From NCBI RefSeq assembly GCF_000025965.1, contig NC_006513.1, positions 2,480,001-2,544,000 on the forward strand: a DNA stretch of 64,000 nucleotides, given 5' to 3'. Shown here in pieces: positions 1 through 64,000 of this stretch. Source of the stretch: Aromatoleum aromaticum EbN1 (GTDB taxonomy: Bacteria; Pseudomonadota; Gammaproteobacteria; Burkholderiales; Rhodocyclaceae). Numbering within the stretch: position 1 is the stretch's first letter; every line of letters begins with the position of its first letter. A program made the translations under genes and the position numbers. The notes below the pieces were generated by a model that made no database searches, was not told the DNA's origin, and saw nothing but the letters and a program-made list of their open reading frames with translations.

Positions 1-2
1 TC

Positions 3-3000
3 GAAGTCGACCTCACGTCGGCCCCCGGCGAAGCGTGGGTACTCTCCGGGCCGGTCACGATCGAAAACCAGGCGCCCGGCACGATCGACCGCAACGCGCT
101 GCCGGTCGAGCGCATCGCGGCGCAACTGCGCTGGACGCCGACCGAAACGAGTGCCGATTCGCTGCTCGTCGAACTTCCCGGCGCCGGCACCGCCGCGGGA
201 AACGTCCACTGGTCGCCGGATGCCGACACGGCGTTCGGGCGCGTGACCGCGATGCTGCAGCTCGCCGGCATCGATCCTGCCCGGCTCGATGCACGCCTGC
301 CGAAAGGCAACGTCGCCGGAACCGTCGAAGCGGCAGGTGACGCCTCCCAACAGACGGCGCGGCTCGACCTGCGCGTCGGCGCTGCGCGGATCCGTGCCGA
401 TGGCGAACTGACGGCGCCGACGGACGACGGCGGGCGAACCCTCGTCGCAACCGGTCAGCTCGCGTCATTCGATCCGCACGCGCTGTTCGCGCGCGCGCCG
501 GCCGCGAGCCTGAACATGAGCTTCGACTTGCGTGGCGAACTCGGCGAGCGGCGGCGTTTCGATGCCCGCTGGCAACTGCAGCCGAGCCGGCTCGAAAGCC
601 GGCCGCTGAGCGGAGGCGGCCACGTCGTCATCGACGGCGAGCGGCTCGTCGACAGCGACCTCGATCTGACGCTTGCCGGCAACCGCGTGCAGGTGAAAGG
701 CGCGTGGGGCGAGCGTGGCGACGAGCTCGAGATCGACGTGGATGCGCCGGCGCTCGCCGCGCTCGGCGATGAATTCGGCGGTCGCGCGCGGATCGAAGGG
801 ACCGTCAGCGGCACGCTCGAACGCCCCGGCGCGACGCTCGACCTGTCGGCGACGGCGCTGCGCCTGCCGGGCGGGCTGCGCGTCGCGGGACTCGATGCGC
901 AGGGGCGGTTCGCCGACGGCATCGACGGGCGGCTCGAACTCGCGCTCGACGTCACTGGATTGGGCCGCGGCGAGGACGAGAACCTCATCGATCGCGCGAA
1001 GCTTGGCGTTCGCGGGAAAGGTGCGGACCACGTCATCGACTTCACGGCGAGCGGCCTCGAGGACGACACGCTGCGCATGCGCCTCGAAGGCGGCCTCGTG
1101 AGGAAGCCCGATGCTGGCGGTTCGGCGAACGCCGCAAGCGGGGCCGGGGGCGCGGCCAAACCCGACTCCGCGCCGACCGGCGATCCGCGCGCCCGCTTCG
1201 CATGGCAGGGGCGTGCTGTGGCGCTCGAGACCGGTGGGCGTTTCAAAGCGCAGCTGACTTCGCCGGCGCAGCTCTACATCGGGGCCGAACGCATCGCGCT
1301 CGGGACGGCTGCGTTCGACGCCGGCGAGCGCGGCCGCATCCGGCTCGACGAGACGCAATGGACGCCGCAGCTCATCGCCGCACGCGGGGCGCTGACCGGT
1401 CTCGCGCTGCGCCTCGCGAGCCGGCCCGACGGACGCCGCGAGGGGCGCGTCGGGCGCGAGCGCGGGGCGCTGGTGCTCGGCGCCGAATGGGACCTGCAAC
1501 TCGGGCAGAGCGCGAACGGCACCGCGCGCATGTTCCGCGAGTCGGGCGACCTCACCGTCAGCGGCGAGCTGCCGGCGCGGCTCGGCCTCGAACATCTCGA
1601 AGCCCGCTTGACCGCGCGCGACAACCGGCTGGCGCTGTCGCTGGACGCGCGAGGGTCCGAGCTCGGCGAACTGGTCGGTTCCGCGACCGCGCTGGCCGAG
1701 CGCGACCCGGCGGCAGGCTGGCGGCTCGCGCCCGACGCAGCGCTGCTCGGCTCGGCACGGCTGGAGATGCCGTCGATCGCGTGGCTCGGGCGCCTGATGC
1801 AGGAAAACATCGTCACCGGCGGCAGCCTCGCCGCCGATTTCGCGCTCGCGGGCACGCCGTCCGACCCGCGCGCGAGCGGCAGCATCGACGGAACCGGGCT
1901 GTCGGTCGCCCTCGTCGACCAAGGGCTGCAGCTGACCGGGGGCGAACTCCGCGCGCAGTTCGACCGCGACCGGCTGCGTCTTGTCCGGCTCGAGTTCGTG
2001 TCGCCGAATCGCGTCCGGCCCGCCGACGGGCGCGTCCCGGTGGCGCGCTTCACGCGCGAGCCGGGCCGCCTCACTGCGTCGGGCGAAATCGCGCTCGACA
2101 GCGGCACGGGGAGTTTCATCTACCAGGCCGACCGCCTGCCGATCCTGCAGCGCCCCGACCGCTGGCTGATCCTGTCCGGCGGCGGCACCGCGCAGAGCAC
2201 GTGGACCAGCCTCGACCTCGATGCGGAGTTTCGTGCCGACGCGGGATACGTCGAGCTGGCCGATTCGCCGCCGCCGAGCCTCTCCGAGGATGTCGTGATC
2301 CTGGGGCGCGAAACGCCGTCCGGCAAAGGCGGCTTCAAGCTCTCTGCCGACGTGCTGGTCGCGCTCGGCGAGAACCTGTACCTGTCGGCGCTCGGCGTCG
2401 ATACGCGGCTCGCGGGGGAGCTGCTGCTGCGCGTGCGCGATGGCGAGCCGCTGAGCGCGGTCGGCACGATCGCGACGGTCGGCGGCACGTATCAGGGCTA
2501 TGGCCAGAGCCTCGTGATCGAGCGCGGCCGGATCAATTTCCAGGGGCCGTTGAACAACCCGGGCCTGAACATCGTCGCATTGCGCAAGGGGCTCGCGGTC
2601 GAAGCCGGGGTCGCGATCGTCGGCAGTGCGAGGCGGCCGCAGGTGCGGCTGGTGTCGGAGCCGAACGTGCCGGACCCGGAGAAGCTGTCCTGGCTCGTCC
2701 TCGGCCGCCCGCCGACGGCCGGCGGCGGCGCGGACCTCGGCCTGCTGCTGCCGGCCGCCCAAGCCCTGCTCGGCGGGCCGGGCGGCGGCATGACCGAACA
2801 GCTGTCGCGCAGCCTCGGCTTCGACCAGTTATCGATCGGGCAGGGTGAATTGAGCAGCGTCACGCGCGGCGCGACGAGCCGCGTCGTCGGCGAAGGTTCG
2901 GTCGTGACCGGCGAAGGGACCGTCACCGGACAGGTGCTGTCGCTCGGCAAGCGCCTGTCGTCGGACCTGTTCCTGTCGTTCGAGCAGAGCCTCGGCGGCG

Positions 3001-3110
3001 CCGAAAGCCTCGTCAAGCTGACCTACCAGCTGACCCGGCAGGTCTCCGTCGTGGCGCGCGGCGGCAACGACAACTCGGCCGACGTCTATTACACAATCTC
3101 CTTCAAATAA
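3..3110 (+). CDS. tamB: TamB-like translocation/assembly protein (5' truncated by window edge)
   Basis: The reading frame is open from the first bases of the window, so only the C-terminal ~1035 residues are present. TamB is a large inner-membrane-anchored, periplasm-spanning beta-helical protein. With the Omp85 protein TamA it helps move lipids and autotransporter-type proteins to the outer membrane. The visible part is a long run of repetitive amphipathic beta-strand sequence rich in Gly, Asp and Leu (for example ASGSIDGTG and VGGTYQGYG), ending in the conserved DUF490-type C-terminal region with a terminal aromatic strand (YYTISFK). The last ~150 residues read like the family's C-terminal segment, including VLGRPP and FLSFEQSLGG. 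The N-terminal signal anchor and any tamA partner lie upstream of the window. The family call is from recognition of the C-terminal region. Confidence 0.88.
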   Translation, partial: EVDLTSAPGEAWVLSGPVTIENQAPGTIDRNALPVERIAAQLRWTPTETSADSLLVELPGAGTAAGNVHWSPDADTAFGRVTAMLQLAGIDPARLDARLPKGNVAGTVEAAGDASQQTARLDLRVGAARIRADGELTAPTDDGGRTLVATGQLASFDPHALFARAPAASLNMSFDLRGELGERRRFDARWQLQPSRLESRPLSGGGHVVIDGERLVDSDLDLTLAGNRVQVKGAWGERGDELEIDVDAPALAALGDEFGGRARIEGTVSGTLERPGATLDLSATALRLPGGLRVAGLDAQGRFADGIDGRLELALDVTGLGRGEDENLIDRAKLGVRGKGADHVIDFTASGLEDDTLRMRLEGGLVRKPDAGGSANAASGAGGAAKPDSAPTGDPRARFAWQGRAVALETGGRFKAQLTSPAQLYIGAERIALGTAAFDAGERGRIRLDETQWTPQLIAARGALTGLALRLASRPDGRREGRVGRERGALVLGAEWDLQLGQSANGTARMFRESGDLTVSGELPARLGLEHLEARLTARDNRLALSLDARGSELGELVGSATALAERDPAAGWRLAPDAALLGSARLEMPSIAWLGRLMQENIVTGGSLAADFALAGTPSDPRASGSIDGTGLSVALVDQGLQLTGGELRAQFDRDRLRLVRLEFVSPNRVRPADGRVPVARFTREPGRLTASGEIALDSGTGSFIYQADRLPILQRPDRWLILSGGGTAQSTWTSLDLDAEFRADAGYVELADSPPPSLSEDVVILGRETPSGKGGFKLSADVLVALGENLYLSALGVDTRLAGELLLRVRDGEPLSAVGTIATVGGTYQGYGQSLVIERGRINFQGPLNNPGLNIVALRKGLAVEAGVAIVGSARRPQVRLVSEPNVPDPEKLSWLVLGRPPTAGGGADLGLLLPAAQALLGGPGGGMTEQLSRSLGFDQLSIGQGELSSVTRGATSRVVGEGSVVTGEGTVTGQVLSLGKRLSSDLFLSFEQSLGGAESLVKLTYQLTRQVSVVARGGNDNSADVYYTISFK

Positions 3111-3171
3111 CCGGGAATGGACGTGCAGCGGCGCTGTCATAGCAGCAGCGATTCCCAAGGAGGTGATCCGT

Positions 3172-3735
3172 ATGACGGAACAGGAAATGCCCGCGGCACG
3201 TGAAACCGCCATTCTGGCCGGTGGCTGTTTCTGGTGCCTGGAGGCCGTGTTCAAGGATGTGGAAGGCGTGGAGGCGGTGACGTCCGGCTATACCGGCGGA
3301 CGCGTCGATTCTCCGTCCTATCGCCAGGTGTGCGAAGGTGGAACAGGCCACGCCGAAGCCGTGCGCATCGTGTTCGACCCCGAAGTGATCGGCTACCGTG
3401 ATCTGCTGGAGATATTCTTCGTCATCCACGACCCGACGAGCCTCAACCGGCAGGGCAACGACGTCGGCACGCAATACCGTTCCGCGATCTTCGCGACGAC
3501 GGACGAGCAGTTGCACGAGGCGCTCGCGCTGATCGAGGAAATGGGCGAGATGCGTGTGTACCCGTCGGCGATCGTGACCAAGGTGGAGCGTGCCGGCACG
3601 TTCTGGCCGGCGGAGGATGTGCACCGCGATTATTACGCGCGCAACTCGGACCAGTCGTATTGCCAGTACGTCGTCGCGCCGAAGATCGCGAAATTCCGCG
3701 AGAACTTCGCCAGCCGGCGCAAGCAGGGCGGGTAG
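3172..3735 (+). CDS. msrA: Peptide-methionine (S)-S-oxide reductase MsrA
   Basis: MsrA reduces methionine S-sulfoxide in oxidised proteins, using thioredoxin for recycling. The protein is 187 residues, a normal length. It carries the active-site motif GGCFWCLE near residue 20, with the nucleophilic Cys in GCFWC, then SGYTGG and the [12 protein letters not shown] block typical of the family. I chose the ATG at 3172 over the in-frame GTG at 3163. A near-perfect Shine-Dalgarno sequence (AAGGAGGTGAT, around 3157-3167) is correctly spaced for the ATG and physically contains the GTG. The next gene, an FKBP isomerase, follows after 34 bases, so the two probably form a small protein-repair/folding operon. 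Confidence 0.96.
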
Positions 3736-3769
3736 AATCCGGGTTTTCGCTTCAATCAGGAGAATACCG

Positions 3770-4114
3770 ATGTCCCAGACCACGACCGCCAGCGGCCTCA
3801 TCATCGAAGACATGGAGGTCGGCAACGGCGCGACGGCCGAGAAAGGCAAGAGCGTATCGGTGCATTACACTGGCTGGCTCACCGACGGCCGCAAGTTCGA
3901 TTCGAGCAAGGATCGTAACGATCCGTTCGAGTTTCCGCTCGGCGCCGGCCACGTCATCCGCGGCTGGGACGAAGGCGTGCAGGGCATGCAGGAAGGCGGC
4001 CGGCGCAAGCTGACGATCCCGCCCGAGCTCGGCTACGGCGCGCGCGGCGCCGGTGGCGTGATCCCGCCGAACGCGACGCTGGTGTTCGAAGTGGAGCTGC
4101 TGAAAGTCCGCTGA
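3770..4114 (+). CDS. FKBP-type peptidyl-prolyl cis-trans isomerase
   Basis: This 114-residue single-domain FKBP catalyses cis-trans isomerisation of peptidyl-proline bonds. The sequence shows the classic FKBP landmarks in order: [34 protein letters not shown], and [24 protein letters not shown] at the C-terminus. There is no signal peptide, so it should be cytoplasmic, like the short FKBPs common in betaproteobacteria. The ATG is preceded by AGGAGA at a good distance. A longer upstream open frame exists but overlaps msrA and shows no domain. A strong GC hairpin lies just downstream. Confidence 0.95.
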
Positions 4115-4125
4115 ACGGGGTTCAT

Positions 4126-4146
4126 GCCGGCGCTTCGCGCGCCGGC
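4126..4146 (+). terminator. GC-rich hairpin after the FKBP gene, possible terminator
   Basis: A perfect 8-bp inverted repeat (GCCGGCGC / GCGCCGGC) with a 5-base loop begins 12 bases after the FKBP stop. There is no T-tract, so intrinsic termination is uncertain; it may stabilise the mRNA 3' end instead. Its position argues that the following CDF gene has its own start further downstream. Confidence 0.4.
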
Positions 4147-4253
4147 CGTAATGTCGGGGAATGTTTCAGGCGCCGGACCCTTCCGTCGCTCCGCCTGCTC
4201 CCGCGCGCACTGACGTGGTTTACCATGGCGGCCGTTCCGTTCCCGTTGTCATC

Positions 4254-5114
4254 ATGCGCACCCTCACTCCGCACCAGGCCCTGCTGCTGTCGATCCTCGC
4301 CGCGCTGACCACGATCGGCATGAAGGCGGGGGCGTGGTGGCTGACCGGCTCGGTCGGATTCCTCTCCGATGCGCTGGAGTCTCTCGTCAATCTCGCCGGC
4401 GCGTCGTTCGCGCTGCTGATGGTGTCGTTGGCCCGCGCTCCGGCCGACCCCGAGCACCCGTACGGCCACGGCAAGGCGGAGTATTTCTCGGCCGCTTTCG
4501 AAGGCATGCTGATCTTCGTCGCCGCGCTGGTGATCCTCGCGACGGCCGTCGAACGCCTGATCCATCCGCAACCGCTCGGTGCGCTCGGTCTCGGCACGGT
4601 GCTGTCGGTCGGCGCGAGCCTCGTCAACCTGGTCGTTGCACGCATCCTGTTCCAAGTCGGGCGGGCGCACCGTTCGCTCGCGCTCGAAGCCGATGCGCGC
4701 CATCTGATGACCGACGTGTGGACGACTGCAGGTGTCGTCGCCGGCGTCGGGCTGGCGAGCCTCAGCGGCTGGAACTGGCTCGATCCGCTCGTGGCAGCCG
4801 GCGTCGCGGTGAACATCCTGCGCGAAGGCTGGGGCCTGATGCACCGCTCGGTCGACGGCCTGATGGACCGTGCGCTCGACGACGCCGAAATCCGGCACAT
4901 CGAGGCGGTGCTGCACTCCTGTTGCAACGGGGGCGGACGCTTCGTCAACCTGAAGACGCGCGTCGCCGGAGCGATGCAGTTCGCGCATGTCGATCTGCGC
5001 GTGCCGGGAGACTGGACTGTTGCGCACGCCCATGCGCTTGCCGACGCGGCCGAGGAGGCGGTCAGGACCCAGACCGGGACGCGCCTGACGACCCATATCG
5101 AGCCGATCGATTAG
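4254..5114 (+). CDS. Cation diffusion facilitator (CDF) family metal exporter
   Basis: This inner-membrane divalent-cation/proton antiporter exports metals such as Zn or Fe. It has six predicted membrane segments. The TM2 metal-site region reads FLSDALESLVN, the loop reads HPYGHGKAEYFSA (the CDF HP-GHGK signature), and the second half of the transport site, HLMTDVWTT, has the His-x3-Asp spacing. The soluble C-terminal domain (residues ~200-286) contains the typical dimerisation fold and ends with THIEP. The ATG at 4254 places TM1 about eight residues from the N-terminus, as in FieF/YiiP. A longer start at 4161 is open but has poorly spaced ribosome-binding sequence, so the start is uncertain. 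Substrate metal cannot be read from the sequence. Confidence 0.88.
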   Translation: MRTLTPHQALLLSILAALTTIGMKAGAWWLTGSVGFLSDALESLVNLAGASFALLMVSLARAPADPEHPYGHGKAEYFSAAFEGMLIFVAALVILATAVERLIHPQPLGALGLGTVLSVGASLVNLVVARILFQVGRAHRSLALEADARHLMTDVWTTAGVVAGVGLASLSGWNWLDPLVAAGVAVNILREGWGLMHRSVDGLMDRALDDAEIRHIEAVLHSCCNGGGRFVNLKTRVAGAMQFAHVDLRVPGDWTVAHAHALADAAEEAVRTQTGTRLTTHIEPID

Positions 5115-5141
5115 CTCCCCCGGCGCGTGCCGAAAGCCTGC

Positions 5142-5657
5142 TCACGTCGTTGCCGCGGCCCCTCCGGGTTCGGCCATCGAGTCGCCGATGATCTGCCGTG
5201 CGTAGGTCGTCTGCTCCTCGGTCGTGGCATGCGCGACGAGGACCACGTGGCCGCTCGCGAGCGCATCCTTGACGAGATCGGCGACGTCGCCCTTGCTGTT
5301 CTCCGCGCCGGCAGCCGCCCCGACGATGGCGCCGAGGCTTGCTCCCCAGCCGAGCATCGACAGCGCGCCGAGCACCGGGCTGGCGACGAACAGGCTGATG
5401 TTCGCCGCCGCCAGCGCAACGGTCCCCGCAGCGCCGGCGAGCGTCCCGACCGCGGTGCCGATCGCGCCGTCACGCAGCACTTCCTTCAGCACGTCGTCGC
5501 TGTCGGCCGTGGCGTCCTCGCTCTCGCGCCTGCTGCCCGGTTCAAGCAGCTTCGCCTTGTCCCGCGGCAGGCCGCGCTGAACGAGCCGCTCCAGCGCTGC
5601 TTCAGCCGCCGCGCGCGTCTCGTAGACGCCCAATACTCTGTGCAGGTAGTTTTCCAT
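5142..5657 (-). CDS. Hypothetical glycine-rich membrane-associated protein
   Basis: This 171-residue protein has unknown function. The N-terminal ~45 residues (LHRVLGVYETRAAAEAALERL) look like a small alpha/beta fold that sorts residues by name in many stress-related proteins. A Gly/Ala-rich hydrophobic hairpin follows at ~75-125 (GTAVGTLAGAAGTVALAAANISLF and GASLGAIVGAAAGAE-type segments), resembling glycine-zipper membrane hairpins. The tail ends with a short soluble region. The ATG at 5657 is preceded by ACAGGAGCACACG, a good ribosome-binding site. It is convergent with the CDF gene, with only 27 bases between the stop codons. Similar proteins are often annotated as general-stress proteins; I cannot assign a role. 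Confidence 0.75.
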   Translation of the reverse strand: MENYLHRVLGVYETRAAAEAALERLVQRGLPRDKAKLLEPGSRRESEDATADSDDVLKEVLRDGAIGTAVGTLAGAAGTVALAAANISLFVASPVLGALSMLGWGASLGAIVGAAAGAENSKGDVADLVKDALASGHVVLVAHATTEEQTTYARQIIGDSMAEPGGAAATT

Positions 5658-5999
5658 CGTGTGCTCCTGTCCGGCGGACGGTGCGCCGTCGCACGCGTTC
5701 TCCGCATCCGGGATAGAGTGCGGCGGGGAGGCTCGTGTTCCGGATCGCTGCATGGAACGGTCGGCGTAGGCTTTCCCGTACGCACGCTGCGGAGGGTCAG
5801 TCCTTGCCGGAGTCGTCGAATCGTTTCCGGCTGCGGCGCATGCCGATGTACGCCCCGAGCCCGATCGCAGCGACGAGGACGATGAAGATGAGAGGATGCA
5901 GCAGATCACGCACGGAGCGTACTGTATCGCGGGACGCGCCCGCGCGAGCGAGCGGCACGGCCCGATTCCGGAAACTTCGCCTATGATGCGCCCGACCCG
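5658..5999. other. Intergenic region with one possible small ORF
   Basis: These ~340 bases separate the minus-strand hypothetical gene from the divergent membrane protein. Apart from the possible 38-codon membrane peptide I see no repeat, RNA gene or convincing promoter. Promoters for both flanking genes must lie here. Confidence 0.5.
5797..5913 (-). CDS. Possible 38-residue single-pass membrane peptide
   Basis: A GTG-initiated frame of 38 codons encodes a short N-terminus, one clean hydrophobic segment (LIFIVLVAAIGLGAYIGM), and a basic cytoplasmic-type tail (RRSRKRF). That architecture is typical of real small membrane proteins and unusual for chance ORFs in this GC-rich DNA. No strong ribosome-binding site is visible upstream, and the longer open frame beyond the GTG is low-complexity Arg/Ser. 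It lies between the hypothetical gene at 5142-5657 and the divergent gene at 6000. Confidence 0.38.
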   Translation of the reverse strand: MRDLLHPLIFIVLVAAIGLGAYIGMRRSRKRFDDSGKD

Positions 6000-7376
6000 A
6001 TGACCCGCTCCGCAAGTCCCGTTCGCACCGTCGTCCTGTTCGCCACCGTGTTTGTCGAGGGTTTTTCGTCACTCGGTGCGGAGATCATCGCGTTGCGCCG
6101 CCTGGTGCCGCATCTGGGCAGCGCGATCACCGTGACGGCGCCGACGATCGGCTTCTTCCTGCTCGCGCTCGCGCTCGGATACCAGGCGGGCGGACGCGTC
6201 GAGCGCGATTTCCTCGGACGCGTGCGGCGCAACTTCCTGCTGGCCGCCGCATTGATCGCAGTGGGACTCGCCGGACCGGTCATCGACGCGTTGTTCGCGC
6301 ACGTTACTCCTGCGCCGCTCGCGTACCTGATCTTCGTCGCCGGCGTGCTGTGCCCGATCGCGTGGCTGCTCGGCCAGACGGTGCCGGTGCTGACCAACCT
6401 GCTGCGCGACGATCGCGTCGGCGCGCGCAGCGGTGCGGCGCTGTACTGGTCGACGCTCGGGTCTTTCCTCGGTTCGCTGTCGCTGTCGCTGCTGGTCATG
6501 CAGTGGCTCGGCGTCGCCGCGGCGATCCTCGTCTGCGCGACGCTGCTCCTGTGCCTGGTGCCATGGCTGCAGGATTCCCGCGAGCGGACGGTGGCGGCCG
6601 ACCTGCCGCTCATCGCGCTGGTCGCCGTCGCGGCGTTCGGCGGCAATGTGCTGCTGCCGCAACAGATCGAGACCGCCTACGCCACTTACCGGGTCGGCCC
6701 GGTGGCGCTGCCCGGCATGACCGATCCGCGCGTGTTCTGGATCAACAATCAGGTCGCTTCGATAATCGACGACAGCGAGCCGCCGCGCTACACGCGCTAC
6801 ATCGAGCGGCTGCGTACGGTGATGCTCGACGAAATGGGTTTTCGCAGCCGCAGCATCCTGGTGCTCGGCGCCGGCGGCTTCACGCTTTCGCATCGCGAAC
6901 CGCTCAACGACTACCTCTACGTCGATATCGACCCGGCAATACGCGAACTGGCGGAGCGGGAGTTCCTCGGTACCGGCAGCCGTGGACGCTTTGTCGCCGC
7001 CGACGCGCGGCGTTTCGTCGCCGACACCGACGAGCGCTTCGACGCGGTCGTCGTCGACGCCTACAGCGCGCTCACGAGCATTCCCGCGCACCTGGTCACG
7101 CGCGAATTCTGGCAGGGGACGCAGCGCGTGCTGGCGCCGCAAGGCGTGATGTTCGCGAACCTGATCCTCGATTCGCGCCTCGCGACGCCGTACGCGCGCA
7201 ACCTGCTGGCGACGATCCAGTCGGTATATGGCCCCTGCGCGGTTGAAATCCTGTTCCGCGACCGCCCGCTCTCGAACGTCCTGGTGCAATGCTTCGCCGG
7301 CGCCCCGCCGCCGGCCGCCGAGCCCTACACCGACGAGCGCAACCGCGCGGATCTCGACGTGCTGCGCTCGCGCTAG
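6000..7376 (+). CDS. Integral membrane protein with C-terminal spermidine-synthase-like domain
   Basis: The protein is 458 residues in two parts. Residues ~10-215 hold about six to seven hydrophobic segments, beginning with a VEGFSSLGAEI segment and including FFLLALALGYQAGGRVERDF. Residues ~225-440 form a Rossmann-type methyltransferase fold of the SpeE type. This domain has SILVLGAGGFTLS as motif I, YVDIDPAIRELAE as the acidic loop, and VVVDAYSALTSIPAHL for the substrate-side region. Related fused proteins are annotated as spermidine synthases, but few are shown to make polyamines. The membrane half and the isolated location make a polyamine role uncertain. It ends near the recQ gene, with a structured repeat between the two stop codons. 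Confidence 0.8.
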   Translation: MTRSASPVRTVVLFATVFVEGFSSLGAEIIALRRLVPHLGSAITVTAPTIGFFLLALALGYQAGGRVERDFLGRVRRNFLLAAALIAVGLAGPVIDALFAHVTPAPLAYLIFVAGVLCPIAWLLGQTVPVLTNLLRDDRVGARSGAALYWSTLGSFLGSLSLSLLVMQWLGVAAAILVCATLLLCLVPWLQDSRERTVAADLPLIALVAVAAFGGNVLLPQQIETAYATYRVGPVALPGMTDPRVFWINNQVASIIDDSEPPRYTRYIERLRTVMLDEMGFRSRSILVLGAGGFTLSHREPLNDYLYVDIDPAIRELAEREFLGTGSRGRFVAADARRFVADTDERFDAVVVDAYSALTSIPAHLVTREFWQGTQRVLAPQGVMFANLILDSRLATPYARNLLATIQSVYGPCAVEILFRDRPLSNVLVQCFAGAPPPAAEPYTDERNRADLDVLRSR

Positions 7377-7404
7377 CGGGTGGCAGGCGGGCGCGCACCG
7401 GCGT

Positions 7405-7486
7405 CTCTCAAAAAAACGCCGGGCCGTCCCAGGTTTTCTTGTCCCCCTTGGGGGGCGGAAACGGCAAAGCCGTTTCCTGGGGGCGC

Positions 7487-7489
<3 letters not shown>
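7405..7489. repeat. Structured intergenic repeat, copy A (between convergent genes)
   Basis: An ~85-bp element lies between two convergent stop codons and includes the recQ stop. It contains GCCGGGCCGTCCCAGG, a C5/G5 hairpin (CCCCCTTGGGGG), and the palindrome AACGGCAAAGCCGTT. An inverted relative sits at 18761-18848 and a third variant at 29461-29535. Position and structure suggest a bidirectional terminator-like role here. Confidence 0.75.
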
Positions 7490-9319
<1,830 letters not shown>

Positions 9320-9402
9320 TTTAACGGCGTCGTGCGCCAGTGGGCGGCCGATCGGGCGATCGCTTGCCGCAGCGGCGCCCGGACCGCTCGCGACGTGCGA
9401 TT

Positions 9403-9891
9403 TCAGCTGCGGCGGATGCGCCCGAGCAGGGCAGTCGTCGAGCGCTCGTGCTGGAACGGAATCGAATGCACGGTGCCCCCCCAACTGCGCACTTCGGCCG
9501 CGCCGATGATCCGTTCGGGCGCCCAGTCGCCGCCTTTGACGAGGACGTCCGGCCGGGCTTCGAGGATGCACGCGAGCGGCGTGTCTTCGTCGAACCACGT
9601 CACGAGGTCCACGCATTCGAGCGCCGCCATGACCGCAGCGCGATCCTCGAGCGGATTGACCGGCCGGTCGTCGCCTTTGCCCAGCCGCCGCACCGACGCG
9701 TCGGTGTTCAGCGCGACGATCATGGCCGCGCCGAGCGCGCGCGCCTGGGCGAGGTAGGTCACGTGGCCGCGATGCAGGATGTCGAAACAGCCGTTCGTGA
9801 ATACGAGCGGGCGGGGCAGCGCCGCGGCACGGCTCGCGAGTTCCTCTGGCGGGCAGATCTTGGTTTCGAAAGCGGGGCGGAAATAGCGCAT
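9403..9891 (-). CDS. rfaE2: D-glycero-beta-D-manno-heptose 1-phosphate adenylyltransferase
   Basis: This enzyme makes ADP-heptose from heptose 1-phosphate and ATP for the LPS inner core. The 162-residue protein is the stand-alone adenylyltransferase half of HldE, so a separate heptokinase gene is expected elsewhere. The nucleotidyltransferase signature is [16 protein letters not shown] (HxGH motif), followed by [14 protein letters not shown] and the DVLVKGGDW block. I chose ATG 9891 (MRYFRPAF) because residues upstream of it in the open frame show no conservation-like character. recQ follows downstream. Confidence 0.93.
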
Positions 9892-10285
9892 TTTTCGTGT
9901 CGCAGTTTGTGGGCGCCGCGATTCTAGCGTGGAAGCGCACGGCAGGTCGGCCGCAGCAGGGAACACCCTGCGGGAAAACCCTGATACGGTCTTCCATTCC
10001 TTGCGGGCAGTAAGCATCTAGCACGTATTGCGCTGCAAAATATTGATGATGCTCAAAAACCCGTATTGCGAACGCCGATTTTGCTATGGCATGATCGGTT
10101 CGACTACACGGAAAAGTCTTCCATCATCACGATTGCAATTCCTTCCGGGTAGCGGTTCGTTCTCGCCGGTGAGCCATGATGTACGGCTTCCGGCGCCGGC
10201 CGTCACGGCTCGGGAAGCGGGCTCGCGCGTCATGCGATTCCGCCTCCCCGGCGACGCCGATACTGCATTCGATAGAGGTTGGGAC
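9892..10285. other. Divergent control region between rfaE2 and coxB
   Basis: About 390 bases carry no convincing gene. An open frame continues in frame upstream of coxB but lacks a plausible start with a ribosome-binding site before 10286. Promoters for both flanking transcripts must lie here; one candidate is listed separately. Confidence 0.6.
10066..10095 (+). promoter_or_regulatory. Weak candidate sigma-70 promoter for the cox operon
   Basis: TTGCGA, an 18-base spacer, and CATGAT match four of six consensus bases in each box. It lies about 190 bases upstream of coxB in a locally AT-richer patch. This is a visual match only. Confidence 0.22.
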
Positions 10286-11191
10286 ATGCGTCTTGCCGGT
10301 CGCGTTGCAGCTCCAGTCATCCTGCTCCCCGTAGCTTCCGCTGCCGTCGCGCAGAGCATACCGAGCAAATTCAACCTCCCGCCGCCCGTCACGCCGATCG
10401 GCGCCCAGATCTACGACCTGCACAACCTGATGCTGATCATCTGCCTGGTGATCTTCGTCGCGGTGTTCGGCGTCATGTTCTGGGCGGTATTCCGGCATCG
10501 CAAGTCGCGCGGTGCGGTGGCCGCGAATTTCCACGAGAACACGTCGGTGGAGATCGCCTGGACGATCATCCCGGTGTTCATCCTGCTCGGGATGGCGTGG
10601 CCAGCGACGAAAACGGTACTGGACATGAAGAATACCGCGGACCCCGACATCACGATCAAGGCCACCGGCTACCAGTGGAAATGGGGCTATGACTACCTGC
10701 AGGGCGAAGGGCAGGGGATCCGCTTCGTCTCGAACCTGTCCACGCCGCGTGACCAGATCGAAGGCGCGGCGCCGAAAGGCGAGCACTACCTGCTCGAAGT
10801 CGACAACCCGCTCGTCGTGCCGGTCGGCAAGCGCATCCGGGTGCTGACGACGGCCAACGACGTGATCCACTCGTGGTGGGTGCCGGCGTTCGGCGTCAAG
10901 CAGGATGCGATCCCCGGTTTCATCCGCGACGCGTGGTTCCGCGCCGATACCGAAGGCGTGTATCGCGGCAACTGCGCCGAGCTGTGCGGACGCGATCACG
11001 GCTTCATGCCGGTCGAAGTGCACGTCGTGTCGCAGCAGGCTTACACCGAATGGGTCGCCCGCCAGCTCGCGGCAGGGGCGGCATCTGACACGGCAGGCGC
11101 AACGGCGCAGGGCGCGACGCCGGTGCCCGCCGCACCGACTGAAGGGGTTGCGCAATCCGCGCCCGCGAACGCCGCCCCCGCAGGCAACTGA
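10286..11191 (+). CDS. coxB: Cytochrome c oxidase subunit II
   Basis: Subunit II receives electrons from cytochrome c through the binuclear CuA centre and passes them to subunit I. The 301-residue protein has a signal peptide ending near ASAAVAQS, two membrane helices (~45-65 and ~90-110), and a periplasmic cupredoxin domain. CuA ligands are visible as HSWWVPAFG and [12 protein letters not shown] (Cys-x3-Cys-x3-His-x2-Met). The C-terminal ~45 residues form an Ala/Pro-rich tail without a heme motif, so this is not the caa3 type. ATG 10286 follows AGAGGTTGGGAC, a plausible ribosome-binding site. It is the first gene of the oxidase cluster. Confidence 0.95.
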
Positions 11192-11256
11192 ACGGCAGCA
11201 CGAAGCGCAGCACTCGCTCCAGCCGGCAAGCCGGAGCGGAACGTCAAGGAGGCAGC

Positions 11257-12834
11257 ATGGCCGCGGTAACCCCCGATCAGTTGCACGACCACCATCATGG
11301 CCCGACCGGGCTGATGCGCTGGATCACGACGACGAATCACAAGGACATCGGCACGATGTACCTGATCTTCGCCTTCGTGATGTTCCTGTCCGGCGGCGTG
11401 CTGGCGCTGACGATCCGCGCCGAACTGTTCCAGCCAGGCCTGCAGATCGTCCAGCCGGAGTTCTTCAACCAGCTCACGACGATGCACGGCCTGGTGATGA
11501 TCTTCGGCGCGATCATGCCGGCTTTCGTCGGCTTCGCGAACTGGCAGATCCCGCTGATGATCGGCGCCAGCGACATGGCCTTCGCGCGCATGAACAACTG
11601 GAGCTTCTGGCTGCTGCCGCCGGCGGCAATCCTGCTGATCGGCTCGTTCTTCGTGCCCGGCGGCGCGACCGCGGCGGGATGGACGATGTACGCGCCGCTG
11701 TCGGTGCAGATGGGCATCGGCCAGGACATGGCGATCTTCGCGGTGCACATCATGGGGATCAGCTCGATCATGGGCGCGATCAACATCGTCGTCACGGTGC
11801 TCAACATGCGCGCGCCGGGCATGAGACTGATGAAAATGCCCCTGTTCTGTTGGGCGTGGCTGATCACGGCCTACCTGCTGATCGCGGTGATGCCGGTGCT
11901 CGCCGGCGCGGTGACGATGGTGCTCACCGACCGGCACTTCGGTACGAGCTTCTTCAACGCCGCGGGCGGCGGCGACCCGGTGATGTACCAGCACATCTTC
12001 TGGTTCTTCGGTCACCCGGAGGTGTACATCATGATTCTCCCGGCCTTCGGCATCATCAGCCACATCATCCCGACGTTCGCCAGAAAACCGCTGTTCGGCT
12101 ACGCGTCGATGGTGTATGCGCTCGCAGCGATCGCGATCCTGAGCTTCTCGGTGTGGGCGCACCACATGTTCACGACCGGCATGCCGGCTGTCGGGCAGCT
12201 GTTCTTCATGTACGCGACGATGCTGATCGCGGTGCCGACGGGCGTGAAAGTGTTCAACTGGACCGCAACGATGTGGCGCGGCTCGATGAGTTTCGAGCCA
12301 CCGATGCTGTGGGCGGTCGGGTTCATCCTGGTGTTCACGATCGGCGGCTTCACCGGCCTGATCGTCGCGGTCGCGCCGATCGACATCCAGGTGCAGGACA
12401 CCTATTACGTCGTCGCGCATTTCCACTACGTGCTGGTGGCCGGCAGCCTCTTCGCGCTGTTCGGCGGCGCGTACTACTGGCTGCCGAAATGGACCGGCCA
12501 CATGCCTGACGAGCGGCTCGGCAAAATCCACTTCTGGTGCTCGATGGTGTTCTTCAACATCGCGTTCTTCCCGATGCATTTCCTCGGGCTCGCCGGCATG
12601 CCGCGGCGCATCCCGGACTACGCGCTGCAGTTCGCCGACTTCAACATGCTCGCGACGATCGGCGCGTTCGGCTTCGGTCTGTCGCAGCTGATCTTCATCG
12701 TCGTCGCGGTGAAATGCGTGCGGGGCGGGGCGAAGGCATCGGCGCGCGCGTGGGAGGGTGCCGACGGACTGGAATGGACAGTGCCTTCACCGGCGCCGTA
12801 CCACACCTTCGAGGAAGCGCCGGTCGTGAGGTGA
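11257..12834 (+). CDS. ctaD: Cytochrome c oxidase subunit I
   Basis: The catalytic heme-copper subunit reduces O2 to water at the heme a3-CuB site and pumps protons. The 525-residue, 12-helix protein shows [11 protein letters not shown] (CuB His and the His-Tyr crosslink segment), the heme a/a3 ligand region [10 protein letters not shown], and the N-terminal heme a histidine in [13 protein letters not shown] 11257 follows AAGGAGGCAGC. It overlaps the start of the next small gene region and belongs to the A-type aa3 oxidase family. Confidence 0.97.
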
Positions 12835-12842
12835 TGAGGAAC

Positions 12843-12956
12843 ATGACAAGGGACCCGCGCCGCTCGGCCAACCTCCGCACCGCCCTGGTGCTGGCGGCGC
12901 TCGCCCTCGCGTTCTTCGTCGCCGTCATCTTCAAGTACGGAGTGTTCGCGCGATGA
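12843..12956 (+). CDS. Small cytochrome oxidase assembly membrane protein
   Basis: The 37-residue protein has one membrane helix ([23 protein letters not shown]). Tiny proteins of this design sit between ctaD and ctaG in many betaproteobacteria and are annotated as cytochrome oxidase small assembly proteins; their exact role is unproven. An ATG at 12834 overlapping the ctaD stop is also possible and would add three residues. Its stop overlaps the start of ctaG (ATGA), pointing to translational coupling. Confidence 0.8.
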   Translation: MTRDPRRSANLRTALVLAALALAFFVAVIFKYGVFAR

Positions 12957-13510
12957 GCATGATCGCTGCCGAGAATCGCCGGCTGCTGTTGCGCCTCGCA
13001 GTGGCGGCGGTGGTGATGTTCGGCTTCGGCTTCCTGCTCGTGCCGTTCTACGAAAAGATCTGCGAAGTCGCCGGCGTCAACAACCTGCTGCGGCCCGATC
13101 GCGTCGCGAACTCGCAGGTGGACGCTTCGCGCACGATCACCGTGCAGTTCGACGCAAACACCCACGACCTGCCGTGGCGCTTTCGCCCGATGCAGGCAGC
13201 CGTGAAAGTCCACCCGGGGGAACTGGTGACGATCGCGTACGAAGTGTCGAACATCCGCGACGAGCCGGTCACCGGACAGGCCGTGCCGAGCTACGGGCCG
13301 CAGCGGGCGGGGAAGTTCTTCCGCAAGCTGGACTGCTTCTGCTTCACGCAGCAGACGCTCCAGGCGGGCGAAAAGCGCACGATGCCGGTGGCCTTCGTCG
13401 TCGATGCCGAGTTGCCTGCCGAAATCACGACGATCACGCTGTCTTATACCTTCTTCGAGATCGCGGGCCGGCGGGTGGTCGGCGCATCCGGGGGTGGAGC
13501 CGCGTCTTGA
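12953..13510 (+). CDS. ctaG: Cytochrome c oxidase assembly protein CtaG (Cox11)
   Basis: Cox11/CtaG delivers copper to the CuB site of subunit I. The 185-residue protein has an N-terminal membrane anchor (~residues 10-30) and a periplasmic immunoglobulin-like domain. The Cu(I)-binding motif is visible as KLDCFCFTQQ (CFCF). The start overlaps the preceding small gene by four bases, and its stop overlaps a TTG start of the next gene, so the cluster is tightly coupled. Confidence 0.95.
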   Translation: MSMIAAENRRLLLRLAVAAVVMFGFGFLLVPFYEKICEVAGVNNLLRPDRVANSQVDASRTITVQFDANTHDLPWRFRPMQAAVKVHPGELVTIAYEVSNIRDEPVTGQAVPSYGPQRAGKFFRKLDCFCFTQQTLQAGEKRTMPVAFVVDAELPAEITTITLSYTFFEIAGRRVVGASGGGAAS

Positions 13511-13758
13511 GCGATGAACGGGACGACGGCCAATTGCCGGAGCCGGGGCCGGAACCGCAGGGCGAGCCGCGCCGGGCCGGTTTCTGGGCGACATTCAGGG
13601 CCGTGCTGTGGTCGTTTCTGGGGGTGCGGCGGCACGACGCCTACCATCGCGACGCCACTTCGCTGGACCCGAAGCTGGTCGTCGCGGTCGGGCTGCTGGC
13701 GGGATTGCTGTTCGTGCTCGGCCTCGTCACGGTCGTGCACTTCGTCGTCGGAGCATAG
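13507..13758 (+). CDS. DUF2970-type small membrane protein of the oxidase cluster
   Basis: The 83-residue protein has a Pro/Glu-rich N-terminus, the segment WATFRAVLWSFLGVRRHDAY, and one C-terminal transmembrane helix (LVVAVGLLAGLLFVLGLVTVV). Genes of this type (DUF2970) recur between ctaG and coxC in betaproteobacteria; function unknown. The start is probably TTG 13507, which overlaps the ctaG stop (TTGA) and has GGTGGAG about ten bases upstream. No ATG gives the conserved segment intact with a longer N-terminus. Confidence 0.78.
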   Translation: MSDERDDGQLPEPGPEPQGEPRRAGFWATFRAVLWSFLGVRRHDAYHRDATSLDPKLVVAVGLLAGLLFVLGLVTVVHFVVGA

Positions 13759-13776
13759 AAGGTCTGGGAGGCAGTC

Positions 13777-14628
13777 ATGACGCACACGCTGGACAAATAC
13801 TTCGTGCCGGAGCCGTCGAAGTACCCGATCTTCGGCTCGATCGCGCTGCTGCTGTCCGCATCCGGCGCGGTGATGTGGCTGAACGATATCGGGCAGGGAC
13901 GATGGGTGCTGTTGCTCGGCGTCGCGACGCTCGTCTATATGCTTTTCGGCTGGTTCGGACAGGTGATCCGCGAATCGCAGAGCGGCAAGTACGGCCAGCG
14001 GGTCGACCGCTCGTTTCGCTGGTCGATGGGCTGGTTCATCTTTTCGGAGGTGATGTTCTTTTCCGCGTTCTTCGGCGCGCTGTTCTACGCTCGCGTGCTG
14101 AGCGTGCCGTGGCTCGCGAGCGGCGCGAACGAGGCATTGATCTGGCAGGGTTTCACTGGCGCGTGGCCGTCCGACGGCCCCTACCTGGCGGACCCTTTCA
14201 CGCCGATGGGCGCGTGGGGCATTCCGGCGCTGAACACGCTGATCCTGCTGTCATCGGGCGTGACGCTGACGTGGGCGCATTACGGCCTGCTAAAGGACAA
14301 CCGCAGCCAGCTCAAGATCGGCCTGCTGCTGACGATCCTGCTCGGCGTGACGTTCCTCGGCTTCCAGATCTACGAATACGTCCACGCTTACCGGGAGCTG
14401 AATCTCCAGCTCGACACCGGCATCTACGGCTCGACGTTCTTCATGCTGACCGGCTTCCACGGTCTGCACGTGACGATTGGCGCGATCATGCTGACGGTGG
14501 CGCTCGGCCGCGTGCTCGCCGGCCACTTCAGCCCGGAGCACCATTTCGCCTTCGAGGCGACCGCGTGGTACTGGCACTTCGTGGACGTCGTGTGGCTGAT
14601 GCTGTTCGTCGTCGTGTATTGGCTATGA
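13777..14628 (+). CDS. coxC: Cytochrome c oxidase subunit III
   Basis: Subunit III is a seven-helix membrane subunit that stabilises the oxidase and its proton uptake. The 283-residue protein shows FFSAFFGALFYAR, a long TFLGFQIYEY segment and the C-terminal GFHGLHVTIG followed by FEATAWYWHFVDVVWL, all hallmarks of the family. ATG 13777 follows GGGAGGCAGTC. Its 3' end overlaps by six bases the 3' end of a small gene on the other strand. Confidence 0.96.
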   Translation: MTHTLDKYFVPEPSKYPIFGSIALLLSASGAVMWLNDIGQGRWVLLLGVATLVYMLFGWFGQVIRESQSGKYGQRVDRSFRWSMGWFIFSEVMFFSAFFGALFYARVLSVPWLASGANEALIWQGFTGAWPSDGPYLADPFTPMGAWGIPALNTLILLSSGVTLTWAHYGLLKDNRSQLKIGLLLTILLGVTFLGFQIYEYVHAYRELNLQLDTGIYGSTFFMLTGFHGLHVTIGAIMLTVALGRVLAGHFSPEHHFAFEATAWYWHFVDVVWLMLFVVVYWL

Positions 14629-14823
14629 GCCGAGGCGCTGCGTGATCAGTCCCGAGGCCAGCCCCGCCATCAGCAGCACGAACAGCGCGATCGACAGCGC
14701 GACGCGCAGCGCAAGCGCATGCACGGTACGCCGGCCCTTGCCCTGGTCGCGCAGCAGGAACACCAGTGCCGACGCGAGGCTGCCGACGATGAGCACCAGA
14801 AAGAGGATCACGACGACGTGCAT
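14623..14823 (-). CDS. Twin-transmembrane (DUF2909-type) protein, opposite strand
   Basis: The 66-residue protein has two hydrophobic helices (VVVILFLVLIVGSLASALVFLL and VALSIALFVLLMAGLASGLI) separated by a basic loop (RDQGKGRRTVHAL). This layout matches the DUF2909 twin-transmembrane proteins often found reversed between coxC and SURF1 in betaproteobacteria. ATG 14823 is preceded by GGAG at suitable spacing. It is transcribed against the oxidase operon and overlaps the last six bases of coxC. Confidence 0.78.
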   Translation of the reverse strand: MHVVVILFLVLIVGSLASALVFLLRDQGKGRRTVHALALRVALSIALFVLLMAGLASGLITQRLGS

Positions 14824-14883
14824 GACGGGACTCCGGCGAACTGGCGAAGAGTTCCATTCTGGTGGAAACGGACGACGGCGGCG

Positions 14884-15576
14884 ATGATTTTCCGCCGCTT
14901 TCATCCGTTGCCGCTGATCGCCGGGTTCGCGCTGGCGCTGCTGACCGCGCAGCTCGGCAGCTGGCAGCTGGATCGGGCGGCCGAGAAGACCGCGCTGCAG
15001 GCGCGCATCGAATCGGCGGCGGCTGCCGCACCGGTTTCGCCTTCGGCCGCGATGGAAGTGGTCGAATGGCAGCCGGTCCGGCTGGACGGTGAATGGGTCC
15101 CGGCGGCGACGATCTATCTCGATAACCGCGTCCGCCGCGGCCGGCCAGGCTACGAAGTCCTGACGCCGCTGCGCCTCGCAGGCGACGCCGGCTGGGTGCT
15201 GGTCAATCGCGGCTGGACCGCCGCGGGCGCGGACCGCGCCGTATTGCCCGATGCGACGCCTGCGGCGGGAGGCGTCACCCTTGCCGGCATCGTCCGCGTG
15301 CCGCAGGCCGATCCTTTCACCCTGGCGCCAGAGGCCGCGCAGGGGCGGGTCTGGCAGTACCTCGACATGGAGCGCTACCGCGCGCTGTCCGGGCTCGCCG
15401 TGCGCGACTGGATCGTCTACCAGACCTCCGCCGCCGCCGATGGCCTGCAGCGCGACTGGCCGCGACCCGACGCCGGTATCGACCGCCACCGTGGCTATGC
15501 GTTGCAGTGGTACTCGCTCGCCGGATTGTCGCTTGTGATGACTGGCGTGTATGTCTTCAGGAGGTTCAGGTCATGA
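14884..15576 (+). CDS. SURF1-family cytochrome oxidase biogenesis protein
   Basis: SURF1 proteins assist heme a insertion into subunit I. The 230-residue protein has the standard layout: N-terminal helix (~8-28), periplasmic domain, C-terminal helix (~205-225). Recognisable family pieces are LGSWQLDRAAEK, YLDNRVRRGRPGYEVLTPL, WVLVNRGW and the C-terminal YALQWYSLA. The ribosome-binding site is weak. It ends four bases into the next gene (ATGA-type overlap). Confidence 0.93.
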   Translation: MIFRRFHPLPLIAGFALALLTAQLGSWQLDRAAEKTALQARIESAAAAAPVSPSAAMEVVEWQPVRLDGEWVPAATIYLDNRVRRGRPGYEVLTPLRLAGDAGWVLVNRGWTAAGADRAVLPDATPAAGGVTLAGIVRVPQADPFTLAPEAAQGRVWQYLDMERYRALSGLAVRDWIVYQTSAAADGLQRDWPRPDAGIDRHRGYALQWYSLAGLSLVMTGVYVFRRFRS

Positions 15577-16142
15577 CGCAACGCAGTGCCAAACTCACGC
15601 TCGCCGTGCTTGTGCTGGTGTGCACCCTGCCGGTTGCGGCATCGTATTTCGCCTATTACGTGTGGCAGCCGCAGGGCCAGGTGAATTATGGCGAGCTGAT
15701 CCCGCCCGCTCCGCTGCCCGACGCGGTCCTCCCTGGCGTGTCCGGCCAGCCGCCGTTCGAACGGGAGGCGCTGGACGGCCGGTGGACGCTCGTCTATGCG
15801 GGCTCCGGCGCCTGCGGGGCGGATTGCGAACGGGCTTTGTACGCGGCGCGCCAGTCCCGTCTCGCGCAGGGCAAGGAGATGACGCGCGTCGAGCGGCTGT
15901 GGCTCGTCACTGACGACGTCGACCCGCCGGCGGCGCTGCTCGGCCGGTACGAAGGGTTACGGGTCGCGCGCGCCGGCTCGCCGTGGCTCGTCCGCTTTCC
16001 CGGCGCGACGCAGGGCGTTCACATGTTCCTCGTGGATCCGCTGGGCAATGTGATGATGCGTTTCCCCGTGCCGACCGACATCAAGAGGGTGATCAAGGAC
16101 CTGGAGCGTCTGCTCAAATATTCCGGACTCGGACGGGGGTGA
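15573..16142 (+). CDS. SCO-like membrane-anchored thioredoxin-fold protein
   Basis: The 189-residue protein has one N-terminal membrane anchor (~8-30) and a periplasmic domain with a CxxxC motif, GACGADC (Cys81 and Cys85), plus a later QGVHMFLVDPLGNVMMRF segment. The CxxxC spacing and following VDP-GN block resemble SCO copper chaperones. It is shorter than SCO and diverges elsewhere, and a second, canonical SCO lies at the end of the same cluster. It probably helps copper insertion or CuA thiol reduction, which is an inference. AGGAGGTTCAGGTC precedes the ATG. Confidence 0.8.
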   Translation: MTQRSAKLTLAVLVLVCTLPVAASYFAYYVWQPQGQVNYGELIPPAPLPDAVLPGVSGQPPFEREALDGRWTLVYAGSGACGADCERALYAARQSRLAQGKEMTRVERLWLVTDDVDPPAALLGRYEGLRVARAGSPWLVRFPGATQGVHMFLVDPLGNVMMRFPVPTDIKRVIKDLERLLKYSGLGRG

Positions 16143-16179
16143 CGACGTGCACGCTGCGAACGCTGCCGAAGAGGCACGG

Positions 16180-17217
16180 ATGACGCTCTACCGCCGCCTG
16201 GTGCTGGCCGCGCTGGCGCTGACCACGCTGGTGGTCGTGTTCGGCGCCTATGTGCGACTCTCCGACGCCGGTCTCGGTTGTCCCGACTGGCCCGGGTGCT
16301 ACGGTCGGCTCACGCCGCATCATGCCGCGACGGACATCCTGGAGACGCATGCTGCCGATCCGCACGGGCCGGTGAGCCTGCCCAAGGCGTGGAAGGAGAT
16401 GATCCACCGCTATCTGGCGGCGAGCCTCGGGCTGCTGATCATTGCGGTCGCGGTGCTCGCGTGGCGCAAGCGCGATGACCCGGCGAGTTCCCCGCGTGTC
16501 GCCGCTGCGCTCGTCGGCCTCGTGATCTTCCAGGGGCTGCTCGGTAAATGGACCGTCACGCTGCTGCTCAAGCCGGCGATCGTCACCGCGCATCTGCTCG
16601 GCGGCCTGGCGACGCTGGGATTGCTCGCGTGGCTCGCGCTGAAGGCGTGGCGGATGCCACCGGTCACCGTGTCGCGCAGCCTGCTGGGCGCCACGCGGGT
16701 CGCGCTGGTGCTGCTCGTGGTCCAGATCATGCTCGGCGGCTGGACCAGCACGAATTACGCGGCGCTCGCGTGCAGCGATTTTCCTGCGTGTCAAGGGAGC
16801 TTCTGGCCGCCTGCGGACTACGCCGATGCGTTCCATGTCGTGCGCGAACTCGGCATGACCGCCGACGGCGAGATCCTGTCGCTCGCCGCGCTGACTGCGA
16901 TCCACTGGTCACACCGGATCGGGGCTGCGCTCGTCGCGCTGGCGCTGTCGCTCCTTGCCGGGGCGCTGTTCAGGCGCCGCGCGACGCGAGGGGCCGGCCT
17001 CGCGCTGTTCGCCGCGCTCGCGCTGCAGACCGCGCTCGGCGTGGCGAATGTCCTGTTCAGCCTGCCGCTGCCGCTTGCCGTCGCGCACAACGCGGGCGCG
17101 GCGCTGCTGCTCGGAGTGATGGTGACGATCAACTACCGGATGCGCGCCATGCCTCGGTTGGCCGCAGTGGGGAGAAGCGAACATGAGCGTGCTGAACACG
17201 AGAACTCTTACGCTTGA
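16180..17217 (+). CDS. ctaA: Heme A synthase CtaA (Cox15)
   Basis: CtaA oxidises the C8 methyl group of heme O to make heme A for the aa3 oxidase. The 345-residue, eight-helix membrane protein shows [18 protein letters not shown], the EMIHRYLA histidine, HLLGG, the second-half repeat [27 protein letters not shown] and a final VAHNAGAA histidine. ATG 16180 follows GAAGAGGCACGG; a GTG at 16147 with GGGGGTG upstream would add 11 residues. It overlaps cyoE by 35 bases. Confidence 0.95.
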
Positions 17218-18097
17218 CCGCCATGCCGCCGCCCGGCGGCTGCATGCGTTCTATGTGCTGACGAAACCGCGCGTCAATACGCTGATCGTGTTTTGCGCCG
17301 TGATCGGGATGTTCCTCGCGGTGCCCGACGGGCTGCCGGATCCGAAAAGCGTCGTCGCCGCGACGCTGGGCATCGCCTTCGTCGCCGGCGCCGCAGCGGC
17401 GATGAACTGCCTCATCGAAGCCCACATCGACGCCCGCATGGCGCGCACCCGTCACCGCCCGCTGCCCCGCGGCGAACTCGCGCCGGCCGAGACGCTGCTC
17501 TTTGCCGGCGTGCTCGGCGGCACCGGGCTGACGGTGCTGTACCACTGGGTGAATCCGCTGACGATGTGGCTGACGCTTGCGACTTTCGTCGGCTACGCCG
17601 TCGTCTATACGGTCCTGCTCAAGCCGCGCACGCCGCAGAACATCGTGATCGGGGGCGCCTCCGGAGCGATGCCGCCGGTGCTTGGCTGGGCCGCCGTCAC
17701 CGGCGAAGTCAGCGCCGACGCCCTGTTGCTGTTCCTGATCATCTTCGCCTGGACGCCGCCGCATTTCTGGGCGCTAGCGCTCTATCGCAGCGCCGACTAT
17801 GCGCGCGCCGGCCTGCCGATGCTGCCGGTGACCCACGGGCCGGAATTCACCCGCCTGTCGGTGCTGCTCTACACCTGCATCCTGTTCGGCGTCACGCTGC
17901 TGCCGTTTGCGACGCGAATGAGCGGTCCGCTGTATCTCGTCTGCGCCGTCGCGCTCGGCATTGGCTTCCTGCGCCATGCGTGGCGCCTGTACGCCGACTA
18001 CAGCGACGCGTTCGCGCGGCGCACGTTCCGCTTCTCGATCCTGTATCTGTTCTTGCTCTTCGCGGCGCTCCTGATGGATCATTACCTCCCGCTCTGA
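17183..18097 (+). CDS. cyoE: Protoheme IX farnesyltransferase (heme O synthase)
   Basis: This UbiA-family prenyltransferase adds the hydroxyethylfarnesyl tail to protoheme. The 304-residue multi-pass protein shows [30 protein letters not shown] (the DxxxD-type Mg-prenyl diphosphate motif), [10 protein letters not shown] and the second acidic block [19 protein letters not shown]. The start lies inside the ctaA end (35-base overlap), with GGGGAGAAGCGAAC before the ATG. Together with CtaA it completes heme A synthesis in the cluster. Confidence 0.96.
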
Positions 18098-18129
18098 TCC
18101 CGCTGCCCTTGCAGCCCGCCGACGTCCCG

Positions 18130-18717
18130 ATGCTACGCTCCCTGATCCTCGCGACCGCGCTTGCGCTCGCGGGCTGTACCGATTCCTCAGCGCCCAAGCC
18201 TTCTTTCCACGCGACGGACATCACCGGCGCCGAATACGGCAGCACGTTTGCGCTGACCGACCACCACGGCACGCCGCGCACGCTGGCGGACTTCCGCGGC
18301 AAGGTCGTGACGATGTTCTTCGGCTATACGCAATGTCCGGACGTCTGCCCGACGACGCTGTCGACGATGAGCGAAGTGATGCGCCTGCTCGGGCCGGACG
18401 CCGAGCGCGTGCAAGTGCTGTTCGTCACCGTCGACCCCGAGCGCGACACGCAGGCACTGCTCGCGAACTACGTTCCGCAGTTCGATGCGCGCTTCATCGG
18501 CTTGTATGGCGACGCTGCCCAGACGCAGGCGGTGGCGAAGGATTTCCGGATTTTCTACCAGAAAAGCGGCGATACCGAAGGGGCGAACTACACCGTCGAC
18601 CACGTCGCCGGCACGTACATCTTCGATCCGACGGGGCGGTTGCGGCTGTACGTGCGGCACGGGGAATCGGCCGAAAACATCGCGGCGGACATCAGGGCGT
18701 TGCTGGCGGCGAAGTGA
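18130..18717 (+). CDS. SCO1/SenC-family copper chaperone lipoprotein
   Basis: SCO proteins transfer copper to the CuA site of subunit II. The 195-residue protein has a lipoprotein signal with lipobox LALAGC (Cys16), the CxxxC motif in GYTQCPDVCP (Cys69 and Cys73), VTVDPERDT, and the distal copper-ligand histidine in TVDHVAGTYIFDP (His158). It is the last gene of the oxidase run and is convergent with rpoH, with a structured repeat between. Confidence 0.93.
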   Translation: MLRSLILATALALAGCTDSSAPKPSFHATDITGAEYGSTFALTDHHGTPRTLADFRGKVVTMFFGYTQCPDVCPTTLSTMSEVMRLLGPDAERVQVLFVTVDPERDTQALLANYVPQFDARFIGLYGDAAQTQAVAKDFRIFYQKSGDTEGANYTVDHVAGTYIFDPTGRLRLYVRHGESAENIAADIRALLAAK

Positions 18718-18760
18718 AAGTCCCGCGACGGGCGCATGAGCCGGCAGGATGCCGGCGTCC

Positions 18761-18845
18761 GCGAGCCCCACAGGAAACGGCTTTGCCGTTTCCGCCCTCC
18801 CGGACGGCAGGATGACTCCGAGGGGCCGGCGTTTTCTCGAAAGCC

Positions 18846-18848
<3 letters not shown>
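18761..18848. repeat. Structured intergenic repeat, copy B (inverted relative of copy A)
   Basis: Read on the minus strand, the element contains AAAACGCCGG, a GGGAGGGCGG segment, and the palindrome AACGGCAAAGCCGTTTCCTG, matching copy A at 7405-7489 in order. It includes the rpoH stop codon and lies between two convergent genes, as copy A does. Confidence 0.72.
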
Positions 18849-19697
<849 letters not shown>

Positions 19698-19724
19698 ATG
19701 TACGGGTCCTCCTCGAAACCAATG

Positions 19725-19751
19725 TTAGCACTCATGGCGTTGGAGTGCTAA
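19725..19751. promoter_or_regulatory. CIRCE operator (HrcA binding site) upstream of rpoH
   Basis: The sequence is TTAGCACTC, nine bases, GAGTGCTAA: an exact match to the CIRCE consensus with the exact N9 spacing. The distal edge of the rpoH 5' region lies in it, about 28 bases upstream of the rpoH ATG. HrcA binding here would repress rpoH until heat stress titrates HrcA. Confidence 0.95.
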
Positions 19752-20027
19752 ACGCGTGTCCGGGTTCCAGCTGCGGGCATCCCGCCTGGCGATGTAGACC
19801 ACGCCGCCGGCGCCACCCGCAGCGCCGAAAGCCTTTGCTGCCGGCCGGTTTCGCCACGCTTCGCGGGCATGCATATGAAGTGGCATGTGCAGTGCATCAA
19901 TGCTGAACGTATATGTTTGGCGCGCTCGGGGGAAAGGGCCGCCATGCCCCGGTGTGCCGCATCGGGTATCCATGTTGCGTCGGTGCAACATCTTTTGCCG
20001 GCAGGGGGCGTTCCGGCCCTGCTTGAC

Positions 20028-20057
20028 TTGCGCCTGCATGCTCCCGTTTTGCACAAT
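20028..20057 (+). promoter_or_regulatory. Weak candidate promoter for the porin gene
   Basis: TTGCGC, an 18-base spacer and CACAAT lie about 80 bases upstream of the porin ATG; an overlapping TTGACT begins five bases earlier. Only partial consensus matches, judged by eye. Confidence 0.22.
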
Positions 20058-20138
20058 CGCTTCAACTTCTCGCTTGAGAGGTAAGTCGGGCCGTGGTGGA
20101 TTCCCCGGTCTCAGCTTCAAATTAGAGGAGAAACATAC

Positions 20139-21218
20139 ATGCAGAAGAAACTGATTGCCCTGGCCGTCGCCGGCCTGGTCTCCGCCCCGGTTTTCGCGCA
20201 GTCGAACGTCACCGTGTACGGTATCGCCGACGCTTTCTTCGGCTACGGCAAGATGGACGACAACAAGTTCACCGGCGTCGAGAGCGGCGGCTGGGCGGGT
20301 TCCCGCCTGGGCTTCAAGGGTAGCGAGGACCTCGGCAACGGCCTGAAGGCCGTGTTCACGCTCGAGTACGGTATCGAACTCGACGACAACGAAGGCGTCG
20401 GCTCCGGTGCCTCGCGTAGCCGTCAGCAGTTCGTCGGCCTGCAGGGCGGCTTCGGCTTCATCGGTCTCGGCCGCCAGTACAATCCGGGCTACTACGTGTT
20501 CAAGTACGACGCGATCAACGTCATCCCGTTCAGCCCGCAGTTCATCCTCGCGGCTAACCAGGGTTCGAACATCGTCGCAGGTACCCCGGCGCGCGTCAGC
20601 AACGCAATCAACTACAAGTCGCCCGATTTCGGCGGCCTGACGCTGAACGCGATCTACGGCTTCAACGAAGCGAACCAGGACAACAACCGCCAGGCAGGTG
20701 ACACGGCAGCCGTCGGCGCCGAGTACGCGAACGGCCCGCTCGCGATCGGCCTCATCTACAGCCAGGTGAAGCAGGACGCCGGCGCGATCCCGACTGAGAA
20801 GTTCAACGGGGTTGCTGATGACACCAAGAAGGAAGCGTACCTGGGTGCCGCTTACGACTTCGGCATGTTCAAGCTGATGGGCTCGTACCAGATCATCAAG
20901 GATGCCACCGCTGCGGAAGACGACAACAAGGTCTGGCAGGTCGGCAGCGTGGTTCCGGTCAGCTCGGCCGGCAAGGTCCACCTGTCCTATGGCCGCACGG
21001 ATGCGGACGCGGACGACAGCGACGCCGCTGCCTGGTCGTTGATGTACTCGCATAGCCTGTCGAAGCGCACGCTCGCTTACGTCGGCTACACGCAAGTCGA
21101 CAACGACGACAACACGGCTTACTCGGTCCTCGCTAAAAGGACTGACGAGACCACTGGCGCCCCCCTCTTCGACGAAGACAGCCGCAACTTCCTGATCGGT
21201 GTGAATCACTCGTTCTGA
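20139..21218 (+). CDS. Gram-negative (Neisserial-type) general porin
   Basis: This 359-residue trimeric outer-membrane beta-barrel admits small hydrophilic solutes. A signal peptide ends at APVFA, and the mature protein begins QSNVTVYGIAD, the standard start of betaproteobacterial porins. Features include GSRLGFKGSEDLGNGLKAVF, the loop-3 region, alternating amphipathic strands throughout and the obligatory terminal phenylalanine (VNHSF) for BAM recognition. AGAGGAGAAACATAC precedes the ATG, and a strong terminator follows. Its codon use is tightly biased, as expected for a highly expressed protein. Confidence 0.96.
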   Translation: MQKKLIALAVAGLVSAPVFAQSNVTVYGIADAFFGYGKMDDNKFTGVESGGWAGSRLGFKGSEDLGNGLKAVFTLEYGIELDDNEGVGSGASRSRQQFVGLQGGFGFIGLGRQYNPGYYVFKYDAINVIPFSPQFILAANQGSNIVAGTPARVSNAINYKSPDFGGLTLNAIYGFNEANQDNNRQAGDTAAVGAEYANGPLAIGLIYSQVKQDAGAIPTEKFNGVADDTKKEAYLGAAYDFGMFKLMGSYQIIKDATAAEDDNKVWQVGSVVPVSSAGKVHLSYGRTDADADDSDAAAWSLMYSHSLSKRTLAYVGYTQVDNDDNTAYSVLAKRTDETTGAPLFDEDSRNFLIGVNHSF

Positions 21219-21243
21219 TCGTCTCCTGACGATTTGAACCCCG

Positions 21244-21270
21244 CGGGCGCTTCGGCGCCCGTTTTCTTTC
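21244..21270 (+). terminator. Rho-independent terminator of the porin gene
   Basis: CGGGCGC-TTCG-GCGCCCG forms a 7-bp stem with a stable tetraloop, followed by TTTTCTTTC. It starts 25 bases after the porin stop. Confidence 0.9.
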
Positions 21271-21462
21271 CTGGTTGCCCGGAATAATGGGGCCGTTGCG
21301 CGGACGAGGGCGCGTCATGAGGCGACTGCAGGCAGCATGACGCTGCGGAGAATCGGGTGACGCTTTGCCGGGATTCGTTCGCGAACTCGTTCCGCTGCTC
21401 AGGAACAACAAACGGGGAGCACCGATTAGGACTGGCGCCCGATGTAGCGGCGCGCTGTCGGT

Positions 21463-22233
21463 TCAGACTGCGAAGCGCAGACCTTGCAGGTCGAGTAGCA
21501 TCCTGTCTTGTTCGACGGACGAGAAGAACAAGCGGTAAAGGCTGCGGTCCCGCGTCGACTCGTTTCCGCCGATGCGCCGGATTTCCCGTTCCGCGTGTTC
21601 GAGTGAAAGCCGCATCAGCACTGCAGGGGCGCCGACGCGCGGGCAGATGCGTTCCGGCCCCGCGACCTCGTAGCCCATCATGCGGCTGTAGAAGGCCGTA
21701 TGCCGGGGATGCACTTCGACGAAGAGATCCGTCATGCGATGCACGAGGCGCGTGATCATGAAAGCCAGGTGAAAAACCGACGCCAGCACTTCCGGTGAAC
21801 TGTGGGACGGATCCATCGCCAGGCGGGTCACTTCGCATACCCGTGCGCCATTGCTGCGCGCTTCGTCGATCTCGCCCTGATAAAGTGTGTCGGCGAGTAA
21901 GCCTCGGGGCGAATCGATGCCCACGGTCAGGGTGCCAAAAAGAAGGTCTCCCTTGCATGCCGCCAGCGTTGTCTGACCGGCGTGTTTCGGGAGCTTCGCC
22001 GGCTGATCCGTTGCAAGTCCTCGCCAAGAATACATTCGTTGGATGAGCTTGCTGATTTTGCCGTGTACCTCGTCCATTTCATCATGGACCATTCGAACGT
22101 GATATCCATCCCGCGTGATCGCGAAGTCAGGATCCATTGCGCCGAATCTGTGATCGACGATTGAAAGGGACGGTTTCAAGCGAGACTGGCTCGCTTTTTT
22201 AATGCCCTCGGCGTGGTAAGCTGATTCTGTCAT
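21463..22233 (-). CDS. FeeM-like N-acyl amino acid synthase / acyltransferase
   Basis: FeeM proteins are GNAT-fold acyltransferases, related to acyl-homoserine lactone synthases, that join an acyl-ACP chain to an amino acid such as tyrosine. The 256-residue protein shows a LLFGTLTVGIDSPRGLLAD strand, GARVCEVTRLAMD (the family's conserved E-TRLA block), HLAFMITRLVHRMTDLFVEVHPRH and FYSRMMGYEVAG. ATG 22233 is preceded by a GGAGGAGG-containing segment at long spacing; longer in-frame starts exist. It is divergent from the exosortase-A polysaccharide operon, where acyltransferases of this class are often found. The product is not known. Confidence 0.78.
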   Translation of the reverse strand: MTESAYHAEGIKKASQSRLKPSLSIVDHRFGAMDPDFAITRDGYHVRMVHDEMDEVHGKISKLIQRMYSWRGLATDQPAKLPKHAGQTTLAACKGDLLFGTLTVGIDSPRGLLADTLYQGEIDEARSNGARVCEVTRLAMDPSHSSPEVLASVFHLAFMITRLVHRMTDLFVEVHPRHTAFYSRMMGYEVAGPERICPRVGAPAVLMRLSLEHAEREIRRIGGNESTRDRSLYRLFFSSVEQDRMLLDLQGLRFAV

Positions 22234-22455
22234 GTGTGTTCGCGCCTCGTCGTTGGAGGAGGAAAGCGCCCGGAAGAATTCGGGGGCAAGAAGAGCGTGG
22301 TCCGTTTCAGGCCGCGCGCTGAACTCTACCGGCAGGGGGTTAGGGACGCTGTAAGCGGTTGTGTATTTTTTCCTGCGGCATAAGGGGTTACGATTCGTAG
22401 CATGAAGGAAATTTGCTCGGTGCATGATGGGCGCCGATCCAGAGGGAGAGCATAG

Positions 22456-23091
22456 ATGATGGTAGAGAGTGCATCGATGTCGGGGGACAGTGTCCGCAAG
22501 TTTCTTGGGGTGACCGTTGCAGCGGGGTTGTTGTCGGGGTGCGCGACGTCCTCGTTTCCACCCGCTCCGGCGGTAGCGTCGGATGCTGCATACAACTACG
22601 TGATCGGGCCGGGCGACAGCGTGAACATCGTCGTCTGGCGAAACCCCGAGTTGTCGATGGCGGTGCCGGTCCGGCCCGACGGCAAGATCACGACACCGCT
22701 CGTCGAAGATCTTCCGGCGCTCGGGAAAGACTCCTCGACGCTGGCGCGCGACATCGAGCAGGCGCTTGCGAAATTCATTCGCGAGCCGGTCGTGACCGTG
22801 ATCGTGACCAGTTTTGTCGGCCCCTACAGCGAACAGATCCGCGTGGTCGGCGAGGCGGCAACTCCGCAAGTCCTGCCCTACGTCCAGAAAATGACGCTGC
22901 TCGACGTGATGATCGCAGTCGGAGGCGTCACCGAATTCGCCGACGGCAATGGCGCCTCGATCCTTCGTACCGGCGAAGGAAACAAGCAGTACAGCGTCCG
23001 CGTCAAGGACCTGCTCAAGCGAGGTGACGTGTCGGCGAACGTCGAAATGCGGCCGGGTGACGTGCTGATCATTCCCCAGAGCTGGTTCTGA
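22456..23091 (+). CDS. Exosortase-A-associated exopolysaccharide export lipoprotein (Wza-like)
   Basis: This is a short outer-membrane polysaccharide export protein (OPX). The 211-residue protein has a lipobox, LLSGC, near residue 28, a poly-export domain beginning YVIGPGDSVNIVVWRNPELS, and a SLBB-type second domain (IRVVGEAATPQVLPYV to DVLIIPQSW). ATG 22456 follows AGGGAGAGCATAG. It is the first gene of the long collinear operon; the chain-length regulator follows 72 bases later. It is a compact form compared with E. coli Wza. Confidence 0.92.
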   Translation: MMVESASMSGDSVRKFLGVTVAAGLLSGCATSSFPPAPAVASDAAYNYVIGPGDSVNIVVWRNPELSMAVPVRPDGKITTPLVEDLPALGKDSSTLARDIEQALAKFIREPVVTVIVTSFVGPYSEQIRVVGEAATPQVLPYVQKMTLLDVMIAVGGVTEFADGNGASILRTGEGNKQYSVRVKDLLKRGDVSANVEMRPGDVLIIPQSWF

Positions 23092-23163
23092 TTTCCTGAC
23101 TTGGGCTGTGTGTCTGGGCAACACGGCACGGCACATCGATTCGGACGGTGACGAGGGGCGCTG

Positions 23164-24708
23164 ATGGAAGAGCTATTTTCGCAGATAGCCGGGCACGTGC
23201 GGGGAATGTGGCGGTTCCGCTGGTGGGGCCTCGCCTTCGCGTGGATCGCCGGCATCACGGGAGGCTTCGTGATCTATTCGATGCCGGACCGATACGAATC
23301 CACGGCGCGCATCTACGTCGACACGCAGTCGGTGCTGCGTCCGCTGATGTCTGGACTCGCCGTTCAGCCCAATATCGACCAGCAGATCGCGATTCTCAGC
23401 CGCACGCTGATTACCCGGCCGAACGTCGAAAAACTCATCACGATGGCCGACCTCGACCCGGGGGCGCGCACTCCGGCACAGCGCGAAGCGCTCATCGCCG
23501 AGCTTACCCGCGGGCTGCAGATCCGGGGGGCCGGTCGGAACAACCTGTTCACGCTGGCTTACCAGGATGCTCATCCCGAGCGCGCGCAGCGCATTGTCCA
23601 GGCCCTGGTATCGTTGTTCGTGGAATCGGGGCTGGTCGGCAAGCGGCAGGATTCGACGTCGGCGCGGCGATTCATCGACGAGCAGATCGCCGGTTACGAA
23701 CAGAAGCTCGGCGAAGCGGAAAACCGCCTGAAGGACTTCCGTCTGCGCAACATGGCGCTGCTCGGGGACGGGGGGCGCGACTACGTTTCGCAGATGGCGG
23801 AATTGTCGGCGCAGCTGCGGCAGGCGGAACTCGAACTGAAGGAAGCGCAGAATTCCCGCGATTCGCTCAAGCGTCAGCTTGTCGGGGAAGAGCCCGTGCT
23901 CCTGGCACAGCCGCCCAACCCGTTGTCGGTGGCGTTGCCGGAGATCGACGGACGGATCGACGCGCTGAAAAAAAACCTGGATGGCCTGCTGCTGCGCTAC
24001 ACCGATGAGCATCCCGACATCGTCGGCGTACGGCGTGTGATTGCGCAGCTCGAGGAGCAGAAACAGAAAGAAGTCGAAGCAATGCGGAAGGTCGACACCG
24101 GCGCGCCCTGGGCGCCGAATGCCAATCCGGTCGTCCAGCAGATGAAGATTTCACTCGCCGAGGCCGAGGCGCGGGTCGCATCGCTGGAGGCGCGGGTGGC
24201 CGAGTTCGGTTCGCGGCTCGCACAGTTGCGCTCGTCGGCCGAACTCCTGCCGAAGATCGAAGCCGAGCAGACGCAGTTGAACCGCGATTACGAAGTGCAT
24301 AAGCGCAATTACGAAGCCCTGGTCGCGCGGCGCGAATCGGCCAACATGTCGGTGGAAATGACCGCTCAGGGGGGAGTCACCGAATTTCGCGTGATCGACC
24401 CGCCGAGCTTGCCGAACAAGCCGGCGGCGCCGAATCGCGCGCTGCTGATGCCGCTTGCCGGGCTGATCGGGCTGGGTGCCGGCATTGCACTGGCTTTCCT
24501 GCTTTCGCAGCTTCGCCCGGCTTTCGACAACGTGCGTTCGCTGCGGGAAATCATCGGCTTGCCGGTGCTGGGCGCAGTTTCGCTGGTCGCGGATCCGGTG
24601 CTCCAGAAGAGAAGACGGCGGGGGCTGCTGGCATTCGGCGGAGGCGTCGCAGGGTTCATCGTGGTGGTCGCCGGGATGACCGCGATGGTTCAGTTGCTGC
24701 AGGGCTAG
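23164..24708 (+). CDS. Exosortase-A-associated chain length determinant (Wzz/EpsF-like)
   Basis: This inner-membrane polysaccharide co-polymerase sets chain length and couples to the tyrosine kinase. The 514-residue protein has TM1 at ~20-40, a Wzz domain with RYESTARIYVDTQSVL, a long periplasmic coiled-coil region (~170-390, including KLGEAENRLKDFRLRN), and a proline-rich PSLPNKPAAPNR segment before TM2 at ~425-445. A further hydrophobic stretch lies at the C-terminus (~490-510). The kinase domain is absent and is supplied by the next gene, 13 bases downstream. Confidence 0.92.
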   Translation: MEELFSQIAGHVRGMWRFRWWGLAFAWIAGITGGFVIYSMPDRYESTARIYVDTQSVLRPLMSGLAVQPNIDQQIAILSRTLITRPNVEKLITMADLDPGARTPAQREALIAELTRGLQIRGAGRNNLFTLAYQDAHPERAQRIVQALVSLFVESGLVGKRQDSTSARRFIDEQIAGYEQKLGEAENRLKDFRLRNMALLGDGGRDYVSQMAELSAQLRQAELELKEAQNSRDSLKRQLVGEEPVLLAQPPNPLSVALPEIDGRIDALKKNLDGLLLRYTDEHPDIVGVRRVIAQLEEQKQKEVEAMRKVDTGAPWAPNANPVVQQMKISLAEAEARVASLEARVAEFGSRLAQLRSSAELLPKIEAEQTQLNRDYEVHKRNYEALVARRESANMSVEMTAQGGVTEFRVIDPPSLPNKPAAPNRALLMPLAGLIGLGAGIALAFLLSQLRPAFDNVRSLREIIGLPVLGAVSLVADPVLQKRRRRGLLAFGGGVAGFIVVVAGMTAMVQLLQG

Positions 24709-24721
24709 GAGAGATCAATCA

Positions 24722-25711
24722 ATGAGTCTCATCGAAAAGGCCGTCGAGCGCCTCGGCCAGTTGCAGCGCGCCGACGGGCAGACGCCGGAGGAGGATGCCG
24801 GCATCGTCATCGAAGCCAGGAAAACCGCGGACGCTCCAGGCCCCATTTCGGCAGCTTCGCCTGCGCACGCCAAGCGCAGCGAACGCGCCGCAGAGGCGCA
24901 GCGAGTTGCTGCACAGGCAGTCAGCATCGAACTCGATCTGGATCGCCTGACGCAACTCGGACTCGTGACGCCAAACCACCCGCGCTCGGTGATCGCCGAG
25001 GAGTACAGGGTGATCAAGCGCCCGCTGATTCACAATGCGCAGGGCAGGGGTGCCGCGGCGGTGGCCAATGGCAACCTGATCATGGTCACCAGCGCGTTGC
25101 CGGGCGAAGGCAAGTCGTTTACCGCGATCAACCTCGCGATGAGCATCGCGATGGAACTCGATCACACGGTCCTGCTGGTCGATGCCGATTTTTCCCGACC
25201 GGCGGTCCTTTCGCGCCTCGGCCTGCCGCCTCGGAAAGGCCTCATGGACGTGCTGGTGGGCGACGTCGGGGACCTTTCCGAAGTCATGCTGCGAACCAGC
25301 GTCGAGAAGCTTTCGATTCTCCCCGCCGGCATGGTTCATCAGCGCGCGACCGAGCTGATCGCCTCGGATGCGATGAACCGTCTGCTCGAAGAAATGGCAA
25401 CGCGTTACGCGGAACGGATCATCGTATTTGATTCCCCGCCGCTGCTGGCGACCACCGAAGCGCGGGTTCTCGCGACCCATATGGGGCAGGTCGTGATGGT
25501 CGTCGAATCCGACCGGACGACCCACGGCACGGTCCAGCAGGCGCTTTCGACAATCGACGCATGCCCGGTCAAGCTCCTCGTGCTCAACAAGGCGGCTGAG
25601 GGCGGACGCGGCAGCCTCTACGGATATGGATACGGCTACGGATATGGTTATGGCGGAGGTTCTCGAACGGAAGAGCACGGTGCGGACTCGCGGACAGACG
25701 CGGCAGCCTGA
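24722..25711 (+). CDS. Exosortase-A-associated tyrosine autokinase (BY-kinase)
   Basis: This cytoplasmic BY-kinase partners the preceding co-polymerase to control polymerisation by cyclic autophosphorylation. The 329-residue protein has Walker A TSALPGEGKSFTAIN (Lys131), Walker A' HTVLLVDADFSRP (~149-160), and Walker B IIVFDSPPLL. The C-terminus carries a YGYGYGYG-type cluster of tyrosines (~300-311), the autophosphorylation site. The underlying DNA is a tandem six-base repeat. A low-molecular-weight phosphatase at 49048-49641 is a possible partner. The N-terminal ~70 residues are an Ala-rich linker. Confidence 0.92.
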   Translation: MSLIEKAVERLGQLQRADGQTPEEDAGIVIEARKTADAPGPISAASPAHAKRSERAAEAQRVAAQAVSIELDLDRLTQLGLVTPNHPRSVIAEEYRVIKRPLIHNAQGRGAAAVANGNLIMVTSALPGEGKSFTAINLAMSIAMELDHTVLLVDADFSRPAVLSRLGLPPRKGLMDVLVGDVGDLSEVMLRTSVEKLSILPAGMVHQRATELIASDAMNRLLEEMATRYAERIIVFDSPPLLATTEARVLATHMGQVVMVVESDRTTHGTVQQALSTIDACPVKLLVLNKAAEGGRGSLYGYGYGYGYGYGGGSRTEEHGADSRTDAAA

Positions 25712-25742
25712 AACTCGCCGGTGCTGTGGGGGCAGCGCGAGC

Positions 25743-27221
25743 ATGAAACTTCTTGCGCTTGCCGGCGTGATGATCGTCGCCGGGAACGTCAACGCGCAGG
25801 TATTCATCGTGCAACCCTCGATTCATTCAAGGCTGACCTATTCCGACAATTCCCGCGCAACCGAGAACGGCGGCGGCGACTGGATCGCCGAAGTCACGCC
25901 GGCGATCGCGATTGCCCGCGACCAGGGCCGCATCACCGGGAACCTCGATGCCCGCCTGCGCAGTGTCATGTACGCCAATGACAGCGACCGGAATACATCG
26001 TTCGTCGCGATGCAGGGGCGAGGCCAGGTCGAAGCGGTCGAAGACGTCCTTTTCGTCGACATGTCGGCTTTGGTGAGCCGCAACAACAGATCGGATCTGA
26101 GGGGCCGGTCATCGCAGGATTTTCTCTCTACCGACAGCGGCAACGAGACGCGGATTTTTTCGCTCGGCCCGCGCCTGCACTTCAGGCTCGGTGCCGGTCC
26201 CGAAGGGGTCGCCAGCTACCGGATGAACTGGCTCGACAGCGGCTCGGGCATCCTGTCGCGCACGGTCGAGAACACGCGCGGCCAGCTCTCCGATCCGCAC
26301 GCTTTCGGTAGAGTGGGCTGGTCACTGGATTATTCGCGTGCCGACACACGTTATGACGACGCGACGGACAGCGAGGTGTCGGAGGAAATCGCTCGTGCGA
26401 CGATATTCCTGTACGTGTCGCCACAGTTGCGCCTGCGTGCCATCGCCGGCCACGAGTCGAACGAGTATTCCGTGCTCTCCGGTGAGAGCAGCTCGATCAC
26501 CGGCGCCGGTTTCGACTGGAATCCGACGCCAAGAACGACCCTCTCGGCCACTGCCGAAGACCGGATTTTCGGTCGCAGCTATTACCTCGATTTCAACCAT
26601 CGCCGGCCGCTGTCGTGGTGGAATGTTTCCTATTCGCGCGACATCACGTCGTCGCTGGAGACGAACGGCAGCGTTTTCGACGATCCCGCGTTCCGGAGCC
26701 TCTTCGATGCGCTCGCGACTGAAGTGCCGGATCCGTTCGAACGCGAGGCTCTCGTGCGTCAGCAACTCGGTTATCCGGGAATCGGGCTGCGGGACACGTT
26801 CGTGACCAACAACTATTTCCTCGCCCGGACACTGCGCGGCAGCGTGTCGTTGGTCGGTGCGCGCAACGTTCTGACGCTCTCGCTGCAGCGCCGCGAACGC
26901 TCCCGCCTCGGCGAGCCGTTGGTCAGCGACCCACGCGACGATCTTTCGCTCTTCAACGACGTCGAGACGCGCTCGGGAACCGTTTCCCTGAGCCACAGCC
27001 TGTCGCCCGCCGCGACGTTGAATACCAGCGTCGTCCGTTCCTACTCGGAAGGCTCAGGTACGTCCGACGCCGAGACGAGGCGGACGACGTTTTCGCTCGG
27101 GGTCAGCTCGCGCTTCGGTAGACGAACGGCCGGGAGCCTGATTTACCGCCATCAGCGGGCGTCGGGGACCAGCGATTTCACGGAAAACATCCTGACTGCC
27201 AGTGTCGGCATGCAGTTCTGA
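25743..27221 (+). CDS. Exosortase-A-associated outer-membrane beta-barrel protein
   Basis: The 492-residue protein starts with a signal peptide (MKLLALAGVMIVAGNVNAQ) and then consists of alternating amphipathic strands ending in a terminal Phe (ASVGMQF), the mark of an outer-membrane barrel. It corresponds in position and design to the TIGR-defined uncharacterised PEP-CTERM-system outer-membrane protein, probably a polysaccharide secretin or pore. ATG 25743 is preceded by GGGGGCAGCGAGC. A longer open frame upstream overlaps the kinase and is not needed. Confidence 0.85.
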   Translation: MKLLALAGVMIVAGNVNAQVFIVQPSIHSRLTYSDNSRATENGGGDWIAEVTPAIAIARDQGRITGNLDARLRSVMYANDSDRNTSFVAMQGRGQVEAVEDVLFVDMSALVSRNNRSDLRGRSSQDFLSTDSGNETRIFSLGPRLHFRLGAGPEGVASYRMNWLDSGSGILSRTVENTRGQLSDPHAFGRVGWSLDYSRADTRYDDATDSEVSEEIARATIFLYVSPQLRLRAIAGHESNEYSVLSGESSSITGAGFDWNPTPRTTLSATAEDRIFGRSYYLDFNHRRPLSWWNVSYSRDITSSLETNGSVFDDPAFRSLFDALATEVPDPFEREALVRQQLGYPGIGLRDTFVTNNYFLARTLRGSVSLVGARNVLTLSLQRRERSRLGEPLVSDPRDDLSLFNDVETRSGTVSLSHSLSPAATLNTSVVRSYSEGSGTSDAETRRTTFSLGVSSRFGRRTAGSLIYRHQRASGTSDFTENILTASVGMQF

Positions 27222-27232
27222 CCGGGGGTCGA

Positions 27233-28312
27233 ATGTACGAATCGTATTTCAAGCTTCGCGCAAAGCCTTTTCAGCTCAATCCCGATCCGGCATTTTTTTA
27301 CGGCAGCCGTGGTCATCGGCGGGCGATGGCGTATCTCGAATATGGGCTGCACCAGAACGAGGGGTTCATCGTCGTGACGGGCGAAATCGGCGCTGGCAAG
27401 ACGACGCTGGTGCGCAGCCTGCTCGAGCGTCTGGAGCCCAGCAAGGTCGTCGCGGCGAACCTGGTCAGCACGCAGGTCGATCAGAACGACATCCTGCGCA
27501 TGGTCGCGGTGGCGTTCGGCGTGCCGAGCCGGGGCCTCGACAAGGCCGGCCTGCTGCTCGCGCTCGAAACCTACTTCGTGTCGCTCGCCGCAGCGGGCAA
27601 GCGGGCGCTGCTGATTGTCGACGAGGCGCAGAACCTCTACGAGGAAGCGGTCGAAGAGCTTCGCATGCTGTCGAACTTCCAGCTCGAGGATCACGCGCTG
27701 CTGCAGAGCTTCCTCGTCGGTCAGCCCGAGTTCAGGGAAGTCATGCAGAGCCCGCAGATGCAGCAGCTGCGGCAGCGTGTGATCGCTTCGTATCATCTCG
27801 GTCCGATGGACGCCGAGGAGACGCGCGCCTATATCGAGCATCGCCTGCATCATGTCGGCTGGGAGAACGACCCGGTTTTTGCCCCCGCGGCGTTCGATGC
27901 GATCTATGGCTACACCGGTGGCATCCCGCGACGCATCAACGCCCTGTGCGACAGGCTGATGCTGTCCGCATTTCTCGCCGAGCGTCACGAAGTGTCCGGG
28001 GAAGACGTGCGCGAGATCGTCGCCGAACTGAAGGAAGAGTTCGACCCGGTGCTGCGGCGGGGCACGAACGGAAAACCGGTGCCGTTCCAGGACGGCGCTT
28101 TTGCCCCGGGATCGATCGATCCGGCTCGCCTGGTGATCCCCCACGGGCTGGCTGGGCAGGTCGCCGGCATGGCAGCCAGCTTCGACGTGCAGCGCATCGA
28201 GGCGCGGATTGCCGGGCTCGAACATTCGCTGTCGGCCACCCTCGACGTCCTCAACCAGCTCCTGGCTGCGGTGCGGCGCGACGGCACGACGGAGGATTCG
28301 CCTCATGATTGA
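27233..28312 (+). CDS. Exosortase-A-associated AAA ATPase (ExeA/GspA-like)
   Basis: The 359-residue protein is an AAA ATPase of the ExeA family, found in nearly all exosortase-A polysaccharide loci. Its role is probably in envelope assembly but is not established. The N-terminal block (YFKLRAKPFQLNPDPAFFYG) is diagnostic, Walker A is TGEIGAGKTTL (Lys56), and Walker B is ALLIVDEAQNL. The C-terminal ~70 residues form a possible amphipathic helix (IEARIAGLEHSLSATLDVLNQLL). It overlaps wecB by eight bases. Confidence 0.92.
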   Translation: MYESYFKLRAKPFQLNPDPAFFYGSRGHRRAMAYLEYGLHQNEGFIVVTGEIGAGKTTLVRSLLERLEPSKVVAANLVSTQVDQNDILRMVAVAFGVPSRGLDKAGLLLALETYFVSLAAAGKRALLIVDEAQNLYEEAVEELRMLSNFQLEDHALLQSFLVGQPEFREVMQSPQMQQLRQRVIASYHLGPMDAEETRAYIEHRLHHVGWENDPVFAPAAFDAIYGYTGGIPRRINALCDRLMLSAFLAERHEVSGEDVREIVAELKEEFDPVLRRGTNGKPVPFQDGAFAPGSIDPARLVIPHGLAGQVAGMAASFDVQRIEARIAGLEHSLSATLDVLNQLLAAVRRDGTTEDSPHD

Positions 28313-29462
28313 GTCAGGGGCGGCGGCGCCGGTGATCTGCGTCGTGGGGGCGCGGCCGAACTACATGAAAATGGCGCCGATCATCCGCGCCCTCGCAGCC
28401 CATCGGCCGCCGGTCCGGACGCTGCTCGTGCACACCGGGCAGCACTACGACAGCGCGATGAACGAGCGCCTGTTCGCCGACCTCGATCTGCCGCACCCGC
28501 AGGTGAACCTCGAAGTGGGTTCGGCCAGCCACGCAGTGCAGACTGCCGAAGTGATGAGGCGTTTCGAACCCGTCATCGACGAGCACGGCGCGCGCGCGGT
28601 GCTGGTGGTCGGCGACGTGAACTCGACGCTCGCGTGCGCACTGGTCGCGGTCAAGCGCCATGTGCCGGTCGCGCATGTCGAATCCGGCCTGCGCAGTCAT
28701 GACCGCAGGATGCCCGAAGAGATCAATCGCATCCTGACGGACCAGATTTCCGATCTTCTGTATACGACCGAACGCAGCGCCCACGACAATCTCGCGCGCG
28801 AAGGGATTGCGCCCGGGCGCGTGGTGTTCGTCGGCAACGTCATGATCGACAGCTTGCTCGCGAACCTGCCGAAGGCCGTGCCGCCGGCCGGGCTGCTCGC
28901 AGCCGCAGGGTACGCGCGCGAACGGATCGCCGGCGGCTACGGCGTCGTGACGCTGCACCGCCCGTCGAACGTCGATCATACGCAAACTCTCGGGCCGATC
29001 ATCGAGGCGCTGCGCGAGATCAGCACGCGCCTGCCGCTGGTGATCGCGCTGCATCCGCGCACGCGCCACAACCTCGAACGGTTCGGCATGCTCGACCGAC
29101 TCGGCGCGCCGGGTTTCATCATCCTGCCGCCACAGGGCTATCTCGAGATGCTCGGCCTGATGGCGGGAGCAACAGTCGTCCTGACCGATTCGGGTGGCAT
29201 CCAGGAGGAGACGACTGCGCTGGGCGTGCCGTGCCTGACGATCCGCGAGAACACTGAACGTCCGATCACCGTCGAACAGGGCACGAACACGCTCGTCGGC
29301 GTCGATCCGGCGGCGCTGCGGGCAGCGGTCGATACGGTTCGCGCCGGTGAGGGCAAGCGCGGGCGGGTGCCGGAATACTGGGACGGCCGGGCGGCGCAGC
29401 GCATCGCCGCGCACCTCGCGGCGTGGCTCGACGCGCATGAAAAACAGGCGCAGCCGGCATGA
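28305..29462 (+). CDS. wecB: UDP-N-acetylglucosamine 2-epimerase (non-hydrolysing)
   Basis: WecB interconverts UDP-GlcNAc and UDP-ManNAc, feeding ManNAc or ManNAcA into the glycan. The 385-residue protein shows VVGARPNYMKMAPI, HTGQHYD, HVESGLRSHD (active-site region), TLHRPSNVDH and LTDSGGIQEETTALGVP. ATG 28305 follows GGAGGATTCGCCTC and overlaps the ATPase end. The following gene is separated only by a structured repeat, copy C, whose first bases include this stop codon. Confidence 0.94.
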   Translation: MIESGAAAPVICVVGARPNYMKMAPIIRALAAHRPPVRTLLVHTGQHYDSAMNERLFADLDLPHPQVNLEVGSASHAVQTAEVMRRFEPVIDEHGARAVLVVGDVNSTLACALVAVKRHVPVAHVESGLRSHDRRMPEEINRILTDQISDLLYTTERSAHDNLAREGIAPGRVVFVGNVMIDSLLANLPKAVPPAGLLAAAGYARERIAGGYGVVTLHRPSNVDHTQTLGPIIEALREISTRLPLVIALHPRTRHNLERFGMLDRLGAPGFIILPPQGYLEMLGLMAGATVVLTDSGGIQEETTALGVPCLTIRENTERPITVEQGTNTLVGVDPAALRAAVDTVRAGEGKRGRVPEYWDGRAAQRIAAHLAAWLDAHEKQAQPA

Positions 29463-29535
29463 GCACTTCGCCGGGCCGCCCCAAGAAGCGCTCAGTCCCG
29501 CTTGGCGGGACCGCGCGTAGCGCGAGGGTGCTCCA
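29461..29535. repeat. Structured intergenic repeat, copy C (inside the operon)
   Basis: A ~73-bp element is bounded by complementary ends (GAGCAC / GTGCTC). It carries two perfect hairpins, TCCCGC-TTG-GCGGGA (29496-29510) and CGCGC-GTA-GCGCG (29512-29524), after a GCCGGGCCGCCCCAAG box shared with copies A and B. It fills the wecB-deacetylase gap, includes the wecB stop and ends one base before the next GTG start. Confidence 0.78.
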
Positions 29536-30399
29536 GTGAGCACGGTGATCGTGAACGCGCTGACGATCGATGTCGAAGACTATTTCCAGGTGTCCGCGCT
29601 CGCCCCGCATTTCCCGCGTAGCGAGTGGGAGCGGATACCGTGCCGGGTCGAGCGCAACGTCGAGCTGATCCTCGAACTCCTCGAGCGGCACAGGACGAGC
29701 GCGACATTCTTCACGCTCGGCTGGGTCGCGGAGCGCTATCCGCTGCTCGTGCAGCGCATCGCTGCACGTGGGCATGAAGTGGCGAGCCACGGCTACGCGC
29801 ACGAGCGCGCCACTGCCCAGTCGCCCGAAGCCTTCCTCGCCGACATCGTCCGGGCGAGGAAGGTGCTCGAGGACCTCTCCGGCCAGCCGGTCACCGGCTA
29901 TCGCGCCCCGAGCTTCTCGATCGGCAAGACCAACCTGTGGGCGCACGATTGCATCGCGCAGGCCGGATACGCATACAGTTCGAGTGTGTACCCGGTGCGG
30001 CACGATCACTACGGCATGCCGGACGCGCCGCGCTTTCCATACCGGCTGGACAACGGCCTGCTCGAAGTCCCGGTCACGACGATGCACTGGCTGGGACGCA
30101 ACTGGCCGGCCGGCGGAGGCGGTTACTTCCGCCTGCTGCCCTACGTGGTGTCGCGCTGGCAGATCGACAAGGTCAATCGCGACGACCGCCGCGCGGCCAT
30201 TTTCTACTTCCATCCGTGGGAGCTCGATCCCGGACAGCCGCGGGTCGCGGCGGCCTCGGCGCGGACGCGGTTTCGCCACTACCTGAACCTCGAACGCACC
30301 GAGGAGCGCCTGCGTCATCTGCTGGGCGACTTTTCCTGGGGGCGGGCGGACCAGGTGTTCTGCTCCGGGGCCGAAAGCCCGTCGTCCCGGGAGCACTGA
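29536..30399 (+). CDS. Exosortase-A-associated polysaccharide deacetylase
   Basis: This NodB-fold deacetylase removes acetyl groups from glycan amines. The 287-residue protein shows TIDVEDYFQVSAL (the catalytic/metal Asp block), HRTSATFFTLGW, HEVASHGYAHE (His-x3-His metal ligands), GYRAPSFSI and FYFHPWELD at the C-terminal side. These match the subfamily found in exosortase-A loci. The start is GTG; the ribosome-binding sequence GAGGGTG lies within the preceding repeat. It sits between wecB and FemAB. Confidence 0.92.
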   Translation: MSTVIVNALTIDVEDYFQVSALAPHFPRSEWERIPCRVERNVELILELLERHRTSATFFTLGWVAERYPLLVQRIAARGHEVASHGYAHERATAQSPEAFLADIVRARKVLEDLSGQPVTGYRAPSFSIGKTNLWAHDCIAQAGYAYSSSVYPVRHDHYGMPDAPRFPYRLDNGLLEVPVTTMHWLGRNWPAGGGGYFRLLPYVVSRWQIDKVNRDDRRAAIFYFHPWELDPGQPRVAAASARTRFRHYLNLERTEERLRHLLGDFSWGRADQVFCSGAESPSSREH

Positions 30400-30401
30400 C
30401 G

Positions 30402-31439
30402 ATGGATCGGGTACCGGTGGTCGTCAGGCAACTCACCGGCGCTGATCACGGCCGCTGGGACGCATTTGTCCGCGGCTGCCCGGACGCGACGTTCTTCCAC
30501 CTGTCGGCGTGGCAAGGGATCATCCGTGAAATTTTCCGCCACCGGACTTTCTTCCTGTATGCGGAACGTGCCGGCGACATCATCGCCGTGCTGCCGCTCG
30601 CCGAAGTCAATAGCCGGCTGTTCGGCCATGCCCTGACGTCCCTGCCTTTCTGTGTCTATGGCGGCCCGGCCGGCGATCCCGAGGGCATTGCGCTCGTCGA
30701 GGCGGAAGCCGAAACGCTCGCGCGCCGCTTGCGCGTCCAGCACCTGGAGCTGCGCAACCTCACCCCTCGCCACGAGGAGTGGCCGCGGCAGGACCTGTAC
30801 GTGACGTTCCGTAAGGAGATCCAGGCGGATGACGACGCGAACCTGCTCGCGATCCCGCGCAAGCAGCGTGCGATGGTGCGCAAGGGCATCAGGCACGGAC
30901 TGACGAGCCGGGTCGAGCCGGATGTCGAGCGCTTTTTCTCGCTGTATGCCGACAACGTGTTGCGGCACGGCACGCCGGCGTTGCCGAAAGCATTTTTCGC
31001 ACGCCTGATGAAGGATTTCGGACCGGACTGCGAAGTGCTCACTGTGAGTGATGCGGACGGAAATGCGCTGTCGAGCGTGCTGAGTTTCTACTTTCGCGAC
31101 GAAGTCCTGCCGTACTACGCCGGCGATGCGGTGATGGCGCGCGACGTCGCGGCGAACGATTTCAAATACTGGGAATTGATGCGCCGCGCCGCCGCGCGCG
31201 GCTGCCGGCTGTTCGATTTCGGCCGCAGCAAGATCGGCACCGGTCCGTTCAGCTTCAAGAAGAACTGGGGCTTCGAGCCGCAGCCGCTGTCGTACGAATA
31301 CCGTCTCTACAGGCGCGACTCGGTGCCGCAGAACAACCCGATGAATCCGAAGTACCGCGCCTTCATCGCGCTGTGGCGCCGGCTGCCGATACGGGTGGCG
31401 AACGCGATCGGGCCGCACATCGTGCGCAACCTGGGATGA
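30402..31439 (+). CDS. Exosortase-A-associated FemAB-family aminoacyl/acyl transferase
   Basis: The 345-residue protein belongs to the FemAB/GNAT group, which uses aminoacyl- or acyl-donors to modify amino groups. Conserved features are ATFFHLSAWQGIIREIF near the N-terminus, KQRAMVRKGIRHGL, and LFDFGRSKIGTGPFSFKKNWGFEPQPLSYEY-type C-terminal sequence (cited in pieces). In exosortase-A loci such a gene is regularly present, with unknown substrate; the adjacent deacetylase would free amines for it. ATG 30402 follows CGGGAGCACTGACG. Confidence 0.9.
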   Translation: MDRVPVVVRQLTGADHGRWDAFVRGCPDATFFHLSAWQGIIREIFRHRTFFLYAERAGDIIAVLPLAEVNSRLFGHALTSLPFCVYGGPAGDPEGIALVEAEAETLARRLRVQHLELRNLTPRHEEWPRQDLYVTFRKEIQADDDANLLAIPRKQRAMVRKGIRHGLTSRVEPDVERFFSLYADNVLRHGTPALPKAFFARLMKDFGPDCEVLTVSDADGNALSSVLSFYFRDEVLPYYAGDAVMARDVAANDFKYWELMRRAAARGCRLFDFGRSKIGTGPFSFKKNWGFEPQPLSYEYRLYRRDSVPQNNPMNPKYRAFIALWRRLPIRVANAIGPHIVRNLG

Positions 31440-31446
31440 TGACCAC

Positions 31447-33003
31447 ATGAAACGCGACGCCGACTACAGGGATCTGGGGATCGATTGTCGCGGCGGTGCG
31501 AAAACAGCTCGGCCCGCCGGTTTTGCCATTGTCTCCGCGGCGCTGGTCGCCACTTTCCTGTGGGTCATCAGCTGGTATAGGGACACGGCAGTCGAGATCG
31601 CCAGCATATGGTGGAGGTCCGACACTTTCGCTCACGGCTTGGTGGTGCTTCCGATTTTTGCCTGGCTGGTGTGGCGAAAGCGGGAGGCGCTCAGCCCCCT
31701 GGCCCTGGTGCCTGCGCCCGTGATGCTGATCGCGCTCGTGCCGGCGGGTATCGCCTGGCTCGTTGCGGAACTGATCAGCGCATCCGCACCGGCGCACTTC
31801 TCGCTGGCGCTGATTCTTGTTTTCAGCGTGATTGCAGTGATCGGCTGGCGGCTCGCGCGCGTGCTCGCCTTTCCTCTGCTTTTTCTGTTCTTTGGCGTTC
31901 CGGCCGGCGAATTCCTGCTGCCGGTGTTGATGAAGTACACGGCCGACTTCACCGTGCTTGCGCTGCGCGCGACCGGCGTCCCCGTCTACCAGGAAGGGCT
32001 CCATTTTGTCGTGCCGAATGGCCGGTGGTCGGTCGTCGAAGCATGTAGTGGTTTGCGGTACCTCGCCGCGTCGCTGATGATCGGCGCGCTCTATGCCTAT
32101 CTGAACTACACCAGCCTGAAGCGGCGCTTGCTTTTCATGCTGGTCGCCCTGATCGTGCCGATCGTTGCGAACTGGATTCGTGCCTATATTACGGTCATGA
32201 TCGGATACCAGTTTGGATCCGAGTTTGTCCAAGGTTTCATCCATATAGTCTACGGTTGGGTTTTTTTCGGCGTCGTGATTTTCCTGATGTTCATGATCGG
32301 CGCCCGCTGGAAGGAGAACGCCGGTCCGACGCAGTCAGCGGATCGCGAACAGGCTGTCTCCGGCCGGAGACAATGGCTTGCCCTGGTGCCGACAGCCTTG
32401 GCGACGGCGTTTTTCCCGATGGTGCTGTCGCAAATCCAGCAGCCTGTCGAGCCATTCCACGTCGCGCTCGACGTGCCTGCCGCGCAGGACGGCTGGCAGC
32501 CGCTCGATGGCGTAGAGCATACGTACCGGCCGGCGTTCAAAGGGCATCGTGGTGAAATGTTCCAGGCCTATCGAAGGACCGATGGCGCTGTAGTCGGTCT
32601 TTACGTCGCCTACTACGCCAGTCAGAGCAAGGGACAGGAACTCGTGATGCACGGAAACAGCCTCGATGGCGCCGAAGGTTCGGGGTGGCGGCGCAACCGC
32701 ACCGGAGAGGGGCGACTGAGCGTCGGAGAGGTGCGTTGGGCGGGGTTGCGTCGCGGCGGCGAGCGGCTGGAATTATGGAGCTGGTACTGGATCGACGGGC
32801 GCATCGTCAGTAACGACTACCTTGCGAAGGCGCTGCTTGCGGCCGATCTCCTGACCGGACAACCGGACGACTCGGCGCTGATCGTCGTCACGGTGCCGAT
32901 GGGCGAGTCCGAGGCCTCGGGTCAAGCGATTGCCGAGACGTTCGTTCGCCAGCATGCGGCGGTGATCGAGGCGACGCTCCTCGCGGCGGAGGCAAGGCGA
33001 TGA
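31447..33003 (+). CDS. xrtA: Exosortase A (XrtA) fused to an EpsI-like domain
   Basis: Exosortase A is a multi-pass membrane cysteine transpeptidase that recognises and processes PEP-CTERM sorting signals. The 518-residue protein has ~eight membrane helices. The catalytic triad is visible as EACSGLRY (Cys200), NWIRAY (Arg245) and FIHIVYGWVFF (His266). A soluble EpsI-type domain (~310-518) follows and is fused in frame, as is usual for XrtA. Its stop overlaps the next start by four bases. No PEP-CTERM substrate is encoded in this window. Confidence 0.95.
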   Translation: MKRDADYRDLGIDCRGGAKTARPAGFAIVSAALVATFLWVISWYRDTAVEIASIWWRSDTFAHGLVVLPIFAWLVWRKREALSPLALVPAPVMLIALVPAGIAWLVAELISASAPAHFSLALILVFSVIAVIGWRLARVLAFPLLFLFFGVPAGEFLLPVLMKYTADFTVLALRATGVPVYQEGLHFVVPNGRWSVVEACSGLRYLAASLMIGALYAYLNYTSLKRRLLFMLVALIVPIVANWIRAYITVMIGYQFGSEFVQGFIHIVYGWVFFGVVIFLMFMIGARWKENAGPTQSADREQAVSGRRQWLALVPTALATAFFPMVLSQIQQPVEPFHVALDVPAAQDGWQPLDGVEHTYRPAFKGHRGEMFQAYRRTDGAVVGLYVAYYASQSKGQELVMHGNSLDGAEGSGWRRNRTGEGRLSVGEVRWAGLRRGGERLELWSWYWIDGRIVSNDYLAKALLAADLLTGQPDDSALIVVTVPMGESEASGQAIAETFVRQHAAVIEATLLAAEARR

Positions 33004-34169
33004 GCGCCGAGCCCCTGCTCGTGATGCACGTCGTCTACCGCTTCGATGTCGGCGGGCTGGAAAACGGCGTCGTGAATCTGATCAACCGCATGCCCTCCGA
33101 CCGCTTCCGGCACGTCGTCGTGGCGCTGACGCAATGCGCGCCGGCATTCTGCCGCCGCATCGTTCGGCCTGACGTCGAGTTCATCTCGCTCGACAAACCG
33201 CCAGGTCACGGCGTCAAGGTCTACCCCCAGCTCTTTCGCCTGTTCCGCGACAGGCGGCCCGCGATCGTGCATACCCGCAATCTCGCCGCGCTCGAAGCCG
33301 TCGTGCCTGCTCGCGCGGCCGGCGTTCCGGTGCGAATTCACGGTGAACACGGCTGGGATGTGGCGGATCCGGGCGGAACTCGGCGGAAGCTGCAGTTTGT
33401 CCGACGGCTGTACCGTCCGTTCGTCAGTCGCTACGTCGCGCTGTCACGGCACCTCGCGCTCTACCTTACCGACGCGGTTCGCGTCCCCGCCGCGCGCGTC
33501 GAGCGGATCTGCAACGGAGTCGACCCGGCGCGTTTCCGGCCGTCGGATGGCGGACGTCCGCCGATCGCGGGCTCGCCGTTCGGCGGGGACGACGAGGTGC
33601 TCGTCGGCACCGTCGGCCGCCTGCAGGCGGTCAAGGATCAGGGCAATCTCGTCCGGGCGGTCGCGCACCTCGTCTCGCAGCGTGCGCCCGGCACGGACCG
33701 CCTGCGACTGATCGTCGCGGGTGACGGGGCCTCGCGCGGCAGCATCGAAGCCGAGGTCCGCGCCGCTGGCATCGGCCACGCCGTGTGGCTTGCCGGCGAG
33801 CGGACAGATGTCCCCGATGTCATGCGCGGCCTCGACATCTTCGCGCTCCCGTCGCTCGCGGAAGGCATTTCGAACACGATCCTCGAAGCGATGGCGAGCG
33901 GCTTGCCGGTGATCGCGACCGATGTCGGCGGCAATCCCGAACTCGTCCAGCATGGCGTTAGCGGGAAGCTCGTACCCCCTTCCGATTATGTCGCGCTGGC
34001 CGATGCGCTGGCACCATATGTTGCCGATGGAATGCTGCGCCGGCGACATGGCGATGCGGGCCGCGGGCGAGTCGATGCGGAGTTCAGTCTCGACGTCATG
34101 GTCGATCGTTATGCAGCGCTCTATCGAACTTCCCTCGAGGCGGCGCTGCCGTTGCGCCGTGTAGCCTGA
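33000..34169 (+). CDS. Exosortase-A-associated glycosyltransferase (GT4-type)
   Basis: The 389-residue protein is a GT-B fold sugar transferase of the subfamily found after xrtA. It shows HVVYRFDVGGLENGVVNLIN, the GT4 donor-site region with FALPSLAEGISNTILEAMASGLPVIATDVGGNPELV (cited as a known family block in pieces: EGIS, EAMASG, DVGGNPE), and a typical N-terminal Rossmann half. The start overlaps the xrtA stop by four bases. Donor and acceptor cannot be assigned. Confidence 0.92.
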   Translation: MSAEPLLVMHVVYRFDVGGLENGVVNLINRMPSDRFRHVVVALTQCAPAFCRRIVRPDVEFISLDKPPGHGVKVYPQLFRLFRDRRPAIVHTRNLAALEAVVPARAAGVPVRIHGEHGWDVADPGGTRRKLQFVRRLYRPFVSRYVALSRHLALYLTDAVRVPAARVERICNGVDPARFRPSDGGRPPIAGSPFGGDDEVLVGTVGRLQAVKDQGNLVRAVAHLVSQRAPGTDRLRLIVAGDGASRGSIEAEVRAAGIGHAVWLAGERTDVPDVMRGLDIFALPSLAEGISNTILEAMASGLPVIATDVGGNPELVQHGVSGKLVPPSDYVALADALAPYVADGMLRRRHGDAGRGRVDAEFSLDVMVDRYAALYRTSLEAALPLRRVA

Positions 34170-34184
34170 CAAAGGAACTGCGTC

Positions 34185-36113
34185 ATGTGCGGTATCGCCG
34201 GGCTTTTCGACCTTCGCGGCAAGCGCGACTTTTCCCGCGACCTCGTGCGCCGCATGAATGACGTGCAGGTGCACCGCGGCCCGGACGAAGGTGGTTACCA
34301 CTTCGAGCCCGGCATCGCGCTCGCGCACCGCCGCCTGTCGATCATCGACCTGTCCACCGGCCAGCAGCCGCTGTTCAACGAGGACGGCTCGGTCGCAGTC
34401 GTTTTCAACGGCGAAATCTACAACTTCCAGGAACTGGTGCCGGAACTCGAAGCACTCGGCCACGCCTTTCACACCCGCAGCGACACCGAAGTCATCGTGC
34501 ATGCGTGGGAGGCGTGGGGCGAGGACTGCGTGCAGCGCTTTCGCGGCATGTTCGCCTTCGCGCTGTGGGACCGCAACCGCGAGACGCTTTTCCTGGCGCG
34601 CGACCGGCTCGCCGTCAAGCCGCTGTTCTATGCGCTGCTGCCGGACGGCACGTTCGCATTCGGTTCCGAACTGAAAGTGCTGATGCAGCACCCGCTGCTC
34701 GACCGCCGCATCGATGCGCACGCAGTCGAAGAATATTTTGCACTCGGTTACGTCGCCGAACCGCGCACGATTTTCGCCGGGGCGAAGAAGCTGGGCGCGG
34801 CCGAAACGCTGTGCGTGCGGCGCGGCCAGCCCGTGCCGCAGCCGCGGTGTTACTGGGACGTGCATTTCATGCTCGATAACCCGCTGTCGCTCGCCGAGGC
34901 CAGTGCCGAACTCACCGCGCGGCTGCGCGAATCCGTGCGCTTGCGCATGATCGCGGAGGTGCCGCTCGGCGCTTTCCTGTCCGGCGGTGTCGATTCGAGC
35001 GCAGTCGTCGCGACGATGGCCGGCCTTTCCGACGAACCTGTCCACACCTGCTCGATCGCATTCGACGATCCCGCATTCAACGAGTCCGACTTCGCGCAGA
35101 AGGTCGCGGATCGCTACCGCACCAATCATTACGTGGAGACGGTGAAGTCGGACGATTTCGACCTGATCGACACGCTCGCCGGACTGTATGACGAACCCTA
35201 TGCCGACAGCTCGGCGATCCCGACGTGGCGCGTCTGCCAGCTCGCGCGCAAACGGGTCACCGTCGCGCTGTCGGGCGACGGCGGCGACGAGAGTTTCGGC
35301 GGTTACCGCCGCTACCGGTTGCACTTGATGGAAGAGCGGATGCGCGGGGCGCTCCCGCTCGGCGTGCGCCAGCCAATGTTCGGCCTGCTCGGCCGCCTCT
35401 ATCCGAAGGCGGACTGGGCGCCGCGAATGTTCCGTGCGAAGACTACGTTCCAGGCGCTCGCGCGGGATTCGCTGCAGGCCTATTTCCACTCGGTGTCGAT
35501 CCTGCGCGACGCGATGCGTCGGCAACTGTTCTCGAACCGCTTCCGCAGCGAACTCGCCGGCTACAACGCGATCGAGGTCTTCCGCCGCCATGCGGCGACG
35601 GCGCACACCGACGACGCGCTGGCGCTGATCCAGTATGTCGACCTCAAGACCTACCTCGTAGGCGACATCAACACCAAGGTCGATCGCGCCAGCATGGCGC
35701 ACTCGCTCGAAGTCCGCGAGCCGCTGATGGATCACAAGCTCGTCGAATGGCTCGCGACCTTGCCGTCCGGCCTCAAGGTGAAGGGGCAGGAAGGCAAGTA
35801 CCTGTTCAAGAAGGCGATGGAGCCGCTGCTGCCGAACGATGTGCTCTATCGCCCCAAGATGGGATTTTCGGTGCCCCTTTCCCGCTGGTTCCGCGGGCCG
35901 CTCCGGGAGCGTGTGCGGCAGACCGTGCTCGGCGAGACGCTTGCGGCGACCGGGATATTCAACCCGGATTACCTGCGCCATCTCGTCGACGCGCATCAGT
36001 CCGGGGCCCGCGACTACAGCTCGCCGCTGTGGTCGCTGATGATGTTCGAAGCCTTCGTGCGCAGCTCCGGAGGGTGTCCCGCGCGGGCGCCGGAGCTCGC
36101 CGCGGCGGTGTGA
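34185..36113 (+). CDS. Exosortase-A-associated glutamine amidotransferase (asparagine synthase-like)
   Basis: The 642-residue class-II amidotransferase begins MCGIAG with the Cys2 nucleophile and GATase segments HRGPDEGG and FNGEIYN. The synthetase half carries the ATP-pyrophosphatase loop LSGGVDSSAV and the LSGDGGDESFGGYRRY block. It converts a carboxylate to an amide using glutamine-derived ammonia; in this locus the target is probably a glycan uronic acid or an intermediate, which is an inference. A second protein of identical length follows one gene later. Confidence 0.92.
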   Translation: MCGIAGLFDLRGKRDFSRDLVRRMNDVQVHRGPDEGGYHFEPGIALAHRRLSIIDLSTGQQPLFNEDGSVAVVFNGEIYNFQELVPELEALGHAFHTRSDTEVIVHAWEAWGEDCVQRFRGMFAFALWDRNRETLFLARDRLAVKPLFYALLPDGTFAFGSELKVLMQHPLLDRRIDAHAVEEYFALGYVAEPRTIFAGAKKLGAAETLCVRRGQPVPQPRCYWDVHFMLDNPLSLAEASAELTARLRESVRLRMIAEVPLGAFLSGGVDSSAVVATMAGLSDEPVHTCSIAFDDPAFNESDFAQKVADRYRTNHYVETVKSDDFDLIDTLAGLYDEPYADSSAIPTWRVCQLARKRVTVALSGDGGDESFGGYRRYRLHLMEERMRGALPLGVRQPMFGLLGRLYPKADWAPRMFRAKTTFQALARDSLQAYFHSVSILRDAMRRQLFSNRFRSELAGYNAIEVFRRHAATAHTDDALALIQYVDLKTYLVGDINTKVDRASMAHSLEVREPLMDHKLVEWLATLPSGLKVKGQEGKYLFKKAMEPLLPNDVLYRPKMGFSVPLSRWFRGPLRERVRQTVLGETLAATGIFNPDYLRHLVDAHQSGARDYSSPLWSLMMFEAFVRSSGGCPARAPELAAAV

Positions 36114-36116
36114 CCG

Positions 36117-37334
36117 ATGCGCATCCTGCACGTCCTCGACCATTCGCTCCCGCTGCACAGTGGCTACACGTTCCGTACCGCAGCGATCGTGCGCGAGCAG
36201 CGCGCGCTGGGCTGGGAGACGTTCCACCTGACGACGCCCAAGCAGGGCAAGTCGACGGGGCTGGTCGAGGATGCCGACGGGCTGAGTTTTCATCGCACGC
36301 CCGCGCCCGACGAAGCCGGTCTGCTGGCGCAGATGCGGTTTACCGCCGCGCGTCTCGACGAACTCGTCCGCGCACTGCAGCCGGACGTGATCCACGCACA
36401 TTCGCCGGTACTGAATGCGTTGCCGAGCCTGTGGGTCGCGCGCCGGCGCAAGTTGCCGGTCGTCTACGAACTGCGGGCGTCGTGGGAGGACGCCGCGGTC
36501 GATCATGGCACCACGACCGAAGGCAGCCTGCGCTACCGCCTGTCGCGCGCGCTCGAGAGCTTTGCCTTGCACCACGCCGACCAGGTCACGACGATCTGCG
36601 AAGGTTTGCGCGGCGACATCGCGTCGCGCGGCATCGCAGCGGACAAGATCACGGTGATTCCGAACGCCGTCGATGCCGGCGCGTTCAAGTTCGGCACCGA
36701 ACCCGATGCCGCGCTGCGCACCGAGCTGGGCCTGGACGGCAAGACGGTGATCGGCTTCGCCGGATCGTTCTACGGTTACGAGGGCCTGCACCTGCTGGTG
36801 TCGGCGCTCGCCCGGCTCGTCGGGCGCTTCCCCGAAATCCGCCTGTTGCTGGTCGGCGGTGGCGTGCAGGAAGAGGCGCTGCGGCGCCAGGCGGTTGCCG
36901 AAGGCATTGCCGACCGCGTCGTCTTCACCGGGCGGGTCGCGCACAACCGGGTGCAGAAATATTACGAGCTGATCGACGTACTCGCCTATCCGCGCCTGCC
37001 GATGCGGCTCACCGAGCTCGTCACGCCGCTGAAGCCGCTCGAAGCGATGGCCCAGGGACGCATGTTCGTGGCATCCGATGTCGGCGGCCACCGCGAGCTC
37101 GTGCGCGACGGTGAAACCGGATTCCTGTGCAAGGCCGGCAGCGTCGATGCGCTCGCCGACACGATCGCGTCGGTCCTCGGCAACCGTGAAGCGTGGCCCG
37201 GCATGCGGGCGAACGCGCGCGCGTTCGTCGAGCGCGAGCGGACCTGGGCGAACAGCGTCGGTCGCTACCAGGATGTTTATCAGCGTGCGCTTGCAACGCG
37301 CGGGCGCGAGGCCTTGCTGGCCGGAGCGAGGTAA
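36117..37334 (+). CDS. Exosortase-A-associated glycosyltransferase (GT4-type, second)
   Basis: The 405-residue GT-B protein starts MRILHVLDHSLPLHSGYTFRT, the diagnostic opening of the exosortase-A-associated transferase subfamily, and has the donor-site region with KPLEAMAQGR and SDVGGHRELV. It lies three bases after the first amidotransferase and five before the second, so it is flanked by two amidotransferases of equal length. Sugar specificity is unknown. Confidence 0.92.
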   Translation: MRILHVLDHSLPLHSGYTFRTAAIVREQRALGWETFHLTTPKQGKSTGLVEDADGLSFHRTPAPDEAGLLAQMRFTAARLDELVRALQPDVIHAHSPVLNALPSLWVARRRKLPVVYELRASWEDAAVDHGTTTEGSLRYRLSRALESFALHHADQVTTICEGLRGDIASRGIAADKITVIPNAVDAGAFKFGTEPDAALRTELGLDGKTVIGFAGSFYGYEGLHLLVSALARLVGRFPEIRLLLVGGGVQEEALRRQAVAEGIADRVVFTGRVAHNRVQKYYELIDVLAYPRLPMRLTELVTPLKPLEAMAQGRMFVASDVGGHRELVRDGETGFLCKAGSVDALADTIASVLGNREAWPGMRANARAFVERERTWANSVGRYQDVYQRALATRGREALLAGAR

Positions 37335-37338
37335 CGCG

Positions 37339-39267
37339 ATGTGCGGCATTCACGGCATCTATCGTTTCGACGCCGCGCCCGTTTCGCCGGCGCAGCTGTC
37401 GGCGATGGGCGACGTGACGCGCCACCGCGGGCCGGACGACGAAGGCCGGTACATCGACGCGGACGGGCGCTGCGGCATCGCGATGCGTCGTCTGTCGATC
37501 ATCGATCTGGCAGGCGGGCACCAGCCGATTTCCAACGCGGACGACACGCTGTGGGGCGTGTGCAACGGGGAGATCTACAACTTTCGCGAACTACGCGCCG
37601 AATTGCAGGAGCGGGGCTACCGGTTCAAGACGGGGTCCGACAGCGAAGTGCTGGTGCACCTCTATGACGCGTTCGGCGACGATTTCGTGCACCGTCTCGA
37701 CGGCATGTTCAATTTCGCGCTGTGGGATGCACGGCGCAAACGCCTGCTGATCGGGCGCGACCCGCTCGGCGTGAAGCCGCTGTACGTGCATCGTTCCGCC
37801 AGCATGCTCGCGTTCGCGACCGAGGCGAAAGCGCTGCTCGAACTTCCCGGCGTCACGCGCGAACTCGACCATGACGTCGTCGCCGACTACCTCCACCTCG
37901 GTTACGTCGCCGCGCCGCACTCGATGTTCCGCGACATCCGCAAGCTGCCGCCTGCGACCCTGCTGTCGGTCGAGAACGGCGAAGTGCGGCAATGGCGCTA
38001 CTGGCGGCTGCCGTCGAGTGTCGCCCGTTATGTCACCGAAGCGGAGTGGATCGGCCGGATCCGCGACGGCATGGAGCGCGCCGTGCATCGCCAGATGGTC
38101 AGCGACGTGCCGATCGGAGCTTTCCTGTCGGGAGGCGTGGATTCGAGCGCCGTGGTCGCGTTCATGGCGAAACATTCCGCGCACCCGATCCGCACTTACG
38201 CGATCGGCTTCGAAGGCGGCGAAGCCGAGCAGCTCTACAACGAACTGCCTTACGCCCGCCAGGTCGCGCAGCTGATCGGCACCGAACATCACGAGATCGT
38301 CGTCACGCCCGATGTCGTCGGCCTGCTGCCGAAGCTGCTGTGGCACATGGACGAGCCGGTGTCGGATTCGGCTTTCATCACGACTTTTCTCGTGTCCGAA
38401 TTCGCGCGCCGCGACGTCAAGGTGATCCTGTCGGGAGTCGGCGGGGACGAGCTCTTCGGCGGCTATCGCCGCTACCTCGGCGGCCACTACGTGCGCAAGT
38501 TGCAGCGCCTGCCGCGCTGGTCGCGCCAGCTGATGTCGCGCACTGCGGCGATGCTGCCGAGCGACCGGCACTCGAAAGTGCTCAACACGATGCGGCTCGC
38601 GCGCGGCTTTCTCGCATCAGCCGAGCTGTCTCCCGACGAGCGTTATCGCCACTATCTGCAGGTGCTCGATCGCGCGTCGATCGCCGAACTCATGAACGGC
38701 AGGACCGGCACGACCGACGCGTTGCGCGACGCCTTTGCCGCGGCCGGCGACGAAGACGCTTTAAACCGCATGTTCGCCGTCGACGCCGAAACCCAGCTGC
38801 CCGACGACCTGCTGCTGCTGACCGACAAGATGAGCATGGCGGTGTCGCTCGAATGCCGCGTGCCGCTGCTCGACCGGGAGCTCGTCGAACTCGCTGCCGC
38901 GATTCCCGAAGCGCTGAAAGTCCGGGACGGGCGCCTCAAGCACCTGATGAAGGAGGCGCTCGCCGACGTGCTGCCGGCGAGCATTCTCGATCGCAAGAAG
39001 CGCGGCTTCGGCACGCCGATGGGAGCGTGGCTGAAACGCGATCTCGCACCGGTGCTGCGCCGCCTGCTGTCGGCCGACGTGGTCCGTGATCGCGCGCTGT
39101 TCGAGCCGAAAGTGATCGCCCGCCTGATGGCCGACCACGATGCGAACCGGATCGACGGCACCGATGCGCTGCTCGCGCTGATGAACCTGGAGATCTGGAG
39201 CCGCATCTTCCTCGACCGCCGCTCTCCCGATGACGTGACGACCGAACTCAAGGCGTACCTTCCATGA
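37339..39267 (+). CDS. Second glutamine amidotransferase (asparagine synthase-like)
   Basis: Another 642-residue class-II amidotransferase: MCGIHGIYR with Cys2, HRGPDDEGR, CNGEIYNFREL, then LSGGVDSSAV and LSGVGGDELFGGYRRY. It is clearly homologous to the protein at 34185-36113 but not a close copy, so it probably acts on a different substrate. It overlaps the next glycosyltransferase by four bases. Confidence 0.92.
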   Translation: MCGIHGIYRFDAAPVSPAQLSAMGDVTRHRGPDDEGRYIDADGRCGIAMRRLSIIDLAGGHQPISNADDTLWGVCNGEIYNFRELRAELQERGYRFKTGSDSEVLVHLYDAFGDDFVHRLDGMFNFALWDARRKRLLIGRDPLGVKPLYVHRSASMLAFATEAKALLELPGVTRELDHDVVADYLHLGYVAAPHSMFRDIRKLPPATLLSVENGEVRQWRYWRLPSSVARYVTEAEWIGRIRDGMERAVHRQMVSDVPIGAFLSGGVDSSAVVAFMAKHSAHPIRTYAIGFEGGEAEQLYNELPYARQVAQLIGTEHHEIVVTPDVVGLLPKLLWHMDEPVSDSAFITTFLVSEFARRDVKVILSGVGGDELFGGYRRYLGGHYVRKLQRLPRWSRQLMSRTAAMLPSDRHSKVLNTMRLARGFLASAELSPDERYRHYLQVLDRASIAELMNGRTGTTDALRDAFAAAGDEDALNRMFAVDAETQLPDDLLLLTDKMSMAVSLECRVPLLDRELVELAAAIPEALKVRDGRLKHLMKEALADVLPASILDRKKRGFGTPMGAWLKRDLAPVLRRLLSADVVRDRALFEPKVIARLMADHDANRIDGTDALLALMNLEIWSRIFLDRRSPDDVTTELKAYLP

Positions 39268-40490
39268 AGATCCTCTACGTCTGCCATCGCTTCCCGTTTC
39301 CGCCCAAGCGCGGCGGCAAGATCCGCCCGTTCAACATGATCCGGCACCTGTCGCAGAAGCATCAGGTGACGGTGTGCTCGCTCGCGCGCTCGCAGGCCGA
39401 GGCGGAAGAGGGCGCCGGCATCGCGCCGCACTGCGAGCGCTTCGAGATCGGCAAGGTGTCGGATCCGGTGCAGGTGCTGCGCATGGTCGCCCGGCTGCCG
39501 ACGACCGTGCCGTCCTCGATGGGTTTCTTCTGGTCGCCTGAACTCGCCGACAAGGTCAATGCCCTGCTCGCTGCGGAGCGCTTCGACCTGATCTTCGTCC
39601 ACTGCTCGTCGGTCGCCCAGTACGTGACGCACGTGCATGGCATCCCGAAGATTCTCGACTTCGGCGACATGGACTCGCAGAAGTGGCTCGAATACGTGCG
39701 CTACAAGCCTTTCCCGCTGAAGCTCGGCTACTGGCTCGAAGGCAGCAAGATGGAGCGCGAGGAAAGGCGGCTCGCGCCGCTGTTCGACCTGTGCACGGCG
39801 ACGACGCGCGCGGAGTGGGAGACGCTCGAAAGCTACGCGACCGGCGTCGCGACGGACTGGTTCCCGAACGGCGTTGATGCCGAGTTCTTCAAGCCGGATG
39901 GCGACGGATACGACGCCGACACGATCAGCTTCATCGGCCGCATGGACTACTACCCGAACCAGGAATGCATGTCCGATTTCTGCGAACGGACGTGGCCACT
40001 GCTGCGCGCGCGCCGTCCCGGCATGAAGCTGCTGATCGTCGGCGCCGATCCGTCGCCGGCGGTGCAGAAGCTCGGGGAGCTGCCGGGCGTCACGGTGACC
40101 GGCTCGGTCGCCGACGTGCGCCCGTACATCCTGCGCTCGGCGGCGATGGTCGCGCCGCTGAACATCGCCCGCGGCACGCAGAACAAGATCCTCGAAGCGA
40201 TGGCGATGGGCGTGCCGGTCGTCTCGAGCGGCGTCGCCGCAGGCGGCGTGGACGCGCTTGCCGAAGCGCATTTCCTGGTGGCGAACGAGCCGGCGGAATA
40301 CGCCCAGGCAATCCTGCGCGTCGTCGAAAACCCCGCTGAGCGCGAGCGCCTTGCGCAGGCCGGGCGGCAGCGGATGCTGTCGCACCATGCCTGGCCGCGC
40401 TCGATGGAGCGCCTCGACGCGATCGTCGAGCGCTGCCTTGCCCGCCACCGCGCCAACCGGATTCACGACAACAGGGAAGTCATCCAATGA
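39264..40490 (+). CDS. Exosortase-A-associated glycosyltransferase (third)
   Basis: The 408-residue GT-B protein opens MKILYVCHRFPFPPKRGGKIR, typical of the sugar-transferase subfamily of these loci. The donor-side region shows VVSSGVAAGGVDAL and NKILEAMAMGVPVV. It overlaps its neighbours by four bases at each end. A related protein lies at 54393-55697 on the other strand. Confidence 0.92.
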   Translation: MKILYVCHRFPFPPKRGGKIRPFNMIRHLSQKHQVTVCSLARSQAEAEEGAGIAPHCERFEIGKVSDPVQVLRMVARLPTTVPSSMGFFWSPELADKVNALLAAERFDLIFVHCSSVAQYVTHVHGIPKILDFGDMDSQKWLEYVRYKPFPLKLGYWLEGSKMEREERRLAPLFDLCTATTRAEWETLESYATGVATDWFPNGVDAEFFKPDGDGYDADTISFIGRMDYYPNQECMSDFCERTWPLLRARRPGMKLLIVGADPSPAVQKLGELPGVTVTGSVADVRPYILRSAAMVAPLNIARGTQNKILEAMAMGVPVVSSGVAAGGVDALAEAHFLVANEPAEYAQAILRVVENPAERERLAQAGRQRMLSHHAWPRSMERLDAIVERCLARHRANRIHDNREVIQ

Positions 40491-41803
40491 AAATAAGCAT
40501 TTTCGGCCTCGGTTACGTCGGAGCGGTGTCGCTCGCGTGCCTCGCGCGCGACGGGCACAACGTTGTCGGCGTCGACATCGACGCCGCGAAGCTCGACCTG
40601 ATCCGCGCCGGCACGACTCCGGTCGTCGAGGAAGGGATGGTCGAGCTGATGGAGAAAGTCGCTGCGAGCGGCCGGATCACGGTCACGACCGACACGCGCC
40701 AGGCCCTGCGCGACAGCGACCTCTCGCTGGTCTGCGTCGGCACGCCGTCGGCAGCGAACGGCAGCCAGGACCAGGGCGCGGTGCTGCGGCTGGCGAAGGA
40801 TCTCGGCCGCGCGATCGCCGAAAAGGACGTGCCGCACGTCGTCGTGTTCCGTTCGACGCTCGTGCCGGGCACGGTCGAAGAGACGCTCCGCCCGATCATC
40901 GAGGCCGAATCCGGCAAGCGCGACGGCGAAGGCTTTCACCTGTGCTTCCAGCCGGAGTTCCTGCGCGAAGGCAGCTCGATCCGCGACTACGACAAGCCGC
41001 CGTTCACCGTTGTCGGCGCGAATCACGCGTATCCGGTCGAGCGTCTGCGCGAACTCTTCGGCCACCTGCCGTGCAAATTCCTGCAGACCTCGGTACGCGC
41101 CGCCGAGATGATGAAGTACTGCTGCAACAACTTTCACGCGCTCAAGATCACGTTCGCGAACGAGACCGCGCGCCTGTGCGAGGCGCTCGGCGTCGACGCG
41201 TTCGAAGTCATGAACCTCGTCTGCCAGGACACGCAGCTGAACATCTCTCCGGCATACCTGAAGCCCGGCTTCGCGTTCGGCGGCTCCTGCCTGCCGAAGG
41301 ATCTGCGGGCGACGACTTACTTCGCCAAGATGCATGACGTCGAAGTGCCGATGCTGTCCGGCATCCTGCAGTCCAACCGCCAGCACATCGACCGCGCGAT
41401 CGCGAAAGTGCTCGAATCCGGCCACCGCAAGATCGGCATGCTCGGCCTGTCGTTCAAGACCGGCACCGACGACCTGCGCGAGAGCCCACTCGTCGTACTC
41501 GCCGAACAGCTGATCGGCAAAGGCATGCAGCTCTCGATCTACGACCCCGACGTGCAACTCTCGCGCCTGCTCGGCGCAAACCGCCGCTTCATCGAAACCC
41601 AGTTGCCGCACATCGGCGATCTATTGAAGGCGGATCTCGCCGAAGTCATCGCGTCGGTGGACGTGCTCGTCGTCGGCGTGTCGAACCCGCTGATCTTCGA
41701 CGTCCTCGCGACGCATTCGCGGCCCGGGCAGTACGTGCTCGACCTGGTCAATCTGCCGAATGCGGAGATGATCGAGGCGCGGGTCGAAGGGCTGTGCTGG
41801 TGA
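40487..41803 (+). CDS. GDP-mannose / UDP-sugar 6-dehydrogenase
   Basis: This NAD-dependent enzyme oxidises a nucleotide sugar to its uronic acid. The 438-residue protein opens MKISIFGLGYVGAVSLACLA, as in AlgD-type GDP-mannose 6-dehydrogenases. It continues with VVFRSTLVPGTVEET, PEFLREGSSIRDYD, KYCCNNFHALKITFANE and the catalytic Cys block FGGSCLPKDLRA, and ends EGLCW as AlgD does. The AlgD resemblance favours GDP-mannose as substrate, but UDP-sugars cannot be excluded. The next gene overlaps at the stop (GTGA). Confidence 0.9.
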   Translation: MKISIFGLGYVGAVSLACLARDGHNVVGVDIDAAKLDLIRAGTTPVVEEGMVELMEKVAASGRITVTTDTRQALRDSDLSLVCVGTPSAANGSQDQGAVLRLAKDLGRAIAEKDVPHVVVFRSTLVPGTVEETLRPIIEAESGKRDGEGFHLCFQPEFLREGSSIRDYDKPPFTVVGANHAYPVERLRELFGHLPCKFLQTSVRAAEMMKYCCNNFHALKITFANETARLCEALGVDAFEVMNLVCQDTQLNISPAYLKPGFAFGGSCLPKDLRATTYFAKMHDVEVPMLSGILQSNRQHIDRAIAKVLESGHRKIGMLGLSFKTGTDDLRESPLVVLAEQLIGKGMQLSIYDPDVQLSRLLGANRRFIETQLPHIGDLLKADLAEVIASVDVLVVGVSNPLIFDVLATHSRPGQYVLDLVNLPNAEMIEARVEGLCW

Positions 41804-42831
41804 CGCAAATCGAAGAAGCAAGGCCGCCAGCCGGCGTCCGCCGCGTATGGTTTTGGCTGTTCGCAATGAATCTGCTCGTGACCATCGTTCTCGTGGGCTC
41901 CCTCGCACCCCACTTCAAGGACTCGGCCGAACTCGTTCGGATGCGAAATGCGCTGCTGCTGCAGCCCGAGCCAGCCATGTATGAGTGGACGCCTGCGAAT
42001 GTGCCGGAAGGCTTCGCGGTCGAGCCTGCGGAGCCTATTCCGCTTTATGCGGACATCGTCACTCGCCACGGCTTGCGCGTGGAAGGAGACGATTGGGCTA
42101 CTGCGCTCAAGATCGGGCAGCATCTGCTTGTGGATGGAAGGCGTGGTGGCGGAGCGATTCAGTCCGATCTCGCAGACACCTACGCTCGTATCACCGAGCA
42201 GGGTGAGGGCTACTGCGGTGACTTCGCGGACAGTTTCACGGGGCTTGCGACCACCGCCGGTATTTTCTCGCGGCCGTGGGCCTTCTCATTTGACGGTTTT
42301 GGTGGTCGAGGCCACATTTTCAACGAGATCTGGGACAGCCAGAATGCTCGCTGGATCATGATCGACGTGTTCAACAACTTTTATGTCACCGATACGTCCG
42401 GCCGGCCACTTTCCGCGATGGCCTTCCGCGACGCGCTGATGCGTCATCAATCCGATGTGAAGTTCGCCCCGGTAAAACCGACGGCCCGCCGCGCGTTCAC
42501 TCACGACGAAAAGGCTCTTGAGTTCTATCGCCGCGGCCTGCCCGAATGGTATATGTGGTGGGGCAACAACGTGTTCGAGTACGACCGTGCGCCGCTCGTG
42601 CGCATGCTGGGCGAGACCCACCGTGCGCTGGAGCAGCTGGGCGGGGTGGCGGCGGGCGTGCACCCGCGGATTCGCGTTCTCGAAACGTCGGACAATCTGC
42701 CTCAGCGCGAGACGATGACGGAGCTGCGAGTGCGCCTGCTCGCTATCGTTGTGCTCAGCCTCGTCACCTTGATTTGCCTGTGCGCCTGGTTGCTGATGCG
42801 CAGAAGGCACGCGAGCGGAATCCCGGCATGA
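41800..42831 (+). CDS. Membrane-anchored transglutaminase-like protein
   Basis: The 343-residue protein has a transmembrane segment near each end (~17-36 and ~317-334) and a central transglutaminase-like papain fold. The catalytic triad is visible as GEGYCGDF (Cys139), RGHIFNEIW (His172) and WIMIDVFNN (Asp189). Such domains act as cysteine proteases or amide-forming enzymes; the role here is unknown. The likely start is GTG 41800, overlapping the dehydrogenase stop, with GAAGG upstream. It overlaps the broken glycosyltransferase start by four bases. Confidence 0.82.
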   Translation: MTQIEEARPPAGVRRVWFWLFAMNLLVTIVLVGSLAPHFKDSAELVRMRNALLLQPEPAMYEWTPANVPEGFAVEPAEPIPLYADIVTRHGLRVEGDDWATALKIGQHLLVDGRRGGGAIQSDLADTYARITEQGEGYCGDFADSFTGLATTAGIFSRPWAFSFDGFGGRGHIFNEIWDSQNARWIMIDVFNNFYVTDTSGRPLSAMAFRDALMRHQSDVKFAPVKPTARRAFTHDEKALEFYRRGLPEWYMWWGNNVFEYDRAPLVRMLGETHRALEQLGGVAAGVHPRIRVLETSDNLPQRETMTELRVRLLAIVVLSLVTLICLCAWLLMRRRHASGIPA

Positions 42832-43118
42832 GTGAAGCGCACGACGCGAATGCAGTTTCGCCCATCATGGCCGAAGCGGTGCCAGCTGTGTGCATCGTCG
42901 GTCCGATGCCGCCACCGTCAGGGGGCATGGCAAACCAGTGCGAGCAACTCGTGCGGCTGCTGAGACGCGACGGCGTCAAGGTCGAACTTGTGTGCAACAA
43001 TGCACGACCCTACCCCCCATGGGTCGGGAGCGTTCCGGTCGTGCGTGCCGCTTGTCGGCTGTTTCCGTATCTTGCCCAGCTCTGGTTGTCGGCAGGGCGC
43101 GTCGAGGTCGTGCACGTC
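42828..43118 (+). pseudogene. Glycosyltransferase, 5' fragment (interrupted by IS)
   Basis: This is the N-terminal 97 codons of a GT-B glycosyltransferase: CIVGPMPPPSGGMANQCEQLVRLL and ARPYPPWVG are typical opening segments. The frame continues a few codons into the insertion element and stops at a TGA overlapping the transposase ATG. It would therefore produce only a truncated protein. The 3' part is at 44671-45501. Confidence 0.9.
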
Positions 43119-43136
43119 CTAGCAGCGTGTCGGACT
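43119..43136 (+). repeat. Left terminal inverted repeat of the IS, including CTAG
   Basis: CTAGCAGCGTGTCGGACT is the exact reverse complement of the right end at 44654-44671. Confidence 0.93.
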
Positions 43137-43177
43137 ATCCCCTGTAAAATGACGCGTCGCCCCTGGAACCCGAGAGC

Positions 43178-44536
43178 ATGAGCCGCTTCCGCCCGATCGA
43201 TCGCCAAACGGACTACCTGCTACCACCGTCGGTGCAGGACTGGCTGCCCGAATCGCACTTGGCGCGCTACGTGGTCGATGTGGTGGAAGGGCTGGACCTG
43301 TCGGCATTGGAGCGCGCCTACGCGGGTCGCGGTAGCGATGCCTACCACCCGGCGCTGCTGCTGTCGCTGCTGATCTACGGCTACGCGACGGGAACCCATT
43401 CGAGCCGCAAGATCGAGCGGGCCACGTACGACTCGCTGGCCTTCCGCTTCATCGCGTGCGACCAGCATCCGGACCACGACACGCTGGCGACGTTCCGCCG
43501 CCGTTTCGGCGATCAGTTCGCCGATGCCTTCGTGCAGGTGCTGCAAGTCGCCCGCGAGAACCAGCTCTCGCGCTTTGGCACCGTGAGCCTGGACGGTACC
43601 AAGATCCACGCCAACGCCAGCCGACACAGCGCGCTCTCGTATGGGCACGCCGAGAAGATCGAGGCCCAGCTCAAGGCCGAAGTGCAGGAGATGCTCGCGC
43701 TGGCCGAAGCGGCCGATCGGAGCTGCGTGCCCGAGGGCGTGGATCTGCCCGCGGAGATCCAGCGCCGAGAAGACCGGCTGGCCGCCATCGCGGCCGCCAA
43801 GGCCAAGATCGAAGCGCGCGCCAAGGAGCGCTTCGAGCGCGAACAGGCCGAGTTTGATGCCAAGCTGGCCAAGCGTCAGGCCAAGGCGGCGGCCACCGGC
43901 AAGAAGCCCGGCGGCAAGCCGCCGACCCCGCCTGCCCCCGGTCCGCGCGCGGACGACCAGCTCAATCTGACCGACGAAGACTCGCGCATCATGAAAGTGA
44001 CCGGCGGCGGCTTCGAGCAGTGCTACAACGCGCAGGCGCTGGTCGATACGGAGTCGATGCTGGTGATGGTGCCCCACCTCACCCAGGCGGGCAACGACAA
44101 GGAGCAGGTCGAGCCGATGCTGGCCCGCATCGCGGCCCTGCCCGAAGGGCTCAATCAGCCCGACCAACTGCTGGCCGACACCGGTTTCTTCAGCGAGCGC
44201 AACGTCGAGCGCTGCCAGGCCGCCGGGATCGAACCGCTGATCGCGGTCGGGCGCGACGAGCACCATCCGGATTGGCGCCGCCGCTTCGAAGAGCCCGCCC
44301 CGCTCGAGCAGCCCGCCAGCCCCGTCGAACAGATGAAGCACGCCCTCAAGACCCGGGCCGGCCGCGCCGCCTACGCGCTCCGGAAACAGACCGTGGAACC
44401 GGTGTTCGGCATCATCAAGTCGGTGATGGGATTTCGCCAGTTCCTGCTGCGCGGGCTCGACAACGTGCGCGCCGAGTGGACCCTGGTGTGCTTGGCGTGG
44501 AACTTGAAGCGCATGGCCGTATTGCGTCCGCAGTGA
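43178..44536 (+). CDS. IS1182-family DDE transposase
   Basis: The 452-residue protein opens with a conserved N-terminal DNA-binding domain (YLLPPSVQDWLPESHLARY; HPALLLSLLIYGYATG) and has the DDE catalytic core: VSLDGTKIHANAS (first Asp), LLADTGFFSERN (second Asp) and QTVEPVFGIIKSVMGFRQF (Glu). A Lys/Ala-rich coiled insertion lies around residues 200-260. It appears full-length and potentially active. Confidence 0.95.
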   Translation: MSRFRPIDRQTDYLLPPSVQDWLPESHLARYVVDVVEGLDLSALERAYAGRGSDAYHPALLLSLLIYGYATGTHSSRKIERATYDSLAFRFIACDQHPDHDTLATFRRRFGDQFADAFVQVLQVARENQLSRFGTVSLDGTKIHANASRHSALSYGHAEKIEAQLKAEVQEMLALAEAADRSCVPEGVDLPAEIQRREDRLAAIAAAKAKIEARAKERFEREQAEFDAKLAKRQAKAAATGKKPGGKPPTPPAPGPRADDQLNLTDEDSRIMKVTGGGFEQCYNAQALVDTESMLVMVPHLTQAGNDKEQVEPMLARIAALPEGLNQPDQLLADTGFFSERNVERCQAAGIEPLIAVGRDEHHPDWRRRFEEPAPLEQPASPVEQMKHALKTRAGRAAYALRKQTVEPVFGIIKSVMGFRQFLLRGLDNVRAEWTLVCLAWNLKRMAVLRPQ

Positions 44537-44653
44537 GAAAAAAGGACAGGGGCATTGCGATTTCGGACAGGAAACCGCTGATTGGAACCTGAAATGCCGA
44601 CCGTTTCTCACATTGTGAAATCAAGCCCCCGGATACAGCGCCGGCGGTGCTCA

Positions 44654-44671
44654 AGTCCGACACGCTGCTAG
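44654..44671 (-). repeat. Right terminal inverted repeat of the IS, including CTAG
   Basis: AGTCCGACACGCTGCTAG mirrors the left end perfectly over 18 bases. Confidence 0.93.
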
Positions 44672-45501
44672 CCAATTCCGGCTGGGCCTGGCATCTGTTT
44701 GCCGCTCCCGCCATCTGGATCGCACGTGCCCGTGGCGTTGGGGTGATCGTCAATTACCGGGGCGGCAATGCCGACGCTTTCTTTGCCCGTGCGCCTGCCC
44801 ATGTGCTCGCCACCCTGCGCAAGGCGAGTGCGCGGGTCACACCATCGGGATTCCTGCAACGCGTATTCGCCCGCTACGGGCTCGATGCAACGATCGTCCC
44901 CAACATCGTGGACCTCGCCCGCTTTCGTCCGGTGACGCGACCCCCTTTCGGTCATGCGCCCCATCTCGTAGTCACCCGGAATCTGGAGGCGATCTACGAC
45001 ATTCCCACGGCTATCCGCGCGTTCGCCGTCGTGCGTGAGGCGTTCCCGAATGCGCGGCTCACCGTCGCCGGAAGTGGTCCGGAGCTTGGCCGGCTGCAGG
45101 CGGTCGTCGGCGAACTCGGCCTCGATGGCAGCGTGCATTTCAGCGGCCGCCTCGACAACAGCGAGATTCCAGCGCTTTATGCTGCGGCTGATTGCATGCT
45201 GAATCCGAGCACCGTGGACAACATGCCGATCTCGATCCTCGAAGCCTTCGCCAGCGGCGTGCCGGTCGTGACTACCCGTGCGGGCGGCATTCCGGACATG
45301 GTCGAGGACGGCGTCTCGGCCCTGCTGGTGCCGGTCGGTGACGCCTCGTCGATGGCTAGACAGGCCGTTCGCGTGCTTGCCGACCCCGTATTGGCCGGTT
45401 CGCTGCGTGCGGCAGGGCTCGAGGCTGCAGCTGCGTTTGCATGGCCGGCCGTCCGCGAGCAATGGCTCGAGGTTTATCGATTCGTGGCCACCCTCAAATA
45501 A
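44671..45501 (+). pseudogene. Glycosyltransferase, 3' fragment (interrupted by IS)
   Basis: This is the remainder of the broken gene, starting in frame with ANSGWAWHLFAAPAIWIARARG and ending at 45501. It contains the GT4 nucleotide-sugar site (ILEAFASGVPVVTTRAGGIPDMVEDG) and VAGSGPELGRLQ. A GTG in the IS end at 44647 could start translation of a fragment lacking the acceptor half. Joined to 42828-43118 it gives a 374-residue protein of normal length. Confidence 0.9.
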
Positions 45502-45528
45502 GCCTGGTCATGGTGAGGAGCAACTGAA

Positions 45529-46863
45529 ATGCGTGATTTGCTCTTACTGCTGATCGTGGTCCCCGGCGGCTTGCTTGCGCTTCGGCATCCCTTCGTCGGC
45601 GCGATGATGTGGACCTGGATCAGCATCATGAACCCTCACCGTCTGACCTGGAGCTTCATGCACGACGCTCCGGTCGCGATGTTCATCGGCGTATGTACCC
45701 TGATCGGCCTGCTGTCGTCGAAGGAAAAACGCAGTCCCTTCATTGGCGCGCCCGTCTACTGGCTCGTTGTCCTGGTGGGCTGGATGTTTGTCACGACCAT
45801 CTTCGCGTTCGATACCGCGGCGAGCATGAAGCAACTCGTAAAGGTGCTGAAGATCGACCTGATGGTGTTGGTCACGCTGATGCTTGTCCGGACCAAGCGC
45901 GAGATGATCGTCTTTGCCTGGATTCTCGCGCTGTCGGTGGCGTTCTACGGCATCAAGGGGGGCATCTATACCTTGCTCCAAGGGGGGGAAGGGAGGGTTT
46001 ACGGACCCGAGGGGACCTACATCGAGGATAACAACTCCCTGGCCGTGGCGTTGATCGTTACCGTGCCGCTGCTTCGCTTCTTGCAAACGACGCTCGAGAA
46101 AACATGGCAGAAATACGCGATGACAGGCGCTATCCTGATCTGCGGGGTAGCCATTCTCGGTTCGCATTCGCGGGGCGGTTTCCTAGCCATTTCGGCGATG
46201 CTCGCCGTGCTTTGGTGGCGCGGAAAGAACAAGCTGGCGACGGGTCTTATCATGTTGACCGTTGGCGCCGCGGCACTTTCGTTCATGCCTCCCGAGTGGT
46301 GGACGCGGATGGAAACGATCGGGACGCATGAGGATCGTTCCGCAATGGGGCGCATCAACGCCTGGACAATGGCATTCAACATTGCAAAAGATAATTTCTT
46401 CGGAGGTGGATACAGTATTTACAACCCGTGGGTTTACAGCGTCTATGCGCCCGATCCGACCTATATCGTCTCGGCGCACAGCATCTACTTCCACATGCTG
46501 GGCGAGCATGGATTCGGCGGACTTTTGATCTACCTTTGCCTATGGCTGACGACCTGGACGACTGCCGGATGGCTGCGTAAGCATGGGCGCAAGCAGACCG
46601 AAACGGAGTGGTGTGCTCAATTCGGTTCAATGTTGCAGGTATCGCTCGTCGGCTTCGCCGTGGGAGGTGCCTTTCTCAGTCTTTCGTACTTCGATCTGCC
46701 CTACAATCTGATGGCCCTTGCAGTCGCAGCACGCTTCTGGGTGCAGTCTCGCGCATGGGAGACCGAGCCGGCGTTTGAACCCCACGGACGGATCTTCGGA
46801 GTGCCCTTGTTCGTTGGCGACCGGCTGGGGCCACCGCGCCGGTCAACGTTTCAGCAGGCGTAG
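45529..46863 (+). CDS. Exosortase-A-associated O-antigen ligase / polymerase-like protein
   Basis: The 444-residue integral membrane protein has ~ten helices and a large periplasmic loop, the layout of Wzy/WaaL-type enzymes that join glycan repeats or transfer glycan to an acceptor. Landmarks are WTWISIMNPHRLTW, a middle HSRGGFLAISAM (the conserved R-GG of ligases) and AHSIYFHMLGEHGFGG. It matches the putative O-glycosylation ligase of exosortase-A loci. GAGGAGCAACTGAA precedes the ATG. It ends overlapping (by 21 bases) a gene on the opposite strand. Confidence 0.9.
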   Translation: MRDLLLLLIVVPGGLLALRHPFVGAMMWTWISIMNPHRLTWSFMHDAPVAMFIGVCTLIGLLSSKEKRSPFIGAPVYWLVVLVGWMFVTTIFAFDTAASMKQLVKVLKIDLMVLVTLMLVRTKREMIVFAWILALSVAFYGIKGGIYTLLQGGEGRVYGPEGTYIEDNNSLAVALIVTVPLLRFLQTTLEKTWQKYAMTGAILICGVAILGSHSRGGFLAISAMLAVLWWRGKNKLATGLIMLTVGAAALSFMPPEWWTRMETIGTHEDRSAMGRINAWTMAFNIAKDNFFGGGYSIYNPWVYSVYAPDPTYIVSAHSIYFHMLGEHGFGGLLIYLCLWLTTWTTAGWLRKHGRKQTETEWCAQFGSMLQVSLVGFAVGGAFLSLSYFDLPYNLMALAVAARFWVQSRAWETEPAFEPHGRIFGVPLFVGDRLGPPRRSTFQQA

Positions 46864-48072
46864 CGCGTAGTTCCTCAGATCGGCGAGCATTGGACCGGGG
46901 TCGCGATGATCCCACAGGTAATAGCGCGCTTCGGGCCGCAGGAAATCCCGCGCGAAGCGCCAAAGTTCGTGGCCCGGCCGAATGCAGAAAAACGGATCCT
47001 GGATCTTTCCCGGCTGAAACAGAATGCGCATGAGCCGTTTAATCTCGCTGATGACCATTCGGCAGCGCAGTTCCTCGTTCAGAGGTGGAAGAGCCGGGCG
47101 TATCCCCTGCCCCTGCAGTTGATAAGCGAGACGGGCGAAACCCGCCCCGGCATGCACCGCAAGAGGAAAACTTCCCCAGAATCGGCCATTGATTTCCATC
47201 AGCGCAGCTTCGCCGGTCGCATCATCGAGGCGGTACTCCACCATTGCGCAGCCTTCCCATCCGACGGCCCGCAACAGCGCAATGGAGCGTTCCTGGAGGT
47301 CCTGGTGCTGCGATAGGGACAATGCATCGCAGACGCTGGAAAAACCACCCTCCGGCGGCCACTCGGCGATTCGCAGGTGCTGGAAGCGCCTCACGGCCTG
47401 ACCGCCGTGCATGAAGAAGAATTGCCCCAGACCCCGGCCGGGCCAATACTCCTGGATCAGCGGCCAGATTTGCGCCGGTACGAAACGCTCGCCGATACGC
47501 CCGAGCGCCGCCTCGTCCGCAGCAAACTCCAGCTTCTGCAGTGATAATCCGTGCTTGTGCAGGCGTGGCATGGCGGCGATCGGGTCCGCCCATTTGACGA
47601 CCGCCGGATAGCGCATGGCAGTACAGGCTTCGCGCCAGGACGTGAGCGAGGTCGGCGCATGGGTTCGCGGCACGCGAATGCCGACCGTTTCCGCGAGCTT
47701 CAGCGTCTGCGCCTTGTCGAGCACACGGCGGAAGACGTCCGCCTCGGGTGCGATCACCTTCACCGACCCTAATGCCTCGCGGTGGGTAATCAGCCATGTA
47801 AGGTCGGCTTCCGAGATCGCGAGCAGGATCGCGCTGCCATACTCGTCGCCGAGTTCGCGAATACGCCGCACCAGCGCATCGTCACGCGCCGGGCCGACAA
47901 CAACGCCGCGCGCCAGGTAACGGGACGCGAGGCCGATCGAGCGACTGCGGTTCGCGAGGCCGACGACGCGTACACCGGCACGGCCGAGTTCGCGAATCAC
48001 GCCGACGCCGATCTGTGTGTCGATGCCGAGCACGAAGCACGGCGGCGATGCCGGGTTTGCCTGGCCGTTCAT
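46843..48072 (-). CDS. ATP-grasp family carboxylate-amine/thiol ligase (first)
   Basis: The 409-residue protein has the ATP-grasp layout: N-terminal pre-grasp Rossmann region (VLGIDTQIGVGVIRELGRAG), central RYPAVVKWADPI lysine strand, and the metal-binding end with MVEYRLDDATGEAALMEINGRFWGS (Glu and Asn ligands). ATP-grasp enzymes form an acyl-phosphate and couple it to an amine or thiol; the substrate here is unknown. It is the most downstream gene of the minus-strand cassette, and a second ATP-grasp protein lies at 61157-62326. Confidence 0.88.
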   Translation of the reverse strand: MNGQANPASPPCFVLGIDTQIGVGVIRELGRAGVRVVGLANRSRSIGLASRYLARGVVVGPARDDALVRRIRELGDEYGSAILLAISEADLTWLITHREALGSVKVIAPEADVFRRVLDKAQTLKLAETVGIRVPRTHAPTSLTSWREACTAMRYPAVVKWADPIAAMPRLHKHGLSLQKLEFAADEAALGRIGERFVPAQIWPLIQEYWPGRGLGQFFFMHGGQAVRRFQHLRIAEWPPEGGFSSVCDALSLSQHQDLQERSIALLRAVGWEGCAMVEYRLDDATGEAALMEINGRFWGSFPLAVHAGAGFARLAYQLQGQGIRPALPPLNEELRCRMVISEIKRLMRILFQPGKIQDPFFCIRPGHELWRFARDFLRPEARYYLWDHRDPGPMLADLRNYALRLLKR

Positions 48073-48088
48073 GACTCGCGATCTCGCC

Positions 48089-49051
48089 TTACATGGTCAG
48101 ACGGCGGGCTGCCTGTCCGGCATAACGATTGAGGGTGGCCAAGCGGCCGACCTGCACCAGAGTAGCGTCGGGTGGTGTAATCGCCAGATCGGGCGATAGT
48201 GCGAGGCCCCGCGTGGGAAATACATGGCGGTGTTCGCCAAGATACCGGCAAAGCCTCTCGAAGCGTGCCGCGACGATGCCGTCGGGCGTCGTTGCGCCCG
48301 TGCGCAGCATCTCGAAGTTGTGCGACAGCACGGTAAAGGAGGGGTGGCCGCAGCGCGCCGAACCCTCGATCGCCTGCTCGAACTCGCGTGCGCTGCATGC
48401 GCCGACCTGTGCGTGCCGCTTCCGGCCCCACCCGTCGCGGAATACCGTCATCGGCAGCAGTTGAAGCGCGCCACGCTGGCGCGGGAAGTAGAAATCGCCC
48501 TCCGCGCGCAAGTCTGCGCCGGAAACCGCGTAGCACATGTTGAGGCTCGAATCCACGCGCAGGCCGCAGGCCTCGACGGCGGCGAGGGTGTCGGCGTTCG
48601 CGGCGAAGCTGCCGGCACGAAACGCGGTCACGCGGTCGCTGCCGGCCTCGGCGAGCAGCGCCAGCCCGCGGCGCAGCAGTGCGGTCTGCTCTTCGCGCGA
48701 ATAGTGGATCAGGTGCTGGCGCTTGAAAGGCTTGTCCGGAAAGATGTACGGGCGGATCTCGTCGGTCCATTCCGGATGCAGGTGCATCTGCACTTCCTGC
48801 CCGGCGTCGCGGATCAGCCCCGTCACCCTGGCCAGGTGTTCGACGCCGAAGCGGGCGGCGAACAGCGGTTCGACGAAGAACACGCCGCGCAGGCTGTGGC
48901 GATTCAGGATTTCCAGCGTCTTCGGCAAGGCGTATTCGCCCGCGCGCGAGCGGCCATACACGTAGCGATCGAACGCGGCCGGAAAGCGTTCGTCGAGTGC
49001 CTGCCAGCTGTTGCACCAGATCTCGATGTCGAAAGTCAGGAAGACGTTCAT
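48089..49051 (-). CDS. Polysaccharide deacetylase-like protein
   Basis: The 320-residue protein begins MNVFLTFDIEIWCNSW with a NodB-type Asp region, then HSLRGVFFVEPLFA, EVQMHLHPEWTDEI (His ligands), TAFRAGSF and HPSFTVLSHNFE. These are the core motifs of a carbohydrate-esterase-4-like deacetylase, although the first Asp pair is DIE rather than DD. It probably deacetylates a glycan or glycan precursor. The start overlaps the phosphatase-like gene by four bases. Confidence 0.85.
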   Translation of the reverse strand: MNVFLTFDIEIWCNSWQALDERFPAAFDRYVYGRSRAGEYALPKTLEILNRHSLRGVFFVEPLFAARFGVEHLARVTGLIRDAGQEVQMHLHPEWTDEIRPYIFPDKPFKRQHLIHYSREEQTALLRRGLALLAEAGSDRVTAFRAGSFAANADTLAAVEACGLRVDSSLNMCYAVSGADLRAEGDFYFPRQRGALQLLPMTVFRDGWGRKRHAQVGACSAREFEQAIEGSARCGHPSFTVLSHNFEMLRTGATTPDGIVAARFERLCRYLGEHRHVFPTRGLALSPDLAITPPDATLVQVGRLATLNRYAGQAARRLTM

Positions 49052-49641
49052 CGGCGAATGCTCGGGCTGTTGCCGAGTTCCAGTTCGTTCACCAGATTGC
49101 GCACCGCTGGCAGCAGGATGGCGAAGCAACTGCGATAGTAGTCCTCGGAAAGCGTGTCGGGATCGTGGATGTGATAACGGATCGGTCGCGCCCAATGCCC
49201 CAGCAGCGCGATGCGCGCGGCCGGAATGCCGTGGCTGACCAGGCGATGCGCATGGCGCAACTCCATCACCAGCAGCAGATCGTCGTCGCGCGGGCAGTAA
49301 TCGGAGATGTCGGTGGCGGCGTGATGCTCGAGCGACAGACCGAATTCCCGCGCCACCATGCGTGCCGTCTCGGTCGCAGGAGCGCCGGTGGTCGTCGACA
49401 GGCCGATCGAGATGCAGTCCACCGGTTCGCGGGCAGCGACTGCGTGGGCGAACGCACTGCGATTGATGTTTCCCAGGCAGACGAACACGAGCCGCCCGAC
49501 CTTGCGAGGGTCCACGGAACGGAACCGATTGCGCGCGCCGACGATGCCTTCGAGTTGACCCAGCAGATAGCGCATCCAGCCGCGATGGGTGCCGTGGTTG
49601 GTCTCGATCAGTCGCAGCGTACGCGCGAATACCGAACTCAC
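49048..49641 (-). CDS. Low-molecular-weight tyrosine phosphatase-like protein with N-terminal extension
   Basis: The 197-residue protein contains the LMW-PTP active-site loop VCLGNINRSA (Cys55, Arg61) and the general-acid segment HDPDTL (Asp160). The family norm is ~150 residues with the active Cys near residue 10; here ~50 extra residues precede it. In capsule systems such enzymes (Wzb) dephosphorylate the BY-kinase. The cassette context suggests this, but the kinase is 24 kb away on the other strand. GTG 49641 overlaps the upstream stop (GTGA). Confidence 0.85.
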   Translation of the reverse strand: MSSVFARTLRLIETNHGTHRGWMRYLLGQLEGIVGARNRFRSVDPRKVGRLVFVCLGNINRSAFAHAVAAREPVDCISIGLSTTTGAPATETARMVAREFGLSLEHHAATDISDYCPRDDDLLLVMELRHAHRLVSHGIPAARIALLGHWARPIRYHIHDPDTLSEDYYRSCFAILLPAVRNLVNELELGNSPSIRR

Positions 49642-51467
49642 AAACGATACTCCGGCGCGTGCTCGCGCAGCCACAGCTCCAGCATCTGCAGGATCCACAC
49701 CATTTCGCCGTAATAGCCCGGATGGGCTGGCAGGAGGTTCGTGAGGAGGTCGTCGATGAATGCGCCGCGGACGATGCCGCGCTGCTTGAGCGTTTCCAGC
49801 GAATCCCGCGCCATGCTCCGCAAGCCGGCATGCTGCGAGGCCCATACACCGAACGGAAGGCCGAAGCCGTGCTTTTTCTTCGCGATGATCTCGTCGGGCA
49901 GGAAGCCGCGCAGGGCTTCCTTGAAGAACCAGCGCAGGGTCAACCCCTTGAGCTTCCACTCGGCGGGCAGAGTCAGCGAGAACTCGAGCAACTCGTCTGA
50001 CAGCAGCGGAAATGCGACCTCCACCCCTGCGAGTGCGGTCGAACCCAGCACCTTGGACAGATCATTATCGGCCAGCGTGTATTTCCAGTCGAAGGCCAGC
50101 ATCCGGTTCACCAGCGGCTGCCCGGCGGTTTCCGCCCATACCGTGCGCTGCGCTGCCAGCGGCGCCTCCTGCTGTACGAGGCCGAGGAAATCGGCCGTCA
50201 ACACATGCGTCGGCCCCAGCCGCAGCAGCAGGTTGTACATGCCCATGCGGTCGGGCAGGGGGACGCGGGCCTGGCTCACGTAGCTGGCCGCCTTCTTCAC
50301 CACCGGCACACGATCCATCCCTCGCAAGCCCAGCATCGGCTCCAGCATCGATGAGCGCAGCACACCCGGCACAGCGTCGTAGAAGCCGAAAATGCGCTGC
50401 TTTGCGTAGCGCGAATTGCCGCCGAAGAGTTCGTCGCCACCGTCGCCGGCGAGCATGCGGGTGATGCCATCGTTGCGCGCGTTGCGGGCACACAGCCAGC
50501 TCGGCACCACCGAGGAGTTGCCGAAGGGTTCGTCGTAATATGCCGCGACCTTCGGGATGCCCTCGATCAGGTCGTCCGGGGTTACGTAGTACTCGTGGTG
50601 ATCCGTGCCGAAGTGCTTCGCCGCGATCCGCGCGTAGGCCATCTCGTCGTAGCCGGCGGCGTCGAAGCCGATCGAATAGGTCGGCGCCGGCCGGCCAAGT
50701 ACCCTGCACAACATGCCGGACACTGTCGAGCTATCGGTACCGCCCGAGAGAAAGGCCCCCGGCTGGCCGTCCGAGGTTTCGCGTGCGACCGCCGATTCGA
50801 CGATCTCGAGAAAGCGCAGCTTGCCCGCCTCCAGATCCAGTGACCGGTCCGGGGCAAAGCGGGGCGTCCAGTAGCGCTCGCTGCGTGCCTTTCCGTCACG
50901 CCAGTGCAGGACGTGACCGGGCAGCAGTCGTTCGACGCCGGCGAACACCGTTCTCGGCGCTGGAATCATGTGGAAATAGAGGTAATCGAACAGGGCCTGG
51001 GTGTCGAGCGCTTTGGCCACGACCGGCACTTCGTCCGCACGGGTCGCGAAGGCGAGCATTCCATCCTCGATCGCATGGCACAAGGGATGCGTGCCAAAGC
51101 GGTCCACCGCGAGCCACGCGGATCCTTCGCCGCCGTTCAGCACCACGACCGCGAACCGGCCTTTCGCCGCAGCCGGAGCGCGTGCCCCCCGCTCGCGAAA
51201 GGCGTCGAGCCAGGCCGCCGCTATGCCGGCGGTCGACGCGCGCTCATGGAGGGCGCCGGGCTCGAAGCGAGGGCTGCCGAGCGCCATGCAGACCAAGTCG
51301 CCTGCCCGATGAACGGCAACCCCGCCGTCGTGGGAGCAGAAGCCGCTGCGAAATTCGACCAGACCGGAGAGGCTGTTCGACCGACCCGCTCCATGCAAGG
51401 GTGCGTTGCGCGAAATGGCGCCTGTAATTCTGGCAAGCAAGCGTGGTCCCTCCACTTTGCGGTGCAT
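49638..51467 (-). CDS. Asparagine-synthase-like protein lacking the Cys nucleophile
   Basis: The 609-residue protein has an asparagine-synthetase layout: N-terminal Ntn-like half and C-terminal ATP-pyrophosphatase half with GAFLSGGTDSSTVSGM and MLAGDGGDELFGGNSRY. Where active family members begin MCGI, this one reads LARITGAIS, so the glutaminase Cys is missing. It may use free ammonia or another amine, as beta-lactam synthetase-like relatives do. Starts: ATG 51467 (weak ribosome-binding site) or TTG 51440, which has GGAGGG seven bases upstream and may be the true start; the Cys is absent either way. Confidence 0.85.
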   Translation of the reverse strand: MHRKVEGPRLLARITGAISRNAPLHGAGRSNSLSGLVEFRSGFCSHDGGVAVHRAGDLVCMALGSPRFEPGALHERASTAGIAAAWLDAFRERGARAPAAAKGRFAVVVLNGGEGSAWLAVDRFGTHPLCHAIEDGMLAFATRADEVPVVAKALDTQALFDYLYFHMIPAPRTVFAGVERLLPGHVLHWRDGKARSERYWTPRFAPDRSLDLEAGKLRFLEIVESAVARETSDGQPGAFLSGGTDSSTVSGMLCRVLGRPAPTYSIGFDAAGYDEMAYARIAAKHFGTDHHEYYVTPDDLIEGIPKVAAYYDEPFGNSSVVPSWLCARNARNDGITRMLAGDGGDELFGGNSRYAKQRIFGFYDAVPGVLRSSMLEPMLGLRGMDRVPVVKKAASYVSQARVPLPDRMGMYNLLLRLGPTHVLTADFLGLVQQEAPLAAQRTVWAETAGQPLVNRMLAFDWKYTLADNDLSKVLGSTALAGVEVAFPLLSDELLEFSLTLPAEWKLKGLTLRWFFKEALRGFLPDEIIAKKKHGFGLPFGVWASQHAGLRSMARDSLETLKQRGIVRGAFIDDLLTNLLPAHPGYYGEMVWILQMLELWLREHAPEYRL

Positions 51468-51686
51468 GTCACTGCTGATCCAGGGCCGGTTAATCATACC
51501 GCATCGGGGTTGCCGCTTGGCCGTCACGGAGTCGACGGCGCGGGAAAGAAAAACGTAACCGCCCTCGCAGCGGCCGCCATCGCCGGTGCGGGGCTGGTAG
51601 TATCGTCCGCGCTCGACGTCCGTTTACCCGATGTTCTCGGCTCGCTCGCTCGCGCGTGCGACCGCGATACAACAAAGGGGGCCGCT

Positions 51687-53255
51687 GTGGATTCCAATAG
51701 CCTTGCCGATCGCCCCGTCTGCTCGACGCTGGCCTCGAGCCCGCATTCCCAGGGCGCGCACCGAAGAAGGCCAGCAAAGTCATTGCGTCGCATTGCCGCG
51801 CTGTGCATCTGTCTCTCGCCCGCCGTCGGGTCAGCGGCCCTGACCTTGTCGGATGGCGCCGGAGGAATGACCTGCCGCCACTTCGCGACCGCCGCCAAGA
51901 TGGCGTGGCAGCAGGCCGGGGGTGACTGGGCCGACGCAACCGGCAAACCATACGGGGACAAGCCCTATGCGGCGGAAGACGTGCCGATGGCGCGAGGCCG
52001 CCAGAGCGTGTCATGGGACGTGACAGCCCTCGTGCGGGCTTGGCAAGATCATGTCGTGCCGCCCGGCGCAGTACTGTTGCGAGCGATTCCGGGGACGAAC
52101 CCGGGAGCAGTCAACTTCGACAGTCGTGAGAGCGAGGATGCGTCTGCCCGGCCTGAGCTCATCATCGAATGGGCGGGCGACACACGCACCCGATCGAACC
52201 CGCTGGCGGACACCCATTTGCCTTGCTCGACCCAAAAGAGCATCGGCGAGAAACCGGTTTTTCAGGTGAAAGGCGACACCAACGCGATCCTGGTCTTCCC
52301 CTTCGACGACAAGGATCGCCGCCCCATCGCGCGCGCGGAACTGCGGTTGAGCACCGGCAAGGTGTATCACCGCAGTACGTCGATCGGCGTCTACGGGCCG
52401 ACGCTGCCGGGCGGCAAGGGTGAGGCAACGCGACGAGGGATCGCCGGCGGATTCCCGCTCGACAAGGGAATTGAGCGCCACCCGGATGTGGTGTTCGCCG
52501 ACCGCTTCGAATCGCCCGACTGGATGACCCGCTGGCCGATCTACAGCAAGAACAGCACGACGGAGATCGTCGCCAGCGACGACGCCAACCGCTTCGAGCG
52601 CCTCGACGCCAGGGCCTTGAAAGTGACTGTTCCGAGAGGCAAGGTCCTCGGCCTGAACGCGCAATACCGGTTCGACCAACGCCCGGAGGGGGAGCCGGAG
52701 GCGATGTACTTCCGCTACTACCTTCGTTTTGGCGAAAACTGGAATCCCACCCTGCAGGGCGGCAAGCTGCCCGGATTCGCGGGCACCTATAATCGCGGAG
52801 GTTGGGGCGGGCGAAAGGCGAACGGCACCAATGGCTGGTCGGCGCGCGGTACCTTTTTTCGCCTGAGCGGCCGAAATTCCCTCTCTGGCGTCCATCGGAG
52901 CATCGGTTCCTACGTCTATCATGCCGATATGTCCCAGACCTATGGCAGTACCTGGGGCTGGAACCAGGGACCGACCGGCATGCTGGAAAAGAACCGCTGG
53001 TACAGCATCGAGCAGTACGTACGGATGAACACCCCGGGCAGGAATGACGGAGTGCTGCGCGCGTGGGTCGATGGCGAAGTTGCCTTCGAGAAAACCGACA
53101 TGCGCTATCGTGACGGGCTCGATCTGAAGATCGAGTCGCTATGGATGAACGTCTATCACGGCGGCACGACCCCGACCGCTCATGACCTGACGCTCTACAT
53201 CGATAATCTGGTGATCGCGCGGAATTACATTGGCCCCATGGAGCCGTCGCGTTAA
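51687..53255 (+). CDS. Secreted polysaccharide lyase-like protein (PL14-type C-terminus)
   Basis: The 522-residue protein has a late signal-like segment (LRRIAALCICLSPAVGSAAL, ~35-53). Two beta-rich modules follow that resemble DNRLRE domains (for example VSWDVTALVRAWQDH and NFDSRES, ~60-260). The C-terminal half (~300-520) resembles polysaccharide lyase family 14: YYLRFGENWNPTLQGGKLPGF, a tyrosine/tryptophan-rich groove (WNQGPTG, WYSIEQYV) and LYIDNLVIARNYIG. It may trim or turn over the exported polysaccharide. GTG 51687 follows AAAGGGGGCCGCT. It is the only plus-strand gene in this cassette. Confidence 0.72.
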   Translation: MDSNSLADRPVCSTLASSPHSQGAHRRRPAKSLRRIAALCICLSPAVGSAALTLSDGAGGMTCRHFATAAKMAWQQAGGDWADATGKPYGDKPYAAEDVPMARGRQSVSWDVTALVRAWQDHVVPPGAVLLRAIPGTNPGAVNFDSRESEDASARPELIIEWAGDTRTRSNPLADTHLPCSTQKSIGEKPVFQVKGDTNAILVFPFDDKDRRPIARAELRLSTGKVYHRSTSIGVYGPTLPGGKGEATRRGIAGGFPLDKGIERHPDVVFADRFESPDWMTRWPIYSKNSTTEIVASDDANRFERLDARALKVTVPRGKVLGLNAQYRFDQRPEGEPEAMYFRYYLRFGENWNPTLQGGKLPGFAGTYNRGGWGGRKANGTNGWSARGTFFRLSGRNSLSGVHRSIGSYVYHADMSQTYGSTWGWNQGPTGMLEKNRWYSIEQYVRMNTPGRNDGVLRAWVDGEVAFEKTDMRYRDGLDLKIESLWMNVYHGGTTPTAHDLTLYIDNLVIARNYIGPMEPSR

Positions 53256-53261
53256 GATTCA

Positions 53262-53411
53262 TTAAAAGGCCGCTTCGTCGGGGACCGTCGCTCCCGTTGT
53301 CGACACCTTGGCGGTGACCGAGGCGACGGCCGAAAAGCGTGTCGAAACGACAACTGCGTAGAGGGTCTCCGATGACGCCCCCCGATGCCCGAATGGGTGA
53401 TTCAGACTCAT
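53262..53411 (-). CDS. Possible 49-residue small protein coupled to a methyltransferase
   Basis: An ATG overlapping the methyltransferase stop (ATGA) opens a 49-codon frame rich in Ser, Ala and Val (for example LYAVVVSTRFSAVASVTAKV). The coupling geometry is suggestive, but the composition is unremarkable, there is no recognisable domain, and it may be chance or a gene remnant. Confidence 0.25.
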   Translation of the reverse strand: MSLNHPFGHRGASSETLYAVVVSTRFSAVASVTAKVSTTGATVPDEAAF

Positions 53412-54244
53412 GAGCGACGCTTGATTGCGAAAAGCGTAACGCCTGAGGTCAGAACATGCGCAGCAAAACGCAGGAGCGGGACGGTTTTCACTGCCCACAG
53501 GGCCGCACGCCCTGCTGAGCCGAATTTGGACATATCAGCAGCGTCGAAGCGATCAAGGCTTTGAAGACCGACTCGGTCAAGGTAGTCACGCAAGCCAAAG
53601 AAACTGAACCAATTGACAGCAGGGTATTTCGCATGGTTGACGAGTTCGGGGCGCGTTGTTACGGCCATCTGCTCGTAGTAGCGCTTCAATTGCGAGGGAT
53701 ACCAGCTATACAGGGGAAGGTGGAACTCATCCTGCTTCGGGCACAGAACGTTGGTGGTGCTCAGATAAAGTATGCCGCCCGGCGCGAGCACCCGGGCAGC
53801 CTCGTTGAGACAGGATTGCCAGTCCGCGACGTGTTCGAGCAGTTCGGGCAAGAGAACCACATTCATGCTTCCATCGGGATATGGCAATCGGGTCGCAGAG
53901 CCGACATCGAACTCAATGGAGAACCCGGCTTCGCTTGCGCGCATGCGTGCAATTTCGATGAGGGGGCCATTCACGTCTAGCCCATGGACCTCATGTCCGA
54001 GTTCGGCCCAGAGTCGGCTGAAAGTGCCGGCACCGCAACCAATGTCCGCGACATGCAGTGATCGTCCCGAATCGTCGTCTAGGGACAGCAGACGTAAAAC
54101 ATTGTCACGAATTCGCTTGAACCGCCCGAGTGTCGCGTCGGACACGCTGGCGCTTGAATAGTAGGCAAGGAAATTTGGGTCCGAACCGTGGTCGAACGAA
54201 ACGATATCTGCCTCTCTCGGCTGCCCTGAAGGTGTGGAATGCAT
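53408..54244 (-). CDS. SAM-dependent class I methyltransferase
   Basis: The 278-residue protein has motif I VADIGCGAGTFSRLWAELG (~65-85), the acidic loop VHGLDVNGPLIEIAR, motif II-like SMNVVLLPELLEHVADW, and motif III RVLAPGGILYLSTTN. It resembles Methyltransf_11/UbiG-type enzymes that act on small molecules or sugars, and probably methylates a glycan or precursor. ATG 54244 has GGAG six bases upstream; a TTG 12 bases earlier is open too. Confidence 0.9.
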   Translation of the reverse strand: MHSTPSGQPREADIVSFDHGSDPNFLAYYSSASVSDATLGRFKRIRDNVLRLLSLDDDSGRSLHVADIGCGAGTFSRLWAELGHEVHGLDVNGPLIEIARMRASEAGFSIEFDVGSATRLPYPDGSMNVVLLPELLEHVADWQSCLNEAARVLAPGGILYLSTTNVLCPKQDEFHLPLYSWYPSQLKRYYEQMAVTTRPELVNHAKYPAVNWFSFFGLRDYLDRVGLQSLDRFDAADMSKFGSAGRAALWAVKTVPLLRFAAHVLTSGVTLFAIKRRS

Positions 54245-54392
54245 GTCGGTCTCCAACTTGTGATCCTGTGCAGGCTATTCAACGTATCCGTTTTTGATGA
54301 TTATCGGAATATGTGAATGTCTTGATTTTGTCCATGGGCCGGAAAATGACAGCTTGAGGATGACCTGTTGGAAGGCGGGATAGGCAGGACGC

Positions 54393-55697
54393 TCACCTTT
54401 CGTACACTGGGTGTTGGCCGTCGCCCGAACTGCCGGTAATGATCGTCTGAAGGTCACGAATCATTTTTGCCTGTACGGTCTGCGCTTCATACAGTTCCTC
54501 GAAACGCTTGCGCCCCGATTGGGCAATGCGGTTTCGCAATGCTTCGTCCTCCATGAGTCGCAGACATGCATTGGCAAATTCGACGGGGGTATCGGCGATG
54601 AGTATGTCGCGTTCCGGAACCAGATCCAGTCCTTCGGCGCCGATCGATGTCGAAACAACGGGGCGGCAATACGCAAGTGCTTCAAGGATCTTGATTCGGG
54701 TGCCACCACCGAACCGGATGGGGGCGATGACGATGTCTGCTCGTTCGTAGCAGGGCTCGACGGAATCCACTCCTCCCGTCACCGTCACCGCAGGATCTTC
54801 GGCAAGTGCCCTGATTGCGGAAGACGGCCCCCGACCGACGATCTCCAGGGCGAGCGTACCTTTGGCCTGGACCTTGATGAGAGGAAGAATCTTGCCGATG
54901 AGGAACAGCGCCGCATCTTCGTTGGGCTGATACGTCATCGTGCCCAGAAATAGCAGGTTCACTTCTCCGCTCGCTGGGCGCAGCGGCAGTGCGGTCACGT
55001 CAGGCAGCGAGTTCGGCACGACGCAGATTGTGGCAGCAGAACCGACGTTGTGGAGGCGTTCCGCGTCGAGCGCCGAACATACGCTCACCCCGACCGCTGC
55101 GTTCAGCGCCTGCCTTTCCCTGTCTGCCGTTTCAAATTGCTCGAGTTTCATAAGCAAACGTTGTTCGAATCCCGTTGATGCACCCCTCACCGAAATTTCC
55201 CGCTGCAGGGCGATCGATTCAATATCATCAAAGTCGACAAAGACCTTGAACCTGTCTCGGATGGAGCAACCGAGCAGCGGCTCGAGCAACGTGTAATTGC
55301 GAAGGCGGAAGCAGTACACCAAATCAAAACTGCGCTTGGAGATCCGAGCACGAAGGGCTCCGAGTTCGGGACAATTCCGAAGTGTCGTCATGGGGCGCCC
55401 CCACGTCAGCAGTCGCCTAAGGAAGGTCGCGCCAGGCACGCCGGACGTCCGGGCACGAGCAGTCATCTCGAGCGGAATCAGGTGCAGGGATCGGCAGCGC
55501 GCGCGCAAGGCATCGAGCGGCTCCAGCCTGCTGATCTGCCCCGGCGTCAAAAGCAGCACGATGTCTACCTCTCCCGCCTTGGACAGTGCCTCGATATGAG
55601 CCCAGGCGCGTTTCTGAATGCCGGCACCCTCGGCGATTGGTTGTGTGGGGCATAGGAACAGAGTGTCCAGCCGCTTAGGTGTATTTCCGTGCTGCAA
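54393..55697 (-). CDS. Glycosyltransferase (GT4-type)
   Basis: The 434-residue GT-B protein has an N-terminal segment LFLCPTQPIAEGAGIQKRAW and a donor-side region with LLFLGTMTYQPNEDAALFLI, IVGRGPS and TRIKILEALAYCRPVVSTSIGAEGL (E-x7-E). It resembles the transferase at 39264-40490. The only plausible start is TTG 55697, with GGAG upstream. The gap of 148 bases to the methyltransferase holds no gene. Confidence 0.87.
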   Translation of the reverse strand: MQHGNTPKRLDTLFLCPTQPIAEGAGIQKRAWAHIEALSKAGEVDIVLLLTPGQISRLEPLDALRARCRSLHLIPLEMTARARTSGVPGATFLRRLLTWGRPMTTLRNCPELGALRARISKRSFDLVYCFRLRNYTLLEPLLGCSIRDRFKVFVDFDDIESIALQREISVRGASTGFEQRLLMKLEQFETADRERQALNAAVGVSVCSALDAERLHNVGSAATICVVPNSLPDVTALPLRPASGEVNLLFLGTMTYQPNEDAALFLIGKILPLIKVQAKGTLALEIVGRGPSSAIRALAEDPAVTVTGGVDSVEPCYERADIVIAPIRFGGGTRIKILEALAYCRPVVSTSIGAEGLDLVPERDILIADTPVEFANACLRLMEDEALRNRIAQSGRKRFEELYEAQTVQAKMIRDLQTIITGSSGDGQHPVYER

Positions 55698-55741
55698 GGA
55701 ACCATCTCCGGTCGTGGTTGGAAAATGTCCTCAGGTCGTAG

Positions 55742-56584
55742 TCAGGCATCGACGACTCTTTCAAATGTACTTACTGCATCCTGAAGACGGTCCAGCCTAT
55801 CGTTTAAAACCGAGTCCGACGAAAGGAGCCACGCATTTTCCGACGAGATAGAACGCAACTTGCGTTCTATCCAGTACATTTTCAGTTTCGAGCGAAATTC
55901 ACCCCTTGGTTTCGCCTTCGCATTGTTCCACAAGGGAGGCAACGCGACTGGCGAGAAGGGGAGTTCGACGGATCTGCACCAATCGGTCCATTTGAACGTA
56001 TTGGTTCCACCTTCCAATTCGACGCTGTTTGCTCTAATCGCACGCCATGGAATACGAAGGCTGTCTGCCAGTATCGCTCCATGCATTGCCTCCGCAATGA
56101 CGAATTTGCAGCGGCTTAGGTTTTCAAGAAAAGCTTCTACATTCAGGCAGGGTGAAACCAGTTGATAACCCAAACGTTCGGCCATTATGCTCCACAGGTC
56201 GTGAGGAGCAGAGAAGTATGGAACGATTCCGATCTCGTACCGTTGAGGGTTGTTTATCCGATAAAGTCTGGCGACCATGGATGCAGGATCTATTATCCCG
56301 AGTTTGGGTGAGATGCCGAGCGCCGCGGCCGTTAAGGGGCCTCGTACGGAAAAAACTCGTAAATCAGTTTGAGGGCTTATTCCATGTTCTTTACTTCTCG
56401 TCCCGCTGCCCAATATGTATTTTGGTCCCGGTGAATTCAGTCTTTCATCAAGTACGGATCCGATTCCATAAAGCGTTCCGGCAACGTCGAGTGTACTAAG
56501 TCGTGGCACTAATTTCGGCCAAAGCCAGGTGTTAAGTGCGTCTCCGACATTCGGTGGCGTCGTCCTGCACCAGTACATTTCCAT
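55742..56584 (-). CDS. Polysaccharide pyruvyl transferase-like protein
   Basis: The 280-residue protein opens MEMYWCRTTPPNVGDALNTWLWPKL, the N-GD signature of pyruvyltransferases (CsaB/WcaK-like), and shows LYGIGSVLDE, VRGPLTAAALG and SRCKFVIAEAMHGAILADSLRIPW, including the conserved H-G. It would add a ketal-linked pyruvate to a sugar. TTG 56596 is an alternative start. Base composition is AT-richer than the window average. Confidence 0.82.
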   Translation of the reverse strand: MEMYWCRTTPPNVGDALNTWLWPKLVPRLSTLDVAGTLYGIGSVLDERLNSPGPKYILGSGTRSKEHGISPQTDLRVFSVRGPLTAAALGISPKLGIIDPASMVARLYRINNPQRYEIGIVPYFSAPHDLWSIMAERLGYQLVSPCLNVEAFLENLSRCKFVIAEAMHGAILADSLRIPWRAIRANSVELEGGTNTFKWTDWCRSVELPFSPVALPPLWNNAKAKPRGEFRSKLKMYWIERKLRSISSENAWLLSSDSVLNDRLDRLQDAVSTFERVVDA

Positions 56585-56628
56585 CGTAGTGTCCAATGCT
56601 CGTGCGAGAAGAATACGGCTTCAGGGTC

Positions 56629-58089
56629 TTAAAGATGCTCACGCGTACCGAATAGATTTAGGTGGGCTAGAAGTAGTGATGCTTCCATTTTTAGCGGGTG
56701 CTTTGTGACTGCGATCCCTAGCGCCCAGCCAGATACAAAAAGAAATGCACTTGCCGTAATGATGGTAAGTGTCGTGAAGGTGTTTGGCGAAAAATAATCG
56801 TAAATCCTGATAAGAACGGGGCCTATGATTGAAATTGGAACAATTAAATATGCTGCTCTGACTGCGCGCCAAAATTCCATTAAGTTCAAATTAAACGCAA
56901 CTCTCAAGCTGTGCAATAAAATAATACATTCAATCACGTAAGAAATGCTAAAGACGACAACCACCTGATCGAGATCGAGCCAGATTGAAGACAGAAGGGA
57001 GAGAATTCTGAAGCATTGAGTTACGACCTGGGCTCGTAAGAGAAGGCCGACTTTCCCGCAAGCAACCAGTGACGTGCTAGCCATCGATGTCGGCGTAGTA
57101 AATATCGCGAACGCGCAGAGAAGTGTGGCGAGTGGTGCGGATCGCTCCCAGTTGGGGCCGAAGAGGAAAAGGATGAGGGGGGCAGCCATGACGGCAAGTA
57201 CCGCAAGAGCCGGAGCAGTGAAGGCGATCATGTAGTTCATTGCTCTGCTGTACAGATACGCTGGATTCTGGCCTGCGCGGACGTCTATCGCGAACGAAGG
57301 CAAATAGACGCCGCGTACCAGTGTGATGATTTGTCCGAGGGCCATGTTTCGGAGCCCGTTCGCGCGACTGAAGTATGCGACGGGAGCAAAGCCCAGCGTA
57401 CGTCCAAGGATTAGATCTGGAGCGCTGTTTCCAAGCTCTGAGAGAATCGAGCCTGCACTGGATAGCGAGCCGAATCGCATGATCTCACCGAGGCCACGCA
57501 CAGCTGGCAGCATGAACACCTGTCCCCGCCTCATGATGTTTAGAATCACGACGCTAGAGATGCTCCCCGCGACGGCGCCCCACGCCATGCTCAGATAGCT
57601 TTCTCCGGCGAGTGCAGCACCTATCGTGACGGTAGTGCTCACGACCGTATTGGAGATGTTGACGATCGCGATCTTGTCGAAGCGCATCTCGCGGCGCAGG
57701 AGGGATAGTAGCGGCGCTCCGAACGGAAGGATCACGAAATTGACCGCGATAAGCCGGATCACTTCTGCGATTGCGGGGCTGCCGTAAAAGCCGGCAATTG
57801 GCGTGCGGAGCAGCAGGAGAAGGACGGCGATTGACCACGAGATGCAGAGCGTGACCGTGAATGCCGCTCGCAGCCGTTGTCGGGTGACTTCCTTTATCTG
57901 GATGAGGAACTGGCCGACGCCGAACTCGCGGAAAATGTGGGCGAAAGCGAGGACAGAAACGGAGACGGAGAATATCCCGATTTCTTCCGGGGCGAGCAGT
58001 CTCGAGATGACGACGATACTCGTGAAATTCACCGCAAAGATGATCAGCTGGGAAAGGGCGTTGATCCCTAGCGCCTTCCGTATCTTCAT
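56629..58089 (-). CDS. Polysaccharide flippase (Wzx-like, MATE/MVF superfamily)
   Basis: The 486-residue integral membrane protein has ~12-14 hydrophobic helices, starting with INALSQLIIFAVNFTSIVVISRLLAPEEIGIFSV, the typical Wzx N-terminus. It flips lipid-linked repeat units to the periplasm. The DNA is markedly AT-richer than most of the window (many A/T runs around 56640-56960), suggesting recent acquisition with its neighbour. ATG 58089 or TTG 58095 may be the start. Confidence 0.9.
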   Translation of the reverse strand: MKIRKALGINALSQLIIFAVNFTSIVVISRLLAPEEIGIFSVSVSVLAFAHIFREFGVGQFLIQIKEVTRQRLRAAFTVTLCISWSIAVLLLLLRTPIAGFYGSPAIAEVIRLIAVNFVILPFGAPLLSLLRREMRFDKIAIVNISNTVVSTTVTIGAALAGESYLSMAWGAVAGSISSVVILNIMRRGQVFMLPAVRGLGEIMRFGSLSSAGSILSELGNSAPDLILGRTLGFAPVAYFSRANGLRNMALGQIITLVRGVYLPSFAIDVRAGQNPAYLYSRAMNYMIAFTAPALAVLAVMAAPLILFLFGPNWERSAPLATLLCAFAIFTTPTSMASTSLVACGKVGLLLRAQVVTQCFRILSLLSSIWLDLDQVVVVFSISYVIECIILLHSLRVAFNLNLMEFWRAVRAAYLIVPISIIGPVLIRIYDYFSPNTFTTLTIITASAFLFVSGWALGIAVTKHPLKMEASLLLAHLNLFGTREHL

Positions 58090-58129
58090 GAGCAATGTGC
58101 TTACAAGGAGAGCGCGAAGGGAATGACAG

Positions 58130-59380
58130 TCACGTCAGGATCTCGATAATCTCGGGGTGGCCGAGGAAACCAGTTGGACTCGCACTTGCGCCATATGCGC
58201 CCGACTGATGTATCACCACCAGGTCGCCGGGCTGCACTTGCGGCAGATTTATCTTTTCTCCAAGCAGATCCAGCGGCGTGCATAGCGGTCCCACAACTGA
58301 ATAGTTCTCCGTTGCCGCATCACCCATACGATTGCCGATGGCGACCGGGTAATTCTTACGGATTACCTGGCCGAAGTTCCCGCTTGCTGACAGATGGTGA
58401 TGCAGCCCGCCGTCGGTCACGAGGTAAGTGTGACCGCGCGACACCTTCTTGTCGATAACCCGGCACACGTAGATGCCGGCTTCGCCGACCAGGTAGCGGC
58501 CGAGTTCGATGACGAGCTGCGCTTGTGGCAGTTTGCGCGCCGCTTCGGCGACGAGGGCAGCGAGGTTGTCGCCAATCGGAGCAAGTTCGAGCCGTTGTTC
58601 GCCGGGGAAGTAGGGGATGCCGAAGCCGCCACCGAGATTCAGGAACTTCACCGGCGCCGGAGCGTGCTCAGCGAGGCGCAGGGCGAGTTCGAAGCTTTTC
58701 CGCTGCGCCTCGACGATGGCCTCGGCCTTCAGATTCTGCGAACCGGCGAAAAGGTGGAAGCCCTCGAAAGCGAGACCGGCGCGGCCGATTTCAGCCAGCA
58801 GTTGCGGCACCTGTTCGGCATCGACACCGAACTGCTTAGGGCCGCCGCCCATCTTCATGCCTGAGCTTTTCAGCTCGAAATCGGGGTTCACGCGCACGGC
58901 GACTCGCGCTGGCAGGCCAAGCGCCACGGAGGCGGCGACGAGCGGGGCGATCTCCCGAAAGGATTCGAGGTTCACCAAGATGCCTGCCGCCACAGACTGC
59001 TGAAGTTCGGCGTCCTGCTTGCCGGGGCCGGCGAAGCTGATTTCCCCAGGATCGGCACCGGCGTCGAGTGCCACCTTCAATTCGCCGGCGGAGGCGACGT
59101 CAATGCCATCGACCAGCTTCGCCATGTGGCACACCAAGGCCGGCATTGGGTTGGCCTTCATCGCGTAGTGCAGTCTCACTTCGCGCGGCAGCGCGGTGCG
59201 CAGTTCCGACACCCGTTGCGTCAGCAGGCCGCGGTCGTAAGCGTAGAACGGCGTGCGGCCGACGCGCGCAGCAAGACGCGTGAGCGAGATTCCGCCGACG
59301 ACGAGTTCGCCCTTGGCCACGGAGAACTGCGTCATCGGGGCGTGGGTGGGAGGTGCCTTGACAGTGACGGAGTTGCTCAT
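58130..59380 (-). CDS. Exosortase-A-associated PLP-dependent decarboxylase (fold III)
   Basis: The 416-residue protein is a fold-III (alanine-racemase/DapDC-like) decarboxylase. The PLP Lys is in LHYAMKANP (Lys75), with GIDVASAGEL, HLFAGSQNL and GGGFGIPY phosphate-binding segments and a C-terminal GPLCTPLDLL. The acidic residue normally following Cys (CESxD in DapDC, CDGxD in ornithine decarboxylase) is Thr here, so it probably does not recognise a distal amino group. Its neighbours (ligase, ATP-grasp, ACP) suggest a carrier-bound amino acid substrate. ATG 59380 is chosen; an upstream ATG is possible. Confidence 0.9.
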   Translation of the reverse strand: MSNSVTVKAPPTHAPMTQFSVAKGELVVGGISLTRLAARVGRTPFYAYDRGLLTQRVSELRTALPREVRLHYAMKANPMPALVCHMAKLVDGIDVASAGELKVALDAGADPGEISFAGPGKQDAELQQSVAAGILVNLESFREIAPLVAASVALGLPARVAVRVNPDFELKSSGMKMGGGPKQFGVDAEQVPQLLAEIGRAGLAFEGFHLFAGSQNLKAEAIVEAQRKSFELALRLAEHAPAPVKFLNLGGGFGIPYFPGEQRLELAPIGDNLAALVAEAARKLPQAQLVIELGRYLVGEAGIYVCRVIDKKVSRGHTYLVTDGGLHHHLSASGNFGQVIRKNYPVAIGNRMGDAATENYSVVGPLCTPLDLLGEKINLPQVQPGDLVVIHQSGAYGASASPTGFLGHPEIIEILT

Positions 59381-59435
59381 TGCCCGATGGTCATCCATGT
59401 TGTGCTGGAGCTTGCTGCAATAACAACACAAAAGG

Positions 59436-61016
59436 CTATATCGTGCTTGCCAGCGCCTTGCGGTCGATCTTTCCATTCAGGTTGCGCGGCAGCGGGGCTT
59501 CGCGCACCTCTATGCAGGCGGGCACCATATATCCCGGCATGCGCGCACGACACTCAGCCAGCAGCGCAGCAGGGTCGAGTGTGCCCCCGACCGGTGGCGT
59601 GACGATCAGGACGATAGTCTGGCCGAGGGTGTCGTCGGCCACGCCGAAGGCGGCGCATTCGCCGACAAGCGTCGTGGCGTAGACAATTTCCTCCACTTCG
59701 GTCGGGCTGACGCGATAGCCGGAAGTCTTGATCATCTCGTCACGGCGGCCGATGAAGTATAGGAAGCCTTCCTCGTCGCGGCGCACGTTGTCGCCCGAGA
59801 ACACGGCGATCTCAGGTAGCACCAAGCCACCCTGGCGTCCGGGAGCGTGGGCGGGAAGGGGCCTGAAACGTTCTGCGGTCTTTTCCGGATCGTTCCAGTA
59901 GCCCATCGCGACCAGCGCTCCGCGCTGCACCAGTTCACCGGGCTCGTTCGGCGCACATTCGTTGCCGTCTTCGCGCAGCACGAATACGTCGGAGTTGGGG
60001 ATGGCCTTGCCGATCGAATCCGGGCGACGATCGACCTCTTCGGGCGGCAGATACGTGGCGCGGAAGGCTTCGGTGAGACCGTACATCAGGTACGGCTCGG
60101 CCCGCGGCAGCATCGAGCGCAGTCTGCTGAGCGTTTCCATCGGCATCCGTCCGCCGGTATTCGCGAAGTAGCGCAAGTGCTCGCCAACGGTTTCGGGCCA
60201 CTGCAGCTGTGACAACTGGATCCACAGCGGCGGCACGACGGTAAGACCGGTGATCCGTTCCTTCTCGAGCGCTCTCAATACGTCGCGCGGCATCAGATAG
60301 TTCAACAGCACGACCCGCGCCCCGACGTGGAAAGCGGTTGTGAGCTGCGAGAAGCCGGCATCGAAAGACAGTGGCAGCGCGGCGAGCAGCGTGTCACCGG
60401 AATGGTTTTTCAGGTAGCCGGCGACGCTCTTCGCGCCTGCGACCATATTCCGGTGGGACAGCACTACGCCTTTTGGGCGGCCCGTGCTGCCGGAGGTGTA
60501 CAGAATGGCCGCCATGTCGGAATCGATCACGCGGTGACCGGGGGCCGTCGGCGCGCTGAGCATGTCCTGCCAGCGATGCATCGAGGCGCCCGGCAAGACC
60601 GGCAGTTCGGCCGATGTTCCGGTGAGTACGACGTGGCGCAGGTCGTGACACGTCGCGAGCGTGTCCTTGAGGGCGGCAAAGCGCTCCGGCGAAGTCACCA
60701 GCACGCGCACATTGCAGTCCTGCAGGATGTAGCCGACCTGCTCGGCCTTGAGGATCGGGTTTACCGGGACGAACACGCCACCCGCCAACGACGACCCGAA
60801 GAACGCTGTGACGGTTTCGAGGCGCTTATCGAGATAGATGCCGACGCGTTCGGAGCGGGCGAGGCCGAGCCCGCTCAGGCCGGCGGCGAATGCGATGACG
60901 TCCTCGGAGAGGCCGGAATAGTTGTGGGTGCGGCCCGTGAACGTGAGTGCCCCGGCGTCGGGGGAGCGCTCGGCTGAGGCGAAGATGAGCCGGTGAAGAA
61001 GTTCGGTGGAAGTCAT
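59436..61016 (-). CDS. Exosortase-A-associated acyl-CoA/ACP ligase (AMP-forming)
   Basis: The 526-residue ANL-superfamily enzyme shows the P-loop ILYTSGSTGRPKGVVLSH, motif A5 YLMYGLTEAF, A7/A8 RDEMIKTSGYRVSPTEVEEI and the catalytic Lys segment LPRNLNGKIDRKAL. It adenylates a carboxylate and transfers it to CoA or to the carrier protein nearby. It lies between the decarboxylase and the ATP-grasp gene, and matches the acyl-CoA ligase subfamily of exosortase-A loci. Substrate unknown. ATG 61016 has no strong ribosome-binding site. Confidence 0.92.
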   Translation of the reverse strand: MTSTELLHRLIFASAERSPDAGALTFTGRTHNYSGLSEDVIAFAAGLSGLGLARSERVGIYLDKRLETVTAFFGSSLAGGVFVPVNPILKAEQVGYILQDCNVRVLVTSPERFAALKDTLATCHDLRHVVLTGTSAELPVLPGASMHRWQDMLSAPTAPGHRVIDSDMAAILYTSGSTGRPKGVVLSHRNMVAGAKSVAGYLKNHSGDTLLAALPLSFDAGFSQLTTAFHVGARVVLLNYLMPRDVLRALEKERITGLTVVPPLWIQLSQLQWPETVGEHLRYFANTGGRMPMETLSRLRSMLPRAEPYLMYGLTEAFRATYLPPEEVDRRPDSIGKAIPNSDVFVLREDGNECAPNEPGELVQRGALVAMGYWNDPEKTAERFRPLPAHAPGRQGGLVLPEIAVFSGDNVRRDEEGFLYFIGRRDEMIKTSGYRVSPTEVEEIVYATTLVGECAAFGVADDTLGQTIVLIVTPPVGGTLDPAALLAECRARMPGYMVPACIEVREAPLPRNLNGKIDRKALASTI

Positions 61017-61156
61017 TCTGTATGGGCTATCGGCATCGGCAATCGCATGGGATGGCATAAGTCTAACCGAAAGCACATAACGGTCGCCTTACGGGTGAAG
61101 GGAGCGCGTGACAAGCAGCTAACGTGGGGAATCGTCCCAGCGCGTCGACTCCCACA

Positions 61157-62326
61157 TCAGGCCTTACCCGTGATGAGCCGGCTGGCCTTGCGGGCGGCTC
61201 GCCCCGGCAGGTTATTCGCGAAGCGGCGGAGCGCTCCCAAGAACGGGCCGAGGTCTCGCAGGTCATAGTAGACACCCTGAATCCGATGCCCCAGCAATTT
61301 GGCGGGCGCGTTCTGCATCAACCAGGGGATCGCACCGGGGTCGCGCTCGCCGTTGATCCACAGATGGCTCGTCCTTTGCGCAGCCGGCGGCAGTGGCTCT
61401 CCGGTTACGGCGCAGTACTCGATAAGCGGCAGGTTGACGCCGTTGGCCACGCACAGCCCGACCCAGAAATCCGTTCGGCCTACCGTCGGCTCGATCACCC
61501 ATTGGCGACCTTCCCTGTCCCGCTTGAGTTCGAGTGATACCGGGCCGGACAGCTTGAGCCCTTCGAAGAATTGTCGAGCCAGTCCATAGACTTCGTCGCT
61601 CGGTTCGGGGACGGCAATCGTCGTATGCCCCATGGGGCGCGATCGCAACTTGCGGCCTTCGAAGCGGGCGAGCACGCGCCCTGCGTCCAGATACAACGCG
61701 CCAAAACGGATATGCGTGTCGTCCCCCGGGATGAATTCCTGAACGATCACCGGCATGCTCTGCTCCATGCGCCAGCGTGCCGCGACGAAGGCCTCCAAGG
61801 AGTCCGCTACCTGCGTCTTGAACGCCGATACCGGGCGGGTCGGTTTGGCGATTACCGGGAACTGCAGCGTCGTCAGACGATCTCGGGCTTCGTCGAGATT
61901 CGTTATTAGCAACGACTTCGGGTAGTGCAGCCCGACCTCGAGGCAGCGTGCCTCGATGCGGTCCTTTCCGAGAAGTGGGACCAGAATTTCGGCTGCGTGC
62001 GCCCAGCTTAACCGAAACCGGCGGGAAACGGCGTCCGCATGCCGTCCAACCACCTCGACCATACGGTCATTGGTCAGAAACAGTACCGGTTTTCCGGTGT
62101 TTTGCTCGGGAATTTCGAGTTGCAACAGGTTTTCGATGAGCCCCTCGCCATTTATGTCGGGCACAATGCGTATCTCGGCGCAACAAGTGCCTACGCCAGG
62201 GAGCGCGGCATTTGCCTCCAGTGCGAGCACACGTATGCCCGCCTGACAAAGCGATCGCGCAATACCTAGACCGTGGGCACACAAGCCCACGACGACGGCG
62301 TGCTGGGGGGCAGTCGGGCTCGGCAT
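61157..62326 (-). CDS. ATP-grasp family ligase (second, next to the ACP)
   Basis: The 389-residue protein shows VVVGLCAHGLGIARSLCQAG at the N-terminus, a central PVIAKPTRPVSAFKTQV lysine strand, QEFIPGDDTHIRFGALY, and the metal-site region SLELKRDREGRQWVIEPTVGR (Glu ligands). It is divergent from the acyl carrier protein gene, 114 bases apart. By analogy to BtrJ it could load an amino acid onto that carrier; this is an inference from layout only. Confidence 0.88.
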   Translation of the reverse strand: MPSPTAPQHAVVVGLCAHGLGIARSLCQAGIRVLALEANAALPGVGTCCAEIRIVPDINGEGLIENLLQLEIPEQNTGKPVLFLTNDRMVEVVGRHADAVSRRFRLSWAHAAEILVPLLGKDRIEARCLEVGLHYPKSLLITNLDEARDRLTTLQFPVIAKPTRPVSAFKTQVADSLEAFVAARWRMEQSMPVIVQEFIPGDDTHIRFGALYLDAGRVLARFEGRKLRSRPMGHTTIAVPEPSDEVYGLARQFFEGLKLSGPVSLELKRDREGRQWVIEPTVGRTDFWVGLCVANGVNLPLIEYCAVTGEPLPPAAQRTSHLWINGERDPGAIPWLMQNAPAKLLGHRIQGVYYDLRDLGPFLGALRRFANNLPGRAARKASRLITGKA

Positions 62327-62440
62327 GCTGGAGATCCAAAAGTATGTTCGCTATATTCTGTCACGAGAGCGACGAACGCACTTATTTTATGATTCTTGCA
62401 GAAACGGGGGGTGTAACAACACCGCCCATTCAGGGAGCAG
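62327..62440. promoter_or_regulatory. Divergent promoter region between ATP-grasp and ACP genes
   Basis: The 114-base AT-rich gap includes a TATGAT (62388-62393) that could be a -10 for the ACP side, but no matching -35 is seen. It must drive both transcripts. Confidence 0.3.
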
Positions 62441-62692
62441 ATGTTGGACATTCACGCAGAAGTTCTTGCCATTCTCGATGAAATTCTGAGCCTGCAAGGA
62501 CGTGCGGCCGGCATGACGGCCGACACGCCCCTGCTTGGCGCCGTGCCCGAACTCGATTCGATGGCCGTGGTCGGTGTGATCGGCGCGATCGAAGAGCGCT
62601 TCGACATCATTTTCGATGATGACGAAATCGACGGCCAAACCTTCGCCAGCGTTGGTTCGCTGGTCGAGGCGGTCAGCGCCAAGCTCACCTAA
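62441..62692 (+). CDS. Acyl carrier protein, exosortase-A-associated
   Basis: The 83-residue four-helix carrier has the phosphopantetheine serine in ELDSMAVVGVIGAIEERF (Ser40) and the acidic helix II and III residues of ACPs. It can hold an acyl or aminoacyl group as a thioester. AGGGAGCAG precedes the ATG. It is followed by the two hydrolases and divergent from the ATP-grasp ligase, making a compact carrier-centred module. Confidence 0.93.
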   Translation: MLDIHAEVLAILDEILSLQGRAAGMTADTPLLGAVPELDSMAVVGVIGAIEERFDIIFDDDEIDGQTFASVGSLVEAVSAKLT

Positions 62693-62699
62693 ACTGTCC

Positions 62700-63530
62700 A
62701 TGTCGCCGAAACTGCACGCCTTCCATCTGCACGCACCGCACGGATTCCGATTCTGCGTCAGCAGGACGCCGGTAGCAGAGCGACCGCGCCATGGAGTGAT
62801 CATCCATGTACCTGCTTTCGCGGAGGAGATGAACAAGGGGCGGCACATGGTCGCGCTGCAGGCGGACGCTTGGGCTCAGGAGGGGTGGACCGTGCTGCAG
62901 ATCGATCTCGGCGGTTGCGGCGACAGCGAGGGCGATTTTGCGGCGGCAAGCTGGGATAGCTGGCTTGAGGACGTTCGCATCGCCCACGCATGGGGGACGG
63001 AGCAGGCGTGCGGACCGGTCTGGCTGTGGGGCCTGCGGCTCGGTGCACTGTTGGCTAGCGAGGCCGCGGCTCGTTATCGGCTCGAGTGCGGCTTGCTGCT
63101 TTGGCAGCCGGTAACGAGCGGCAAACAGCATCTCCAGCAGTTCCTGCGCCTGTGGAAAATGGCGCAGGTCATTGGCAAGGCAGGGGGAGACGACAAGCCG
63201 CCGCACGAGCGCCTGGCCGCAGGCGAAACGGTCGAGGTCGGCGGCTATGAAATCGCTCCAGCCCTGGCCCAGGGCATCGACGCTGCCCAACTCGCGGCGG
63301 TCGCGCCCCTTCACGGCGTGCATTGGTTCCAGGTGGGCCCTGCATGGGCGGCGACGCCCTCTCCGGCCTTCGAGCGTCTACGAGCCCAATGGGACGCGGC
63401 CGGGATTGAAGTGCAATATCACGCCGTCGTTGGCCCGCTATTCTGGCAGACACAGGAAATCGAGCTCGCGCAAGAGTTACTCGACAGGTCGCGCAAGGTG
63501 CCGGATGTTTCGGAGTTTGCCCGCGCATGA
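62700..63530 (+). CDS. Exosortase-A-associated alpha/beta hydrolase 2
   Basis: The 276-residue protein has an alpha/beta-hydrolase layout with HVPAFAEEMNKGRHMV (oxyanion loop region), IDLGGCGDSEGDF and a nucleophile-elbow sequence LWGLRLGALLASEA. The elbow reads G-x-Arg-x-G instead of G-x-Ser-x-G, and the late His position reads GPLFWQ. It therefore lacks a visible Ser-His pair. Its family is always found near hydrolase 1 in exosortase-A loci, with unknown reaction. It overlaps hydrolase 1 by four bases. Confidence 0.85.
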   Translation: MSPKLHAFHLHAPHGFRFCVSRTPVAERPRHGVIIHVPAFAEEMNKGRHMVALQADAWAQEGWTVLQIDLGGCGDSEGDFAAASWDSWLEDVRIAHAWGTEQACGPVWLWGLRLGALLASEAAARYRLECGLLLWQPVTSGKQHLQQFLRLWKMAQVIGKAGGDDKPPHERLAAGETVEVGGYEIAPALAQGIDAAQLAAVAPLHGVHWFQVGPAWAATPSPAFERLRAQWDAAGIEVQYHAVVGPLFWQTQEIELAQELLDRSRKVPDVSEFARA

Positions 63531-64000
63531 CCTCCCGCGAAATCCCTTTGGTGTTTTCCTGCGGCTCTGAACCCCTGATCGGTGTGCTGCACATCCCGAA
63601 CCGGCCCGCTCGGCTGGGCGTTATCGTGATCGTCGGGGGGCCTCAATATCGGGTTGGCAGTCACAGACAGTTCCTGCTTCTCGCGCGGGAACTGGCATCT
63701 GGCGGCTTTGCCTGTCTGCGCTTCGACTATCGGGGAATGGGCGACAGCGCGAGCAACTTGTGTACCTTCGAGGATGTGGATGCCGACATACATGCAGCGA
63801 TCGATGCGCTCCTCGAGGCCTGTCCCGAGCTTGAAGGGGTGGTGCTGTGGGGACTGTGCGACGGCGCCTCCGCCGCATTGATGTACGCTCCGCTGGATGC
63901 CCGTGTCAAAGGTATCGTGGCGTTGAACCCATGGGTGCGCACAGACGCATCGCTGGCAACTGCCCGACTGAATCATCACTACAAGCGGCAGATCCTTTCT
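63527..64000 (+). CDS. Exosortase-A-associated alpha/beta hydrolase 1 (3' end beyond window)
   Basis: The first 158 codons of an alpha/beta hydrolase run off the window end. It shows VIVGGPQYRVGSHRQF, FDYRGMGDS, and a nucleophile elbow LWGLCDGASAAL (G-x-Cys-x-G, Cys in place of Ser). Overlapping start with hydrolase 2 (ATGA) implies one transcript. The thiol nucleophile would suit acyl transfer from a thioester carrier, an inference. Confidence 0.85.
   Translation, partial: MTSREIPLVFSCGSEPLIGVLHIPNRPARLGVIVIVGGPQYRVGSHRQFLLLARELASGGFACLRFDYRGMGDSASNLCTFEDVDADIHAAIDALLEACPELEGVVLWGLCDGASAALMYAPLDARVKGIVALNPWVRTDASLATARLNHHYKRQILS

Follow-up and report, generated by a model that had tools for sequence, protein, structure and literature searches.

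In Aromatoleum aromaticum EbN1, four of the six genes of a carrier-protein module belong to the NCBIfam "exosortase A system-associated" families TIGR03098-03101, hypothetical equivalogs with no function given, which raises the question of what this module makes. We analysed a window of 64,000 nucleotides (NC_006513.1, positions 2,480,001 to 2,544,000) and propose, from homology, that an AMP-forming ligase, a carrier protein (ACP) and a PLP decarboxylase probably turn L-Asp into beta-alanyl-ACP, whose beta-alanyl group would then be transferred to an acceptor. No assay of any TIGR03098-03101 enzyme was found in the literature searched. In the main text of Haft 2006 (PMC1569441), the words decarboxylase, ligase, hydrolase, pyridoxal and carrier are all absent when searched by word start, and the excerpts of PMC9012009 and PMC2907700 that we consulted contain no treatment of the module genes.

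Organization of the module

All six genes that an earlier note on this DNA had named are present where it had placed them, and their profile scores are far above chance level. Its layout stands as to placement but not in two other respects: the strands diverge, with the ATP-grasp, ligase and decarboxylase genes on the minus strand and the ACP, hydrolase 2 and hydrolase 1 genes on the plus strand, and the ATP-grasp gene lies outside the conserved set. The exosortase gene XrtA (31447-33003, plus strand; TIGR03109, 319.7 bits, above the curated cut-off) belongs to the same locus and is context outside the trio of ligase, ACP and decarboxylase.

The decarboxylase resembles BtrK

The decarboxylase (58130-59380, minus strand) is a fold III PLP enzyme of family TIGR03099 (672 bits, cut-off 478). 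Its open reading frame extends to 59476; we set the start at 59380 because a longer one would run into the ligase gene. The best PDB sequence match is BtrK (7ru7/2j66) with 271 bits, followed by the next kind with 158 bits and the best LysA-type protein with 155 bits. Among the matches listed, 80 of 89 aligned rows carry the motif CTPLD, 4 carry CNPTD, 2 have others and 3 are gapped; the corresponding motif is CTPED in BtrK, CTPKD in 6knh, which we take to be SbnH, and CE[ST]GD in all four LysA-type proteins. The alignment thus bears out the earlier observation that CTPLD lacks the acidic residue after the cysteine. In a tree of 89 of the 90 rows (one piece of at most 250 aa was dropped), with the four LysA-type proteins as comparison, BtrK and 6knh group on the side of the decarboxylase family, apart from the LysA types. 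We call this class BtrK/VinO-type, BtrK being the member that was compared.

Identity as the diaminopimelate decarboxylase LysA was rejected, since the score against the LysA profile (257 bits) is under the cut-off of 298 and CTPLD departs from the CE(S/T)xD motif. The genome encodes a second member of the decarboxylase family, and this one bears LysA's motif. With BtrK as the best PDB match and CTPxD common to both, homology supports the earlier suggestion that decarboxylation takes place on a carrier, and the enzyme is predicted to act on carrier-bound aspartate.

The ligase has a VinN-like pocket

The ligase (59436-61076, minus strand; TIGR03098, 857 bits, cut-off 592) matches adenylation domains of NRPSs in the PDB, with VinN (3wvn) among the best, and VinN ranks first for the fragment containing the pocket (130 bits). 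Over the approximately 220 residues of the VinN fragment, identity is 35-39% for the top 14 entries of the BLAST list and about 24% for those at its end. We compared 107 ligases, all among the matches listed, with VinN, whose numbering is used here; locus L065 duplicates the contig of L061, which therefore enters this set twice, as it does the decarboxylase motif and tree sets. The equivalent of Asp230 is present in all 106 readable ligases (one has a gap), position 299 is Thr or Ser in 107/107, the equivalent of Arg331 is found in 107/107, and the beta13-beta14 loop, equal in length to VinN's, aligns with zero gaps in all 107. Arg331 is likewise matched in the 26 of 26 ligases from loci that were picked by the decarboxylase, the window included. 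Two positions differ. At the position of Lys330, 106 of the 107 ligases have Phe and one has Leu, a count that is biased in the named loci because one selection pattern contains this Phe; all 26 ligases from the decarboxylase-chosen loci have Phe as well. The position of Phe231, a residue that mattered for the binding of 3-MeAsp and L-Asp according to an excerpt of PMC11253843, is Tyr in 62, Ala in 43, His in 1 and a gap in 1. Given these two differences, we say that the ligase probably works like VinN, not that it is VinN. A search with a short ligase fragment gave mostly weak matches to repeat proteins, with no HitB alignment among them.

The pocket residues led us to reject fatty acyl-CoA ligase as a name for TIGR03098, and the acyl-CoA ligase name looks misleading. 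Being both co-conserved with the decarboxylase and VinN-like in its pocket, the ligase is the likely loader, and this makes L-Asp, attached through its beta-carboxyl, more likely than glutamate. The ligase is accordingly predicted, from sequence comparison, to load L-Asp on the ACP via the beta-carboxyl.

Co-occurrence across genomes

The decarboxylase is encoded in 29 of 150 genomes of the order, and 28 of these 29 also have the ligase. Decarboxylase and XrtA were counted at their curated cut-offs, the ligase at E<=1e-110 (23/29 are above its cut-off) and the hydrolases at E<=1e-30. The gene order ligase then decarboxylase was observed in 23 of 26 loci of the order that hold both at >=100 bits. 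We also collected named loci, the best 80 of at least 594 matched stretches, where the same order occurs in 52 of the 59 holding both genes at >=100 bits. Similarity to the ligase of L061 and matches to two peptide patterns (M[YF]GLTEAF, D[ED][MQ]IKT[SQ]G) governed the choice of these loci, so that frequencies among them do not reflect natural ones. Zoogloea, Dechloromonas and Nitrosomonas are represented among the loci found, Zoogloea sp. LCSB751 (L114) and Dechloromonas sp. CZR5 (L104) being hosts of the module. The stand-alone ACP (83 aa; 62441-62692, plus strand; PF00550) has its attachment serine in the motif ELDS. An ACP was detected by tblastn, in a search limited to the loci, in 19 of 30 loci of the order, and the attachment serine is present in all 19 aligned sequences.

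The earlier note had expected the genes to be co-conserved across exosortase-A genomes, and this is partly so: XrtA is present in 24/29 decarboxylase genomes and below the cut-off or absent in the other 5, but 16 of 40 XrtA genomes are without the decarboxylase. The link of the decarboxylase to protein sorting is therefore loose. The trio was also found in genomes without an XrtA match, actinobacterial ones included. The hydrolases are confined to XrtA genomes within the order (23/23).

Proposed pathway and alternative readings

In the first step, homology and the pocket residues suggest that the ligase would adenylate the side-chain carboxyl of L-Asp, whose amino group would be bound by the Asp230 counterpart and whose alpha-carboxylate by the Arg331 counterpart, and then load this amino acid on the phosphopantetheine of the ACP. 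In the second step, following the precedents of BtrK, VinO and AfcP, the PLP decarboxylase would remove the alpha-carboxyl on the ACP to give beta-alanyl-ACP.

The amino acid could instead be another amino diacid, such as 3-methylaspartate or hydroxyaspartate, loaded by the ligase to yield a substituted beta-aminoacyl-ACP. Glutamate mutase, the maker of 3-methylaspartate, is encoded (as its E component) in 16 of the named ligase loci (the best 80 of at least 594), where it goes with a second ligase type, that of L061; canonical and second types were assigned by the better BLAST match. The wider ligase family is therefore tied to Asp-type substrates, and in L067 the mutase-linked set adjoins a canonical module. 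Among the matches listed, 13 of 18 mutase-linked ligase loci, several of them short contigs, have no decarboxylase at E<=1e-3. We consider this alternative unlikely, because no match to glutamate mutase E was found in 26 of the 29 decarboxylase genomes, including this one. The missing mutase argues for Asp rather than 3-methyl-Asp, and 3-methylaspartate was rejected as the substrate in this genome.

The order of steps could also be reversed: a free amino acid would be decarboxylated before the ligase activates the product. Such an order is described for incednine in an excerpt of PMC11284099, where the enzymes are IdnL3 and IdnL1 and the compounds beta-glutamate and 3-aminobutyrate. This is improbable for the present module: the decarboxylase is BtrK-like, and the Arg331 equivalent, which docking places at the alpha-carboxylate in AfcQ, is kept throughout the 107 ligases listed and thus fits a substrate that still bears this carboxyl.

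Equally improbable is a role in coenzyme A supply, in which hydrolase 1 would cleave beta-alanyl-ACP and the free beta-alanine would replace the product of PanD. This nearly complete assembly has no match to PanD (PF02261), which is present in 7 of the 29 decarboxylase genomes but in 71 of the 121 that lack the decarboxylase (Fisher 0.0009). Among XrtA genomes, PanD is present in 7/24 with and 12/16 without the decarboxylase (Fisher 0.009), and this pattern lends the coenzyme A reading some support. However, the association is non-significant once stratified by family (P 0.12), PanD and the decarboxylase are found together in 7 genomes, PanD is also missing in 50/121 genomes without the decarboxylase, and a coenzyme A role leaves the restriction of the hydrolases to XrtA genomes unexplained.

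In butirosin biosynthesis, the ATP-grasp enzyme BtrJ loads glutamate on the ACP BtrI, where BtrK decarboxylates it. The corresponding reading here, in which the ATP-grasp enzyme (61157-62326, minus strand) would load Glu via the gamma-carboxyl, the decarboxylase would form a GABA thioester and the AMP-forming ligase would have another job, draws on the nearness of BtrK to the decarboxylase and on the ATP-grasp gene adjoining that of the ACP, but is highly improbable because ATP-grasp homologues occur in only 3 of the order's 150 genomes, this one included, as against 29 with the decarboxylase, and because the co-conserved activating enzyme is the ligase, with its amino-acid pocket. The 29 other loci of the order contain no ATP-grasp homologue (tblastn, E<=1e-3), and the best 80 of at least 594 stretches contain one clear case, in Massilia arenosa (L143; 38% identity), lying between ACP and ligase. 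The protein has no Pfam match; its AlphaFold2 model, based on 4 sequences, adopts an ATP-grasp fold with moderate confidence (pLDDT 69.5). On this rarity the ATP-grasp enzyme was rejected as the ACP loader, the BtrJ-like step proposed in the earlier note fails, and the gene appears to be a local accessory addition outside the conserved module.

Relation to known carrier-bound pathways

The systems VinN/VinL/VinO and AfcQ/AfcK/AfcP are closer precedents for the proposed conversion of L-Asp than Btr. With BtrI/BtrJ/BtrK the module shares a decarboxylase nearest to BtrK, the CTPxD motif and an ACP, but its loader is most likely the AMP-forming ligase and its ATP-grasp gene is unconserved. In the pathway of AFC-BC11 (Burkholderia cepacia complex), as described in excerpts of PMC12186527, a stand-alone carrier receives L-Asp through the side chain, and alpha-decarboxylation on this carrier then gives beta-Ala, a reaction that semipure AfcP carries out in vitro. 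AfcQ, which is of the VinN type, activates L-Asp but does not activate beta-Ala, and it loads L-Asp through the side-chain carboxyl; docking places its counterpart of Arg331 at the alpha-carboxylate. This Arg is matched in the ligase here, a likeness drawn from the description of AfcQ. The AFC-BC11 pathway makes a lipopeptide, and the same excerpts mention neither an exosortase nor a pair of Cys- and pseudo-hydrolases, unlike the locus studied here. VinN, VinL and VinO carry out the same loading and carrier-bound decarboxylation with 3-methylaspartate (excerpt of PMC11284099), and the trio logic is shared by vicenistatin and by fluvirucin, with FlvN (excerpts of PMC11284099 and PMC10662134). 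The vin system is linked to glutamate mutase, as is the second ligase type here. It provides a polyketide starter unit, whereas the present genes lie in an exopolysaccharide locus, and Lys330 and Phe231 of VinN are replaced.

If beta-alanyl-ACP is indeed formed from L-Asp, two of the four unassigned exosortase-A families and their ACP would gain a function and the acyl-CoA ligase name would be corrected. The same result would hint that beta-alanine is a constituent of the exopolysaccharide or the protein anchor in environmental bacteria, for example Zoogloea, Dechloromonas and Nitrosomonas, and suggests a wider use in cell-surface polymers, XrtA-less actinobacterial genomes included, of the Asp-loading carrier chemistry of natural products.

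The hydrolases and the possible transfer step

Hydrolase 1 begins at 63527 on the plus strand and runs to the window end at 64000 and on to ~64438, an end taken from locus L032; the part-read gene scores 260 bits against TIGR03100 (cut-off 168). Cys111 occupies the nucleophile place in 27/27 aligned sequences, and Asp224 and His258 are present in at least 90%; the hydrolase 1 of L045, broken by a contig end, was left out of one count (14/15 counted). The model has an alpha/beta-hydrolase fold (pLDDT 84.9), and its nearest structures are ordinary esterases. Hydrolase 2 (62700-63530, plus strand, with the start chosen by us; TIGR03101, 386 bits, cut-off 203) is of the alpha/beta-hydrolase family and has an Arg at the nucleophile place (GLRLG), invariant in 24/24 aligned sequences.

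SyrC and CmaE are Cys-type alpha/beta-hydrolase aminoacyl transferases that work with a carrier protein. Hydrolase 1 resembles them, by description, in its Cys nucleophile and its accompanying carrier protein but is structurally nearest to esterases; it is a candidate acyl transferase or thioesterase. Hydrolase 2 is likely a pseudo-enzyme partner, judging from its Arg, and the pair is perhaps a transferase with such a partner. In a third step, more tentative than the first two, hydrolase 1 might thus take the beta-alanyl group off the ACP, assisted by hydrolase 2; as its nearest structures are ordinary esterases, this step could also be hydrolysis. A hydroxyl or amine group on the exopolysaccharide of the same locus, or on its precursor, would be the most likely acceptor, a glycan amine being our guess, and decoration of a glycan or a sorted protein would be the putative outcome. 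Among the papers listed in a literature search on beta-alanyl groups in polysaccharides, none bore that term.

The beta-alanyl group might, in a rather unlikely extension, give the exopolysaccharide or a lipid-linked precursor the primary amine that serves as the nucleophile of exosortase A, so that PEP-CTERM proteins would be joined to the glycan through beta-alanine. The 16 of 40 XrtA genomes without the decarboxylase would then need another amine. Such joining would parallel, in bacteria, the anchoring of proteins to lipid by archaeosortase A, a process that involves a homologue of phosphatidylserine decarboxylase (excerpt of PMC7157517).

In loci without the hydrolases, neighboring GNAT-type transferases may carry out the third step. 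Among the matches listed, a homologue of a seed gene lies within 6 kb of the ligase in 31 of 87 cases for the canonical type and in 0 of 20 for the second type, that of L061. This association is a lead only, since the eight seeds are partly confirmed as GNAT or FemAB: five are above the Pfam cut-off for either, two are under it and one is without a match. FemAB (TIGR03019) itself was rejected as a partner of the module; it is present in 23/24 XrtA genomes with and 15/16 without the decarboxylase and, being equally common in both, goes with XrtA.

A conserved ligase-decarboxylase unit

The end of the window carries six genes: a PLP decarboxylase (58130-59380; TIGR03099), an AMP-forming ligase (59436-61076; TIGR03098) and an ATP-grasp enzyme (61157-62326) on the reverse strand, and an ACP (62441-62692), hydrolase 2 (62700-63530; TIGR03101) and hydrolase 1 (63527 to about 64438, beyond the window end; TIGR03100) on the forward strand. 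Exosortase A (XrtA) is encoded at 31447-33003. NCBIfam labels TIGR03098, TIGR03099, TIGR03100 and TIGR03101, covering four of the six genes, as hypothetical equivalogs, "exosortase A system-associated".

Among 150 genomes of the order Burkholderiales, the decarboxylase (over its cut-off) and the ligase (E ≤ 1e-110) were each matched in 29, and together in 28 (Fisher 4e-28), with hydrolases 1 and 2 in 22 and 23 genomes, respectively. XrtA was over its cut-off in 40 genomes, 24 with and 16 without the decarboxylase, and 5 of the 29 decarboxylase genomes had none over it; of the 23 hydrolase genomes, all had XrtA over the cut-off and 21 the decarboxylase. The ligase precedes the decarboxylase in 23/26 order loci having both and in 52/59 such loci among the best 80 relatives of one ligase (L061) from 594 matched stretches. 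In these two samples, respectively, the order ACP-hydrolase 2 was found in 14/15 and 11/13 loci, hydrolase 2-hydrolase 1 in 14/14 and 12/13, and a divergent ligase and ACP in 14/18 and 11/24. The share of the ACP in the unit is less sure, because tblastn, run on loci only, found it in 19 of the 30 order loci. The ATP-grasp gene, part of the Btr-like pathway proposed in the earlier note, is the outlier: homologues at E ≤ 1e-5 occur in 3/150 genomes (identity is 31% and 26% in the two besides the window's own), tblastn found none in the 29 other order loci, and one clear homologue occupies the same place in Massilia arenosa (38% identity). The predicted model of the window's enzyme has an ATP-grasp fold, at moderate confidence.

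Ligase pocket and decarboxylase motif

The best PDB matches of the ligase are adenylation domains, and its pocket fragment matched VinN first (130 bits; 3wv4 and 3wvn, PMC11253843, also our source for the pocket residue roles). The equivalent of VinN Asp230 is present in 106/106 readable ligases, and all 107 have Thr or Ser at position 299, Arg at Arg331 and the VinN loop length; the Lys330 position is Phe in 106/107, and Phe231 is mostly replaced by Tyr (62) or Ala (43). In the 26 order loci alone, all 26 ligases have Arg at the Arg331 position and Phe at the Lys330 position. The VinN-type enzyme AfcQ is described as activating L-Asp and not beta-Ala, docking places its Arg311 (VinN Arg331) at the alpha-carboxylate, and Asp bound to the carrier AfcK was decarboxylated by semipure AfcP (PMC12186527). 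The same chemistry is reported for VinN, VinL and VinO with 3-methylaspartate, and Asp recognition for FlvN (PMC11284099); the ciromicin cluster is reported to hold the same set (PMC10662134).

Against PDB sequences, the decarboxylase scored highest with BtrK (271 bits), followed by 6knh (158), which we take to be SbnH, and the best LysA-type protein (155); in a tree rooted with LysA, BtrK and 6knh fall on the decarboxylase family side. Of 89 family rows, 80 read CTPLD at the Cys motif, 4 read CNPTD and 2 differ otherwise, with gaps in 3 (L061 and L065, on one contig, both count among these rows and among the 107 ligases); the motif is CTPED in BtrK and CTPKD in 6knh. The earlier note's argument from CTPLD holds, as the acidic residue is absent in comparison with CE[ST]GD of four LysA-type proteins. 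Judged from this motif, the loss of the acidic residue would suit a substrate acylated at the far end.

Substrate

Glutamate mutase yields 3-methylaspartate. Its E subunit was found in 16, and any mutase gene in 18, of the best 80 of 594 matched stretches; just 5 of these 18 loci have a decarboxylase at E ≤ 1e-3, some of the other 13 being short contigs. In genome G029 (L061, on the contig shared with L065), three mutase genes (Pfam) lie between ligase and decarboxylase. Of the 29 decarboxylase genomes, 26 gave no glutamate mutase match, among them the genome of the window, and we therefore favour L-Asp as the substrate here; our best guess is that this genome converts L-Asp to beta-alanyl-ACP.

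In a Rhodovibrionaceae locus (L067:10001-21280), a ligase and decarboxylase set linked to mutase genes stands immediately next to a canonical ligase-decarboxylase-ACP-hydrolase set, giving two modules in one place. MutS, MutE and MutL lie upstream of a ligase relative in L073, L075, L076, L077, L078, L080, L085, L087 and L091 (Sulfurovum, Granulosicoccus and other relatives), where no decarboxylase was seen at E ≤ 1e-3, some contigs being short; this may reflect a different role for an activated amino diacid.

Possible fate of the acyl group

The nucleophile elbow of hydrolase 1 carries a Cys in every one of 27 aligned sequences, with conservation of at least 90% for Asp224 and His258; in hydrolase 2 that elbow position is Arg in all 24 sequences aligned. 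The predicted structure of hydrolase 1 shows a good alpha/beta-hydrolase fold, with pLDDT 84.9. SyrC and CmaE are transferases, Cys enzymes beside a carrier protein, and by analogy hydrolase 1 may be a transferase. It is possibly a thioesterase instead; the structures closest to its model are esterases and lipases. Homologues of GNAT-like genes lie within 6 kb of 31/87 canonical and 0/20 second-type (mutase-linked) ligases, and some are near amino-sugar type aminotransferases, which suggests, as a lead, N-acylation of an amino sugar.

A minor alternative is that the module supplies free beta-alanine. PanD had no match in the window's nearly complete genome (4.73 Mb, 3 contigs, completeness 99.99%) and is rarer in decarboxylase genomes (7/29 vs 71/121 others, Fisher 0.0009; within XrtA genomes 7/24 vs 12/16, Fisher 0.009), but stratified by family the shortage is not significant (P 0.12).

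Carrier-bound chemistry is of a known kind. In the open-licence literature (titles and abstract starts; subscription journals mostly fall outside), we found no paper giving the TIGR03098-TIGR03101 families a function. If true, such chemistry would appear here in a new variation, placed in exosortase/exopolysaccharide loci and accompanied by both a Cys hydrolase and a pseudo-hydrolase.

The module in genomes without an XrtA match, and neighbouring features

A compact ligase, decarboxylase and ACP set occurs in five actinobacterial loci (L090, L108, L127, L141, L144) and in Mesorhizobium (L113). Searched with the XrtA model only, 13 of the 20 genomes reached through loci (completeness not given) had no match at E ≤ 1e-5; the 13 include all six just named plus four more actinobacterial genomes. 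The trio can thus exist without XrtA. In L058, L059 and L060, from one genus with no XrtA match, the retained trio adjoins an aminotransferase and a protein that combines FGE-sulfatase, DinB and methyltransferase domains.

In the window, a family 4 glycosyltransferase gene (42774-45501) is apparently interrupted by a DDE transposase (43178-44536): the glycosyltransferase match ahead of the transposase is N-terminal and weak, falling short of the Pfam cut-off, and the one behind it is C-terminal and strong. A second, different ATP-grasp enzyme of the same locus (46843-48072; ATPgrasp_Ter below, CPSase_L_D2 just over the Pfam cut-off) has a 29% identical gene in L100. The one exopolysaccharide locus also holds a protein (50904-53255) that has a polysaccharide lyase 14 domain and a weak disaggregatase-type repeat match, and three asparagine-synthase-like amidotransferases (34185-36113, 37078-39267, 49638-51527), a relative of which (cluster c3, 19 members) often adjoins the decarboxylase in related loci.
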